Of a stretch of 64,000 bases of DNA, positions 1-64,000 are shown piece by piece. The position numbers and the translations under genes were made by a program. Numbering within the stretch: position 1 is the stretch's first letter; the number at the start of each line of letters is the position of its first letter. Source of the DNA: Diplolepis rosae (Eukaryota > Arthropoda > Insecta > Hymenoptera > Diplolepididae); contig JAPYXD010000728.1 in the NCBI GenBank assembly GCA_030998225.1, positions 1,178,001-1,242,000 on the forward strand, written 5' to 3'. The notes below the pieces were generated by a model. That model did no database searches and was not told where the DNA came from. It saw only the letters and a list, made by a program, of their open reading frames with translations.

Positions 1-470
1 GCACGTATGCTTTTTTGTTCCCTCTATAGGGTATCTTTGTTAGGGAGTTCCTAAACTCCATCTCTGAATCTTGCTCGAAGAAACCTCGTACAGCCTCCTC
101 GACGTCACCGGCTTCAATGCTTGGGTCTAGATCGGCGATCTCGACCTCAATCCGGGGAGTAAGATGACGCACTGTCCCACTAGCTCCAACTGCCCCTTTG
201 AAGGCGGTGTCCAGCCGCTCTCTGTCTTTTTTAGAACATTTCAGTTCTACTATCAACTCCTTGGATCGCGTCTCCCTGATTCCCTGAACTGTGGCGCCCA
301 GTTCGTCAGGGTTGACGCGCTTTTTGAGCCCGCGCAGGATTGAAGCGTAGCTCATTCCCTCCGCTGGTTTAATGAGCACCGCTTCTGGGCGCTTGCGGCG
401 AGATTTCTCCTGCATTCTGGAGAGCTTCTTTTCTTGCTTCTTCTTCTTTCGGAGGACCTTCCTATAAAGA
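1..470 (-). pseudogene. R1-clade non-LTR retrotransposon ORF1 (gag-like) fragment, cut by the window edge
   Basis: This GC-rich block stands out against AT-rich surroundings. On the minus strand it reads openly from about 465 to position 1. A Lys-rich start is followed by a segment containing 'IKPAEGMSYASIL', 'GIRETRSKELIVEL' and 'VEIADLDPSIEAGDVEEAV'. That is the usual layout of the gag-like ORF1 of R1/LOA-type non-LTR elements, upstream of the CCHC knuckles, which would lie beyond the window. ORF1 binds the element RNA. The boundary with the AT-rich gag remnant of copy A lies near 465-475, so the fragment seems to have inserted into, or recombined with, that gag. No stop is seen in the visible part, which may make it a relatively young copy. 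The clade call is by motif only. Confidence 0.75.
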
Positions 471-471
471 C

Positions 472-747
472 TTTAATTCAGGACAGTTCCAAAATCGAAG
501 TAAACCATATGAAAATAGATTTTTACAAAATAATAACACTCAACAAAATTCAAATTATACTGCAATAATTTGCAATTACTGTAAAAAGCCTGGTCATTTA
601 GTACGAGACTGCAAGATACGACCAAATAATCAATCACAAACAGCCCATCAGGAAAACTCCAAAGCTCTTCCCAGCACGGGTGCACTGACTAAAGCAAAAA
701 TCGAGAAACACTTGCATCCACTTCTAGCAATCATACAACAAAAATAA
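472..747 (+). pseudogene. gag: Family 1 copy A: Gag C-terminal remnant with one CCHC zinc knuckle
   Basis: The open stretch carries the knuckle 'CNYCKKPGHLVRDC' (C-x2-C-x4-H-x4-C, cysteine at 571) inside an Asn/Gln-rich segment and ends at TAA 745-747. This is the nucleocapsid end of a Ty3/gypsy Gag, which packages genomic RNA. The N-terminal capsid part is missing, replaced by the R1-type fragment to the left. The pol frame that follows is shifted by -1 relative to this frame, the usual gag-pol arrangement in such elements. Copy B keeps a better N-terminal part of the same Gag (28500-29559). Confidence 0.8.
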
Positions 748-749
748 AT

Positions 750-2894
750 ATTTCAAAGTCCACTTCAATTCCATCAATTATAATATCAACGGAAGGTTTA
801 AAAAGTCCAACACACATGATGATTGATGATGGTGCTGCTCGAAATTTAATCAAACAAAAGGTTCTCAACACTGAAGTATCAATAAATAGCCAAAACGTAT
901 TAAAACTTACATGAATTAATGATTTACCACTTTACACATTGGGGCAGGTAAAAATAAACATTTTTGGCTATCCAACAATATTCAACATTATTCCGAATGA
1001 AGTCCTAGTAGAAGAAGATGGAGTATTAGGATCAGAATTTTTTCAAAATAATACAGTAAATATAAATTATACTTCAAAATGCTTAGAAATTGAGAACCAC
1101 TGCTACCCTTTTAAATCTACTAATACATTTAATATTCCAGCTTGAACAGTTACAATTTTAAATGTCAATATAAAAAATACAGAAATGAGTGAAGGGTATG
1201 TACCTCGATTACATATCGATGATGGCGTGTACGTAGGAGACGCAGTTGTAAAAAATCACAAAGGAAAAGCATATTTGAAACTTGCAAACACAAATGAAAT
1301 ACCAATAACATTATCAGTCCCAATAGTTAATTCAGAAGATTTTGAAGAACAAGAAAGATATAAACAAATTGAAAATTTACATAATTTTAAACAAACAAAT
1401 AACGAGGATTTATCAAGTAAAATATTAAATAACTTTTTGAGAACTGACAATTCCCCACTCAACTCATGCAAATTTTATAATGTAACAGACGAAGACAGAG
1501 TAGAATGTATTGAAAAACTTCTTCGATTAGACCATTTAAATCAAGATGAATATGAACACGTAGAAAAATCAACTAAAAATAATGCAGACAGATTTCAAAT
1601 CCCAGGAGAACCACTTGAAGCTACTAATGTATTTCAACATTCCATTTCTACTGTAGTCGACGCTACAATTTTTTCAAGACAATATAGATTTCCTCCAGTT
1701 CACAAAGAAGAAATTACAAGACAAGTCGATGAATTATTAAAACATAAAATAATCAAGCCCTCACAATCACCGTATAACACTCCAGTATGGATAGTTCCTA
1801 AAAAACCTGATTCTCAAGGAAAAATAAAATGTGGAATGGTTCTTGATTTTCGTAAACTAAATGAAAAAACAATTCGTGATTTGTATCCTCTACCTAATAT
1901 AAACGATATACTTGATTCTCTAGGATCAGCAAAATATTTTTCAGTGTTCGATTCAGCTACCGGTTTTCACCATATAAAAATGGATCCAAAAGACTCACAT
2001 AAAACCGCGTTTTCTACACCTCAGGGTCATTACGAATTCGATAGAAAGCCTTTCGGTTTAAAAACTGCATCAGCTACATTTCAGAGATTAATGGATTTAA
2101 CATTAGCTAGATTAATCGGAACGGAACTTTTTGTATATCTCGATAACATTGTTATATATGCAAATACCCTAGAAGAGCATGAATTTAAATTAAACAATTT
2201 AGCAGAAAGACTTAGGAAAGCAAATTTTCATTTACAACTGGACAAATGCGAATTTTTAAAACCCGAAGTAGGATATTTAGGTCATATAATTGATAAAAAT
2301 GGAGCACGTCCAGATCCAAAAAAGATAATAGCTTTCGACATTTTAAAAGCAAAATTATGTGAAAAACCACTTTTACAACGACCTGCTTTTCCTCAACCAT
2401 TCATACTCGCAACAGATGCCTCCGGATTTGAAATAGGAGGTGTTTTATCATAAGGTAAAATAGGTAAAGATAAGTCAATAGCATATGCTTCACGTAGTCT
2501 AAGTGAAACTGAGAAGAAATATGATACATATGAGAAAGAAGCTCTTGCTATAATATTTTGTGTAACTCATTTTCGTCCTTATTTGTATGGAAGAAAATTT
2601 ACTTTAGTGACTGATCACAAACCTCTAGTTTGGTTTCAAAATTCTAAAGACCCTTGTTCACGAGTTTCACGTTGGAGATTGAAACTCGCAGAATATGATT
2701 TTGATGTAATTTACAAAGCAGGAAAAATGAATGTAAATGCAGACGCTCTCTCAATGAACCCTATTGATGATAACAAAGAGAAATCAAAATATTCAGAAGC
2801 TTATGACAACAATACTTGCATGACTTCTCAAGAAAAAATGTTTTCCAAGAAAACGAAAAATGAGGTAAGACCTTCAAAAACGAAGAAACTTTAA
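750..2894 (+). pseudogene. pol: Family 1 copy A: pol remnant, protease - reverse transcriptase - RNase H
   Basis: A single reading frame carries, in order, a retropepsin region around 825-1130, a linker beginning 'YVPRLHIDDGVYVGDAV', the RT (about 1690-2330) and RNase H (about 2400-2760, 'ATDASGFEIGGVLS', 'TDHKPLVWF', 'NADALS'). Breaks: TGA near 912, TGA 1143-1145 and TAA 2451-2453. The protease site reads 'MIDDGAARN' where D-S/T-G-A is expected. The RT catalytic box reads 'FVYLDNIVIY', so the second Asp of Y-x-D-D is Asn. Compared with element D, about 50 residues between RT and RNase H ('RPDPKKI' joined to 'IAFDILKAKL') are deleted. The enzyme would copy element RNA into DNA, but this copy cannot be active. 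The arrangement is that of the Ty3/gypsy (Metaviridae) group. Confidence 0.92.
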
Positions 2895-4535
2895 TCCAGG
2901 AATCGTAACAGACGACGTAAATCGTGTTAGCGAAATTTCGGAAGCCCAAATATTAAATATCGACTCAAAATCCCAGAATATTTTCAGGAATTTCTTAGTG
3001 AAGAATTATTTAGTGAGATTGGTAAGAATATTTTTAAATACACAAATTTATTCAAAAATATCAATATCAATATCAATATCAAGACTTATTTTTTGGACAA
3101 TATTTTTATTAAGTCCAGTGTTTTCCAAAATATACGAAAATTCATCATGGAAAACTATTACTACAAGAGCGCAAAAGAGAATACAACAAGAAAAGGCAAA
3201 AAATTTGAATGGAAATGAACCTCAAGAAAAAGTAGACGAACATTTTTCTTTTAAATCTTCTGTGAAGAAACCACGAGGTAGGCCAAGAAAAAATCTAGTT
3301 ACAAATTTGAAAAGTATTCCCTCTCAAACCGAAAGAAAGAGAGGTAGACCAAGAAAACAAATATATGAAAATGAATTACCAGAAATAAATCTGCAAAAGG
3401 GAAACAGAACAAAAGTGGAATCAGATTCCGACTCTGATCTTGATTATTCAGATTTTTCAAAACAAACTCAAGCAAAAAACAAAAAAAAGAAGAATGCCAA
3501 GAAGCCAAAAAATATTAATGGATTTGAAAGCGAAAGAAGTGAAAATTATTTTTCAACCTTAGGAGATGAAATTAACGACATTGAAATCTCACACGAAGGA
3601 AATGATGTAGAAAATTATGAAGAATGTTTGGAAGAGAATTTTGAAGATGATCTTGAAGATAATTTTAAAAAGAATTTCGAACAGAATTTTAATGAAAATT
3701 TTGAAGACAATCTTGAGGAAAATTTTGAAGAAACGTTTGAGAAAAACCAAGAAGAAAACTTGGAAGAAAAATTTGAAGATCCTCATTTTAAAGAAAATTT
3801 AAAACGAAACCGAAGATCTCAAATAAATTCTGCAAAAACGATAATGATCATGATGATTATAATCGACCACTCCCAGTACCTCCACCTATAAACTCTCTAA
3901 CAGAAAAAATTATAACTAGGAAAAATTTAGTTGAATGTCGCGATCAATTAACTATGCGAAAAGATAATTATGCATATTTTGTTACAACAAATGGGACTCT
4001 TCGTGACAACGGATCAAAAACTTTAGAAAAACGTGAAACTTTACCAAAATTTGGAAATTTACAAAAGGGAATAGCAAAGGAGATTGAAAAAGAAAACTAC
4101 TACCATTTTGCACTTCCAATTTAAGAAGAAAACAAAGAAAATTTATCCGAAATTTTGAATTAGTATTATATTATCGTATTATATTATAGTATATTCAATT
4201 AGTATTTCAAAAACTTCCAGAATTAATAATATACCTTGGCAAGAAGTCAAATCAATTTTCGATTCAATTGTTTCAAATTCAACTACAACAATTATAGTTT
4301 GCAATGGAATAACGCAATATCCAACAGAGGAATAATGAACTCATGTAATTGAAGAAGCTCATTCTTCAGCATTAGAAGGCCATTAAGGCGTCACAAAACC
4401 TTATAGCCGAATTCGCTAAAAATTTTGGAAGTGTTAGGAAAAGGGAATGTCAAAATAAGCTATAAAGACAAACCTGCTGTATTTCACATTAATAGACTAA
4501 AACGCCCACATGTGCAAGTACAAAACTAAATAAAT
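2895..4535 (+). pseudogene. Family 1 copy A: AT-hook/acidic linker of pol and collapsed integrase
   Basis: The open part 2998-3891 follows RNase H. It contains two AT-hook cores ('KPRGRPRKN' near 3270 and 'RKRGRPRKQ' near 3340), a Ser/Asp cluster ('ESDSDSDLDYSDF') and then a run of degenerate 8-12-residue repeats of the type N-F-E-x-N-(F/L)-E-E from about 3625 to 3780. A short conserved box ('AYFVTTNGTLRDNG', near 3970) follows; element D has it too, just before its integrase. Of the integrase only the start ('AHSSALEGH', near 4345) and the extreme C-terminus ('HINRLKRPHVQVQN', to about 4530) remain. The whole catalytic core is deleted. AT-hooks bind the minor groove of AT-rich DNA; a role in integration targeting is my inference. 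Confidence 0.75.
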
Positions 4536-4582
4536 AAAAATAAAATAAAATTTCTTTACCTTAATTATAAAAAAAATATATA

Positions 4583-6240
4583 TGTTACGTCCCGAGCAAA
4601 AGGCGAGGATAGTTTGAAATTTAGATGTAAGGGAGGCGCTTAGCTGATTATATCAGGTTGGTAAGGCCTGATAATTTATTTTTGTTTGTGCGTACGTTGT
4701 CACTTGTCAGGTCTATGGGCCCTGAGTTGTTCACAATGATAATAAAACACTGAATATATTAATAAATGAAATAAATTATTAAAAATAAATAAAATGTTGC
4801 GCAAGTTTTCACACAGGATGATACTTAGGTGGTAACTTACTTGTCTACCTCTTAAATTAGAGGACAAAAGTGAGAATTGTGGTTTTTTACTTCTATTATT
4901 GCAAGTCAACGGCAGAAATCTTTGCAGGATAGTTGGGTTTCGTTTGAGTCTCCATGAAGTAGCAAAACAACGATAAATCTTGCAGGAGGTATGGTGGAAG
5001 AGATGCAAGTCCACCAGCAACTGATGTGATCAATTATCCGCTTACGTGTCATGCTAACTACACGGGAAATGAAACAAACATGCACTTGTTAACAAGATAG
5101 GTTAGTTCATCTCGATTTCAGAAATGAATCACTATTAACCGACACGACTAAATACGACGATACACGTAATCCAAAGGAACTATCTAGCACTACGGTTTTC
5201 GGTCTTGTACCACTTAAGGACCAAGAATTTTATTTACCAAGTACCGAATGTAGAATTGCTCATAGAAATCCAATGAGACTTACGTTTATCGAATGGTCTG
5301 CTCACGGCGTTGAATTACCGGTCCGAACCTAATAACCGTACAACTGCTCGCAACTTAATGACAAACCACCAGAGGTAAATCTGGGGTATATATACTATTG
5401 ATGCCTCCATTAATGGGAGCAGATCAACATAAATCGGTCGCACGGCACGTTCGAACCGTAAATCAGTGGCAAGGCACATTCGAATCGCAAATCGGTGGCA
5501 AGGTACGTACGAATTGCGAATCGGTGGCCAGGCACGATCTCTGCAAGAGTTCATGAGTTCATCTCTTCTATTGCCTAATTTTATATCTAGTTCCCAAATA
5601 AATGCATTTTTATTTACTTATTTCTGCATCTATTTGTCTGTGATTTATATTACTTATTTTACGAAGTATGACCATTAATTGATTGCCAATGATCAGTCAA
5701 TCAATTCTTTATTTATGATCCATAATCAATAATCGATTTTCATTCATTGGTCATGATTGACTTATCGGCAATCAATACATAATGGTGCTAATATTGATCA
5801 ATACTATGTTACTCCCAGAGATATTAATAATAGTTGTGATATAATGTTAATATAATATTAATATAATAATGCTTATAATATTTAGACATTATATTTAATG
5901 AGGCTGTGCTGATAACTTTTCATTCTCTCATTAGGTTATTAGCACAGCGTTACTACTTTATCGACATGCGGTGTGAGTTACTGACTCATTACCACGGGTG
6001 CAATTACTATATAGATAGAGCGCTGTTCTTCTTTATCACTCATTACCATGTGTCAAAACGATTCGTCGACGTGAGGTAAACATTGGTTTACCTTATGCGA
6101 ACAGCTACTCGGTCCACATGATAATTCACTATAGCAACACTATTGTATTTAAATAATTCCTTCCTCGCTCTACTTGGTGTGTGGCGTGTTGCCCTTGCAC
6201 AGAGGCAATTTAAAAATTTTAAAGTTACTGGGATGTAACA
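4583..6240. mobile_element. Solo LTR (Ty3/gypsy type), inserted between integrase and CARD of copy A
   Basis: The block begins TGTTACGTCCC and ends GGGATGTAACA, an inverted terminal pair, and is flanked by TATA on both sides (4-bp target duplication, though within TA-rich DNA). Copy C has the same flanking sequence without this 1.66-kb insert, which proves the insertion. Its ends match those of element D (TGTTACATCC...GGACGTAACA), so the two belong to related families. A TATA-like stretch (GGTATATATAC near 5386) precedes a 29-bp tandem repeat. No coding sequence is convincing inside. The internal region was probably lost by LTR-LTR recombination. Confidence 0.85.
5431..5543. repeat. 29-bp tandem repeat (about 3.5 units) inside the solo LTR
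   Basis: Units starting near 5431, 5460, 5489 and 5518 share the core AATCGGTGGCAAGGCAC. They lie about 40 bp downstream of the TATA-like stretch, so they could be regulatory, but nothing more can be seen. Confidence 0.75.
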
Positions 6241-6312
6241 TATATATATATAAAAATATATATTTTATACAAAAAAATATATATATAAAACAAAATAAGA
6301 ATGAAATTTCAG

Positions 6313-6331
6313 ACATAACACATTATTCCAG
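6313..6331 (+). promoter_or_regulatory. Candidate 3' splice site upstream of the CARD ORF (copy A)
   Basis: The sequence ACACATTATTCCAG ends 2 bases before the ATG-ATG of the CARD ORF. Copy C has the same ACACATTATTCCAG; copy B has ATTCAAG, which still ends in AG. An acceptor directly before the start is what a spliced subgenomic mRNA would need. Confidence 0.5.
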
Positions 6332-6333
6332 AT

Positions 6334-6618
6334 ATGATGGAACAAATTCATCGCAAACGCAAAGATGATCTTATTGAAAGAGTTCCCTGTTTTATCGACA
6401 TGGTAGCTCTCCGACCATATTTAATTCAAACTGGAATTTTTAACCAAGACGACTGCAATATACCCACATGGAGCAGAGACCTAAACTATCCAGATATAAT
6501 AAAAGACATTTTTTCAACAATCAAAACAAGAGGACCGGACGCATACAAAAATTTAATTCTCAGTTTACGGCTATTAAATAACATTGTCATAGCCGACATG
6601 TTGGATATCATTGACTAG
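6334..6618 (+). CDS. CARD (caspase recruitment domain) protein carried by the retroelement, copy A
   Basis: This is a 94-residue open frame with two possible starts (6334 and 6337). The whole protein has the CARD pattern: an N-terminal helix with 'HRKRKDDLIERV', then 'LRPYLIQTGIFNQDD', and the hallmark 'IKTRGPDAYKNLILSL', the R-G-P-x-A-(F/Y)-x-x-(F/L) box of caspase-type CARDs. CARDs are six-helix death folds that join caspases (Dronc, caspase-9) to adaptors (Dark/Apaf-1). A CARD-only protein could act as a decoy that blocks apoptosome assembly, or it could promote death. The gene sits between integrase and the G glycoprotein, as in copies B and C. It is one of the few intact frames of copy A, although its shortness alone could explain that. 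The fold call is confident; the function is inference. Confidence 0.88.
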   Translation: MMEQIHRKRKDDLIERVPCFIDMVALRPYLIQTGIFNQDDCNIPTWSRDLNYPDIIKDIFSTIKTRGPDAYKNLILSLRLLNNIVIADMLDIID

Positions 6619-6714
6619 GAACGCAAAATACAAAAAGTAAATCAATAACTTTAAAAATATACATATGAAACGATAAAACATTTTTATATTTTTATATTAC
6701 GAAGCGAGCTGCTA

Positions 6715-6735
6715 ATTGGATCCCCCTTTTTTTAG
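6715..6735 (+). promoter_or_regulatory. Candidate 3' splice site upstream of the G glycoprotein (copy A)
   Basis: A pyrimidine run (CCCCCTTTTTTTAG) ends 2 bases before the G start codon at 6738. Copies B and C both keep a pyrimidine tract ending CCAG 2 bases before the ATG. Errantivirus env genes are expressed from spliced RNA, so an acceptor here is expected. Confidence 0.6.
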
Positions 6736-6737
6736 AC

Positions 6738-8587
6738 ATGGGAATCCAAGGCTTCCTTTTGGCACTGCTCACTTGCAACTTCAACTATATAATTTTGTTT
6801 ACGAATTTTAAATTCTGTATTTTTAATACGATGCGCAGCGATAAAATTTTCTAATCACAGTTATTAGGCAAATTTTAGAGAAGCTTGCTGTCACAAAATA
6901 CAATACAAAAGTCTCAATAATGCATAAACATGAAAGTAAATCTCGAATCACTGTTAACTCTGTAATGATTGAAACATCCTATACGAGTTCACGCACTCCA
7001 ACGCATGATACTGTGATGTTGCCTCTATTGACAGAAGTCTGCGGCGTCGTTAATGACTGACTGAATGCTTATTCGTGGCAGAATCGTATTTAACAAGTGA
7101 TTGCGAAAAAACACGTCAAGATGTGACCCCATATTTCTGTGTTATTCCGACATGACATTTTAACGCGTTAATCACACGCAAATGCACAATGAATAGTACA
7201 CTGGAAATACTCAACAAATCTTTTTCGTGAATGAACACAAAGAAGTATCAAACATTGATAAATATAAGTCTCTCATTTCAATTGACGAAATATTGAGCTC
7301 AATCTTTTGCTATCAGGGTACATGATGTTACACGAGATCAATGTAATCAAATGCACACAATAGGAACATTTTTAGTAACCCTTCCATTCAGATATCAAAG
7401 TTGAAAGTAAACGGAACTTCATTTCATAGCGTTACTTTAGCAGGTTCTGTAACACCTAACGGAGACTGTAGTGGTACACAATTTTCTGACCCATATGGAA
7501 CATGGAATAATGTCGTAGTCCAGGCAATATTCGAAATAACTTCACAAGAACATTACGCGACTATTCATTTAAATTCAAATAAAATTCCATTATGATCTGG
7601 AATAATATGCACACTTTCAATATCACACATTCACCAGACGAATTTGCATATCATTTAATGAAAGGCCCAGGATATATGTCAGTAATTGTAGGAGAAGTAG
7701 TACATATCATAAAATGTATACCGGTTGAAGTAAAATATCGCAAAACTCAAGAATGATATCTACAACTACCAATATTTAGAGGAAATCAATCCTTTTTCCT
7801 TTCTCCACGAACTCATATATTAACAAAATCCGGTATCCAGACAAATTGTAATTCTTTCCTTCCACGAATGTACCTTTTTGGAGAAACCTGGTACAAATTA
7901 CTTCCAAACCCTGTCGAATTCATAGCACCAACTATAGTTAAACCTCTCACAAAAGTAACCTGGAAATATACAAATCCTTCATCCTTAGCAACAAGCGGCA
8001 TTTATTCTTAATCTGATCTTGATAAGTTACGAGATCATATTATGTTTCCAGCAACAAAACAAATGATTCTAAATTCTTTAGCTAGAGAAATAACAGGACA
8101 TCCAACTACTAATCAAGGAATATCATTAACGAATTTATTTAATGAAGATGTAATTGATAAAATTGCTGTATCCGCATGGGGTAGATTTTGGACAATTTTT
8201 ACAAGTTTTGGAACTACTAGTGCAGGCCTAATTGGAATAATTATAATAATTAGAGGGATTAAGTTGATAGCGGATGCCATTATTCATGGATATGCACTAC
8301 ACAGATTATTTGGATGGTCTCTCCATCTACTAGGCACCTTCTTGGATTCGGTCACTAACCTCTTATTACACTTAGGTACCCATCGACCTTCTGGACCTCC
8401 CGTTGAGAGCCATCAACTTCTGCTAACAGCTTCAGCGCCACAAAGCTCGAAAAAGGCACCTAAAAGTTCATCGTATAACGCAAATACTACTTCAGGTAAA
8501 GATCATAATAATACAAACACAACTCTTTATCCTCACTCTGAACTAAAAGAAGAACTTAGTAGAACACACTATTCTATCCAAATCTAA
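6738..8587 (+). pseudogene. Family 1 copy A: chuvirus-like glycoprotein (G), broken
   Basis: The frame starts with a hydrophobic signal segment ('GFLLALLTCNFNY'), is interrupted at about 6795 by roughly 515 bp of unrelated DNA, and resumes near 7311 ('HDVTRDQCNQMHTIGTF'). A TGA follows at about 7593-7595, and about 600 nt found in copies B and C are deleted at about 7617. The remainder carries 'KGPGYMSVIVGEVVHIIKC', 'FLSPRTHILTKSG', a membrane segment near 8215-8260 ('TTSAGLIGIIIII') and a Ser/Thr-rich tail to 8587, with stops near 7756 and 8009. The pattern GPGY...GEVVxxxKCxPVxV...PRTxxxxxxG...C is what I associate with glycoproteins of chuviruses (Jingchuvirales) and related mononegavirus-like insect viruses. 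It would mediate entry or membrane fusion. Family call is inference from motifs. Confidence 0.75.
6795..7310. other. Unrelated sequence replacing part of G in copy A
   Basis: Copies B and C show continuous coding here. Copy A has about 515 bp of AT-rich sequence with no recognisable gene and no clear terminal repeats, replacing about 230 nt of G. It is most likely an old insertion with a deletion, or recombination debris. Confidence 0.6.
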
Positions 8588-8597
8588 CATCTTCAGA
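8585..8597 (+). promoter_or_regulatory. Candidate branch point and 3' splice site before the first dsRBD ORF
   Basis: CTAACATCTTCAG lies immediately before A-ATG (8598). CTAAC is a textbook branch-point sequence, but only about 9 nt separate it from the AG, which is short. Treat it as a weak candidate. Confidence 0.35.
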
Positions 8598-9086
8598 ATG
8601 TCGCATGTTCCTTTTACTAATTTATTGAACAAACTCATTCAACAAAGAGGAGATCCACCCCTCAATTACGAAATACTCAATGAACAAACCATTAATAACG
8701 ATTATTTATTTCACGTCAATTTACAATATAAAAATTAAATAATTATAAGTAGTGGCAAAGATAAAGATAATGTAAAACAAGGGGTAGCACGGAATTTATA
8801 TCAAACCTTAATTAATGAATCGGGAAAAACCTATCAAAATGACAAACCAAATTTTATTAGTAAAAATTGGAAGAAATTAAACGAATTTTGCACTCAAAAC
8901 AAATTTTCATATCCAAAATATACGGTATTACGAATAAAAACTTCATCAGAAAATTCAGCATATATAGCAATTTGTTTCAGTAACAACATTAAACAAATAG
9001 GAATAGCAAATTCGATAGAAACAGCTAAGAATTTTGCTGTCATAAAAGTTATTAATTCTCTTTCGCATAAAGACAATAAATTCTGA
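8598..9086 (+). pseudogene. Retroelement-borne protein with two tandem dsRNA-binding domains (copy A)
   Basis: The frame from ATG 8598 to TGA 9084-9086 spans 162 codons with one in-frame TAA near 8736. Domain 1 (residues about 4-70) shows 'PFTNLLNKLIQQRGDPPLNY' then 'GKDKDNVKQGVARNLYQTL'. Domain 2 (about 88-155) shows 'WKKLNEFC...FSYPKYTVL' then 'GIANSIETAKNFAVIKV'. Both follow the dsRBD plan: N-terminal helix, P-x-Y strand, then a C-terminal K/A-rich helix starting G-x-x-x-x-x-AK-x-x-A. dsRBDs bind A-form dsRNA without sequence preference. In insect viruses such proteins often suppress RNAi by shielding dsRNA from Dicer-2, and that role is inferred here. The gene starts 11 bases after the G stop codon. 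Copy B has lost this ORF. It is broken only by the single nonsense codon. Confidence 0.82.
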
Positions 9087-9123
9087 TATAAAAATTCCAT
9101 ACCGATTTAGGAAATCAACTGCA

Positions 9124-9414
9124 ATGGAGCATTACTACGACGATCCTACCTACGTACCAAGTTACAAAAAGAAGAAATGCAGAACTGACTCCATGGGATT
9201 TTTAAATCATGTAGAAATTTTAAGAAATTTCCCGATAAAATATGGACTGTCGTTACCGCAATGTACGGTCTATCCTGATCCGAATTCGGAAACAAACTCA
9301 TTTTTTCTTGCACAAATTAATATAAATGAACATTTTGTTATACAAGCCGGCCCTACTAGTGAATTAGCAGAAAATATAGCAGCATTAAAATTATTGTCAC
9401 TACTAATGAGATAA
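9124..9414 (+). CDS. Retroelement-borne protein with a third dsRNA-binding domain (copy A)
   Basis: This intact 96-residue frame starts with a basic stretch ('SYKKKKCR'). Residues about 27-96 form a dsRBD-like domain: 'FLNHVEILRNFPIKYGLSLP', the strand 'CTVYPDPNSE', a beta segment 'NSFFLAQININEHFVIQAG' and the final helix 'TSELAENIAALKLLSLL'. The corresponding helix in copy B reads 'TSELAENRAALK', closer to the canonical K/R-AA spacing. The K-K pair that contacts RNA phosphates in classical dsRBDs is weak here (S-E-L), so it may be a protein-protein or non-binding dsRBD. It lies 37 bp after the two-dsRBD ORF in another frame; the two could be one split protein or separate genes. Conserved in copy B at 21195-21481. 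Confidence 0.75.
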   Translation: MEHYYDDPTYVPSYKKKKCRTDSMGFLNHVEILRNFPIKYGLSLPQCTVYPDPNSETNSFFLAQININEHFVIQAGPTSELAENIAALKLLSLLMR

Positions 9415-9459
9415 TGCGATCTCTGCGACAAAATTTTTTATAATAATGATGATTAAAAA

Positions 9460-9708
9460 ATGCAAAAAACAAAAAATCAACGTGTTCAAACCGATCCAAG
9501 ACCAAAATTAATATCTTGGAAAAATTCCTGTACGTTTTGTAACACTCAAATGCATGCTACAAAAGAGTGCCGTAGACGAAATATTTTTAAAGTAGACAAA
9601 TCAACCCAATTTCCCCCTCCAGTTCCACCAAAAAACTCCTCAAAATTTACTAGACTTTTTTCCCCTTTTCTCCAAAAAACTTCTAGACCTAAATCCAACC
9701 ACATGTAA
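9460..9708 (+). CDS. Small basic CCHC zinc-knuckle protein (copy A)
   Basis: An 82-residue frame with one knuckle 'CTFCNTQMHATKEC' (C-x2-C-x4-H-x4-C), a basic patch 'CRRRN' and a Pro-rich segment 'FPPPVPPKN'. Such knuckles bind single-stranded nucleic acid and are typical of Gag, but this one stands alone far downstream of gag. Copy B preserves the knuckle exactly ('CNTQMHATKEC', near 21050-21000 on the minus strand). The stop codon TAA overlaps a consensus 5' splice site (ATGTAAGT), see the intron entry. Spliced, the frame would run into the F-type envelope, so this could be a leader exon rather than a separate protein. Confidence 0.6.
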   Translation: MQKTKNQRVQTDPRPKLISWKNSCTFCNTQMHATKECRRRNIFKVDKSTQFPPPVPPKNSSKFTRLFSPFLQKTSRPKSNHM

Positions 9709-9751
9709 GTATCCTATTTTTTCCAACATTAATCCTACTTTTCTTTTTCAG
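9705..9751 (+). other. Predicted 47-bp intron between the CCHC ORF and the F-type envelope (copy A)
   Basis: The donor CAT|GTAAGTATCC sits at 9705 and the acceptor CTTTTCTTTTTCAG ends at 9751. Both are near-perfect matches to insect splice consensus, and 47 bp is near the short end of insect introns. Removing it keeps the reading frame from the CCHC ORF into the envelope ORF. Alternatively only the acceptor is used, with a far upstream donor, to make the envelope mRNA. In copy B this junction is disrupted by a foldback insertion. Confidence 0.65.
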
Positions 9752-9767
9752 CCTTCCGAGAAGCCTA

Positions 9768-11140
9768 ATGAATTTCCTCAATCAACTAGCATCCAGAGTG
9801 TATTTAATTTTAATTCCACTCCTTTTCTCCAAAGCAGAAAAATATTGCATAGACTCACAATTTTCTCATTCTTCAGGGATTTATTTTGAACCAATTTCAA
9901 AAGTTCGTCTTTTTTCTGAAAAATATCATTTAATATCTTATATCGATATCTTTCAGCCAGACGTACTTAAATACAAAATAATATATTTCTCACATAAATT
10001 ATATAAATATTGCATACTTTCAAATATTGCCAATAATTTTAATTTATAGGATCATCAAACACAACTTGATTTTATAGAACAACGAATCAACTATTTTATC
10101 GAAGAAATATCATTTATATCTAGACAAGCTCGTAATATCACGAATATTTCTAAAAATAATTATCCATTCTTGCAACAGATACAAAAAGTATTTTTAGAAT
10201 TGAGAATAAGACAGGAAACCTCCCTTTACTGGCCCAAAGAAAATTTATTCCTACTTCCTAATCCATTTTTCCAAAAAGTTACGAATCTTTCTTCAAAACT
10301 TGGCAACATTAAGACTTACAAAGATTAGCATAGTTCTAAAATAGATCCAAATATTCGCCTATATCGAATATTAGCAGCAAATTGGCTTAAAGAACTGCAT
10401 GAAATTTCACAATTTTTCCTTTTACTCCTTGACCAACTCACAAAAGCCATTACCCATGCCGTAACTAATTTATGGCACCCTATGTTACTTCCAAATACTT
10501 TCTTAGACTTCAAATCTAACAAAGAAGACCCACTCCTTTCAAAGTCCCTTTTTTCTATGGTCCTTCCATTTTCTAAAATACGATACTTCTTATTCGATAA
10601 GTACTTGATTTTTATTATGACTATACCAATCCCATCTGCTGAAGAATTTCAATTATTTAAACCACATCCAATTTCAATACATCTCGATTTTAATACTGAC
10701 GTAATTTCTTCTATTTACATAAAGCTTCAAATTTCTTATCTCGCTATTTCTTCAAATAACCAATCATACTTTACAACAAATAAAAATTTCCTCAATGCAT
10801 GTTATCAAAATGGATTTCAAACATTTTGTCACCCACTAAGATCTATATCTAATATCGATAACAATCCTATTTGTGAAACATCAATGTTTCTAAATTCTCA
10901 ACCATACAAGTGTGAAATATTCATCAGTTTTAGTGAATATCCCTTTCTAACACCATTGCAATTTCATCATGGATGGCTATACTCAACAATTTTTCATCGA
11001 CAAATTTTCCTGTCATGTCTAAAAACCTCTAAGATCTTAATCACTCTCCAAAGATTAGGAATTTTGCAAACAAAATCAGGTTGCAATCTCGATTTATCAA
11101 CACCATATTACCACCTACAAAACCATTTGACTATAATGGA
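9768..11140 (+). pseudogene. env: Family 1 copy A: errantivirus/baculovirus F-like envelope protein, truncated
   Basis: ATG 9768 opens a signal-peptide-like start ('YLILIPLLFSKAE'), then 'GIYFEPISKVRLF' and 'YHLISYIDIFQPD', the N-terminal pattern of insect errantivirus Env and baculovirus F proteins. Further on come 'IFIMTIPIPSAEEFQLF', 'ISYLAIS', 'CHPLRSISNIDNNPICE' and the Cys-flanked box 'ITLQRLGILQTKSGC', all in F-family order. Breaks: TAA near 10049, TAG near 10328, a frame change before 10482, and loss of everything after 'LTIMD' where a foldback element begins at 11138. The missing C-terminus with its membrane anchor is present in copy B. I could not see a furin site followed by a Gly-rich fusion peptide. 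F-family proteins drive membrane fusion. This is the second, unrelated envelope gene of the same element. Confidence 0.82.
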
Positions 11141-11719
11141 CTCGAAGCACGTGTGGCAGTGAATGCAGTGACCGCTGTTTTAGTTTTCTGTGAATGTTCC
11201 TTAAGTCTTCACCTATTTCAAATTAATACAGAAATGCCAAGCTCTCGATTTAAACATGTCTGCTGCAATCCGTTTAATAAAAAAATCATAGCGGAAAAAA
11301 GCAAAAAAAAATTTGCGTCTTAAGTGTATCATTTAGAGTAATTTTACGTAAAACTTCAGTCATCAATTCATCATTATAACTAATGATTCGTTTTGAAATA
11401 GTTTACGCACAAGCTTGAATGTACTTACAACAAAAATCTTTCATCTCCATTTCATTTGCTTCTATTTTGCATTGTGTACAAGAAACATCATCCGGTTTGA
11501 AAATTTTCAATTTTTCAAGTATCGAGGACGAAACGCGACGCAAATTTTTTTTTTGCTTTTTTCCGCTATGATTTTTTTATTAAACGGATTGCAGAAGACA
11601 TGTTTAAATCGACAGCTTGCCATTTCTGTATTAATTTGAAATAGGTGAACACTTGAGGAACATTCACAGAAAACTAAAACAGCGGTCACTGCATTCACTG
11701 CCACACGTGTTTCGAGTCC
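11138..11719. mobile_element. Foldback/MITE-like element in the F-type envelope of copy A
   Basis: Two arms of about 183 bp (11138-11322 and 11535-11719) are inverted copies of each other, starting GGACTCGAAGCACGTGTGG and ending with the complement CCACACGTGTTTCGAGTCC, around about 210 bp of unique sequence. Comparison with copy B shows it interrupts the envelope frame. Short open frames in the arms are by-products of the palindrome. No transposase is present. Confidence 0.85.
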
Positions 11720-12271
11720 GAGCATGCCTAATCAAGCTTAAGCGTAGTTTCAGCGTGAGAGCTCACTCGTTGCAACGCGCGGGACAGATTTTATAAATTA
11801 ATTACACCTACAGTTTTCATTTTCCATTCCAAAATTTTTCCTGCATATTGAAAAAACTTCAACAAAGATTAAGAAACTAAAAAATCGGAAAAAAATTAGT
11901 TCCAAATTAAAAAAAAATTCAATTGTTTATAAAAATGTACTATATTGTTATTACAAAAAAAAACGAAATGTGTGCTATAACTTTTTTGAAGGCTTGTACT
12001 CTTTTGCGCATTTCAAGTGCAAGGGGTACATTTTATATTCAAAACTGCTTTTACAGTGAGCTGTTGGAAAAAAAAAATTTCCCGAGTGCCAAACTTAAGA
12101 AAATTATATCTTGAAATTTTCAAGTATCACATTGAAAAAAAAATACGCGTCGATTATTTTCGAAGTAAAATGGCAAAAAAAATGTTTCGTCGAAAAAAAA
12201 TGTTGACTGTAAATCTCCCATGAAATAACCCATATAAACATCACAAAAAACTATGAATATACAAAAATATC
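11720..12271. other. Gene-free AT-rich stretch
   Basis: A/T-run-rich sequence with no supported gene. It may hold the decayed 3' end of copy A, but no LTR could be recognised. Confidence 0.5.
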
Positions 12272-13050
12272 TTAAACATCATTCCTCGCAGTTGTCCCAA
12301 TACTGAAAATAACCTTCAGCAGGGCCTTGTTTTTCTTTAACCTACTCGGGTTCACATACATCCAATCCAGGGGCGCCTTTATGTTTTTGCCCCTGCATTC
12401 GAAGATACGATCCCTTTCAGTTATAAACATGGGTGAATCCTGCTCAGTCCTTTTTAAATTTTCGCTTCCCACCTAAAACAAAATACAATTAATAAATACA
12501 AATCTTGAGATAATTTTAGGTCTTTCTGAAATTTAACACTCTCATTCACACTTACCCGTACGATTCGTCCTTCCTGTAATTTCGACGTCATACCACCGGA
12601 AACAAAAGGGCTCCTAAGATTTTTATAATATGGCTTTATCCAATCGTCTATTTTCATACGACGATTGGATGACCATGCCAAAGGAGGTTGAAGAACGTTG
12701 TTCTCCAACTTTGGCAACGCCCTCTTCAATCTCCGACAGTCAGACATCCACCGAGTTCTGGCGGGATCCAACTGTATACAAAAAAATGAATATATAGAAG
12801 AAATATTTTAAAAAATATACATTAGAGAAAAAATTATCGTCTTAAATACTTACAGTCTGCAGGTCATTCTTCTCATCAACTTCATAAAAAATATCCTTTT
12901 TTTTCTAAATTCTAAACCTACACTCTCTAACTCCCTTATTATAGCATTACTGTCTCTTGCTTCTCTATCACTCACTTTAATCAAACCCAACTCATCAGTT
13001 GAATTATTATAATCACTCCTGTCCGTGAAACTTCTGTCTCTAACTTCCTC
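12272..13050 (-). CDS. Candidate host gene, three exons, unknown function (possibly decayed)
   Basis: On the minus strand, exon 12854-13050, exon 12556-12771 and exon 12272-12472 are separated by 82- and 83-bp introns with GTAAGT donors and AG acceptors (one preceded by TTTTGTTTT). The last two exons join in phase 0. They read 'LDPARTRWMSDCRRLKRALP', then 'WIKPYYKNLRSPF' and 'DRIFECRGKNIKAPLDWMYV', ending at TAA 12272-12274. In the first exon the phase that would match meets TAG just before an A8 run (about 12899-12906), so there is either a frameshift or a different exon model. A further donor (CAAA|GTAAGT at 13096) suggests another exon upstream, cut off by the MITE at 13162. I do not recognise the family. 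Confidence 0.45.
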
Positions 13051-13161
13051 AATCAATTACGTTAATCAGTTACGTCACAATTCAGTAAATACTTACTTTG
13101 ATCAAAGGTTCTTCGTTTTAAGTTAGGATCGAATGATCCTCGCTTAGGGATGAGGATGAGT

Positions 13162-13400
13162 GGTAGGTATACATTGTACCATAGTTTTAGTTGCCCAAAG
13201 TTTCAATTGCCCATAAAATCACCAGAAGTCACTATATTTAAAAAGCAGTGTTTGACGAAGATTATGAAAGGAATGCGTGGGCAAAAATTGCAAGTATATA
13301 TCAAATATAGGCACTGCTCTTCAAACACAGTAACTTCTGGTGATTTTATGGGCAATTGAAACTTTGGGCAACTAAAACTATGGTACAATGTATACTTACC
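13162..13400. mobile_element. Palindromic MITE, family 'GGTATACATTG', copy 1
   Basis: The ends GGTAGGTATACATTGTACC and its inverted counterpart GGTACAATGTATACTTACC frame a nearly perfect hairpin of about 239 bp. A second copy lies at 17457-17789. No coding capacity. Confidence 0.85.
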
Positions 13401-13525
13401 AGGACAAGTCAATGAAACACACAATCGATTATTAAAATAATACAAATTGGATTTATTTAATTGATTGAAGGTCACTATACTCAAAATTTATATATAAATG
13501 TAAGCACAGGCTGGTTGGTACGTGG

Positions 13526-16399
<2,874 letters not shown>

Positions 16400-17192
16400 T
16401 TATATTATAAAATTTGATTCCGTTATTAAGCATTTTTCTAATTTCTCTTCTAAAAATATATATTTCGTGGAAAGTGTTTCCAAGACTTTAGCTGCTGCGT
16501 TTTGTTTTGCTACTTTCTTTTGGGATGCAGGTTCCCCAATACAAGCATAGGTTAAATTATCTTTGAAAATTTCGCAAGTTGCCTCGAATGGCGGTAGTTC
16601 CTGGTGTATTTCAAGCGATTTTATTTTGTACTTTGGTACTGCAAAATCGTATTCAATACTTATTTCATTAAGTATTTGTACTGCGCTACCCTTTGTCAAA
16701 TCTCTTTGTTGCATTGCCATTGTCCTTATCTGCAAAAGAATTATCTATTTGAGTTGTTTGTAATTTAATTGACATAAATGGAAATTAGTTATTATTATCA
16801 ATAATAATTATGTATATGGATCATATAAATTATTGGTTTTTCGCGTTTGCTAACTCAAAGAGATATTCAGTGCAAAGAAAACACTGGTCTGCTCTAAAAA
16901 GTATGAAAAAAATTTGCTCTTCGCAGACAGAACATTTTAATTCATTGAGATCCGTCGTTACAATATGGCGATTAAGGAAAGGTACTGATATTTCTGATTC
17001 AAAAAAGGTAATTTTAAATCTGTAGCATTCTTTACATATGAATTTTTGATCTAAAGTATTCTGATATATTGCGTTTTCTGGAGAGTAACAACAAAAATGT
17101 TTCACAATTATTTGATCGATATACGGTTGGTAGTACTGTTCGCCGTTTTCTGGGTTTTCGGCTTGAATGAATTCGAAATCTTGCGGCAGCAT
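16400..17192 (-). CDS. Host-like gene: Cys-rich N-terminal part plus one dsRNA-binding domain
   Basis: Exon 1 (17192 down to about 16840) starts at ATG 17192 and encodes a Cys-rich region with three Cys pairs: 'CCYSPEN', 'CKECYRF' and 'CSVCEEQIFF', then 'CFLC'. This looks zinc-binding, but I do not recognise the fold. After a GT-AG intron (acceptor TTCTTTTGCAG near 16736), exon 2 down to 16400 encodes a canonical dsRBD: 'AVQILNEISIEYDFAVPKY', 'FEATCEIF', and 'GEPASQKKVAKQNAAAKVL' with the K-K-x-A-K-x-x-A-A RNA-binding helix. A 19-residue tail ends at TAA 16400-16402. The donor of the intron is not obvious (GTTAGC is the best near 16845). The dsRBD is clearly functional-looking. The gene lies between two family 1 copies that also carry dsRBD genes. 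Confidence 0.7.
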
Positions 17193-17456
17193 TTTTCTAT
17201 GAACAAATTCGTTATTGAGCTTTAAAATGCTAATTAGATTCTAACACTGTCTTGCTTAAAGAGAATTTTTCATACATGTTTGGAATTTTATTTATGACTT
17301 TACAATCTCTAATATTATATCGAAAAACATTATCAACTATAACTTTGTTTCCTAACTAAAGTTGCATTTTATTTTTTGAGAATTGCTCGGTACAACCTTT
17401 ACAGTTCGTTACCCTACAGCGTGGCGTTATGAGTGCTTCTCTACAACCGTTACAAT

Positions 17457-17789
17457 GGTTGGTATACATTGTACCATAGTTTTAGCTGCCCAAAGTTTCA
17501 ATTGCCGATGAACTCACCAGACGTCACTATATTTGAAAAGCAGTGTTAGACGAAGATTATCAAAGGAATGCGTTGGCAAAAACTGCGAGGATTGCAAGAT
17601 GCAGGATTCCTGTACATTTCCCTGAAGCGCTCTCTACCGCCTATATTTGATATATACTTGCAATTTTTGCCAACGCATTCCTTTCATAATCTTCGTCAAA
17701 CACTGCTTTTCAAATATAGTGACTTCTGGTGATTTTATGGGCAATTGAAACTTTGGGCAACTAAAACTATGGTACAATGTATACCTACC
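17457..17789. mobile_element. Palindromic MITE, family 'GGTATACATTG', copy 2
   Basis: Same terminal sequences as 13162-13400 with a longer centre (about 95 extra bp). The direct repeat TTACAAT flanks both sides, compatible with a 7-8 bp target duplication as in hAT-type elements. Confidence 0.85.
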
Positions 17790-18476
17790 CATTACAATTC
17801 ATATTACCGCATTGTATTTTACAAACTGAGTGCCATGAAGTACAGAATTCATATTTATTTTGTTCTATTATTGCTAATTTTTCGAAACAAAATTAGCAAA
17901 ATGTCACTCTTGTTTCCTGACTGTAATAAATGAATGAGGTTGACGCTTCTAAGTCGAAACAAAAACTATTTATTAAGTGTCCATATGTGATTGGATAATC
18001 CTATGGACATGCACCGTCCACAGGTCCTGAGTGGAACACGATCGGTCCTGCGCAGTCGGAATCATTCTATAAATTTAAAAAAGAAAAGGATCAAATTTTA
18101 CTCAACTCTACCCTTGATTACATAATTTTTATACTTTATCCATTTAGATCGTGCAAAAGTACTAAAATTTGATTCTAACAGAAGTTCTACATTATTGGAA
18201 GGTATTCTATTTCTCTATTAGAAAAACAATTCTCATATTACAATACCGTTACAAAAACTGTTTTTCTGAATGTACATTCCCAGTGATCGCATGCTGTGGT
18301 TTTATAGTATAGAAAGAGAGGGATGGATTGTATATGTACCAGGAAAATTTGAAAGGATGGAAAATATGGGTTTCATCTAGTTTAGATACGTTTGAAAAGA
18401 AATAGTTAGAATTTGAATGAAAGGTCACTTAGAAGTGGTGTTGTTGATAGGCTAAGAGAAGTTTTTTGTACTAGTT
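17790..18476. other. Gene-free stretch next to the 3' end of copy B
   Basis: AT-rich with no supported gene. It should contain the 3' terminus of copy B, but I could not find a TG...CA terminus or a repeat shared with the 5' side (29560-30883). Confidence 0.4.
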
Positions 18477-20354
18477 TTATTTTTTTTGTATTTGTATTAG
18501 ATTTTTTTGAATTTTAATTAGTATTATTAATAGAATAAGAATTATAAGAAAAGTAACTATGGTATGTGCTATATATACTTTATGTGTACTAGAATTAAAA
18601 ATAGATGGGATGATTTTTTGAATATTTGCATATTTTGTGAGTAAGAAAACATGACTTTCGAAGGTCGATATTAGCATGTCATTTATTTTATGAAAAAGAT
18701 GTAACACATTTTTTTGTAAGTGAGGTTGTATGATCGATATATTATAAAAGAAGGGAGAAATTATTTCAAGAGAAGTGGTCGATTTACTAAGTGGAATTGA
18801 GTTATCCATTATTTTTGGGTAATTTTTAATATTATAGTATGGAATTGATGAGTCCAAATTACAGTCAGATTCTATTTGTAAAATTCCTATTCCTTGAAGA
18901 GTAATAAGGGTTTTGGAATTTTTGGTGCAAGATAAAAATATTTGTTTAGGAAGAATAGTTCAATATAGAAATCCGCGGTGTAAAAACAGTGGTGTTTTTT
19001 TTTTCTTTGGTGAGGAGGAAAAATGGCGAAATCTTTTATAGACGTTGTACAGGACTCTCTTAGGACGGGGCTAGGTATACCTGTTAAAACCAAAAAACCC
19101 TCTCTCTCAAACCAATACACCGCCCGTGGAACCGCCTTTCGGCTTTAAACTTCACGGGCGAACAACAGTGTTGTTAAAAAAGGATATTTATTGAAACTTA
19201 TAAATTTTTTACATTTATATGGTTGGGATTTTATAAACATTGATGTTTCGCAAATAGGATTATTTTGAGTACTGTATATGGAATAAGGAGGGTGACAAAA
19301 ATTTTGAAGTCCATTTTGGTGGCATGAAGTGAGGAAATTTTCATTTGTTGTGAAGTAAGATTCGTTATTTGGAAAAATCGCGATATAAGAAATTTGAGAT
19401 TTTATGAATATAGGTGTAATATAATCAGTATTGAAGTCAAAATATATTGGCGTTGAATGTGTTTTAAATACTTGAAATTCTTCAGAAGATGGAATTGGTA
19501 TGGTGATAGTAAAAATTAAGTAGTTATTGAAAGTAAAGTATCTTATTTTACAAAATGGAATGACCATAGAAAAACCAGACGTTTGAAGGTGAGGGTCTTC
19601 TTTGTTAGATTTGAAGTCTAGGAAGGTATCTGGAAGCAGCATGGGGAGCCATAAATTTATAGCGGCATGGGTTATAGCTTCCGTGAATTGTGTTAGGAGT
19701 GATAGAAAGGATCGGTATATTTCATACAAGTCCATTAGCCAATTTGCTGCAAGAATTCTATAAATGTGCAAATTTGGGTAAATTTGTGATTTATGCCAGT
19801 CTCTGTACATCTTAACGTTGTTGAGATTGGATGAAAGATTTTTTAGATGTTCAGAAAATGGATTTGGAAGTAGGAACAAATTTTCTTTAGGCCAATAAAG
19901 AGAAGTTTTTTGTCTTACTTTTGACTGTGAAGAACATTTGAATTTGGTGTAAAAATTGATCACTATTTTTGGGAATATTAGTGATGTTACGAGCCTGTCT
20001 GGATGTAAATGAAATTTCTCCGAGAAAATGATTTATACGTTTTTTCATAAATTCAAGCTGAGTGTGATGATTATATATATTACAGTTATTTGCAATATTT
20101 GTAAGTATACAATGTTCATAAAGTTTGTGAGAAATATCTACTATTTTATATTTTAAGTTTTCTGGTTGCAAAATGTTAAAATAAGAGATAAAATTATCAC
20201 TTTCGGAAAATAGACCTATTTCTGAAATTGGTTCAAAATAAATACCAGATAAGTGATAAAATTATGAATTGATATACAAATTTTTTGCTTCAGAAGTAAA
20301 AAACAGAATTAGCATCAAGTATACGCCAGAAGGTAGTTGGTATAGGAATTTCAT
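18477..20354 (-). pseudogene. env: Family 1 copy B: F-like envelope protein, nearly full length but broken
   Basis: ATG at 20354 starts a signal peptide ('MKFLYQLPSGVYLMLILFF'). Next come 'GIYFEPISEIGLF', 'NFISYFNILQPE', 'IFTITIPIPSSEEFQVF' and 'NPICETSMFIKSQPYKC', then after an inserted R1 tail 'LITLQGIGILQIESDC', and a C-terminal membrane anchor ('YIAHTIVTFLIILILLIIL') with a short basic-polar tail ending at 18477. This gives the C-terminal third that copy A lacks. Breaks: TAA about 19 codons after the signal peptide, a frame change near 19900-19960, and the R1 insertion at 18992-19158. The L-x-G-x-G-I-L-x-x-x-x-C box and the order of conserved segments match errantivirus Env and baculovirus F. 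Full length would be about 570 residues, normal for the family. Confidence 0.82.
18992..19158 (-). mobile_element. 5'-truncated R1-type element (3' UTR only)
   Basis: The sequence matches, on the minus strand, the 3' end of the R1-type element at 32325-36530 (the block ending in CCTCCTCACC plus poly-A, here a T run starting at 18994). About 7 bp (AACAGTG) are repeated on both sides. Severe 5' truncation is usual for non-LTR elements. Confidence 0.9.
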
Positions 20355-20370
20355 TATGCTTCTCGAATGG

Positions 20371-20912
20371 CGTAAAGCTGTCGTAAAGCTATCGTAAAGT
20401 TATCGTAAAGTAGCATTATAACTCATGAATGAGGCAAAATAAACATTCAAAATGTTTTTATCCTTCTTCTACGTTGAAAATAACGTTAAATGTTAATTGA
20501 AATATACAATAATTTTACTTATTTACGCTAAAAATTAAAAAAAAACATAATACCTGTCATTGAAGGCAGTGCAGTGGTTCATCACTTTCCATGTCTTCAC
20601 CATCAGGATTGACTATTTGTTAGAGTAAGATGAAAGTATAGTTGTGTCTTACTCCAACCAATAGTCAACTTTAACGGAGACGTTCCACAAAAGGTGAACC
20701 ACTGCATTGCCTTCAATGACAGGTATTATGTTTTTTTCACTTTTAGCGTAAATAAATAAAATTATTGCATATTTCGATTACCAATTAATGTTATTTTTAA
20801 CGTAGAATAAGGATAAAAACATTTTGAATGTTTATTTTGCCTCATTCATGAGTTACAATGCTACTTTACGATAGCTTTACGATAGCTTTTACGCTACAGC
20901 GTAAAGCTACAG
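20371..20912. mobile_element. Foldback element inserted between CCHC and F-like env in copy B
   Basis: Arms 20371-20590 and 20690-20912 are inverted copies. Each outer end carries short direct repeats of the unit CGTAAAGCTAT. The centre (about 20600-20690) is itself an inverted repeat. A fragment of the same family lies at 23379-23466. Confidence 0.85.
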
Positions 20913-20917
20913 TTCAG

Positions 20918-21155
20918 CCAGTTCGCTAGGGAAGTAGAAAATAGACTACTAAATGTTGATGAGTTTCGAGGTGGAAGTGGACGGCGAAATTGTGTTGATT
21001 TATCAGCTTTAAAAACATTCCGCCTACGGCACTCTTTTGTAGCATGCATTTGAGTATTACAATATCTACATGAATTTTCCCATGATACTAATTTCGGTCT
21101 TGGATCAGTTCGAACACTTTCATCCCTTGTTTTTCTTGTTTTTTTTTTTTACAAG
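20918..21155 (-). pseudogene. Family 1 copy B: CCHC zinc-knuckle ORF
   Basis: Minus-strand counterpart of 9460-9708: 'RTDPRPKLVSW' and 'CRYCNTQMHATKEC' are preserved. The end is cut by the foldback element near 20918, removing the intron donor seen in copy A. The start is blurred by an A-rich run. The conservation of the knuckle between copies supports it as a real product. Confidence 0.65.
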
Positions 21156-21194
21156 TATTATTGTAAACATCCTCATCGCAAAGATCATAAGATC

Positions 21195-21481
21195 TTATTA
21201 ATAGTTATAGTTATTTCAAAGCAGCTCTATTTTCGGCTAACTCGCTTGTAGGACCCGCTTGTACAATAAAATGATCGTTTGTGTTAACTTGAGCAAGAAA
21301 AATTGATTTGGTTTTTGAATTTGGATCGGGATAAACGATGTATTGTGGTAACAATAATCCATATTTTACAGTAAAATTTCATAAAATTTCCACCTGGTTT
21401 AAAAGTCCCATAGAGTCTGTTCTACATATCTTTTTTTTGTAACTTCGCACGTGGGTAGGCTCATCATAGTAATGCTCCATT
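21195..21481 (-). pseudogene. Family 1 copy B: third-dsRBD ORF
   Basis: From ATG 21481, the frame matches copy A (9124-9414): 'DSMGLLNQVEIL', 'LPQYIVYPDPNSK', 'DHFIVQAGPTSELAENRAAL'. Internal stops occur after 'VEIL' and after 'AALK'. 'PQY' and 'AENRAAL' are closer to the dsRBD consensus than in copy A, which supports the domain assignment. The two-dsRBD ORF that precedes it in copy A is deleted here (only about 130 bp separate it from G). Confidence 0.7.
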
Positions 21482-22549
21482 GCAGATGATTTTCTGAATC
21501 GGTATGGAATATTTATGTTAGAATTTATTGTACTGATTGGGGGCTCTATATCCGCATTTAAATCATTTCTTAAAGCTTTTTCCAGAAAAAGGCGATGTAG
21601 TAGAAATATTATTTTTTTTGTGTTTTGTGGTGCTGAAGCTGTAAGCAGTGGTTGATGGCTCTCAGCGGTTGTCCAGCAGGTCGGTTGGTACCTAAGTGTA
21701 ACAAGAGGTTAGTGACCGAATCCCAGAAGGCGCCTAGTAGATGGAGAGACCATCCAAATAATCTATGTAATGCATATCCATTAATAATGTTATCTGCTAT
21801 TAATTTGATCCCTCTAATTATTATAATTAATCCGATAAGACCTGCACTAGTAGTTCCGAAATTTGTAAAAACTGTCCAAAATCTACCCCAAGTGGATTCA
21901 ACAATTTTACCAATTACTTCTTGGTGAAATAAATTTGTTAATGATATTCCTTGATTAATAGTCGGATGTCCTGTTATTTCTCTAGCTAAAAAATTTAAAA
22001 TCATCGGTTTTTCTGCTGGAAACATTATATGATCTCGTAACTTATCAAGTTCAGATTGAGAATAAATGCCACTTATTGCTAAGGATGAAGGATTTGTATA
22101 TTTCCAGGTTGCTGTTGTTAGAGGTTTAATTATAGTTGGTGCTATGAATTCAACAGGGTTTGGAACTAATTTATACCAGGTTTCACTGAAAAAGTACATT
22201 GGTGGAAGGAAAGAATTACAATTTGTCTGGATATTGGCTTTTGTTAATATATGTGTTCGTGGAGAAAGGAAAAAGGATTGATTTCCTCTAAATACTGGTA
22301 GTTGTAGATAACATTCTTCAGTTTTGCGATATTTTACTTAACCGGTATACATTTTACGATATGTACTACTTCTCCTGCAATTACTGACATATATCCTGGG
22401 CCTTTCATTAAATTATATGCAAATTCGTCTGGTGATTGGGTTGCTAAGGTTAATGTATTTCTAAAAACTTTCTGTTCAAGTATGCATCGTTGAGTAAGAA
22501 CATCGTGATAAAGTCTATTTACTTCAGTGCGTATGTGTCGTTACACACA

Positions 22550-22878
22550 CAGTAAAACCTCATTTATCGGGACGCCCTTGGAATATAAACACCTCGTTTA
22601 TCGGGAATTGGAGGGGCTCCCCACTACCACCTACAGTCTCATGGTGGGTTGCCATGACTCTTGTTGTATGTTGACATTAAGTAATGGTAACGAAGGTATA
22701 CTATATATAATACAAAGGTATGTAAAAAAATTGACAGAATAAAACTCCTGCAAATGAAACATCTGCAAACTATGTCACTATGTACAAGGAGTGGTGGCTG
22801 GAGGAAAAACAAAATGTCCCGATAAATGAGGTTGCGAGATCCCGATAAGTGAAGATCCCGATAAATGAGGTTTTACTG
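22550..22878. mobile_element. pogo/Tigger-like MITE
   Basis: Terminal inverted repeats CAGTAAAACCTCATTTATCG and CGATAAATGAGGTTTTACTG surround 329 bp without a gene. CAGTAAAACC-type ends are typical of pogo-group Tc1/mariner elements. The right flank is TA; the left flank is CA, so one side of the TA duplication seems mutated. Confidence 0.8.
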
Positions 22879-23069
22879 TATATAAATTTAGAGTTAACGT
22901 ATGTAAAAATGTCCATATTTTGAACTTCTAAATGTTTATTTTCTAAAAATGAATTTCCAGGTCTGGTTTCAAAAATTAATAATTTTGGATGTTCGGTTTG
23001 TATGAAAACGTAACTACAAACGGGTTTTCTTGTTTTTTCAGCCAGTACAAAAGTTACATCTTCAGTACA

Positions 23070-23943
23070 CTGAGAGAAATTTCGGGTTTCACAAACAAAA
23101 GTTTTTTTGTTAAAATTGTCTTTACAAAAAATGTTAAAGTTGTCATGACAATCATGGTAGTGGCTGTCATAATTTGGAAAAGTGTTTACTCCAACTGCAA
23201 GGAACTTTACTGAGACCACGATTCTGGAAGGCCAAGTGGCAGAAACTTGATTAATGTGTTCGGGTAACTGCTCTTATGTACTTGAAATACCATAAGAGCT
23301 GCGGTTATAGGAACCAAAGTCCATCGTAAAGCCGTGCATAGAGTTTAGATAAATGACCAAGTACACCCTAGCGAACTTGCATTATAACTCATGAATGAGG
23401 CAAACTAAATATTCAAAATGTTTTTATCCTTATTCTACGTTAAAAATAACGACAAAAGGTAATGGACGATTAAGTTAAAAAATTGTCACTTTTTTCATCA
23501 CCATAAACTTTTTTTGACTGATTATAGTTTTCATAAAATATATCTTTTTGGAAGTAACTACTTATCTCCAGTGCAGCGCAAGTTAAATTGTGTGGCTATT
23601 ACAATTAAGATTTAATAGTTGTCACGACAGGCTTTCCTCGTTGTAAAAAATTAAAGTTATTCTTAATTTGTCTAGCGCAACAGCGAACGCTGCGGTTGTA
23701 GTAACCAAAGGAGCTTGGCAGTACATATAAAGAAAATGTATGTGTACTAACCATTGGGGTACGTATAAAGCTGATTCTAATCATCAACTTTGGTCACAAC
23801 AACCGAATACACAAAAAAGTCCAAATTACTGTCATGATAACCATAAAAGTAGTAGCTTCTCCGAACTTTTTTGGTCAAGGCAACCACTGTACAAAAAATG
23901 TATGTGCTATGTGCACAGGAACCAAAGCCGATTTCTCTGTGTA
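23070..23943. mobile_element. Non-coding insertion in G of copy B
   Basis: Copy C reads through this point, while copy B has about 870 bp extra. The ends are loosely inverted (ACACAGAGAAAT...CGG against CCGAAATTTCTCTCAGTGT), as in insect MITEs beginning ACACTGAGA. It contains a fragment (23379-23466) of the 20371-20912 foldback family. Confidence 0.6.
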
Positions 23944-24834
23944 GTTAATGAATAAAGGGTTTCAGAATTGTCTGTCGTGTTGTCATATGTTTTATTTGCT
24001 GCTCCTTCATAAATAATTTCATATTTGTTAAAATTACATAGTCATTAGGTAATGTAACCCAGAATGTTTGTCCATATTCTACGTCTGTACAGAATGTCTC
24101 TAAAAGTGTGCATATTATTCCAGATCCTAATTGAATTTTATTTGAATTTAAATGACTCGTCGCGTAATGTTCTTGTAAAGTTATTTTGAATATTCCTTGG
24201 ACTACGACATTATTCCATGTTCCATATGGGTCAGAAAATTCTGTAGCAGTACAGTCTCCGTTACCTGTTACAGAACCTGCTAAAGTAACGCTATGAAATA
24301 AAGTTTCGTTTACTTTTAACTTTGATATCTGAAGAGAAGGGGTTACTAAAAATGTTCCTATTGTGTGTATTCGATTACATTGATCTCGTGTAACATCATG
24401 TATATATTCACTGTGGCCATTTGCAACTATGGAACTGTGAGAATGCATACCACAATTAGAGATGGCGCGTCGAATTTCTATTTTGCATTGTATTACTTTT
24501 GTATTTGAAAATCCAGTTAATTGTAAAAGCTGTATATAAGTTCTTTCAACATGTACTTGAGATCGAGGCAGATCACATTCTCCTACCTCTAGTAAAGATA
24601 ATGTCGTAATATTTGATTGATTTGAACCGCAATCAAATCCAATGATGGCGTAGACTGTTGTTATATAGTTGAAGTTGCAAGTGAGCAATGCCAAAAGGAA
24701 GCCTCAGATTCCCATCTCTGGAAAAAGGGGGATCCAATTAGCAGCTCGCTTCGTAATATAAAAATATAAAAATGTTTTATCGTTACATATGTATATTTTT
24801 AAAGTTATTGATTTACTTTTTGTATTTTGCGTTC

Positions 24835-25118
24835 CTAGTTAATTATATCGAACATGTCGGCTGTGAAAATGTTATTTGATAGCCGTAAACTGAGAATTAA
24901 ATTTTTGTATGCGTCCGGTCCTCTTGTTTTGATTGTTGAAACAATGTCTTTTATTATATCTGGATTGTTTAGGTTTCTGCTCCATGTGGGGATATTGCAG
25001 TCGTCTTTGTTGAGAATTCCAGTTTGAATTCAATATGGCCACAGAGAGCTACCATGTCGATAAAACAGGGAACTATTTCAATGAGATCATCTATGCGTTT
25101 GCGATAAATTTGATCCAT
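24835..25118 (-). pseudogene. Family 1 copy B: CARD protein, frameshifted
   Basis: From ATG 25118 the frame matches copies A and C for the first CARD helices ('RKRIDDLIEIVPCFIDMVAL'). A 2-base gain after 'MVAL' shifts the frame. The nucleotides beyond still encode the TRGPDAYKN box in the shifted frame and reach the TAG at 24835-24837. Position is the same as elsewhere: directly upstream of G. It is useful as a third witness that the CARD gene belongs to the element. Confidence 0.8.
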
Positions 25119-25499
25119 TATATCTTGAATAATGTGTTGTGTCTAAATTTCCTGATGTTTTCTCTGTTGTATATATTTTTATATAAAGTTGTATTTTTTT
25201 ATTTTTACCATTTATCGAAAAAATAAAATTTCTATATTTTGTTCAAATTGTACATGTATATATAGATATATATTTTAAATCAGAGTAAAGATATTTTATG
25301 TGACTCCGGCGCGGAAGCTCGTTTTTCCGTTACAGCTGAGAGTACCGGAATGTTGTGTATTCCGTTAAAGAGGAATATAATGTAAGAATTGAACTGCGCA
25401 TGCGCATATAGTCTTACAGCGGAGCAGAATCTTCTTCTTATTCTTCTTCTTCTTCGTACAGCGTTAGCACCCTACTGACAAAGCCTTGTACATTTGAAC
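25119..25499. other. Short stretch between the CARD of copy B and the hAT-like element
   Basis: AT-rich to about 25280 (matching copy C upstream of CARD), then a more GC-rich unrelated part with a (TTC)n run near 25430-25455. Integrase of copy B is missing from here. ATTTGAAC at 25492-25499 is the left target duplication of the next element. Confidence 0.5.
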
Positions 25500-27224
25500 T
25501 AGAGGTGTGCAAAAAGATTCGATTCGATTTTCGATCCCATATTGGCTTCCGTCGAATGTAGAATGTAGAATATTCGACATCCAAAGCGCCCTTCTTCGGA
25601 TGTCGGATTTTCGACATTCGAAGTGCGTCCGTGGAATGCCGAATAATCGACATCCGAAGCCGAATCGAATGACGGATTTTTTACATTCGACCGGCGCAGT
25701 ATGTAGTTTGCAATTTTTAATCAGACATTACACAATATACAATGAATAGTTATATTTTAGATATATTTAGGATATAGTCCTTATATTAAGGACTATCATA
25801 GAATTCAAAAACTTATCTCATAGTTTGCAATTTAAAATGAAGTAGTCCAGTATGCAGCATCACGAATGGAAAAAATGTTTAGAGTTTACTGTGAATAAAA
25901 AACCGGATAAATGAAAAAACATAAAAAATTTTGCACACGAACCGACCGGAATTTTCAAAAAATTGTATTATTAAATAAGGATGCCAAATTGGTTATTAAT
26001 GGAAAAACGCGAACAAGGTTTACATTTTTGAAAACTTTTCGTGAAGACGTTGTTACCGGAGTCTCTCACAGAATGATCTGAACTGTTTTAAAAACCGACT
26101 TGGGACATGTGGCTTTCATGACCGACAATTATTTTTTGTAAGCAATCCTTAGAGGTTTTTTTCCTCCTTGAAGAAGACTATTGTCCTATACCTAGTTAAG
26201 AAATTCGAGACGTTTATGATGATTTTCACGAGTGGACGAAGGCGTTTATTTTTCAAGAAAACGATTTTTTTATATCAGCTTCGCGGACAATCCATTTAAC
26301 ATTGAATTTGCAAGCATGGCATTACAGAAACATAAATTATTAAAATATTTATAAATGTAGTTTTACTCAATATTATTTGAGTATGTTCAGACATAAAACA
26401 TTGAAAGTTGTGTATTACTGCATTCAGATTTATTCCGAGATGTTTTGAAAAATAATACATTTATCTTTAAAAAATAACAAAAATGCAAATTTAGTATTCG
26501 TGACATTAAGTATCAAATTCTATACGCCTGAAAACTCGAGACAAATAATTATACGCACAGGAACTTTACAAAGTTATATATATTTAACAATTGTAATATT
26601 TTCAACCAACTCTATTATCCTGTACCATAAAACTCTACATCTGAAACAAGACATAATAATTTTAATTATGGAAATTTGAATAAACTTTACACAATAAAAC
26701 TCTGTACGATAAAAGAGAAAATCCCACTGAACATAATTTTATTAAAAAATTTGTAAGCACAATGAAATTGTACACTAAATTATATAAATTAAATTTTGTA
26801 CATTCAAATGAAAACAATTTAAATTATGCATAAGACTAAAAAAAATAAATTCTTTCGACCATGGCGATATAAAATTAAAATACAATTATACAATGTATGT
26901 ATATTCGACATTCGACGGACGGCCGATTGAATGCTCAAAATCCGACAAAGGGTGCTTCGGATGTCGAATATCCGACATTCGAAGGACGGCCGATCGAATG
27001 TCGAAAATCCGACATCCGAAGAAGGGCGCTTCGGATGTCGAATTTCGACATTCGACGGACGGCCGATCAAATGTCGAACATCCGACATCCGAAGAAGGGC
27101 GCTTCGAATGTCGAATATTTGACATTCGACTATGCAGCCGATCGAACCCAAAAAATCCGATCCGACAAATAAGGCGAATCGAATCGAACTTTCGACATTC
27201 AATCGGACAGAATGCACACGTCTA
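25500..27224. mobile_element. Non-autonomous hAT-like element with 8-bp target duplication
   Basis: The ends TAGAGGTGTGCA and TGCACACGTCTA are inverted, and ATTTGAAC is duplicated on both sides (25492-25499 and 27225-27232). An 8-bp duplication and an AGxGGTGTGCA end fit hAT. Subterminal arrays repeat CGACATCCGAAG / CGACATTCGA motifs (25560-25690 and 26905-27200), as expected for transposase-binding clusters. No transposase. A fragment of the hammerhead-type repeat family lies in its middle. Confidence 0.85.
25790..26500. repeat. Fragment of the ~1.07-kb hammerhead-repeat family
   Basis: This segment matches the unit found four times at 50413-53932 ('ACTTATCTCATAG...TTGCAATT...GTCCAGTATGCAGCATCACG' order, then the CGAACCGACCG stretch). 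The part carrying the ribozyme-like motif is absent here. It shows that the repeat family also exists outside element D. Confidence 0.75.
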
Positions 27225-27232
27225 ATTTGAAC

Positions 27233-27500
27233 TGCGCATGCTCCATTACAACAAGCTACTACTACACAAGATCGATAAAATCAAAATGGCTGGGACTAGT
27301 CGCGAAATATCAAGTGTAATGACTATAGCGCCGCAAACAACTACAATACTAGATTAGATTCGAGTGTACGCATAAAAACTCGTATCCGAACCGAAGTCAC
27401 ATAAAATAGAATACGTGCCAACGCACACAATTCGGGAAATTACGAGACTCGCGCCTCGGCTTCGATCTCCTGCTAGCATTGTCGCTCGTAAATTTTTGAA
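27233..27500. other. Unassigned stretch between the hAT-like element and pol of copy B
   Basis: GC-intermediate sequence without a supported gene, part of whatever replaced the integrase of copy B. It continues the unrelated GC-richer sequence seen left of the hAT-like element (GAACTGCGCATGC occurs on both sides). Confidence 0.4.
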
Positions 27501-28500
27501 TTTTGGTAAAATTTTACGTTTTTTTAAAGTGTTTGATCCGTTGTCGCGAAGAGTTCCATTTGTTGTAACAAAACATGTATAATCATCTTTCCGCATCGTT
27601 AATTGATAGCGACATTCAACTTTTTTTTTCCTCTTTATAATTTTTTTAATTTGAGAGTTTATATGAGGAGGTTCTGGGTGGTGGACGATTATATTCATCA
27701 TGATCATTATCGTTTTTCCAGAATTTATTTGAGATCTTCGGTTTCGTTTCAAATTTTCTTTAAAATAAGGCTTTTCAAATTCATCTTCCCAGTTTTCTTC
27801 TTGGTTTTCTTCAAATTTTTTTTCAAAATTTTCCCCAAAACTGTCTCCAAAATTCTGTTCCAAATTATTTTCGAAATTTTCTTTAGAATCATCTTCAAAA
27901 TTCTCTTCCAAATTTTCTTCATAATTTTCTCCATGATTTCCTTCGTGTGAGGTTTCAATGTCGTTGATTTCATCTTCTGAGGTTGAAAAATAATTTTCAC
28001 TTTCTTCGCTTTCAAATCCATTAATATTTTTTGGCTTCTTAGCATTCTTCATTTTTCTGTTTCTTGCTGAGTTTGTTTTAAATAATCCGAATAATCAAGA
28101 TCAGAGTCGGAATCTGATTCTACTTTTGTTCGGCTTCCTTTTTGCATATTTATTTCTGGTAATTCATCTTCATATATTTGTTTTCTTGGTCTACCTCTCT
28201 TTCTTTTTGTTTGAGAGGGAATATTTTTTAAAATTGTAAGTAGATTTTTTTTATCATCAATAGGATTTCTTGAGAGAGCGTCTGCATTTATATTCATTTT
28301 TCCTGCTTTGAAATTACATCAAAATCATATTCTGCGAGGTTCAATCTCCAACGTGAAACTCGTGAACAAGGGTCTTTAGAATTTTGAAACCAAACTAGAG
28401 GTTTGTTATCATTCACTGAAGTAAATTTTCTTCCATACAAATAAGGACGTAAAGGAGTTACGCAAAATATTATAGCAAGGGCTTCTTTCTCATATGTATT
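27500..28500 (-). pseudogene. pol: Family 1 copy B: RNase H end, AT-hook and acidic linker of pol
   Basis: Reading on the minus strand from 28500: an RNase H tail ('TYEKEALAIIF', 'NADALSRNPID'), an AT-hook ('KRKRGRPRKQ' near 28200), the Ser/Asp cluster 'ESDSDSDLDYSDY', the acidic repeat run ('ENLEENFEDDSKENFENN' and following, 27750-27930) and the box 'CFVTTNGTLRDNGS' near 27560. Only the second AT-hook of copy A is kept; the first lies in a deletion. RNase H was joined to gag by a deletion that removed protease and RT. The integrase is missing. Confidence 0.75.
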
Positions 28501-29559
28501 ATTTATACCACTTCTTTGACCATTGGAATTATTATATCTTTGTTGGTTAGGGTACAAAAACTTTTGTTGTTTATTAAGAACTGCTTTTTGAGCTTTACTT
28601 AAATGAAAACATTTTTCAGTTGCATGACCTGGATTTTTACAAATTAAACAAACAAATTTATCTTCACGTGCTACATTAAATCGAGTAACTTTGCTATTTT
28701 TATTATTAGTTGGTTCGTCATTTTTTGAATATTCCATATTTTTATTTCTTCGTAGTGCAGAATTTGCAGCTAATCTTCGTTCTATATCAATACTATCGTT
28801 AATGACTTCCCTAAAAGTATCCTTTTCTTCTACACGAATTTCTAACTCAGGACGCAAACCGCGTTTAAAATATTGAAATACATCTCTTTCTAAATTTAGT
28901 TTGAATACATTATCTACCTGACCGCCAGTATTAACTCTGTTAGCATCTTCTATTCTATCAGCAATTTCTTTAATTCTAGAAGGATAGGAAAGGACATTTT
29001 TTTTTTCCCACATAAATGTATTACCTAATTCACCCTGCAACTGGTATACGCTTTTCGCAGGGGCATAAACTCTTTTTAATTTTTCTATTAATTCCTCTAT
29101 TGTTGCATATGTTGACCCAAAAATACATTTTCATGCTTCACCAGACAATTTACCTCTCAATAGACGTGCAAGGTTTTCTTGGGCAGCAGGTGTCGACAGC
29201 ATTGCCTTTGTTTCCATGGAACCCTCAATAAAGTGTGATAATGGAAGGTTACTTCCGTCGAACAAATGGACCACCTCTAGCGCGTCGTCTAAGGATACCT
29301 GTTGGCTGTTGGGTATGACTACGGCCATCTCTTCGTTGTTTACAATTACGGGATTATCCTGATTTATGACTTCTGTGCCGCTTTTGTCGTCGTCCCTGTC
29401 TTTGTTACTGAGGGTCTCCGTGCAATAACCGTTTAGGCGCGCGAGACATCTTCCGTTCCTCTGTTCTCGAGGCAAAGTGACGAAAAAGTATTGTCCCAGT
29501 GAAAATTTCGGAAAATGAAGGAAAAAAAATATGAGCCTATAGAATATCAAAAAAGGCAC
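28500..29559 (-). pseudogene. gag: Family 1 copy B: Gag (capsid and one zinc knuckle)
   Basis: From 29559 down, the frame reads 'SLDDALEVVHLFDGSNLPL', 'LARLLRGKLSGEA', then a stop, then 'IKEIADRIEDANRV', 'FQYFKRGLRPELEIRVEE' and the knuckle 'CLICKNPGHATEKC' (near 28650-28610). This is the normal Ty3/gypsy Gag order: capsid N-terminal and C-terminal domains, then nucleocapsid. The segment 'DAL...V-x-x-F-x-G' also opens the Gag of element D, so the families are related. It ends where a deletion joins it to RNase H at about 28500. Confidence 0.8.
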
Positions 29560-30114
29560 AAATTATGTTTGAGCAATTTTTCGATCTGACTTGTCATTTA
29601 CGAAATAAAAGATACAATGTGCTTTACAAATTCGATCGAAATCAATACTTTTTTTGTGCTTAACTCGTCAAGGCTTTGTTTTTTATCGACAAAATGAGCG
29701 TTGAAAGAGAATGATCGGTCAACGTGTGAGAGTGACAAAGGAAACGCGAAAACGTTCGTCTTTTGACTTTTACCAAATAATTCAATCTTTTGTTGACATT
29801 TAGGGAAGTCAGACGCATTATCTATCACGCAACAAAATATCAAATCATAGTACACGTATCTTCCAGAGCTTCGTAATCACAAGTATCTTTATTTGATAGC
29901 CCAATAATTCCCAAAGAAAACCATTTGAAAATTACGAATCAAGACAACAAAAACATAGGGAGAAAAAGGATTCGTAACGAAGATAGTTGGCGAAAAATTG
30001 TCAATAAAAAAGCAAGACAAGAGGTACGATAGTAATGTTTTTATTGATTAAATTATTCTGAGACAATTTTTCCTTTGCCGTTTTCTCGCTTTTTGACGCG
30101 TGTTTTGCGGGCAC

Positions 30115-30225
30115 AAAGTTTGTCATTTAAGCCCTAGAGCGTAAATAGGGATACAGTGCTTAAAAGTAATTATTTAAGCACCCCCACTGCCTATTTACGC
30201 CCGCAGGGCTTAAATGACAAACTTT
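30115..30225. repeat. Hairpin (inverted repeat), about 111 bp
   Basis: AAGTTTGTCATTTAAGCCC at 30115 is repeated inverted, ending at 30225, and the inner parts (CCTATTTACGC; TGCTTAAA/TTTAAGCA) continue the stem almost to the centre. No gene. Confidence 0.85.
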
Positions 30226-30268
30226 ACTAAAAACGAGAAAAACATGCTTTTTTTGTATAAAGCACCGT

Positions 30269-30431
30269 GTACAACACGGGGGTAAGATCATTTAAAATCT
30301 CGTGCGATGTTTACTGTTCTCGGCTTCGGCTCGCATTGCGCACTCGGCTTCGCCTCGTGCGCGCTCGCCTTCGCCTCGAAATGTAAACATCGCAGTCGCC
30401 TTAAATGATCAACATTACCCCCTTGTTGTAC
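30269..30431. repeat. Hairpin with GC-rich CTCGGCTTCG repeats in the loop
   Basis: GTACAACACGGGGGTAA at the left pairs with TTACCCCCTTGTTGTAC at the right, with further pairing of GATCATTTAA and CGATGTTTAC. The loop repeats TCGGCTTCG/TCGCCTTCG units. It resembles a very small palindromic transposon. Confidence 0.75.
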
Positions 30432-32324
30432 AATGTACTGAGACGGCCCAGCCCCAAGTATCCGCCTTTTGCGAGGAAACGGGGACGAAATCCACAAAAA
30501 CAATTTCGAACTTTGAGTAAAATTTGATGCCAATAAATGTTCAATATTTAAATCAATATATATTTTTCTATTTAAATTTCCATACTTCTAATCAATTTAG
30601 TACATTTAAAACATTTTCAGTAAGATAGATATATTCTATTAAGAAAATATTAACATAAAATTAAAGTTTAAAATTTACATTCTCAGTTTTATGTTAGAAA
30701 TATTTTTATTTTACATTTTTTTAGCCTAAGCATAGACTTTTCATTCAAAAAATGAAATGCTCTACAGAAAGGAAAAATTTTGTAATAGAAGTGGATAAAT
30801 TAAAAAACTAAAATATATGTTCATTGCTATCTTCACATGAACATGTAAATATTTACAAGTTACAATTGACAATTTGACAAGATTTTTACATCCTGCGTAA
30901 GTTTAAATTGTTAATATTCATGTAGAATAAGAAATTAATACGTCGATTCTTGAACATTTTCGGTCACCTAGTATATACGGGAAATAGACACTTGAATGCA
31001 GCTGACTTAGACTGCAGGAGTGCAATAAACATGTCAAAGTGCATGATAAGGACGCTCCCCTAGTCTTAAGGCACTGCACTTAGAGCACTTTTCAGATTTC
31101 TTATAGATGTTTACAGTTTCTCTTCAAAATAATATTTTGTAAAATTTCTTTTATTTTGAACTACCTTATCGATAAAATCGCGCGAAATCAAAATAAATTC
31201 AAATTATATGTTCAAAGATGCGACAAAATTTTATAATATCGTTAAATAATAAGTTTAATTATAAGTATAAAAAGAAAACAAGAAAGGGGTGAAATTCACA
31301 CATGCGAATTAATTAAATTAGTAATTCATGTTAAACTTTAGTGAAATTTACCGGATAGGACTTAAAATATAAGGAAATCTGAAGAATGTCGTTTATTTTT
31401 AAGGAATTTTGTAAAGGGCAAAGTTAATATGAGGACGCTCGGTATAACCCAAAAAAAACCCTCATGCTCTCTTTGTCTTACCCATAGAGCATATGGGAAA
31501 CAAATCATATAAATACGGCGACAATTTCCATGAAAAATCAGTTCATCCTAGACTTGGTCCTAGGAAACACTAAATTTTTGACAGACTTGGACTTGGTCCA
31601 ACTATACTCAAACTCATTTTCTTAATTTTTACGTTTGTGTAATTACATGTTTGAAATTTTACGCGAGTTATTAAAAAATTGTTAATACGACTATCCAGCG
31701 ACTTGTATCTCAAACAACCAACAGTTTCTAATAAAATTCCAAGTTAAACATTTTTTACAATATTTTTATTATCCTAAAGAACCTTACAATAAATTGGTAA
31801 TTCTTACATTACACTCTGGAAATTAATTTCGTTCACTGTGTATTGCTTGTAAATGTTTATTTTATTTGTTTATAAATTGTTTATTTTATAATCGAAACAT
31901 ATCAATCTTCTAACTTTTGTAACAAGACAATACACTCTGGACATTAATTTCGTTCATTGTGTATTGCTTGTACATGTTTATTTTAATTGTTTATAAATTG
32001 TTTATTTAACAATCGAAACATTTCAACCTTCTAACTTCTGTAACAAGACATTACACTCTGGACATTAATTTCGTTCACTGTGTATTGCTTGTAAATGTTT
32101 ATTTTAATTGTTTATAAATTGTTTATTTACCAATCGAAACATTTCAATCCTTCTAACTTCTGTAACAAGACATTACACTCTGGACATTAATTTCGTTCAT
32201 TGTGTATTGCTTGTACATGTTTAGTTTATTTGTTTATAAATTGTTTATCTAACAATCGAAACATTTCAACTTTCTAACTTCTATAACAAGACATTACACT
32301 CTGGACATTAATTTCGTTCACTGT

Positions 32325-33115
32325 AAGGAGAAAAGGGCGGAGGACCCTGCCCAAAAAGCGCAGGGGACCACCTCCACTCCGAAGTCGAAGCGCTCTACGC
32401 CTGCCAGGTCGGGTGACGCCATCAAGGTGTCGGCGAAGGACGGCCAGTCCTACGCCGACATCTTGAGGAAATGAAGGCGAAAGTCGACCCCCGGAAGGCA
32501 GGACTTGAGGTCCTGTCTATCCGGAGGACCAGGAAGGAAGAAGTCCTTCTGGTTCTCAAAAAGGGGGAGACGTTTCGGCCTTCCGAAAGGAGCTCGACCT
32601 GGCGGTCGGGGAAAGGGCGCAAATTTCAGCCCTGGTCTCGACGAGGTCCCTCGAAATTAGGGACCTCGACGAGACCGTTGAAAAGAGGAGGTTGTGTCTG
32701 CCCTGTGCTTGGCACTGGGCAGACCGGCTTTTGAGGGGTCCTGCAGGCTCTTCACCCGCTTTGGTGGGGTGAGGACTGCAGTGATCCGCCTGGCTGAGGC
32801 AGACGCCGCGCGTCTGCTTCAGCTAGGTAAACTGAGGATCGGGTGGGTCGCGTGCCGCATTCGCGGGCACGTGGAAGTCGCCCGCTGCTTCAGGTGCCTT
32901 GGGTACGGCCACGGGTCCCGGGGCTGCAGCAACCCCGACAGAAAAAACGTCTGTTGGAGATGCGGCGCCACGGGACACTTGGCCAGGAGTTGTAAGGCGC
33001 CACCAAGGTGCCTGACATGTATAGACAGGGGCGACAAAGATGTCGCCCATGTGTCAGGGAGCGGCTCCTGCCCGGTCTTCCGGGAAGAGCTTCGGAGGTT
33101 GAGAGGCAGGAATTG
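32325..33115 (+). pseudogene. R1-type ORF1 (gag-like), 5'-truncated and frameshifted
   Basis: It begins mid-protein ('KDGQSYADILRK'), shifts frame near 32471 ('VDPRKAGLEVLSIRRTRKEE') and again around 32620-32720. It ends with three zinc knuckles: 'CFRCLGYGHGSRGC', 'CWRCGATGHLARSC' and 'CLTC...H...C', stopping at 33115. Three CCHC knuckles at the C-terminus are typical of R1-clade ORF1, which coats the element RNA. Confidence 0.88.
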
Positions 33116-36100
33116 AAGTTCCTGCAGCTCAACCTCGGAAGGGGAGGGATGCCCAGGATCTCCTGATGCAGACTGCCAGGGAGAGGGGGCCGATGTACTG
33201 CTCATTAGTGAGCAGTACAAGTGGTCCGAAAACTCTGCTTGGTATCAGGATGCATCAAGGAGGGCCGGCATTCTTGTTTGTAACCCTGATTTGGGCGTCG
33301 GAGACTTCCTGGAGACCGACGCGGGGTTCGTTTGGGTGGAGGTGGCGGGTGTGCGTGTGTACAGCTGCTACTTCTCCCCCGGCGATCCCTTCGATGTCTT
33401 TGAGACCCAGATCCTCCTCCTTGAGGAAAGCCTCAGTGAGGCCATCGGGCGATCCCTCATAGGGGGTGACTTCAACAGTAAGTCGCCCGAGTGGGGTGAG
33501 GCCCGCCTAGATAGGAGGGGAATCTTGGTTGGCGAGATGGTCGCTAGGAACGACCTGATCGTCCTGAATCAGGGCGGGGATTTCACGTTCAGACGAGGGG
33601 CGGGAGGGTCAATAATTGACCTCACGATCGCCGCACCTCGCCTCGCTTCAAGGATAAGCGACTGGTCGGTCATCGAGGTAATAACCTTGAGTGACCACCG
33701 GTGCATCGAATTTAGTCTGGAACAAGGGTGTCAAGCGGCGGAAAAGGGTAGGGGCGGCGAAGGAAGGAGCCCCTCCTGGAACACGAGACGACTCAGTAGG
33801 GAAAGACTTCGCGAACACCTTGAAGAAACCAGGCTCATCGATGAGCTTGGTTGGGTCTGCCCTGCTGGATCGTACGAAGCCGCTGTGCGCTCGGTGAGGC
33901 AGAAGGTGGTCGCGGCTTGTGACTACTCGATGCCTCGCCGTAAGCGCAGGCAAGCCAGGGGTTCGATGTACTGGTGGAACGACCAGTTGGCAGCCCTACG
34001 TCGAGAATGCCTCGCAGCGCGGCGAAAATTCACCCGTTCAAAGGGGGATGCTACGCTGCACGAGGCATGGAAAGGGGCAAAAACAGCTTTGAGGCGAGGC
34101 ATAAAGAAAAGCCGACTTCAATGCTGGAAAGACCTGATCGGTGAGGTCGAGAAGGATCCATGGGGTCTCGCCTTCAAAATAGTCACCAAGAGATTGGTGA
34201 CTAGAAGAAAGACCCCGGGCCTGGATAATCCCGATCGAGTCAAGTACATTGTGCGAAGCTTGTTTCCACACGTGGAGCCGTTCCAAAGACAGGACCGAAG
34301 TTCCTGCGTGGTCCGGCGCGAAGAACTCTTCACTCTCGAAGAACTAAAGAGAGCGGGTGGAAGGCTTAAAGGCAAATACAGCGCCGGGTATCGACGGGGT
34401 GCCGAACGAGATCCTCAAAGAAGTGATCGGGGCGTACCCAGAGATCCTCCTAGAAGCCTTTAACTCCTGTCTTCGGGAGGGGAGGTTCTTCGCAGATTGG
34501 AAGAAGCAGAGGTTGGTCCTGCTGAGGAAAGGCAACAAACCTCTAGGGGTTGCCTCGTCGTATAGACCAATATGCTTATTGGATACGATGGGGAAGCTTC
34601 TGGAGGAGTTGATTCTACAACGGCTTCAGGCTCTCTTGGTCGGGGAGAACGGGCTCTCGGAAAACCAGTTCGGATTCAGGAAAGGCAGGTCCACTGTGGA
34701 CGCCATCCAAGCTGTGGTTAACATCGCCACAAATGCAAGAAAAGGAACTGGTAAGCGTAAGGGATTCTGTGCGTTGATTAGCATTGACATACGCAATGCG
34801 TTCAATACCGCGAGATGGAACATCTGCATCGAGGCGATGGTGCGGAAAAGGTTCCAGACTACCTGTTGCGAATGATAGATGACTATCTGAGCGACAGGTG
34901 GGTGATATATGAGGGCGACAAATGGTCTCTCAAGGAGGAGATGACATGTGGCGCCCCTCAAGGGTCGCGGGTGGGTCCACTCGTTTGGAACGTCATGTAC
35001 GACGATTTCCTGCGCATGGACCTGCCTGCTGGAACGAGCATCGTCGGCTTCGCGGATGACGCACTTGTCGTGTGCGCCGCTGACGACGTCGGAATCCTAG
35101 AGCTGAGGATCAATGAAAGTCTGTGGCGAGCGAAGCGCTGGTTGGATGGCAGAGGTCTTAAAATGGCCCCTGAGAAAACCGAGGCTTTGCTCGTTACGGA
35201 CAGGAGATCCTTCCAATACCCGAGGATCGTTCTCGGAGAGCATGAAGTCGAGTGGAAAACAAGCATTAAGTACCTGGGGGTGCAGCTGGATCGTAGGCTT
35301 AGCTTTGGCGAACACCTAAAGATCGCAGCCGCCAAAGCCATCCAATGTGGAGCAAACTTGGCCCGGCTTATGCCAAACATTGGTGGACCCAGGGAAGCGA
35401 AAAGAAGATTGGTGGCGAGCGTGGTCCATTCGAAGCTGCTTTATGCAGCTCCGGTCTGGGCCAATGCCTTGCAAAACCATGCTATCCAGAAGAAGCTGTT
35501 CTCGGCGCAGAGACTTGTCGCGCTGAGAATAGTTTCGGCATATAGAACTATCTCGACGAGCGCTGTGCTGGTCCTGGCGAGCGTCCCGCCAATAGATTTA
35601 TTGGCCGAGGAAAGGCAGGAAACCTTTCAGCTTCGCAAGGAGCTTACCTGCGCCGACCTGCAGGAAATCGCTCGCGCGAAGGAGGCCATCCGCAAGGATG
35701 GAAGGCGCAGACTCGTCGAGAAATGGCAGATGAGATGGCGTGGTGAGCAGACAGGGAGATGGACCTACCGCCTGATCCCGGAGTTCGCCACCTGGCTGAA
35801 CAGAAAGCACGGGGAAGTCGGCTTTTACTTGGCGCAAGTGCTCTCGGGCCATGGCTGTTTTAACGCGTACCTGAGGCGCTTTAAGAAGAGAGACGAGGAG
35901 ACGTGTTGCTACTGCGATTCCCTGGTGGATAACGCAGAACACGCACTCTTCGTCTGCGCAAAATGGGGTGTGGCTAGGGAGGTCCTCGGTCAGGCGGTGG
36001 GTTCCGAACTCACTCCTGAGACGATGGTCCCCCTCATGCTCCAGTCTGAACGGTTCTGGACGCTCATCGAGTCATTCGTCACACTTGTGATGAAGACGAG

Positions 36101-36146
36101 AGAGCTTGATGGGCGTCGAGAGCGAAACAACGGGGAGGGCCAGTAG
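33116..36146 (+). pseudogene. R1-type ORF2: apurinic-type endonuclease and reverse transcriptase, frameshifted
   Basis: The endonuclease (about 33116-33720) shows 'LQLNLGRGG', 'ISEQYKWSENSAWYQD', 'IGGDFNSKSPEWG' and the closing 'SDHRCIEF'. The RT follows with 'APGIDGVPNEILKE', 'YRPICLLDTMGKLLE', 'SENQFGFRKGRSTVDAI', 'GAPQGSRVGPLVWN' and the catalytic 'FADDALVV', then a C-terminal Cys-His finger 'CCYCDSLVDNAEHALFVC'. Frame changes occur near 33140, near 34372 and at 34815-34875. Endonuclease nicking plus RT gives target-primed reverse transcription; R1 clade elements are often site-specific, but this one sits in a satellite. Confidence 0.92.
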
Positions 36147-36494
36147 AAATCGCATCGGGGCCTGCACCCGCGGTCCTGCGTCTCGGGTAGACTTGGCTGT
36201 CCGCGTCGTTCGGGGGAGGAATCTGTTTGTTTCTCCCCTGGGTGGCGCGGCTAGTCGGTTATCCTAGTGGGCGTGTGGCCGCGGGTGGAAGTTCCGAGCG
36301 AACGGATGACGGAAGAGTCGTAAGCGACTTTAATGGAACCAACCACCCGTGAAGTTTAAAGCCGAAAGGCGGTTCCGCGTGTGGTGTATTGGTTCGAGAG
36401 AGGGGGTTTTTTGGTTTTAACAGGTATGCCTAGACCCGTCCTAGGAGAGTCCTGTACAACGTCTATAAAAGATTTTGCCATTTTTCCTCCTCAC

Positions 36495-36534
<40 letters not shown>

Positions 36535-39445
36535 GTTCACTGTGCATTGCTTGTAAATGTTTATTTTAATTGTTTATAAATTGTTTATTTAACTATCGAA
36601 ACATTTCAACCTTCTAACTTCTGTAACAAGACATCACACTCTGGACATTAATTACGTTCACTGTGCATTGCTTGTAAATGTTTATTTTAATTGTTTAAAA
36701 ATTGTTTATTTAACAATCGAAACATTTCAATCTTCTAACTTTTGTAACAAGACATTACACTCTGGACATTAATTTCGTTCACTGTGTATTGCTTGTAAAT
36801 GTTTATTTTATTTGTTTATAAATTGTTTATTTTATAATCGAAACATATCAATCTTCTAACTTTTGTAACAAGACAATACACTCTGGACATTAATTTCGTT
36901 CATTGTGTATTGCTTGTACATGTTTATTTTAATTGTTTATAAATTGTTTATTTAACAATCGAAACATTTCAACCTTCTAACTTCTGTAACAAGACATTAC
37001 ACTCTGGACATTAATTTCGTTCACTGTGTATTGCTTGTAAATGTTTATTTTAATTGTTTATAAATTGTTTATTAACCAATCGAAACATTTCAATCTTTCT
37101 AACTTCTGTAACAAGACATTACACTCTGGACATTAATTTCGTTCATTGTGTATTGCTTGTACATGTTTAGTTTATTTGTTTATAAATTGTTTATCTAACA
37201 ATCGAAACATTTCAACTTTCTAACTTCTATAACAAGACATTACACTCTGGACATTAATTTCGTTCACTGTGCATTGCTTGTAAATGTTTATTTTAATTGT
37301 TTATAAATTGTTTATTTAACTATCGAAACATTTCAACCTTCTAACTTCTGTAACAAGACATCACACTCTGGACATTAATTACGTTCACTGTGCATTGCTT
37401 GTAAATGTTTATTTTAATTGTTTATAAATTGTTTATTTAACAATCGAAACATTTCAATCTTTCTAACTTCTGTAACAAGACATCACACTCTGGACATTAA
37501 TTTCGTTCACTGTGTATTGCTTGTAAATGTTTATTTTAATTGTTTATAAATTGTTTATTTAACAATCGAAACATTTCAACCTTATAACTTCTGTAACAAG
37601 ACATAACACTCTGGACATTAATTTCGTTCACTGTGTATTGCTTGTAAATGTTTATTTTAATTGTTTATAAATTGTTTATTTAACAATCGAAACATTTCAA
37701 CCTTCTAACTTCTATAACAAGACATTACACTCTGGACATTAATTTCGTTCATTGTGTATTGCTTGTACATGTTTAGTTTATTTGTTTATAAATTGTTTAT
37801 CTAAAAATCGAAATATTTCAACTTTCTAACTTCTATAACAAGACATTACACTCTGGACATTAATTTCGTTCACTGTGCATTGCTTGTAAATGTTTATTTT
37901 AATTGTTTATAAATTGTTTAATTAACAATTGAAACATTTCAATCTTTCTAACTTCTGTAACAAGACATCACACTCTGGGCATTAATCTCGTTCACTGTGT
38001 ATTGCTTGTAAATGTTTATTTTATTTGTTTATAAATTGTTTATTTAACAATCGAAACATTTCAATCTTCTAACTTTTGTAACAAGGCATTACACTCTGGA
38101 CATTAATTTCGTTCATTGTGTATTGCTTGTACATGTTTATTTTAATTGTTCATAAATTGTTTATAAAATTGTTTATTTAACAATCGAAACATTTCAACTT
38201 TCTAACTTCTATAACAATACATTACACTCTGGACATTAATTTCTTTCACTGTGTATTGCTTGTAAATGTTTATTTTGATTGTTTATAAATTGTTTATGTA
38301 ACAATCGAAATATTTCAACTTTCTATTTTCTATAACGCATTACACTCTGGACAAAACTTCGTTCATTGTATATTGCTTGCAAATGTTTATTTTAATTGTT
38401 CATAAATTGTTTATTTAACAATCGAAACATTTCAATCTTTCTAACGTCTGTAACAAGACATTACACTCTGGACATTAATTTCGTTCACTGTGCATTGCTT
38501 GTAAATGTTCATTTTAATTGTTTATAAATTGTTTATTTAACAATCGAAACAATTCAACTTTCTAACTTCTATAACAAGACATTACACTCTGGACAAAACT
38601 TCGTTCATTGTGTATTGCTTGTAAATGTTCATTAAACCTATTTGTTCATAACATTGGTTATTTAACAATATCAAATAATTCGATTTTCTTACTATTTTTG
38701 ATAACGCATTACACTCTGGACAAAACTTCGTTCATTGTGTATTGCTTGTAGATGTTCATTAAACCTATTTGTTCATAACATTGTTTATTTAACAATATTA
38801 AATAATTTGATCTTGCTATTTTTATAATGCATTACACTCTGGACAGACTTCGTTTATTGTGTATTGCTTGTAAATATTCATTAGACCCATTTGTTTATGA
38901 CTTGGCTTACTTAACAATATCAACATTATTAAACTTCCTACGCTCTGGACATTAATTTCGTTCATTGCGCTAAATGTTGAATTGTGATAGTTCTTCTGTC
39001 TGATGATTCATGTCTATTAAAAATATTTTAGGGTGTTTCTGAATTTGTTTAACCGCCCTGGTTTGTTCTCAGCCCTTCGAGGATGGGTGAAATACTCTCA
39101 TGATTCTGCTAGTAATTCACGCAATCTTATTACGGTGAATAGGCCTAGATTCCTAAGTTATAACGCATGGGCGTTGACTTAAAAACATTTAGTGATTAAA
39201 CTACTTGAGCGTCGCAGGACGTAACATAATACTTAGTTAACATTTTTGGAGGCCCCGGGGGGATTGCGGCCATAATTGCGTAGGGACATCGCGGAATTAC
39301 TTATACCCAAATTCGTTTAGAGTTCGATATTGCTGAACGGTGGTAAAAATTTGAAGGCTTCAAGTCTATCTGGTGAAGAATTTCTTCAAAGCACACTATT
39401 AAAGGCTTGGAAGGTGTTAGTTAAAATGCGCCTGTAGTTACCAAA

Positions 39446-39748
39446 ATGTTAATTAATCTAGATATAACGGTTTCCGAAGTTATATTATTCGAGAATTTAA
39501 AACGAACTTCCGAAAAGATTACCGATTTAGAAGAACTCGATGAAGACCGATGGTCAACAATAGCTTATTTATGCAAGAAACTCGAAAACTTAGAACAAAA
39601 CTTTAATAATCTGCGTGAAGAAAATAATAGTTTGGCTCAAACCAATGAAAATCTAAGGAAAGTTATCTCTAAATTATCAGAGGAAAATTCCAAGGTTGTA
39701 AAGGATCTGAAGGAAATATTAAATTTGGTGAAAGGGTTGCAGAATTAA
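39446..39748 (+). CDS. Element D ORF-a: coiled-coil protein, function unknown
   Basis: This 100-residue intact frame lies between the 5' LTR and gag. From residue about 48 it is a regular coiled coil: 'LCKKLENLEQNFNNLREENN', then 'NENLRKVISKLSEENSK' with Leu/Ile/Val at heptad positions. Start chosen at AAAATG (39446). Such a gene upstream of gag is not standard for Ty3/gypsy elements. It could oligomerise, act like the N-terminal coiled-coil of a Gag, or be a separate accessory protein. I do not recognise a family. Confidence 0.55.
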   Translation: MLINLDITVSEVILFENLKRTSEKITDLEELDEDRWSTIAYLCKKLENLEQNFNNLREENNSLAQTNENLRKVISKLSEENSKVVKDLKEILNLVKGLQN

Positions 39749-39756
39749 CAGGGAAT

Positions 39757-40320
39757 TTGACTTTTTTTACAGTGGATACACAGAAGCTGACTTCCGTTCC
39801 AAAGCGCAAACGAAACTTCGGCAAAAGCACACGATTGCGGCTCAAAAAGAGAAGGGAGCTTCTCCAACAGGAATTTGATCGCGAGGGATTAAATCTCATC
39901 GCTACGTATAGGGATACGATACAGTGCCCTCCACTACCGCGTTTTAAAATAAAAATACCAGGGAAACCCAAGGTAGTCAGCATCGTTAGCTTGAAAAACG
40001 GGTTTGAACTTAAGGATTTAGGCGACAAAATTCTCGTCAAGCCAAGAGCCTCAGCCCCAGTACAAGCTCAGCCGCCAGTCATCTGCTTGGTCACACCGCC
40101 CCATTCAAGCGAGGCCAATGATGACCACATTATTGTAAGACATATTGAGCTTAAACAAGAACAAAGGATCGGAGCCAGTCAGAAAAGGGTCAGCTTTCCC
40201 CCTGGAAGGAGGATTGTACCGGAAGTGGATCCAAACCAGCGACCGATTTTGTTGTGCAGGGGATGCAAAAAATTATTACCTTACGTGGAGACCGACGCCG
40301 GAAATAAACCAAAACAATAA
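39757..40320 (+). CDS. Element D ORF-b: basic protein, function unknown
   Basis: An open frame of about 187 residues that directly follows ORF-a in another frame. No ATG opens it (TTG at 39757). TTTTTTTACAG at 39765-39775 resembles a 3' splice site, so the start may be supplied by splicing. The first 60 residues are very basic ('KRKRNFGKSTRLRLKKRREL'), followed by 'CPPLPRFKIKIPGKP' and a C-terminal 'CRGCKKLLPY' Cys pair. An overlapping frame (to 40372) ends in an acidic tail, so a frameshift near 40280 is possible. It could be nucleic-acid binding. Family unknown. Confidence 0.45.
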   Translation: MTFFTVDTQKLTSVPKRKRNFGKSTRLRLKKRRELLQQEFDREGLNLIATYRDTIQCPPLPRFKIKIPGKPKVVSIVSLKNGFELKDLGDKILVKPRASAPVQAQPPVICLVTPPHSSEANDDHIIVRHIELKQEQRIGASQKRVSFPPGRRIVPEVDPNQRPILLCRGCKKLLPYVETDAGNKPKQ

Positions 40321-40592
40321 ACTTAGGGAAGAATTGAGAAATCTGTTCGGTGAATCAGACATATCAGACTGAAAATATATTCTTTTACTACTGTTATTAA
40401 TAATTCTGACTGTAAAAATTATATAAATACAATAAATAAGATTTTTATTAGAACCTTTGTGTCGCGTTGAATTAGAGATAGACAAACCTGATTTATTATT
40501 ATTTGTCTTTTTTTTCTTCTTTCTCACTTCTTTCTCTTGTGCAAGAAGTTTAGTTAAATTAATTTTAAACGTTTTTTTTGTGACTTGGATTT

Positions 40593-41802
40593 ATGAATAA
40601 CTCAAGAATTTCACGTAGTTTAGCTAAGAGTGACGAGGAGCTAAGAAGGGAAGTAGAAGCTTTCGACCCATTTCTTTGCAATAGGTCAATTCCTCGCGGC
40701 GACTCTGAAGAAGAAATTAACGAAATAGTTACAGGTAAGCCGAAACCAAAAGCGTCCTAGGAGACCTTTTGCAAACCCAAGGCAAGCACAAGCAGAATAA
40801 TTATCGCAGCTCAACCTATACCCTTAAAAGACGCTTTAACCGTAGTGCCGGAGTTCAATGGTGAAAATGTACCCGTAAGGGTATTTCTAGAAGGATGTGA
40901 TAAAGCCAAGGAAATGGTCAACGCTGAAAATGAGGCCAATTTAGCGAAACTCATCAGATCAAAACTTACGGGTGAAGCACGCAAAGCAATCTATGGTCAA
41001 GCATTTGCCACTATTGAACAATTGAAGGACTTCATTAAGGCCATTTATTCTCCTTCTAAAACTGTACATCAATTACTAGGGGAAATGGGTAACGAGTATC
41101 AGAAAGATCATGAAACGGTGATTTCTTTTGCAAATCGTATCAGGGACTTGGGTAGGCGGATCATAGAAACTCAAAGGGTGGATGCGGGTACGATTAGTAG
41201 AAGCTAGGACTGCTTTGAGAAAAGAAGGTAGGAATAAGGTTGAAGGTCTACCTCAACCTAGAGAAATAAAAAAGGGTACTTATGTATCTCAAGTTTTTAG
41301 AGACAAAGGAAATGCTGATGTTAGGGGCACATATAATATGCGATTTTCAGTTACTTGTCAGTATTGCAACAAGGTAGGGCACACAGCGAACACGTGTCAC
41401 GACAGATTAAGTAGAATAAATTTGGCACAAGTGGTCTGCCAAATTTGTAGTAAGGAGGGTCATGCAGCTAATCAGTGCAGGAATGCAACTAAATGTCAAT
41501 TATACGATAAATCAGGACATTCTGCAAGGCAGTGCCGACCTCAAAACACAAGAATGGAAAATTGTCAAATATGCGGTAAAATAGAGCATACTGCAAACCG
41601 ATGTTTCCAGGCAAGACCTGCAGCAGATAGGGTTTTACCTCAGTTAGAAGCTAGATCACTTTTAAACTGCCAAATTTGTAAAAGAACGGGGCACACAGCT
41701 GCCACTTGTCGAGTTAATATCAATAAAAGTTGTAATTACTGTCAAAACAGGGGACACAGTATTGAAGACAGTCGAAAAAGACAATATAACGAAAAAATGT
41801 AA
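40593..41802 (+). pseudogene. gag: Element D Gag: capsid plus six zinc knuckles
   Basis: From ATG 40593, one frame runs to 41207 with a single TAG (40758-40760): 'LRREVEAFDPFLC', then 'DALTVVPEFNGENVPVRVFL', 'LAKLIRSKLTGEARKAIYG', 'HETVISFANRIRDLG'. A +1 shift near 41190 leads into the nucleocapsid (41182-41802). It holds six knuckles: 'CQYCNKVGHTANTC', 'CQICSKEGHAANQC', 'CQLYDKSGHSARQC' (second Cys replaced by Tyr), 'CQICGKIEHTANRC', 'CQICKRTGHTAATC' and 'CNYCQNRGHSIEDS' (last Cys replaced by Ser). One or two is usual for Ty3/gypsy Gag. A donor-like ACAG|GTAAGC at 40734/40735 lies inside the early gag. Gag forms the particle and packages RNA. Confidence 0.88.
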
Positions 41803-41859
41803 TCGGGAAACGGACAGAGTCTCCCGAGTACGAGTGCAGGACAGGAGACTCCCAAGTAC

Positions 41860-44800
41860 CAAGTGCGCTCAACCAATTTTATACAAACGGAAGAACCAGT
41901 TTGCGAACTCTTACCATTAGATTAAGTAAGATTCATGAGATGATACCATTTGTATCATTCAAGCATTCCCAATTTTGCCGACCTATAGACTTAATGATAG
42001 ATTCAGGCTCACAGGGTAATATAGTTAAAATCAATGTAATACCATGTAATTACGCAATAAATTATTTAGATAAAATATGGATAAAGGGGATTTCGAAGGA
42101 ACCTCTGATTACACTGGGAAGCGTCAATTTAAAAATTTTTGATCAAATAATCAAATTTTATGAGATTCATAATGAAGTAGAGATTTCTTATGATGGAATT
42201 TTAGGGGTTGAATTTCTTAACAAGAATAAGGTGACCCTGGATTTTACTAACAAAAGGTTGGATTTCAGAAATGTAACGATGCCATTTAAACAAAACGTAG
42301 TTTACAATGGAACAAATAACGTCACAAGAATATATAATGTTAATCATAGCGAGCAGAATCGATCCTTACCCTTTATCGACATTGCTAATCAGCAGATAGA
42401 GCACATAGGGCAATTCTTATTAGATACCGGTTCAGAAGGGAATATAATTAAAATAAGTTCTTTGCCAGCTAGTTGTGATATTAACACAAAGGATATCACC
42501 TATTTGAAAGGGATTGGCGGAGGAGTAATCCGTACTTTAGGTTCAGCAGAAATTACAATCTTTGAATTTACGATATCTTTTCAAGTAGTACCAGAGGATT
42601 TTTCAATACCTTGTGAAGGGATTCTAGGGGTGGAATATTTCGAGAAATCGGGTGCTATGTTAGATTTTGGACTAAGATTACTAAAGGTTGGAGAGAATTA
42701 CTCTACGTTCAAGGACGGGAGATTCACCGACCGAAACGAGAGCGAAGAAAAATTATTAGAAGTTAACAATTCTTCAGAAACTAAAGGAAGTGAAACACCA
42801 GACTCAGAAGATGATTTATGTAATGATTTCTCAGATGATACAATAGAAGGTAGCAAGATTTCTGATATTTGGAAGGATGAAATTGATTTTAGGGAAGAAT
42901 ACCATCTGCAGTTAGAAACACGAACTATCGCAGAAGATTTAAATATCCCTCAAGATACAAGTTTAATTGAGGAAAATCATCTCAGTGTTTTTTCAGTAGA
43001 AAATATAGCAAATCCACCAGAAATATGCGAAGCTTTCTCAAACTCAAACTCCACAGACGAAACAAATCTAGGAAAGCTACTAGAGATTCTAGAATTGGAT
43101 CATCTAAATAAGGAGGAGCAGGAAAGTATGTTAAAATTAATAAAAATACATTCAGATAGATTTCAATTAAACGGAGACGAATTAACCTCATCAAATGTGA
43201 CTAAACACCGAATCCTTGCAGTTGATGATCACCCAGTTAACACTAAGCAATATCGATAAGCGCATAATTTGAGGGAAGAAGTAGAAAGACAGGTGAACGA
43301 ATTGTTAGAGAAAGGAATTATCAGACCTTCAAAATCACCTGACAACACTAGCTTATGGGTAGTTCCAAAAAAATCAGATCAAAGTGGAAAACCCAGGTGG
43401 CGAGTCGTTTTGGATTTTCGGCCACTAAACGAGAAGACTACTCCAATGGCATACCCACTTCCCAATATAACCGATATTTTTTACCAAGTTGGTAACGCCT
43501 GTAATTTCACAGTTATGGATTGCGTCTCAGGTTTCCATCAGATTAATTTGGAGGAAACTGATGCACATAAGACTACCTTTTCTACACCAAGTGGACACTT
43601 TGAGTTCGTGAGAATGCCCTTTGGTCTCAGAAACGCTGCACCAGAATACCAAAGAGCTATGAATATCACACTCGACGGTATAATAGGAAAAGGGGTATTT
43701 GTATATATAGACGATATTGTCATCTATGCGAAAACTCTTGAAGAACATGAGAAACTATTCAATGAGGTGATGAATCGCCTGCGTAAGGCTTCCTGGAAAC
43801 TAGAACCAAAAAAATGTGAGATATTATGACGCGAAGTAACATATCTCGGACACATTATCAACGCCAACGGACTTAAGCCTGATCCACAAAAAATAGAAGC
43901 AGTCAAGGAATTTCCGAAATTGAAGAATGTCAAGGGTGTTAGACAATTTTTAGGGTTAGAAGGATACTACAGAAGATTTATCAAGGATTTTAGAAGAATT
44001 GCCAAACCACTAACAAAGTTGTTACAGAAGAATGAAGTCTTCCAGTGGACAGAAGACGCTGAGAAGGCATTTTCAAAACTTAAGGAGATCTTGTGTACAG
44101 CACCTATACTAAAACCCCCGGACATGAGTCAACCATTTTTAATCACTACTGATGCTTCTGGTTATGCTGTCGGTGGGATTTTATCACAAGGAAAAATTGG
44201 AAGCGATCTGCCGATTGCATACACCTCTCGGGTACTTAGAGGACCTGAACTAAAGTATGAAAAATACGAAAAGGAAGCGTTAGCGGTAATACATGCAGTA
44301 CGCACATTCCGACCATATGTGTTCGGAAGAAAATTTACAATTATCACAGATCATCAACCTTTGATTTGGTCCAAAACAGCTGATTTGAACACCAGGGTTC
44401 AGAAATGGAGGTTCAAGCTGTCAGAATATGACTATGAAATTGTGTATAAACCTGGAAGGATGAACGCTAACGCAGATGCTCTTTCAAGAAATCCAGTCGA
44501 ATTCAAACAAATCAACGTTATAACTCGTAGGCAAGCCGCAATGTAAAAGAATACGAAGGAAAAAACAAGTGAAGCTGAAAAAACCAAGACAAAAGTACTG
44601 ATACCTGAAAAAAACGCAAGGCAAAGAACCAAACGAAAACGAAAAGAGGAAATAAATTACGCCAAAAGTAGTACTGAGAGTGATTGCGAAGCAGAAGCAA
44701 GATTGCCAGAAAGGGAAGCAGTTTTTAAAAACTATCAAAATAGGCCAACTAATGATGAGCCCGCTAAAATTGAGATGAAATCAACGAACTTAGGTTACAA

Positions 44801-45122
44801 CGGCAGAAATTCTGATACTGATTTTTCTGACACCGATGATGAATCATGTGAATCTGAAATAGTAGATAAAATAGATACAGACAAAAGTAGTTGCAACCAA
44901 CAATTATTAAATGGAAATTTAGATAACGAAGAGAGTACATCCCAAATTAAAGCAACAAATGAGACCGCGTTTAATCACAACATAGTTGAAACAAAGGAAC
45001 TGCTACAGTATCGTTCGGATAACATTGCGTACTTTGTAACAAGCAACGGAAGCCCGTGCGATAAGGGCAGTAAAGCATTAATAGAAGCGAAAAAATCCCA
45101 GTTAAATGTACATTACAGGTAG
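41860..45122 (+). pseudogene. pol: Element D pol: tandem protease - RT - RNase H - linker
   Basis: One frame (stops at 43257, 43827 and 44544) carries two retropepsin units in a row. Unit 1 spans about 41960-42260 ('LMIDSGSQGNIVKI', 'DGILGVEFL'); unit 2 about 42390-42680 ('LLDTGSEGNIIKI', 'EGILGVEYF'). An acidic linker follows, then RT ('VVPKKSDQSGKPRWRVVLDF', 'FVYIDDIVIYA' with intact Y-x-D-D), RNase H ('TTDASGYAVGGILSQG', 'TDHQPLIW', 'NADALSRNP') and a charged linker ('RQRTKRKRKEE', Ser/Asp clusters, 'AYFVTSNGSPCDKG'). AT-hooks like those of family 1 are not present. Catalytic residues look intact apart from the stops. RT and RNase H copy the genome; the linker matches the position of the family 1 linker. 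Confidence 0.9.
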
Positions 45123-46428
45123 GTAACATTAACGAAATCAAAAAGAGTAACAATAAATACCTTTTTGGTCTATGCATACGCGAAGAAATTTCAGAATCAC
45201 AGGTTAAAATTAAAGATAATCTTTACCACACACTAGTTCTTTTGCGTGAATCCCTAATAAGTAAAAATTTAAAAGAGTTTAGCATAGCTAAAAGCCCTTA
45301 TGTTGAGAATATACCATGGCGAGACATCCTAGAGATTTTTAAAGAAGTTTTTGACAACGTTTCTATTAAAATTATCGTTTGTAAAGGAACACTACAGTAC
45401 GTAACGGGAAATCAAAGAGATGAAATTTTTAAAGAACTCCACAATTCACCAATAGGTGGTCACAGAGGGGTATCTAAAACCTTTAACAGAATTCGGCAAG
45501 ATTATTATTGGGAGAACTTGAAACAAGACGTACAACGACGAATACAACAGTGTATACAATGCCACTTAAAAAAATTAGTTAGACTTAAAACGATACAACC
45601 CATGATGATAACGGACACACCTGGAACTGTTTTTGAATAAATTGCTTTAGACATAGTGGGCCCTCTGCCCAAAACTAAGGATAATAATGAGTTTATACTT
45701 ACAATGCAGGATCAGCTTTCAAAATTCAGTCTTGCAGTACCATTACCGAATGCCTTGGCTACTACAATAGCCGACGCATTTGTAAAAAAATTTATCTGCA
45801 TTTTTGGAGCACCTAAGGTTATTTTGACTGATCAAGGTTGAAATTTCCTTAGCAGTTTAATTCAGAAGGTAGCAAAAAGATTCAAAATAAAAAGAGTAAA
45901 AACCACTGCATTTCACCCACAATCCAACGGTTCATTAGAACGCAAAAGGATTGTGAGTGGGACCAGTGAGTAGATATAGCCATATTTAATTATAATACGT
46001 GCGTACATGAAGGCACGAAACATACACCTTTCGAAGTGGTCTTTGGGCGTTTAGCAAGGTCACCGTCGAGTGAACCATTTCGAGAGGATGATCTACAACC
46101 AACCTATCAAGGCTATATTAAAGACTTAGTCACACGCCTTATTGGTATAAGAACCTCAGTTTATGAAAACCTAGTGAATGCTAAATATCGGCCAAAAAAC
46201 TATTATGACAAAAGGGTAAATAGCCCAAATTTTAGGGTAGGTGACTACGTCTTTTTGTCGAAAGGACCTAAACCCGGGAAATTTGGGGACCATTATACAG
46301 GACCCCACAGAATCTTAGAAGTTATCAGTAAAAGTAATGTAAAAATTCAATTTAAAGGATCTAGTAAAATAGTACATGCCAATAGGCTTAGAATATCTCA
46401 TATTAATCATGAAACTAAAATAAAATGA
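45122..46428 (+). pseudogene. Element D integrase
   Basis: After a frame change, the integrase runs from 'NIPWRDILEIFKEVF' through the HHCC zinc domain ('HNSPIGGHRG...CIQCHLKK') and the DDE core ('ALDIVGPLPKTK', 'ILTDQG', 'HPQSNGSLER') to the C-terminal part 'GDYVFLSKGPKPG' and 'HYTGPHRILEV', ending at 46428. Stops lie at 45638 and 45839. A deletion of about 50 nt removes the residues after 'SLER', with a frame change before 'FNYNTCVHEG'. It inserts element DNA and makes the 4-bp duplication seen here (AGAT). No chromodomain is visible. Confidence 0.9.
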
Positions 46429-46469
46429 AGGAAAAAGAAGAATAATTCAGAAGATGAATAATTAGATTC

Positions 46470-46484
46470 ATATTCTGATTGCAG
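46470..46484 (+). promoter_or_regulatory. Candidate 3' splice site directly before element D env
   Basis: TATTCTGATTGCAG ends immediately before ATG 46485. A donor-like ACAG|GTAAGC exists in early gag (40735). Joining the two would place the env ATG out of frame with the gag start, so another donor may be used. Confidence 0.5.
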
Positions 46485-48428
46485 ATGTTCGCGATTTTCA
46501 CTATCGTTTTGCTATTCCAAACCGCAGCAGCATTAGTCGGATATGACTGTGGATCATGGTCATTAAACGTCACAACTATATCACTGTTAGATGTAGGCCA
46601 ATGCCAGGTACCTTCGAACTTGCTTAATGTAACAAGAAAATATGTACAGCTGCTACAAGTCAACGAATTTGTAGAAACGCAGGCTATACAATGTAAACTT
46701 GAAGTCCATTGAACGGTTTTTTACTGCGGAATGTATTCGCATGTCTCAATTGTAAAACATGGCGAACACGAGTATATATACGAGATAAGCAAACAAGCCT
46801 GTAAGCAACTTTATATTACCGGTATACTTAAGTTTGGCAATCACATTATAAGTGGTGTTAAGATAAATAGTACCACAACACGCCCAATGCTTTTAGCGGG
46901 GCATCTAGATAACGAAGGTAGGTGTAACGGGGCCTCGTACTCAGATCCTTATGGGGATTGGGAATCAGTCGTGGTTCAAGGAACATTAAAAATAACTATA
47001 CAAGAACAGAAAGCTAGAGTAGATTTAAGTAATAATTTGATACATTTGCGCTCCGGTACACCTTGTACCTTATCAGATGCAACATGTATGGATGTAGAAG
47101 GTGGGCATACATTTTGGAATCCTATTCCCGTAAGTAACTGTAAATTTGACAAATACAGCATTTTATACGAAGGCTATGCAAATAAAATGAATGATTTAAA
47201 CCATAATCACGCCTTAATGATTAAATCTGCAGAAAGCGTTTGCGGATATACTGTTTTTCGTACCGAACATCCTAAACTAGTTATTTTTGAAAATGTAAAA
47301 GGAGAATCATTTGCAGGCAGTTACAAACTAGCGGTAGGCAACGTTGATTTATTCGCTTATGTTAATTCTAAGTTTGTATATGTAGAAAAACATATCAAAA
47401 CACAGATGAGAAATTTGTATAGAGATGTTCTACTGCAACGATGCAACCTGGAGAGAGAGACGCTGAAGAACGCGCTAGCTATAGCTACACAGGCTCCGGA
47501 CGAATTCGCTTATAATTTGATGAAAGGACCTGGGTATATGGCAGTGACAGCAGGAGAAGTGGTCCACGTAATAAAGTGCATTCCAGTCGAAGTTATGATT
47601 CAACATGGAGACGAGTGCTACGCAGAACTCAAGGTTGTGAATGGAAATTCAACCTATTTCCTGCCACCCAGAACTCACATCATCAAAACGAGAGGTACAA
47701 CGGTGTCTTGTAATACGATTTTACCTTCGTATTACCTGGTTGAAGGTAGTTGGTATAAATTACTACCTAAACCAACTGAAGGGGTAGAACCCATCACAAT
47801 ACAACCCTCAACCCAAACAACTTGGGAATACATCAGCCCGGCATCTTTAGCCACGAGTGGGATTTATACAGAAAAAGACTTGGAAGAACTGCGAGATAGG
47901 ATTATGTTTCCAGTCGAAAAGTCTTCCTTATTGAACGACGTAGCTCGAGAGATGCATGGACATATTGTAGATGCCAATGATGGAACTCTCATGAAACTGA
48001 TGAATGAAGATACCATGGAAAAGATAATAGAATCACCTTGGGACAGATTATGGAAGAAATTTATGACATTCGGGACGGCCAGTGCAGGAGTCATAGCAAT
48101 CTTATTAATACTCCAAGCGATCAAGATGGTAATAGAAGTCATTATAAATGGTTTTCTATTGCACCGCATTTACGGGTGGTCGATCCACATATTTGGGGCC
48201 ATTCTAAGCTCACTGATGCAATGCCTCATTATGATGGGCAAGAGAACTACTGACCAAGGACCAACCAACTCATATAAACTCCAACACAAGGTTGAATCAA
48301 TTCAAGTAGACGACCAAACCCAACCACTGTATAGTACAATTTCCAAAACGGAGCAGGGTATTGAATCAACAAGCACACAGGACGAAGGACATAAGACTAA
48401 TAAAAGTTTTTTTACATATATACCCTAA
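46485..48428 (+). pseudogene. env: Element D envelope: chuvirus-like glycoprotein with a single nonsense codon
   Basis: ATG 46485 starts a signal peptide ('MFAIFTIVLLFQTAAALV') followed by 'GYDCGSWSLNVTTISLLDVG'. Conserved blocks follow: 'SDPYGDWESVVVQGTLKIT', 'CMDVEGGHTFW', 'VCGYTVFRTEHPKLVIFE', 'MKGPGYMAVTAGEVVHVIKC', 'YFLPPRTHIIKTRG' and 'SYYLVEGSWYKLLP'. A hydrophobic anchor at about 48065-48110 ('GTASAGVIAILLILQ') and a long cytoplasmic tail end at TAA 48426. The only break is TGA 46710-46712, making it the best-preserved G in the window (647 codons). All conserved blocks match G of copies A-C. Acts at the particle surface for attachment and fusion. The chuvirus link is inferred from motifs, not searched. 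Confidence 0.82.
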
Positions 48429-48541
48429 GAAAAACGAATATCTGATGGTGACTGTGTAGCGCAAGAACACCTGATCTGAACCAAAATATTAAAACTACGC
48501 AGCGTACACTTACTAGAATTCAAAAATTACTAGTAAGCGTT

Positions 48542-48553
48542 TTAGGAGGGGGG
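48542..48553 (+). promoter_or_regulatory. Polypurine tract of element D
   Basis: AGGAGGGGGG ends directly before the 3' LTR start TGTTACA (48554). This is the place and composition of the plus-strand primer of LTR elements. Confidence 0.85.
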
Positions 48554-49255
48554 TGTTACATCCTGCGTAAGTTTTAATTGTTAATATTCATGTAGAATAA
48601 GAAATTAATACGTCGATTCTTGAACATTTTCGGTCACCTAGTATATACGGGAAATAGACACTTGAATGCAGCTGACTTAGACTGCAACTGCAACTGCAAG
48701 AAAGGGGTGAAATTCAAACATGCGAATTAGTTAAATTAGTAATTCATGTTAAACTTAAGTGAAATTTACCGGATAGGACTTGAAATATAAGAAAATCTGA
48801 AGAATGAAGTTTATTTTTAAGGAATTTTGTAAAGGGCAAAGTTAATATGAGGACCCTCGGTATAACCCAAAAAAAACCCTCATGCTCTCTTTGTCTTACC
48901 CATAGAGCATATGGGAAACAAATCATATAAATACGGCGACAATTTCCATGAAAAATCAGTTCATCCTAGACTTGGTCCTAGGAAACACTAAATTTTTGAC
49001 AGACTTGGACTTGGTCCAACTATACTCAAGCTCATTTTTTTAATTTTTACGTTTGTATAATTACATGTTTGAAATTTTACGCCAGTTATTAAAAAATTGT
49101 TAATACGACTATCCAGAGACTTGTATCTCAAACAACCAACAGTTTCAAATAAATTTCCAAGTTAAACATTTTTTACAATATTTTTATTATCCTAAAGAAC
49201 CTTACAATAAATTGGTAATTCCTACTGACTATTTCAACTTTCTAACTTCTATAAA

Positions 49256-50290
49256 AGGACATTACACTCTGGACATTAATTTCGTTCACTGTGTATTGCT
49301 TGTAAATGTTTATTTTATTTGTTTATAATATGTTTATTTAACAATCGAAACATTCTAATCTTCTAACTTTTGTAACAAGACATTACACTCTGGACATTAA
49401 TTTCGTTCATTGTGTATTGCTTGTACATGTTTATTTTAATTGTTTATAAGTTGTTTATAAAATTGTTTATTTAACAAACGAAACATTTCAACTTTCTAAC
49501 TTCTATAACAAGACATTACACTCTAAAAATTAATTTCGTTCACTGTGCAAAGATTTTATATGTTTTTTTTAATTGTTTATAAATTGTTTATTTAACAATC
49601 GAAACATTTCAATCTTTCTAACTTCTGTAACAAGACATTACACTCTGGAAATTAATTTCGTTCACTGTGCATTGCTTGTAAATGTTTATTTTAATTGTTT
49701 ATAAATTGTTTATAAAATTGTTTATTTAACAATGGAAACATTTCAACTTTATAACTTCTATAACAAGACATTACACTCTGGACATTAATTTCGATCATTG
49801 TGTATTGCTTGCAAATGTTCATTAAACATGTGTATGTTTATAACATTGTTTATTTAACAATATCGAATAATTCGATCTTCTTACTATTTTGATAACGCAT
49901 TACACTCTGGACAAAACTTCGTTCATTGTGTATTGCTTGTAAATGATCATTAAACCTATTTGTTCATAACATTGTTTATTTAATATCAAGTAATTCGATC
50001 TTCTTACTATTTTGATAACGCATTACACTCTGGACAAAACTTCGTTCATTGTGTATTGCTTGTAAATGATCATTAAACCTATTTGTTCATAACATTGTTT
50101 ATTTAATATCAAGTAATTCGATCTTCTTGCTATTTTGATAACGCATTACACTCTGGACAGACTTCGTTCATTGTGTATTGCTTGTAAATATTCATTAGAT
50201 CCATTTGTTTATGACTTGGCTTACTTAACAATATCAACATTATTAAACTTCCTACGCTCTGGACATTAATTTCGTTCATTGCGCTAGATG
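49256..50290. repeat. 121-bp satellite array in the 3' LTR (about 8-9 units)
   Basis: Same unit as in the 5' LTR, but only about one third as many copies. The last units carry the same edge variants (GGACAAAACTTCG) as the edge of the 5' array. Confidence 0.92.
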
Positions 50291-50519
50291 TTGAATTGTG
50301 ATAGTTCTTCTGTCTGATGATTCATGTCAATTAAAAATATTTTAGGGTGTTTCTGAATTTGTTTAACCGCCCTGGTTTGTTCTCAGCCATTCGAGGATGG
50401 GTGAAATACTCTGATGATTTTTTTCATTTCTCATTTTTTTGGCATAAGGTCAGATTCTTTTTATTTTCGTCGATTAAAATTTTCACTATTAAATAGAAAA
50501 ATACTCAAACTGAAAGCAA

Positions 50520-50560
50520 GGCAAACATTTCGGCCACATATGGGGGCCCTCTTCAGTGCC
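50520..50560 (-). ncRNA. Hammerhead ribozyme-like motif 1
   Basis: Minus strand: stem I GGCA, core CTGAAGA, stem II with CCCATATGT between GGGCC and GGCC, core GAAA, then TGTT and closing TGCC. Stem I pairs. The ACGT palindrome of motifs 3-5 reads ATGT here, so a dimer would be weakened. Confidence 0.55.
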
Positions 50561-50735
50561 ATAAATTCAAAGATTCATTCAAAATTTCTGTAAAACGGAA
50601 GAATTAAAATAAGGATTATCATCAAATTGAAAAACTTATCTCATAGCTTGCAATTCAAAATGAACGAGTCCAGTATGCAGCATCATGAATTAAAAAATAT
50701 TCATAGTTCACTATGAAAAAAGAACCGGAAAACAT

Positions 50736-50771
<36 letters not shown>

Positions 50772-51580
50772 GAACCGACCGCAATTTGAAAAAATTTTGT
50801 TATTAAAGAAAGATGCCAAATTGATTCTGAATGGCAAAACGCGAACAAGTTTGACATTTATGAAACCTTCTCGTGAAGACGTTATTGCCGGAGTCTCTCA
50901 CAGAATGATCTGAACTGTTTTAAAAACCGACTAGGGACATGTGGCTTTGCTGACCGAAATTTTTTTTCCTATTAGCAATCCTGAGAGGTTCTTTTCCTCC
51001 TTGAAGAAGACTATTGTCCTGTATCTAGTTAAGAAATTCGAGACGTTTATGATGATTTTCACGAGTGGACGAAGGCGTTTATTTTTCAAGAAAACGATTA
51101 TGAATATAAGCTTCACGGTCAATCCATTTAACACTGAATTTACAAGCCAGGCGTTACATAAACATAAAATATTATAATATCTGTATATGTAATTTTACAC
51201 AATATTAAAAAAAATCGAAAGTTATTTATTTTCGCATTCAGATTTATTCTGAGATGTTTTGAAAAATAATAATAAATTTATCTTTAAAAATTAATAAAAA
51301 TGCAATTTAAATATTTGTGATATTGAGTATCACATTTGAATTATTATTAAATAAACTAGTTCTGAAAATGGTCAGAACTATTAGATATTCTACCTTAATA
51401 GTGAAAGTGCCATTTTTAAATTTCAAAGTGACATGCCTGATAACATGTCTATTATTGTATTGACCCATATTCATAAAAGTTTTGTTCATTTCTTTGGCAT
51501 AGTGTCAGTTTCTTCTTATTATCTTTGAATAAAATTATTATTATTAGATTTAAAAATGCACAAAAAAGAAAAGATAGGAA

Positions 51581-51621
51581 GGCAAACTTTTCGGCCACAT
51601 ATGGGGGCCCTCTTCAGTGCC
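51581..51621 (-). ncRNA. Hammerhead ribozyme-like motif 2
   Basis: Same 41-nt design on the minus strand: GGCA-CTGAAGA, stem II, GAAA, closing TGCC. ACGT has become AAGT. Confidence 0.55.
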
Positions 51622-52651
51622 ATAAATTCAAAGATTCATTCAAAATTTCAGTAAAGGATTAGAATATAGAAGATAAGTAAAAAAAATATAATTATCATAG
51701 ACATTAAAAACTTATCTCATAGCTTGCAATTCAAAATGAAGTAGTCCAGTATGCAGCATCACGAATGGAAAAAAATTTGAAGTTCACTATGAATAAAAAC
51801 CGGATAAAATGAAAAAGTATAAAAGATTTTGTACACGAACCGACCGGAATTTTTTTCAAAAAATGTTTATTATTAAAGAAAGATGCCAAATTGATTCTGA
51901 ATGGCGAAACGCGAACAAATTTGACATTTATGAAACCTTCTCGTGAAGACGTTATTACCGGAGTCTCTCACAGAATGATCTGAACTGTTTTAAAAACCGA
52001 CTAGGGACATGTGGCTTTGCTGACCGAAAATTTTTTCCCTATTAGCAATCCTGAGAGGTTCTTTTCCTCCTTGAAGAAGACTATTGTCCTGTATCTAGTT
52101 AAGAAATTCGAGACTTTTATGATGATTTTGACGAGTGGACGAAGGCGTTTATTTTTCGAGAAAACGATTTTGAATATAAGCTTCACGCACAATCCATTTA
52201 ACACTGAATTTACAAGCCAGGCGTTACATAAACATAAAATATTATAATATCTGTATATGTAATTTTACACAATATTTTAAAAAATCGGAAGTTATTTATT
52301 TTCGCATTCAGATTTATTCTGAGATGTTTTGAAAAATAATAATAAATTTATCTTTAAAAATTAATAAAAATGCAATTTAAATATTCGTGATATTAAGTAT
52401 CACATTTGAATTATTATTAAATTTAACTAGTTCTGAAAATGGTCAGAACTATTAGATATTCTACCTTAATAGTGAAAGTGCCATTTTTAAATTTCAAAGT
52501 GACATTCTGGATAACATGTCTATCATTGTATTGACCCATATTCATAAAAGTTTTGTTCATTTCTTTGGCATAGGGTCAGTTTCTTCTTATTATCTTTGAT
52601 TAAAATTATTATTATTAGATTTAAAAATGCACAAAAAAGAAATGAAAGGAA

Positions 52652-52692
52652 GGAAAACGTTTCGGCCACATATGGGGGCCCTCTTCAGTGCC
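52652..52692 (-). ncRNA. Hammerhead ribozyme-like motif 3
   Basis: Minus strand: core CTGAAGA and GAAA intact, stem III palindrome ACGT intact, but the closing strand of stem I reads TTCC instead of TGCC. Confidence 0.5.
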
Positions 52693-53406
52693 ATAAATTC
52701 AAAGATTCATTCAAAATTTCAGTAAAGGTTTAGAATATAGAAGATAAGTAAAAGAAAAAATAATTATCATAGACATTAAAAACTTATCTCATAGCTTGCA
52801 ATTCAAAATGAAGTCCGACACCTAGTTAAGAAATTCGAAACGTTTATGGTGATTTTCACGAGTGGAGGAAGGCGTGTATTTTTCAAGAAACGATTTTTTA
52901 TATCAGCTTCATGGACAATCCATTTAATATTGAATTTGCAAGCAAGGTATTGCAGAAACTTAAATTATCATACTACTTATACATGTAGTTTTACTCAATA
53001 TTATTTGAGTATGTTAAGAAATAATTGAAAAAAAAAATTTTAAGTTGTTTATTACTGCATTCAGATTTATTCTGAGATGTTTGGAAAAATAATACATTAA
53101 TCTTTAAAAAATAATAAAAATGCAATTTTAGTATTCGTGATATTAAGTATCACATTTTAAAAAGTATTATTAAATTTAATTTGTTCTGAAAAATGGTCAG
53201 AACTATGATATATTCATTCTTTATGCTAAATGTGCCATTTTTAAATTTCAAAGTGACATGTTTGATAATATGTCTGCTATTATATTGACCCAAAATTCAT
53301 AGAATTTTTTTCATTTCTCATTATTTTGGCATAGGGTCAGATTCTTTTTATTTTCGTCGATTAAAATTTTCACTATTAAATATAAAAATATTCAAACAGA
53401 AAGCAA

Positions 53407-53447
53407 GGCAAACGTTTCGGCCACATATGGGGGCTCTCTTCAGTGCC
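53407..53447 (-). ncRNA. Hammerhead ribozyme-like motif 4
   Basis: Minus strand: GGCA, CTGAAGA, GAAACGTT and TGCC all present. Stem II begins GAGCC rather than GGGCC. Confidence 0.6.
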
Positions 53448-53622
53448 ATAAATTCAAAGATTAATTCAAAATTTCTGTAAAACGGAATAATCAAAATAAG
53501 GATTATCATAAAATTGAAAAACTTATCTCATAGCTTGCAATTCAAAATGAACTAGTCCAGTATGCTGCATCACGAATTGAAAAAATATTCATAGTTCACT
53601 GTGAATAAAGAACCGGAAAACA

Positions 53623-53654
<32 letters not shown>

Positions 53655-53731
53655 GCACACGAACGGACCGCAATTTGAAAAAATGTTATTATTAAAGAAC
53701 GATGAAATTTTGAATTAATCTTTGAATTTAT

Positions 53732-53772
53732 GGCACTGAAGAGGGCCCCCATATGTGGCCGAAACGTTTGCC
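53732..53772 (+). ncRNA. Hammerhead ribozyme-like motif 5 (plus strand)
   Basis: The clearest copy: GGCA (stem I), CTGAAGA, stem II GGGCC/GGCC, GAAACGTT and TGCC (stem I). The ACGT centre is a palindrome, as in minimal dimer-forming type I hammerheads. Predicted cleavage would be after ACGTT. One extra G in stem II must bulge, so activity is not assured. Confidence 0.6.
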
Positions 53773-54070
53773 TTGCTTTCTGTTTGAGTATTTTTATATT
53801 TAATAGTGAAAATTTTAATCGACGAAAATAAAGAGAATCTGACCCTATGCCAAAATAATGAGAAATGAAAAAAATTCTATGAATTTTGGGTCAATATAAT
53901 AGCAGACATGTTATCAAACATGTCACTTTAAAACTCTCATGATTCTTCTAGTAATTTACGCAATCGTTCTTACGGTGAATAGGCCTAGATTCCTAAGTTA
54001 TAACGCATGGGCGTTGACTTAAAAACATTTAGTGACTAACCTACTTGAGCGTCGCAGGACGTAACAAGAT

Positions 54071-54699
54071 CATATGGACGAGTTCAATCTTTTAAATGAA
54101 ATATTTTATAATTTTTAATTTGTCTGCTCATCTGAAATCCTGTCAAGATTTGAACAGTAAACAAAAAAATTTCCAATGGAATTCAATGTCATTAAATGCT
54201 TAAAGTTGTAAATGAAGATTTTCATTACAAAAGTTTGAAGCTTTATAATTATCATTGTAAATGACTACTTGATTTTAAAAGTAATTCAGCTCTGTAGAAC
54301 ATTTTTATATTTGGAATTCAAAATCTGTGCTTAGGCCACAAAAAAGGAAGATAAAAATTCTTTCACCATAGAACTAAAAATGTAGATTTAAAACTTATTA
54401 TTTCATATATTTATCTCTTCTTAATGGAAAATACTTAAAAAATAATTCTCTGTTTCAATATTTTTTAAATGTACGAATATTTAAGAAATTCATAAGTATT
54501 TAACCTTGTTATAAAAATTTCCAAATAACGCTTTTATTGACAAAGTTACAAATTTTTCAATAAATGATTAATCGTATTGTAAGTTTAAATATGAGACGAC
54601 TTTAAATTTCACAATAACATTATTTTTCAATTACTTAAACCTTTCTTCAATTTTGCGAATTCTTCTCGAGGTTTATTTCAGGTGAGTGACTATTTCTTT
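54071..54699. other. Gene-free AT-rich stretch right of element D
   Basis: Very AT-rich sequence with no supported gene or repeat. It continues the sequence left of 30884, joined at the AGAT target site. Confidence 0.5.
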
Positions 54700-56820
54700 T
54701 TTTAATGAAAAACATTTGTAATTTTAAATATTCAATTTTTGAAATAGAAATATTAACTAAAAGATTTTCAAGTTCTAGGAATCAACTGCTTTAATAATAC
54801 AATTTTTCTTCTCTGTAAAGCATCTCAATTTTCAAATTAAAAGTCTCCACAAAGGTTAAAAAAACTTAAGGTGATAATACTTTTATTTAAAAATTTTAAA
54901 TACAGATTTCAAAATCAAAACTTATTTGCCTAAAATAAACGTCTTAATGATCTTGTAGAAATAAGGTGAGATTTGAATACTTCAAAAATAAATTTTTAGT
55001 AACATGTTAAACTTAATAAATGTTCAAAGCTTAAATCAGGATATCAGTGTTCAAATCTCTCAACAAGTTTGTAAAATCAGCAATATTTAAAATTTTATGA
55101 AATATTTAATTTAAATAATTGCACTTATTTTTCGAATATTTTAAAAAACATTTGCCTATAGAATAAAGATTTATAAGATTTTGTAAAATTGTGGAAGGAT
55201 TGGAACGCTGTAAGATAAAATTTTGAGTAAAATTTTAAATTAATGAATGTTTGACGGTTTAAGTGAAAACATAAATTAACAAATTTTTAACGTCAATTTA
55301 CACAAGTAAACATTTGTCAACTGATATCCTGATTTAAGCTTTGAACATTTATGAAGTTTAACATATTACTAAAAATTTATTTTTGAAGTATTCAAATCTC
55401 ACTTTATAGACCTTTTTATCCTGAAAGGCGCTGGTGCGCATGTGCCGAAATTTGACGTCATTTCCGGATTTTTCGTCAAGTTTTGTATAGAAAAACGATA
55501 TTTACTGTTATAAGTTAATATACTAATCAAATAAAAAAGCATAAATATTAAGAAAACGAAAGAGGCGAAAATCTACAACAAATTGAAAAAAAATCCGGTG
55601 AAAAAACAGTAAAAAGTGCGGTTAAATCGTCAAATAGGTGCGAATGTTTACTACACGTTATAGTAGAATTTGATAAATATTGTACCTGCGATACGTACAT
55701 TCCTTCACTAGTTTTTTAAAAATTTACATTAAACTTAACAAATTACAAAATACATGTTTAAAAAAGTATATTTTAATTTTTTTGTTAAAGCTACAAAATG
55801 TTTTTTAATTTTCAGATATTTATTACTACATACTACAGTGAAATACTATGCTGTAGTTACAAAAGTTTTCTTAATATTATTAACTTATTTATTACTGCAG
55901 GCTATAGTAAAAGTAAGAAAAAACATGTCAAACATTCAGTTTATTTCATTTTAAAGAGTTACAAAGATGTTATTTTTAATATTATTGAGGTATTTACTTC
56001 TACATAGTATAGTAAAAGGTTGTTTTTATAAATGAATGTAAAATGTAAAAATGAAAAAGTACATTTAAAAATGTGCTTCAATGTGATACTGACGGATATA
56101 AAAGTTTTGTATGGTAGAAGTTCTGTTTCAAATGTTTATGTTATGGTTATAAAATTAATCGTATTCAATAAATTTTTAATATAGTACAAAAATTGAATTG
56201 ATTATTTTCCAAAATAACTTTAAATATCTTTTCTGCATACAAGACTTGACGAAAAATGCATTTGTCAACAGCAGTCAACGGGGTCAATCGATGACAGATG
56301 TAAACATTCGCACCTATTTCACGATTTAACTGCACTTTTTACTGTTTTTTCACCGGATTTTTTTTCAATTTGTTGTAGATTTTCGCCTCTTTTGTTCTCT
56401 TAATATTTATGCTTTTTTATTTGTTTAGTATATTAATTTATAACAGTAAATATCGTTTTTCTATACAAAACCTGACGAAAAATCCGGAAATGACGTCAAA
56501 TTTCGGCACATGCGCACCAGCGCCTTTCAGGATAAAAAGGTCTATTTCTACTATACAAGATCTTTAAGACGTTTATTTTAGGCAAATAAGTTTTGATTTT
56601 GAAATCTGTATTTAAAAATTTTAAATAAAAGTATTATCACCTTAAGTTTTTTTAAACTTTGTGGAGACTTTTAATTTGAAAATTGAGATGCTTTACAGAG
56701 AAGAAAAACTGTATTATTAAAGCAGTTGATTCTCAGAACTTGACAATTTTTTAGTTAATATTTCTATTTCAAAAATTGAATATTTAGAATTACAAATGTT
56801 TTTCATTAAAAAAAGTGAAG
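54700..56820. mobile_element. Nested foldback element
   Basis: Outer arms (about 54700-54960 and 56545-56820) are inverted copies, e.g. CTCTGTAAAGCATCTCAATT on the left against AATTGAGATGCTTTACAGAG on the right. Between them sit a second palindrome (54963-55046 with 55321-55408) and the MITE at 55409-56542. No coding sequence is supported. Confidence 0.8.
55409..56542. mobile_element. MITE with about 240-bp inverted repeats and TA duplication
   Basis: Ends GACCTTTTTATCCTGAAAGG and CCTTTCAGGATAAAAAGGTC are perfectly inverted, and TA flanks both sides (55407-55408, 56543-56544). The arms include the palindrome TGACGTCA. The centre has AT-rich tandem-like repeats (TATTTATTACT... near 55810-56010). 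Tc1/mariner-type from the TA duplication. Confidence 0.85.
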
Positions 56821-56984
56821 GGTTTGTGAAAATCGTTTAAAACTTCAGTGATTACTTCGTGTTCAATTTTGCAGTTTAAGATTTATTGTTGTCAGTTTAA
56901 ATTGAAAATATTTCATTTATTCAGTAAATACGGTTATCTAAAGTTCTCAATAAAGAATTTTGATAATGTATATATATATATAAA

Positions 56985-58052
56985 ATAATCCAGGATGTGG
57001 ATGGGAAATTCCACCCATTAATTGAAAAAGCTCATTCTTCAGCATTAGGAGGCCATAAAGGCGTCACAAAAACTTATGGTCGAATTCGACAAAAATTTTT
57101 TTGGGAAAATATGAAAGTAGACATTCAAAAATATATTCAAGGCTGTTTACAATCTCAACTGAAAAAATTAATCAGATTCAAAACAAAAAATCCTATGGTA
57201 ATCACAGACATACCCACTACTGCTTTTGAAAAAATATCAATGGACATTGTTGGTCCACTACCTGAAACAAAATCTGGTATCTTATATATTCTAACGATAC
57301 AAGACAATTTTACCAAATATTCTTTAGCAATACCTCTTCCTAATCACCAAGCTAGTACAATAGCAGATGCTTTTGTGATAAAATTTATTTGCATATTTGG
57401 ATCACCAAAAGGAGTACTTACTGACCAAGGCAGAGACTGTTTAAGTAATTTATTAAAAAGATTGGCAAAACGTTTTAGAATTTAACAATTTCGTACCACA
57501 GCTTTTCACCCTCAATCAAACGGGTCATTAGAACGATCACATCATGTTTTAGGAGAATATCTCAAACAATTTGTTGCAAAAAATTCAGAATGGGATGATT
57601 GGCTTGAACTAGCAATGTTCTCGTATAATACTAGTGTACATGAAGGCACAAAATGCACACCCCATGAATTGGTTTTTGGTAAATTAGCTCGTGAACCTTC
57701 CAGCGAACCTTTATCACAACAAGAAAAATTACAAACGTATGATGATTATTTAATTAATTTCGTAACACAACTACACGAAATGCGAACACAAGCAAGAGAG
57801 AATCTTATTTCAGCAAAAGAAAAATCGGAAATATATTATGATAAAAAAATAAATCCTTTAGAAGTAAAAATTGGAGAAAACGTATTTTTATTGAAAGGAG
57901 GTAAAATAAAAAAACTATAGAACCATTATACAGGGCCTTATGAAATATTGGAAGTGTTAGGAAAAAAGAATGTCGAAATAAGCTATAAAGGCAAACCTAC
58001 TGTAGTTCACATTAATAGACTAAAACGCTCACACGTACAAGTACAAAAGTAG
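56985..58052 (+). pseudogene. Family 1 copy C: integrase
   Basis: The frame carries the zinc domain ('AHSSALGGHKGVTKTYGRIR', with the second C of CxxC changed, 'CLQSQLKK'), and the DDE core 'SMDIVGPLPETK', 'VLTDQGRDCLS', 'HPQSNGSLERSHH'. Next come 'FSYNTSVHEGTKCTPHELVF' and the C-terminal 'HINRLKRSHVQVQK', ending at TAG 58050-58052. Stops lie at 57483 and 57918. It shows the integrase region deleted from copies A and B. The element starts abruptly at about 56985; gag and the rest of pol are absent. The D-D-E spacing looks normal. Confidence 0.92.
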
Positions 58053-58288
58053 ATGAATAAAAAAAAATAATAAAAAACAAAATATCTTTACTTTAATTAT
58101 AAAAAAAATATGTATACATATACAATTTGAACAAAATATAGAAATTTTATTTTGTCGATAAATAGTAAAAATAAAAAATAGACATATATAAAATTTATAT
58201 AAAATTATATATTTTATATAAAAAATATATACAACAAACAAACAAACAAAATCACGAAATTTAGACATAACACATTATTCCAGATATA

Positions 58289-58570
58289 ATGGATCAAATT
58301 CATCGCAAACGCATAGATGATCTCATTGAAATAGTTCCCTGTTTTATCGACATGGTAGCTCTCTGGCCATACTTAATTCAAACTGGAATTTTTAACCAAG
58401 TCGACTGTAATATTCCCACATGGAGCAGAAACCTAAACAATCCAGATACAATAAAAGACATTTTTTCAACAATCAAAACAAGAGGACCGGACGCATACAA
58501 AAACTTGATTCTCAGTTTATGCCTATCAGATCATATTGTCATAGCTGACATGTTGGATATTATAGACTAG
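58289..58570 (+). CDS. CARD protein carried by the retroelement, copy C
   Basis: An intact 93-codon frame. It differs from copy A at about 10 residues but keeps the CARD signature ('DDLIEIVPCFIDMVAL', 'YLIQTGIFNQVD', 'TRGPDAYKNLILSL'). The start ATG 58289 aligns with the second ATG of copy A; the first is ATA here. The acceptor-like ATTATTCCAG directly upstream is kept. Neighbours are integrase on the left and G on the right, as in the other copies. Protein-changing substitutions sit mostly outside the R-G-P box. Function as a death-fold decoy is inference. Confidence 0.87.
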   Translation: MDQIHRKRIDDLIEIVPCFIDMVALWPYLIQTGIFNQVDCNIPTWSRNLNNPDTIKDIFSTIKTRGPDAYKNLILSLCLSDHIVIADMLDIID

Positions 58571-58707
58571 GTACATGAAATAAAAACTTAATAAATATCA
58601 TTAAAAATATACATATATGACAGTAACAACAAAATTGTTTATTAAGTAATTTTATTAATTCTTTTATTACAAAGCAAGCTGCTAATTGGAACCTCATTTT
58701 TCCAGAG

Positions 58708-59725
58708 ATGGGATTACGAGGCTTCCTTTTGGCACTGCTCATTTGCAACTTCAACTATATAACAACAGTCTACGCCATCATAGGATTCGATTGCGGTTAA
58801 AATCAATCCAATATCACGACATTATTTTTACTAGAGGTAGGAGAATGTGATCTACCTCGATCTCAAGTACATGTTGAAAGAACTTATATACAGCTTTTAC
58901 AATCAACTGGATTTTCAAATACAAAAGTAATACAATGCAAAATAGAAATTCGACGCGCCATCTCTCATTGTGGAATGCATTCTCACAGTTCGATAGTTGC
59001 AAATGGCCACAGTGAATATATACATGATGTTACACGAGATCAATGTAATCAAATGCACACAATAGGAACATTTTTTGTAAGCTCTTCTCTTCAGATATCA
59101 AAATTATAAGTAAATGAAACTTCATTCCACAGCGTTACTTTAGCAGGTTCTGTAACACCTAATGGAGACTGTACTGGTACACAATTTCTGACCCATACGG
59201 AACATGGAATAATGTCGTAGTCCAAGCCATATTCAAAATAACTTTACAAGAACATTACGCAACTATTCATTTAAATTCAAATAAAATTCAAATTAAATTC
59301 AATTAGGATCTGGAATAACATGCACACTTTCAGACACATTCTGTACAGACGTAGAATATGGACAAACATTCTGGGATACGTTACTTAATGACGTATGTAA
59401 TTTTAACAAATATGAAATTATTTATGAAGGACCAGCAAATAAAACATATGACAACACAACAGACAATTCTGAAACCTTTTATTCTTTAACGACTGAAGAT
59501 ATAACCTTCGTACTGGCTGAAAAAACAAGAAAACCAGTTTGCAGTTATGTTTCATTACAAACAAAACACCCAAAATTATTAATTTTTGAAACCAGACCTG
59601 GAAATTCATTCTTAGAAAATAAAGGTTTAGAAGTTCAAAATATGGACATTTTTACATACGTCAACTCTAAATTCAGATATGTGGAAAGACACATACGCAC
59701 TGAAATAAATAGACTATCACGACGT
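58708..59725 (+). pseudogene. Family 1 copy C: chuvirus-like glycoprotein (G), 3' truncated
   Basis: ATG 58708 follows the acceptor-like CATTTTTCCAG. The signal ('FLLALLICNFNYITTVYA') and 'GFDCG' are followed by TAA at about 58798. Further on come 'RTYIQLLQSTGF', 'HSSIVANGHSEYIHDVTRD', a TAA near 59107, a 1-base loss near 59186 that shifts the frame in 'SDPYGTW', and later 'KKTRKPVCSYVSLQTKHPKL' like blocks. At 59726 a MITE-like element begins and the rest of G is gone. Copy C gives the N-terminal half that is damaged in copy A. Confidence 0.78.
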
Positions 59726-60033
59726 ATCGCTTTATACCAAATTTTAGAAAAATTATGTGATTCAAATGAATCAAGAATCGTTTTTTCAGGAAAAAGATTT
59801 AAGACAACCTAGCCGTTTCCATATTTCTAAAATGAATAAGTTTATACCAAATTCAGCAATTTTTTTACAAGAATTTAGTTTTGGAAAATTAAATTTTAAT
59901 ACTTTCAGCCATTAAAGAATTTATTATAATTTCCAAAAAATGGATACGGTTAAGTTGTAGAAGCCTTTTTCTTGAAAAAATTATCCGTGATTTCACAGAA
60001 TCACATCATTTTTCAAATTTGGTATGAAGCGAT
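59726..60033. mobile_element. MITE-like inverted-repeat element at the end of copy C
   Basis: ATCGCTTTATACCAAATTTT at the left and AAATTTGGTATGAAGCGAT at the right form inverted ends of about 36-40 bp around 308 bp. The glycoprotein does not resume on the right side, so deletion accompanied or followed the insertion. Confidence 0.7.
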
Positions 60034-60888
60034 AAGAAAACAATGCCGGGTAAAAATAAAATTTGTAAAATGCATTATTTTTTTATGTTTTAATTTTTTT
60101 TCTTGGAAAATAATCTCTTCTTCCAAATGATCTCTTCAATAATAATATTGCTATTCTTGAAAAAAAAATGATATATTTTTGCTTGAAGTCTAATTTTTGT
60201 GGATGAACTACCTTAAATCAGCAAACACTTCATTTACATTTATTTATCGAAATTTTCATACAAAAGATGTTACCTATTATAAAAATATTCAAACCCTTCA
60301 TTTTTGAAACTTGTATTTCATCTTGAATGATATCTTATTAAAAAATATTCTCAACATAATTTAAAAAAAAAAAAAATGCTGAAATCGATATTTTGTTTTG
60401 AATCTTTAAGCATTTATTGACTTTAAATTTCATTAAAAAATTATTTTCCAAGTATCTAAATCATCTTAAAATTTCACGAAATCTTTTAGATACTTATTTC
60501 AGATCAATATTTTTCAAAGTATATGGTAAAAACGTGTAATTTTCTTAATGATATATTCCTTAATTTTGAATACGGCGTCTATTTCGCGCCTCTTTTGCAT
60601 GATGTCGAGAAAAATACAATTTCTGATTTTAACTCGACAACCGACAGCGTGAAATCGAAGCGAATTAATGGGGATACACTGACATGACGCGCTTCATTGT
60701 GTGTGCTCCCACATATTATTGTAGCAGCGCGGACCAGAGATAACGCTCCGTGCGAAGTCGTGGTAGCACACTGGGTCCACTCATATAGGAGAAAAGGGGA
60801 ACGAATTATAATGTTTGCTATCAACAAGTGGTGGCGCTATTGTCGCTACCGATGCTATTTTTAAACTGCTGTAACCATAGCAACCATA
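60034..60888. other. Gene-free stretch
   Basis: AT-rich to about 60560, then a mixed-composition part without a supported gene. This second part could be the promoter side of a host gene, but there is no direct evidence. Confidence 0.4.
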
Positions 60889-61606
60889 TCATTGCCAGTT
60901 GAAATAATAAGCCCCGATTCCGGTCGTGGCTTCGGCCGCGGCCGGATGTGTTTGTCCGTGTCCATAGTCCTTTTTTGGTCCCCTTTTCCTTTTTTTCTCA
61001 TTGTTAAAATACGGGTGCTCCTTACGTGAGGTTTCTTTGCGGGTTGTGTTCGCGGCGTGATGCTGCTTTTCCACGCCTTCGTTTTTTCTGACGCTTTCGC
61101 GATTGTTCTGTGTCCGTGCCTCGTGATCGTTTCTCATGGCGTCAGTGTGATCTTGGCTGGCCGTGACAACTTTTTGACTCTGAGAGTGCTACCTCTGTCC
61201 TCTGCGTTTTGTGAGGATGAGCGTTCGTGGTTTCTTCTGTTTTGATCTCGCCTCCGCTTGTTTCTGCTGTGACCTCCGGGTTTGGGGATCCCGCAGTTTT
61301 CGGATTCTGGCGCGTCTCTCCAGGGGTCGCTCTATTCGTGGCTTGTTCACGCGCCGCCGTTGGACTCTGATCGGTATTTAACTGCGGTATGGTTTCAGTA
61401 CTGTTTATATTAACAGGGTAGTTTGCCTGCACCCCTGAAACTGTTTGGCTTGCCTCCTTCGTGTGCGCGGAAATGTAAGTGGATAAAGTGGGATCTGTGT
61501 GAGTCCTTTCACGATGCTTTGAAGCATTTTTCTGCAAGTATTTTGAAACTGCTCGTTTTAGTGCGAGGTGTCTCAGACTTTTAACGCTATTTTTGAGTGT
61601 GCGCAT
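60889..61606 (-). CDS. Hypothetical Thr/Pro/Glu-rich ORF pair, function unknown
   Basis: ATG 61606 opens a 154-codon frame that begins with a basic helix ('LKNSVKSLRHLALKRAVSKYLQKNAS') and then a low-complexity Thr/Glu/Pro-rich part. It ends at 61142. A second frame (61137 to 60889) starts 'MRNDHEARTQNNRESV' and is very basic ('KKRKRGPKKD'). The pair could be one protein with a frameshift near 61140, a retroelement ORF1, or not a gene. Composition (higher GC) differs from the surroundings. Confidence 0.3.
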
Positions 61607-61820
61607 ACTCGTGGCAATGGAACTGAATTTTGATTGGGCGAATTACTACTGCTGTGTCTTGATTCGTCAACTATTTTGCAACCTTTAATTTCATTGGTAT
61701 ATACGAGTGTTTCTATAAAATTGAGGAGACTAATTCGTGGAGGTTTTCTATTGTGTGGTAGTTATGGCTATTTGCTGAACAGCAAGAAGCCACAAACAAG
61801 AAGAAGAAGAAGAAGAAATA

Positions 61821-63167
61821 CACTACCGTCGGAAATTGTGCGCACGGTGCTCGTGATCGCTATTGAAAATCACTGCTGACTTGGAACCACGATATCTCGG
61901 TGAAAAAAAGAGATAGTGCATTTTTAAAAAAAACAGTTGAAAAGCTTATGAAATTCCACGTCTAGTGACGCTCAATAAATATTTTTTTGACTTTCTGAAA
62001 ATAATACAGCACGTGAGGAGTTAAAAAAAAAATTCAAGATTTTCTCAAATTCTCTACTTCAACTTTTTGCATGACCTAGGAAAAAATTTTCCAACATCTG
62101 AAAATTATACGACATAAAGTCTACAATCTTATCTTTAATTTGAGCCAAGAAAACTTAAAAAATATTCATGGGTGCCCGAGATACGATTAAAAATGTTCAT
62201 TCGTATCTGAGTTGAATTTTAATCGACGATCACGATTCTCGGCCGGTTTGTTGCTCGCCTCCTTCGTTGAAGCAGGACCGAAATGGCTACACACAAAGGT
62301 GGCGCTTAAGTGGAGCTCTCTTATATGTATTTTTGATTCTGTTCATTGGTAATTTTTATTTCTAATTATTCTAAATTTCAAAAAATATTTATTGTTATTT
62401 ATGATTATTAAAAATGATTTAAATCCAATATTATCCCCATATTAACGAATAGAATAATGATATGTAAACATTTTTTATTTCTTAAAATTCTTATAAACTA
62501 GAACATTAATAAAAATTTTAATAGTCATTGTAAATATTAACTAAGAATGAAAGGAAAGGAAATAAAGGAAACACGTTCTTGGATCAAAGAACATATAAGA
62601 GAGCTCCACTTAAGCGCCACCTTTGTGCGTGGCCTATTCGATCCTGCCTCAACGAAGGAGACGAGCAATAAACAGGCCGAGAATCATGATCGTCGATTAC
62701 CCCTCATCGGGACCGTCAAAACTACGTCTAATCGGTTCTTGTGTATACGAGCATATACACAAAAAGTTTGAGATATGTTTTAAATGTTTCAAAATGAAAA
62801 AAATCATTTTTTTTTGTTTATTTATTTATTTTTATATTTTAATTTTCATTATAAATCAAATTTGTGAACATTCATGTGGAAATGGATGAAAACAAAATAC
62901 TGTTCAAAACATCAATTTTTTGGGAAGTAACGGAAAGTTGCAAAAAAATGTATACGGTCGTATACATAGAACCGATGAGGGTTAAAATTTAACTCAGATA
63001 CGATTGAACATTTGTAATCGTATCTCGGGCACCCATGAATAATTTTTCAAGTTTTCTTGGCTTAAATTAAAGATAATATTTTAGAGTTTATGTCTTAAAA
63101 TTTTCAGATTTTGGAAAAATTTTAATAGCGATAACAAGCACCGTGCGCACAACTTCCGACGGTAGTG
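61821..63167. mobile_element. Tc1/mariner-type MITE with about 530-bp inverted repeats
   Basis: CACTACCGTCGGAA at the left and TTCCGACGGTAGTG at the right are inverted, flanked by TA (61819-61820, 63168-63169). The pairing continues inwards through GTGCGCACGGTGCT, GGGTGCCCGAGATACGATT and GGCGCTTAAGTGGAGCTCTC. Short open frames at 62547-62889 are part of the arm and centre. No transposase. Confidence 0.88.
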
Positions 63168-63738
63168 TAATACGCCCGATGCTCATTTTACTCAACTACG
63201 GTTTGAAGCTCCTCAAGTGTCGGTGATGTACTAATACATTTCATGTTAACCTACTGACGCATTGTGATGCCTTATGTGATGTTTATTGATATTCACTTTG
63301 GGTGAATTAGGTATTTATCAAATTCATTTTACCCAACTAGGATTTAATAAATGTTCAAGTGTCCTTAAGTCCCCAGTTTAATCGACAGAGTTGAGTAAAA
63401 TTACTTCAACTATTTTTCTCCGAGTAATAGTACAGTATTTAACTGTCCATTGTGATTCATATTTAAAAATTCTTGTTGTATTTTTATTCTTTCATAAATT
63501 ATTTTCAACTTTAAATCATTTAAATTTATGAAATGGATTTCATACAATATATTTCAAAATTTTCCGCTCTTTAGAATACATTGGGTTGGGGTGACGGGGG
63601 TTTCGTTTGCATTGATATTAGTTCTTGCTATCAAAACTTGGCGGCGCTGATGCTCATTTCCACTTTTTTAAGTACCCTCCTAAAATACATGGTACTGGCC
63701 GCACTGTGCATGGTAGGGAGAGTCAGATCGACGCTAAA
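63168..63738. other. Presumed 5' region of the THAP-domain gene
   Basis: AT-rich up to about 63570, then a higher-GC part with GGCGGCGCTGATG and similar short patches directly upstream of the predicted start. No TATA box is obvious. Confidence 0.35.
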
Positions 63739-63875
63739 ATGAGCTACCGAAGTTGTTGTGTTGTGAATTGTAAAAATACAAGCAGGAAAAGTGAGTGTAA
63801 ATTTTACAAATTTCCTACGTCTAAATGGAAAATAAATCAAAGGAATAAGTTGGTAGCTGCATTAAGAAGGCAAAA
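63739..63875 (+). CDS. First exon of a THAP-domain protein (continues beyond the window)
   Basis: ATG 63739 begins a THAP-type zinc finger: 'CCVVNCKNTSRKSECKFYKFP' in shorter parts shows the C-x2-4-C pair (CVVNC) and the F-x-x-FP motif, followed by 'RNKLVAALRR' where the conserved Trp/basic helix is expected. The exon ends at AAAA|GTAAGTAG (donor GT at 63876), a strong insect 5' splice site, so the rest of the C2-CH domain lies outside. THAP domains bind DNA and occur in host transcription regulators and in P-element-type transposases. Either is possible here. Start chosen because the THAP domain is normally at the extreme N-terminus. Confidence 0.65.
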
Positions 63876-64000
63876 GTAAGTAGTACAATAACCTTAACTT
63901 TGGTAATAGCAATAACAACGAGATTAGCAAACTTTTAGGAATTCGTAAGTTTAGTATAAAAAAACAAACATTTTTTAAATCAGTAGGTAAAAAAATGTTA

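Follow-up and report, generated by a model that had tools for sequence, protein, structure and literature searches.

Why would an insect retroelement carry a gene for a CARD, a death-fold domain, and what could such a gene do for it? The question is raised by a short open reading frame (ORF) found in three copies, A, B and C, in a stretch of 64,000 nucleotides of Diplolepis rosae DNA (here called the window, meaning the whole stretch analyzed). A sequence-only reading had described a 94-residue CARD frame in all three copies. This was borne out, the frame being open from ATG to stop in copy A (6334..6618, plus strand, 94 aa) and copy C (58289..58570, plus strand, 93 aa), and broken in copy B (24835..25118, minus strand) by a frameshift around codons 24-29. 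The A and C proteins are 87% identical, and the DNA of the three copies is mutually alignable. The TRGPDAYKNL motif is whole in A and C and lies in another reading frame in B. In A and C the ORF stops after the CARD and a caspase protease domain is absent, so that the product is caspase-CARD-like and not a caspase.

When the window was compared with itself, matching DNA proved collinear in A, B and C, with B on the minus strand. Copy A encodes a reverse transcriptase (RT) and RNase H with one in-frame stop between them (1146..2894, plus strand; RVT_1, E 4.1e-28, RT_RNaseH_2 and RT_RNaseH). Between RNase H and an integrase remnant, it also has an AT-hook frame (2869..3891, plus strand; AT_hook, E 3.8e-4; DNA match to B 28250-27488). 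The integrase was read in copy C, which is without its 5′ part: the zinc-binding and most of the core domain (56997..57485, plus strand; Integrase_H2C2, E 1.2e-16, and rve, E 5.5e-10) are followed by the C-terminal part (57486..58052, plus strand), with a GPY motif (GPYEI) at 57933 and a terminal stop at 58050-58052. Two in-frame stops interrupt this integrase, one between its parts and one within the C-terminal part. No single copy among A-C carries every pol part; the RT - RNase H - integrase order was assembled using RT and RNase H from A, an integrase with H2C2 in C and in a related element, D, and the GPY motif in C. According to PMC12440569, a GPF/Y motif characterizes the integrases of Gypsy elements and retroviruses.

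The fusion glycoprotein gene (G) was found as remnants in copy A (7347..8587, plus strand; PF24664, E 7.9e-40 for 8042-8584, with 7347-7595 assigned via a DNA match to B), as an N-terminal piece (23945..24703, minus strand; PF24664, E 3.2e-70 for 23948-24694) and a C-terminal piece (21609..22337, minus strand; PF24664, E 1e-62 for 21612-22199) in copy B, and as a broken start with matching DNA in copy C (58708..59679, plus strand; frame reading and DNA match to B). Among the envelope genes, PF24664 was matched in A, B and D, and Baculo_F in A and B. In line with the earlier assignment to Metaviridae, the pol parts are of Gypsy type and the G is of Monjiviricetes type. LTRs were sought and not found in B, nor by comparing the start of A, which is cut by the window edge, with its 3′ flank. 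The window contained no tRNA and no Rfam match at the gathering threshold. Judging from its sequence, the element is most likely an env-carrying Ty3/Gypsy-like endogenous retrovirus with a CARD-only accessory gene.

The gene had been placed between integrase and G. This can be read directly in copy C only, where the integrase stop (58050-58052), the CARD ORF (58289-58570) and the glycoprotein ATG (58708) follow one another, leaving gaps of 236 nt to the integrase stop and 137 nt to the glycoprotein ATG. The placement is less direct in the other two copies. The CARD ORF of A is preceded by an integrase remnant with an internal deletion (about 4200-4583), the two being separated by about 1.65 kb of unmatched DNA, and in B the match to C starts just beyond the integrase end, with other repeats farther out.

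Three database searches yielded 71 proteins, and 33 of 73 proteins, counting the two from the window, are exactly 93 residues long. The 71 database proteins and the recurrent length indicate that the ORF is more than chance. Seventeen homologs, picked by eye, were compared back to the window (19 queries in all, the two window proteins included). In 8 of the 17, which are decayed copies, CARD residues are continuous with further element sequence: integrase in P0047, P0051, P0055 and P0060, glycoprotein or DNA near its start in P0053, P0049 and P0027, and, in P0056, which has only about 18 CARD residues, the frame that lies between RNase H and integrase. These decayed homologs show the same CARD neighbours, pol or G sequence, in other insertions. 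Copies A and C and the joined neighbours of the homologs thus reveal a CARD that stands alone and is carried by a virus-like element. Diverged relatives (P0044, P0057-P0059, P0061-P0065 and P0067) are known from CARD proteins alone. Two viral-contig scans and one scan of bacterial and archaeal genomes gave no relative.

Only 2 of the 71 are named relatives, P0068 and P0069, both isoforms encoded by LOC117169146 in a gall wasp, Belonocnema kinseyi (Hymenoptera, Cynipidae). The copy C CARD and P0068 are 47% identical. LOC117169146 is a predicted gene with several isoforms. Its CARD is of this family and has different ends, and the locus could be either an insertion that was annotated as a gene or a case of adoption by the host.

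We then examined the family assignment of the domain. Statements on profile, fold and length leave out, by eye, members with extensions (P0005, P0015, P0019, P0021-P0023 and P0027), truncated, gapped or fused members (P0029, P0033, P0034, P0036-P0040, P0042, P0043, P0045-P0056, P0060, P0066 and P0070-P0073) and P0069, the second isoform beside P0068. A profile, the fold predicted for a relative, and relatives that exceed the Pfam cut-off all support the CARD assignment. Against Pfam CARD (PF00619), the window proteins themselves scored below the cut-off of 23.9 bits (copy A, E 0.027, 14.9 bits; copy C, E 0.0088, 16.5 bits). Five of 17 members scanned singly reached it, P0030, P0058, P0065 and P0067 lying above and P0061 at 23.9 bits. 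The family member P0041 had no Pfam match even at E 10, and an NCBIfam scan gave no relevant match. Two profiles were built from proteins then known, A2 with 27 and A7 with 14 members. The profile search that had been suggested as a check did yield a CARD match: the ten best of the 12 rows obtained with A7 were caspase CARDs, matched over nearly their full length. For profile A2, made of close relatives, Dronc came eighth against the PDB (E 0.95); its leading rows, designed repeats (E 9e-5 and 0.011) and PB2 chains, were rejected. The copy C protein alone (P0002) gave no CARD among its three PDB rows. The best was a designed repeat protein (E 9e-5), whose match was spread over repeats with no single stretch significant, and the remaining two, a phospholipase C and a xylanase, were likewise rejected.

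An AlphaFold model of P0002 with 27 mostly close relatives had a pLDDT of 59.3 and three helices and was discarded. The model of the relative P0062 adopted a six-helix death fold. A kinked or split helix 1 is a CARD trait; by DSSP, helix 1 of the P0062 model is one unbroken helix (residues 3-19). Foldseek with this model gave no row at E 0.001 or better; the top PDB rows had a probability of 1.00, and viral rows were weak, from E 1.5 upward. P0062 is 20-24% identical to the caspase-9 and Dronc structures. The CARDs of MAVS, RIG-I and MDA5 were also present among the fold matches, and assemblies of MAVS, NLRC4 and CARD9 were among the matched entries.

The CARD ORF looks to be under selection. 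Ratios calculated from Nei-Gojobori counts with Fisher tests on the three window copies were 0.24 for A-C (dS 0.238, dN 0.058, p 0.0006), 0.29 for B-C (p 0.011) and 0.75 for A-B (dS 0.095, p 0.57). The dN/dS check on these three copies is therefore mixed, the first two ratios speaking for a maintained gene and the third, from the young pair, against it. A value near 1 is expected from post-insertion decay for A-B, since the pair is young and B is broken. For A-C, the CARD DNA (258/282 identical) is more conserved than its two neighbouring non-coding gaps (179/224, p 2e-4), and the same was found for B-C (257/282 against 170/209 in the flanking gaps, p 0.002). A-B showed no clear contrast (261/282 against 185/209), and its flank identity was split into 63/83 before the CARD and 122/126 after it. 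All 13 diverged full-length members compared align across the 93 positions at 44-74% identity, ten of them being exactly 93 residues long, an argument that is weakened by the database containing open frames only. Simulated neutral evolution without indels left 2.2% of frames open, the mean identity then being 49%. It is on these grounds, namely the A-C ratio, the excess identity over the flanks in A-C and B-C, the kept length and the few frames left open in the simulation, that we consider it very improbable that the frame is a functionless hitch-hiker captured from a host, even though the sub-threshold Pfam scores of the window proteins and the A-B ratio would fit that explanation.

What might a maintained CARD gene do? 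CARD-only proteins can serve as decoys, and titles of PDB structures describe Dronc with Dark and caspase-9 with Apaf-1 as CARD complexes. The caspase CARDs in the A7 rows place the profile nearer the caspase partner than the adaptor; most simply, this would mean a protein that imitates the prodomain and fills the docking site of Dark/Apaf-1. We give a probability of roughly 0.55 to the ORF being a CARD-only accessory gene whose product resembles a caspase prodomain and, by occupying Dark/Apaf-1, blocks the recruitment of Dronc. The CARD would be derived from an initiator-caspase prodomain. With its own start and stop, and with an AG dinucleotide 2-5 nt upstream of its ATG in copies A, B and C, it would be made as a separate small protein, perhaps from a spliced mRNA; a pyrimidine-rich AG also lies directly upstream of the G ATG. 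The protein would dock on the adaptor CARD of Apaf-1/Dark, at the docking place of Dronc, and apoptosome-driven death would be prevented in the cells where the element replicates, which may be germline or follicle cells, as the sequence-only reading proposed. Such a delay could buy time for particle production and transfer, a benefit that would account for the gene being kept by selection.

The CARD might instead sequester Dronc directly via CARD-CARD pairing, leaving the adaptor unoccupied. We regard this as unlikely, as the 12 rows of the A7 profile hold caspase CARDs and not those of Apaf-1 or CED-4, which suggests that the protein stands on the caspase side; on sequence grounds Dark/Apaf-1 is thus the likelier target. 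Charge counts gave no pointer to the binding side. Three basic residues of caspase-9 (13, 52 and 56) are taken here to be contacts to Apaf-1; by eye, a basic residue recurs at position 56 alone, where 11 of the 14 A7 members have one. Action on another death-fold pathway, for example on an immune adaptor, with suppression of antiviral signalling and not of apoptosis, would agree with the MAVS, RIG-I and MDA5 fold matches. It appears rather unlikely, given that none of these three is among the 12 A7 rows and that we know of no MAVS pathway in insects. Several results weigh against the Dark/Apaf-1 decoy itself: the sub-cut-off scores of the window proteins, the weak Foldseek E values, the poor P0002 model, the A-B ratio of 0.75, the small A-B difference between CARD and flanks, the restriction of the database to open frames, the PDB results of P0002 and A2, the caspase-9 contact residues and the unbroken helix 1.

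Element D spans about 38-50 kb. Domain matches identified protease, RT, integrase and G in it (41790..48428, plus strand). Its integrase stop (46426-46428) lies so near the G start (46485) that there is no room for a CARD, and none is present there. The G of D (46485-48428, plus strand) is nearly complete, with 631 bits to PF24664 for 46731-48425 and one in-frame stop. Long repeats with units of about 121 bp in tandem occur at the ends of D (31279-32324, 36529-39105 and 48697-50419). The ends form direct repeats, 90% identical, within these tandem-unit stretches, and are likely its LTRs. In Hymenoptera, Gypsy fragments beside chuvirus-type glycoproteins have been described, with no clear capture by Gypsy found, in the part of PMC10084718 available. 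D and A-C look like such captures of chuvirus-type glycoproteins by Gypsy. As D, with the same glycoprotein type, is without a CARD at this place, the basic cycle of the element is probably independent of it. This makes it quite improbable that the CARD has a structural role, as a self-assembling tether of Gag or polymerase, or that it promotes death for particle release; the location of the gene among structural genes, and the fact that filament formation is common among CARDs, would favour a structural role.

Downstream of G, copies A and B contain further genes. Three dsRBD-like pieces of copy A on the plus strand matched dsrm below the cut-off (8547-8738, E 0.12; 8739-9086, E 5.1e-4; 9124-9414, E 0.015-0.024), as did the copy B counterpart of the last piece (21211..21378, minus strand, E 0.0081). 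Against the PDB, the copy A pieces gave weak rows for R2D2 (E 0.067) and TRBP (E 1.6). These pieces (8547-9414, plus strand; 21211-21378, minus strand) make up a candidate suppressor of RNA interference encoded by this element. A zinc-knuckle ORF, CX2CX4HX4C, was recognized by eye in copy A (9457..9708, plus strand), is kept in B (20894-21148) and had no Pfam zinc-knuckle match. A baculovirus F-like glycoprotein, the second one in the same element as the Monjiviricetes-type G, is represented by a piece in A (10329..11162, plus strand; Baculo_F, E 1.2e-11) and by pieces in B (18477..20032, minus strand; piece 19145-20032 with E 2.1e-6 for 19148-20032), of which 18477-18959 had no Baculo_F match and was assigned by position alone.

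The A-B dS was about 0.1 in the CARD and the N-terminal part of G, 0.37 at the G end (ratio 0.35), 0.66 in the zinc-knuckle ORF (ratio 0.36), 0.94 in the F-like gene (ratio 0.32) and 1.27 in the third dsRBD-like piece (dN 0.10, ratio 0.08, p 3e-15, leaving out three columns with stops). The 3′ block thus differs from the CARD-G block, which points to another history and suggests recombination. A and B are probably mosaic, with synonymous divergence rising from the CARD-G start to the 3′ block, and the dsRBD-like protein has probably been under strong purifying selection. A wider interpretation is possible but tentative, that of a complex insect retrovirus that would counter apoptosis with a caspase-CARD mimic and RNAi with a multi-dsRBD (R2D2/TRBP-like) protein, and would have two unrelated fusion glycoproteins acquired through exchange of gene blocks between lineages, and a CARD possibly adopted by a host (Belonocnema LOC117169146).

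The CARD resembles the caspase prodomain CARDs of Dronc, caspase-9 and CED-3 (PF00619) by its near-full-length profile match, six-helix fold and RG-x-x-A turn, and differs from them in lacking a protease domain and in being carried by a mobile element. Among large DNA viruses, CARDs are encoded by lymphocystis disease viruses 3 and 4, by cod iridovirus and, as E10, by equid herpesviruses, and three iridovirus rows are, at 93-99 aa, of similar length. Here, however, the carrier is a reverse-transcribing element, and the likeness is by fold alone, with weak matches (E 1.5-5.4). Anakin (PMC7642597) is, in the part of the text available, a retroelement with a fusion glycoprotein of negative-strand-virus (chuvirus) type. 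It belongs to BEL/Pao, whereas our element is Gypsy-like and has genes for a CARD, dsRBD-like pieces and F. In the accessible portions of PMC12992720 and PMC13172572, insect errantiviruses are presented as having gag, pol and env; a Gypsy-type pol and an envelope gene are common to them and the window element, which also has a baculovirus F-like gene. None of the terms accessory, apopto and caspase is found in these two texts or in that of PMC7642597. MDG1-group retrotransposons are insect Metaviridae with short accessory ORFs, sORF1 and sORF2, but sORF2 is a membrane fusogen-like protein and not a CARD, according to an excerpt of PMC11952523. Among the literature matches listed, none described, by its title or the start of its abstract, a CARD gene in an LTR retroelement.

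To our knowledge, env-carrying insect retroelements have been described with gag, pol and env. Large DNA viruses counter the cell-death response of their hosts. If the CARD gene is indeed kept, env-carrying insect retroelements may fight host cell death too, and apoptosis as a barrier to the transfer of insect retroelements would become directly testable.
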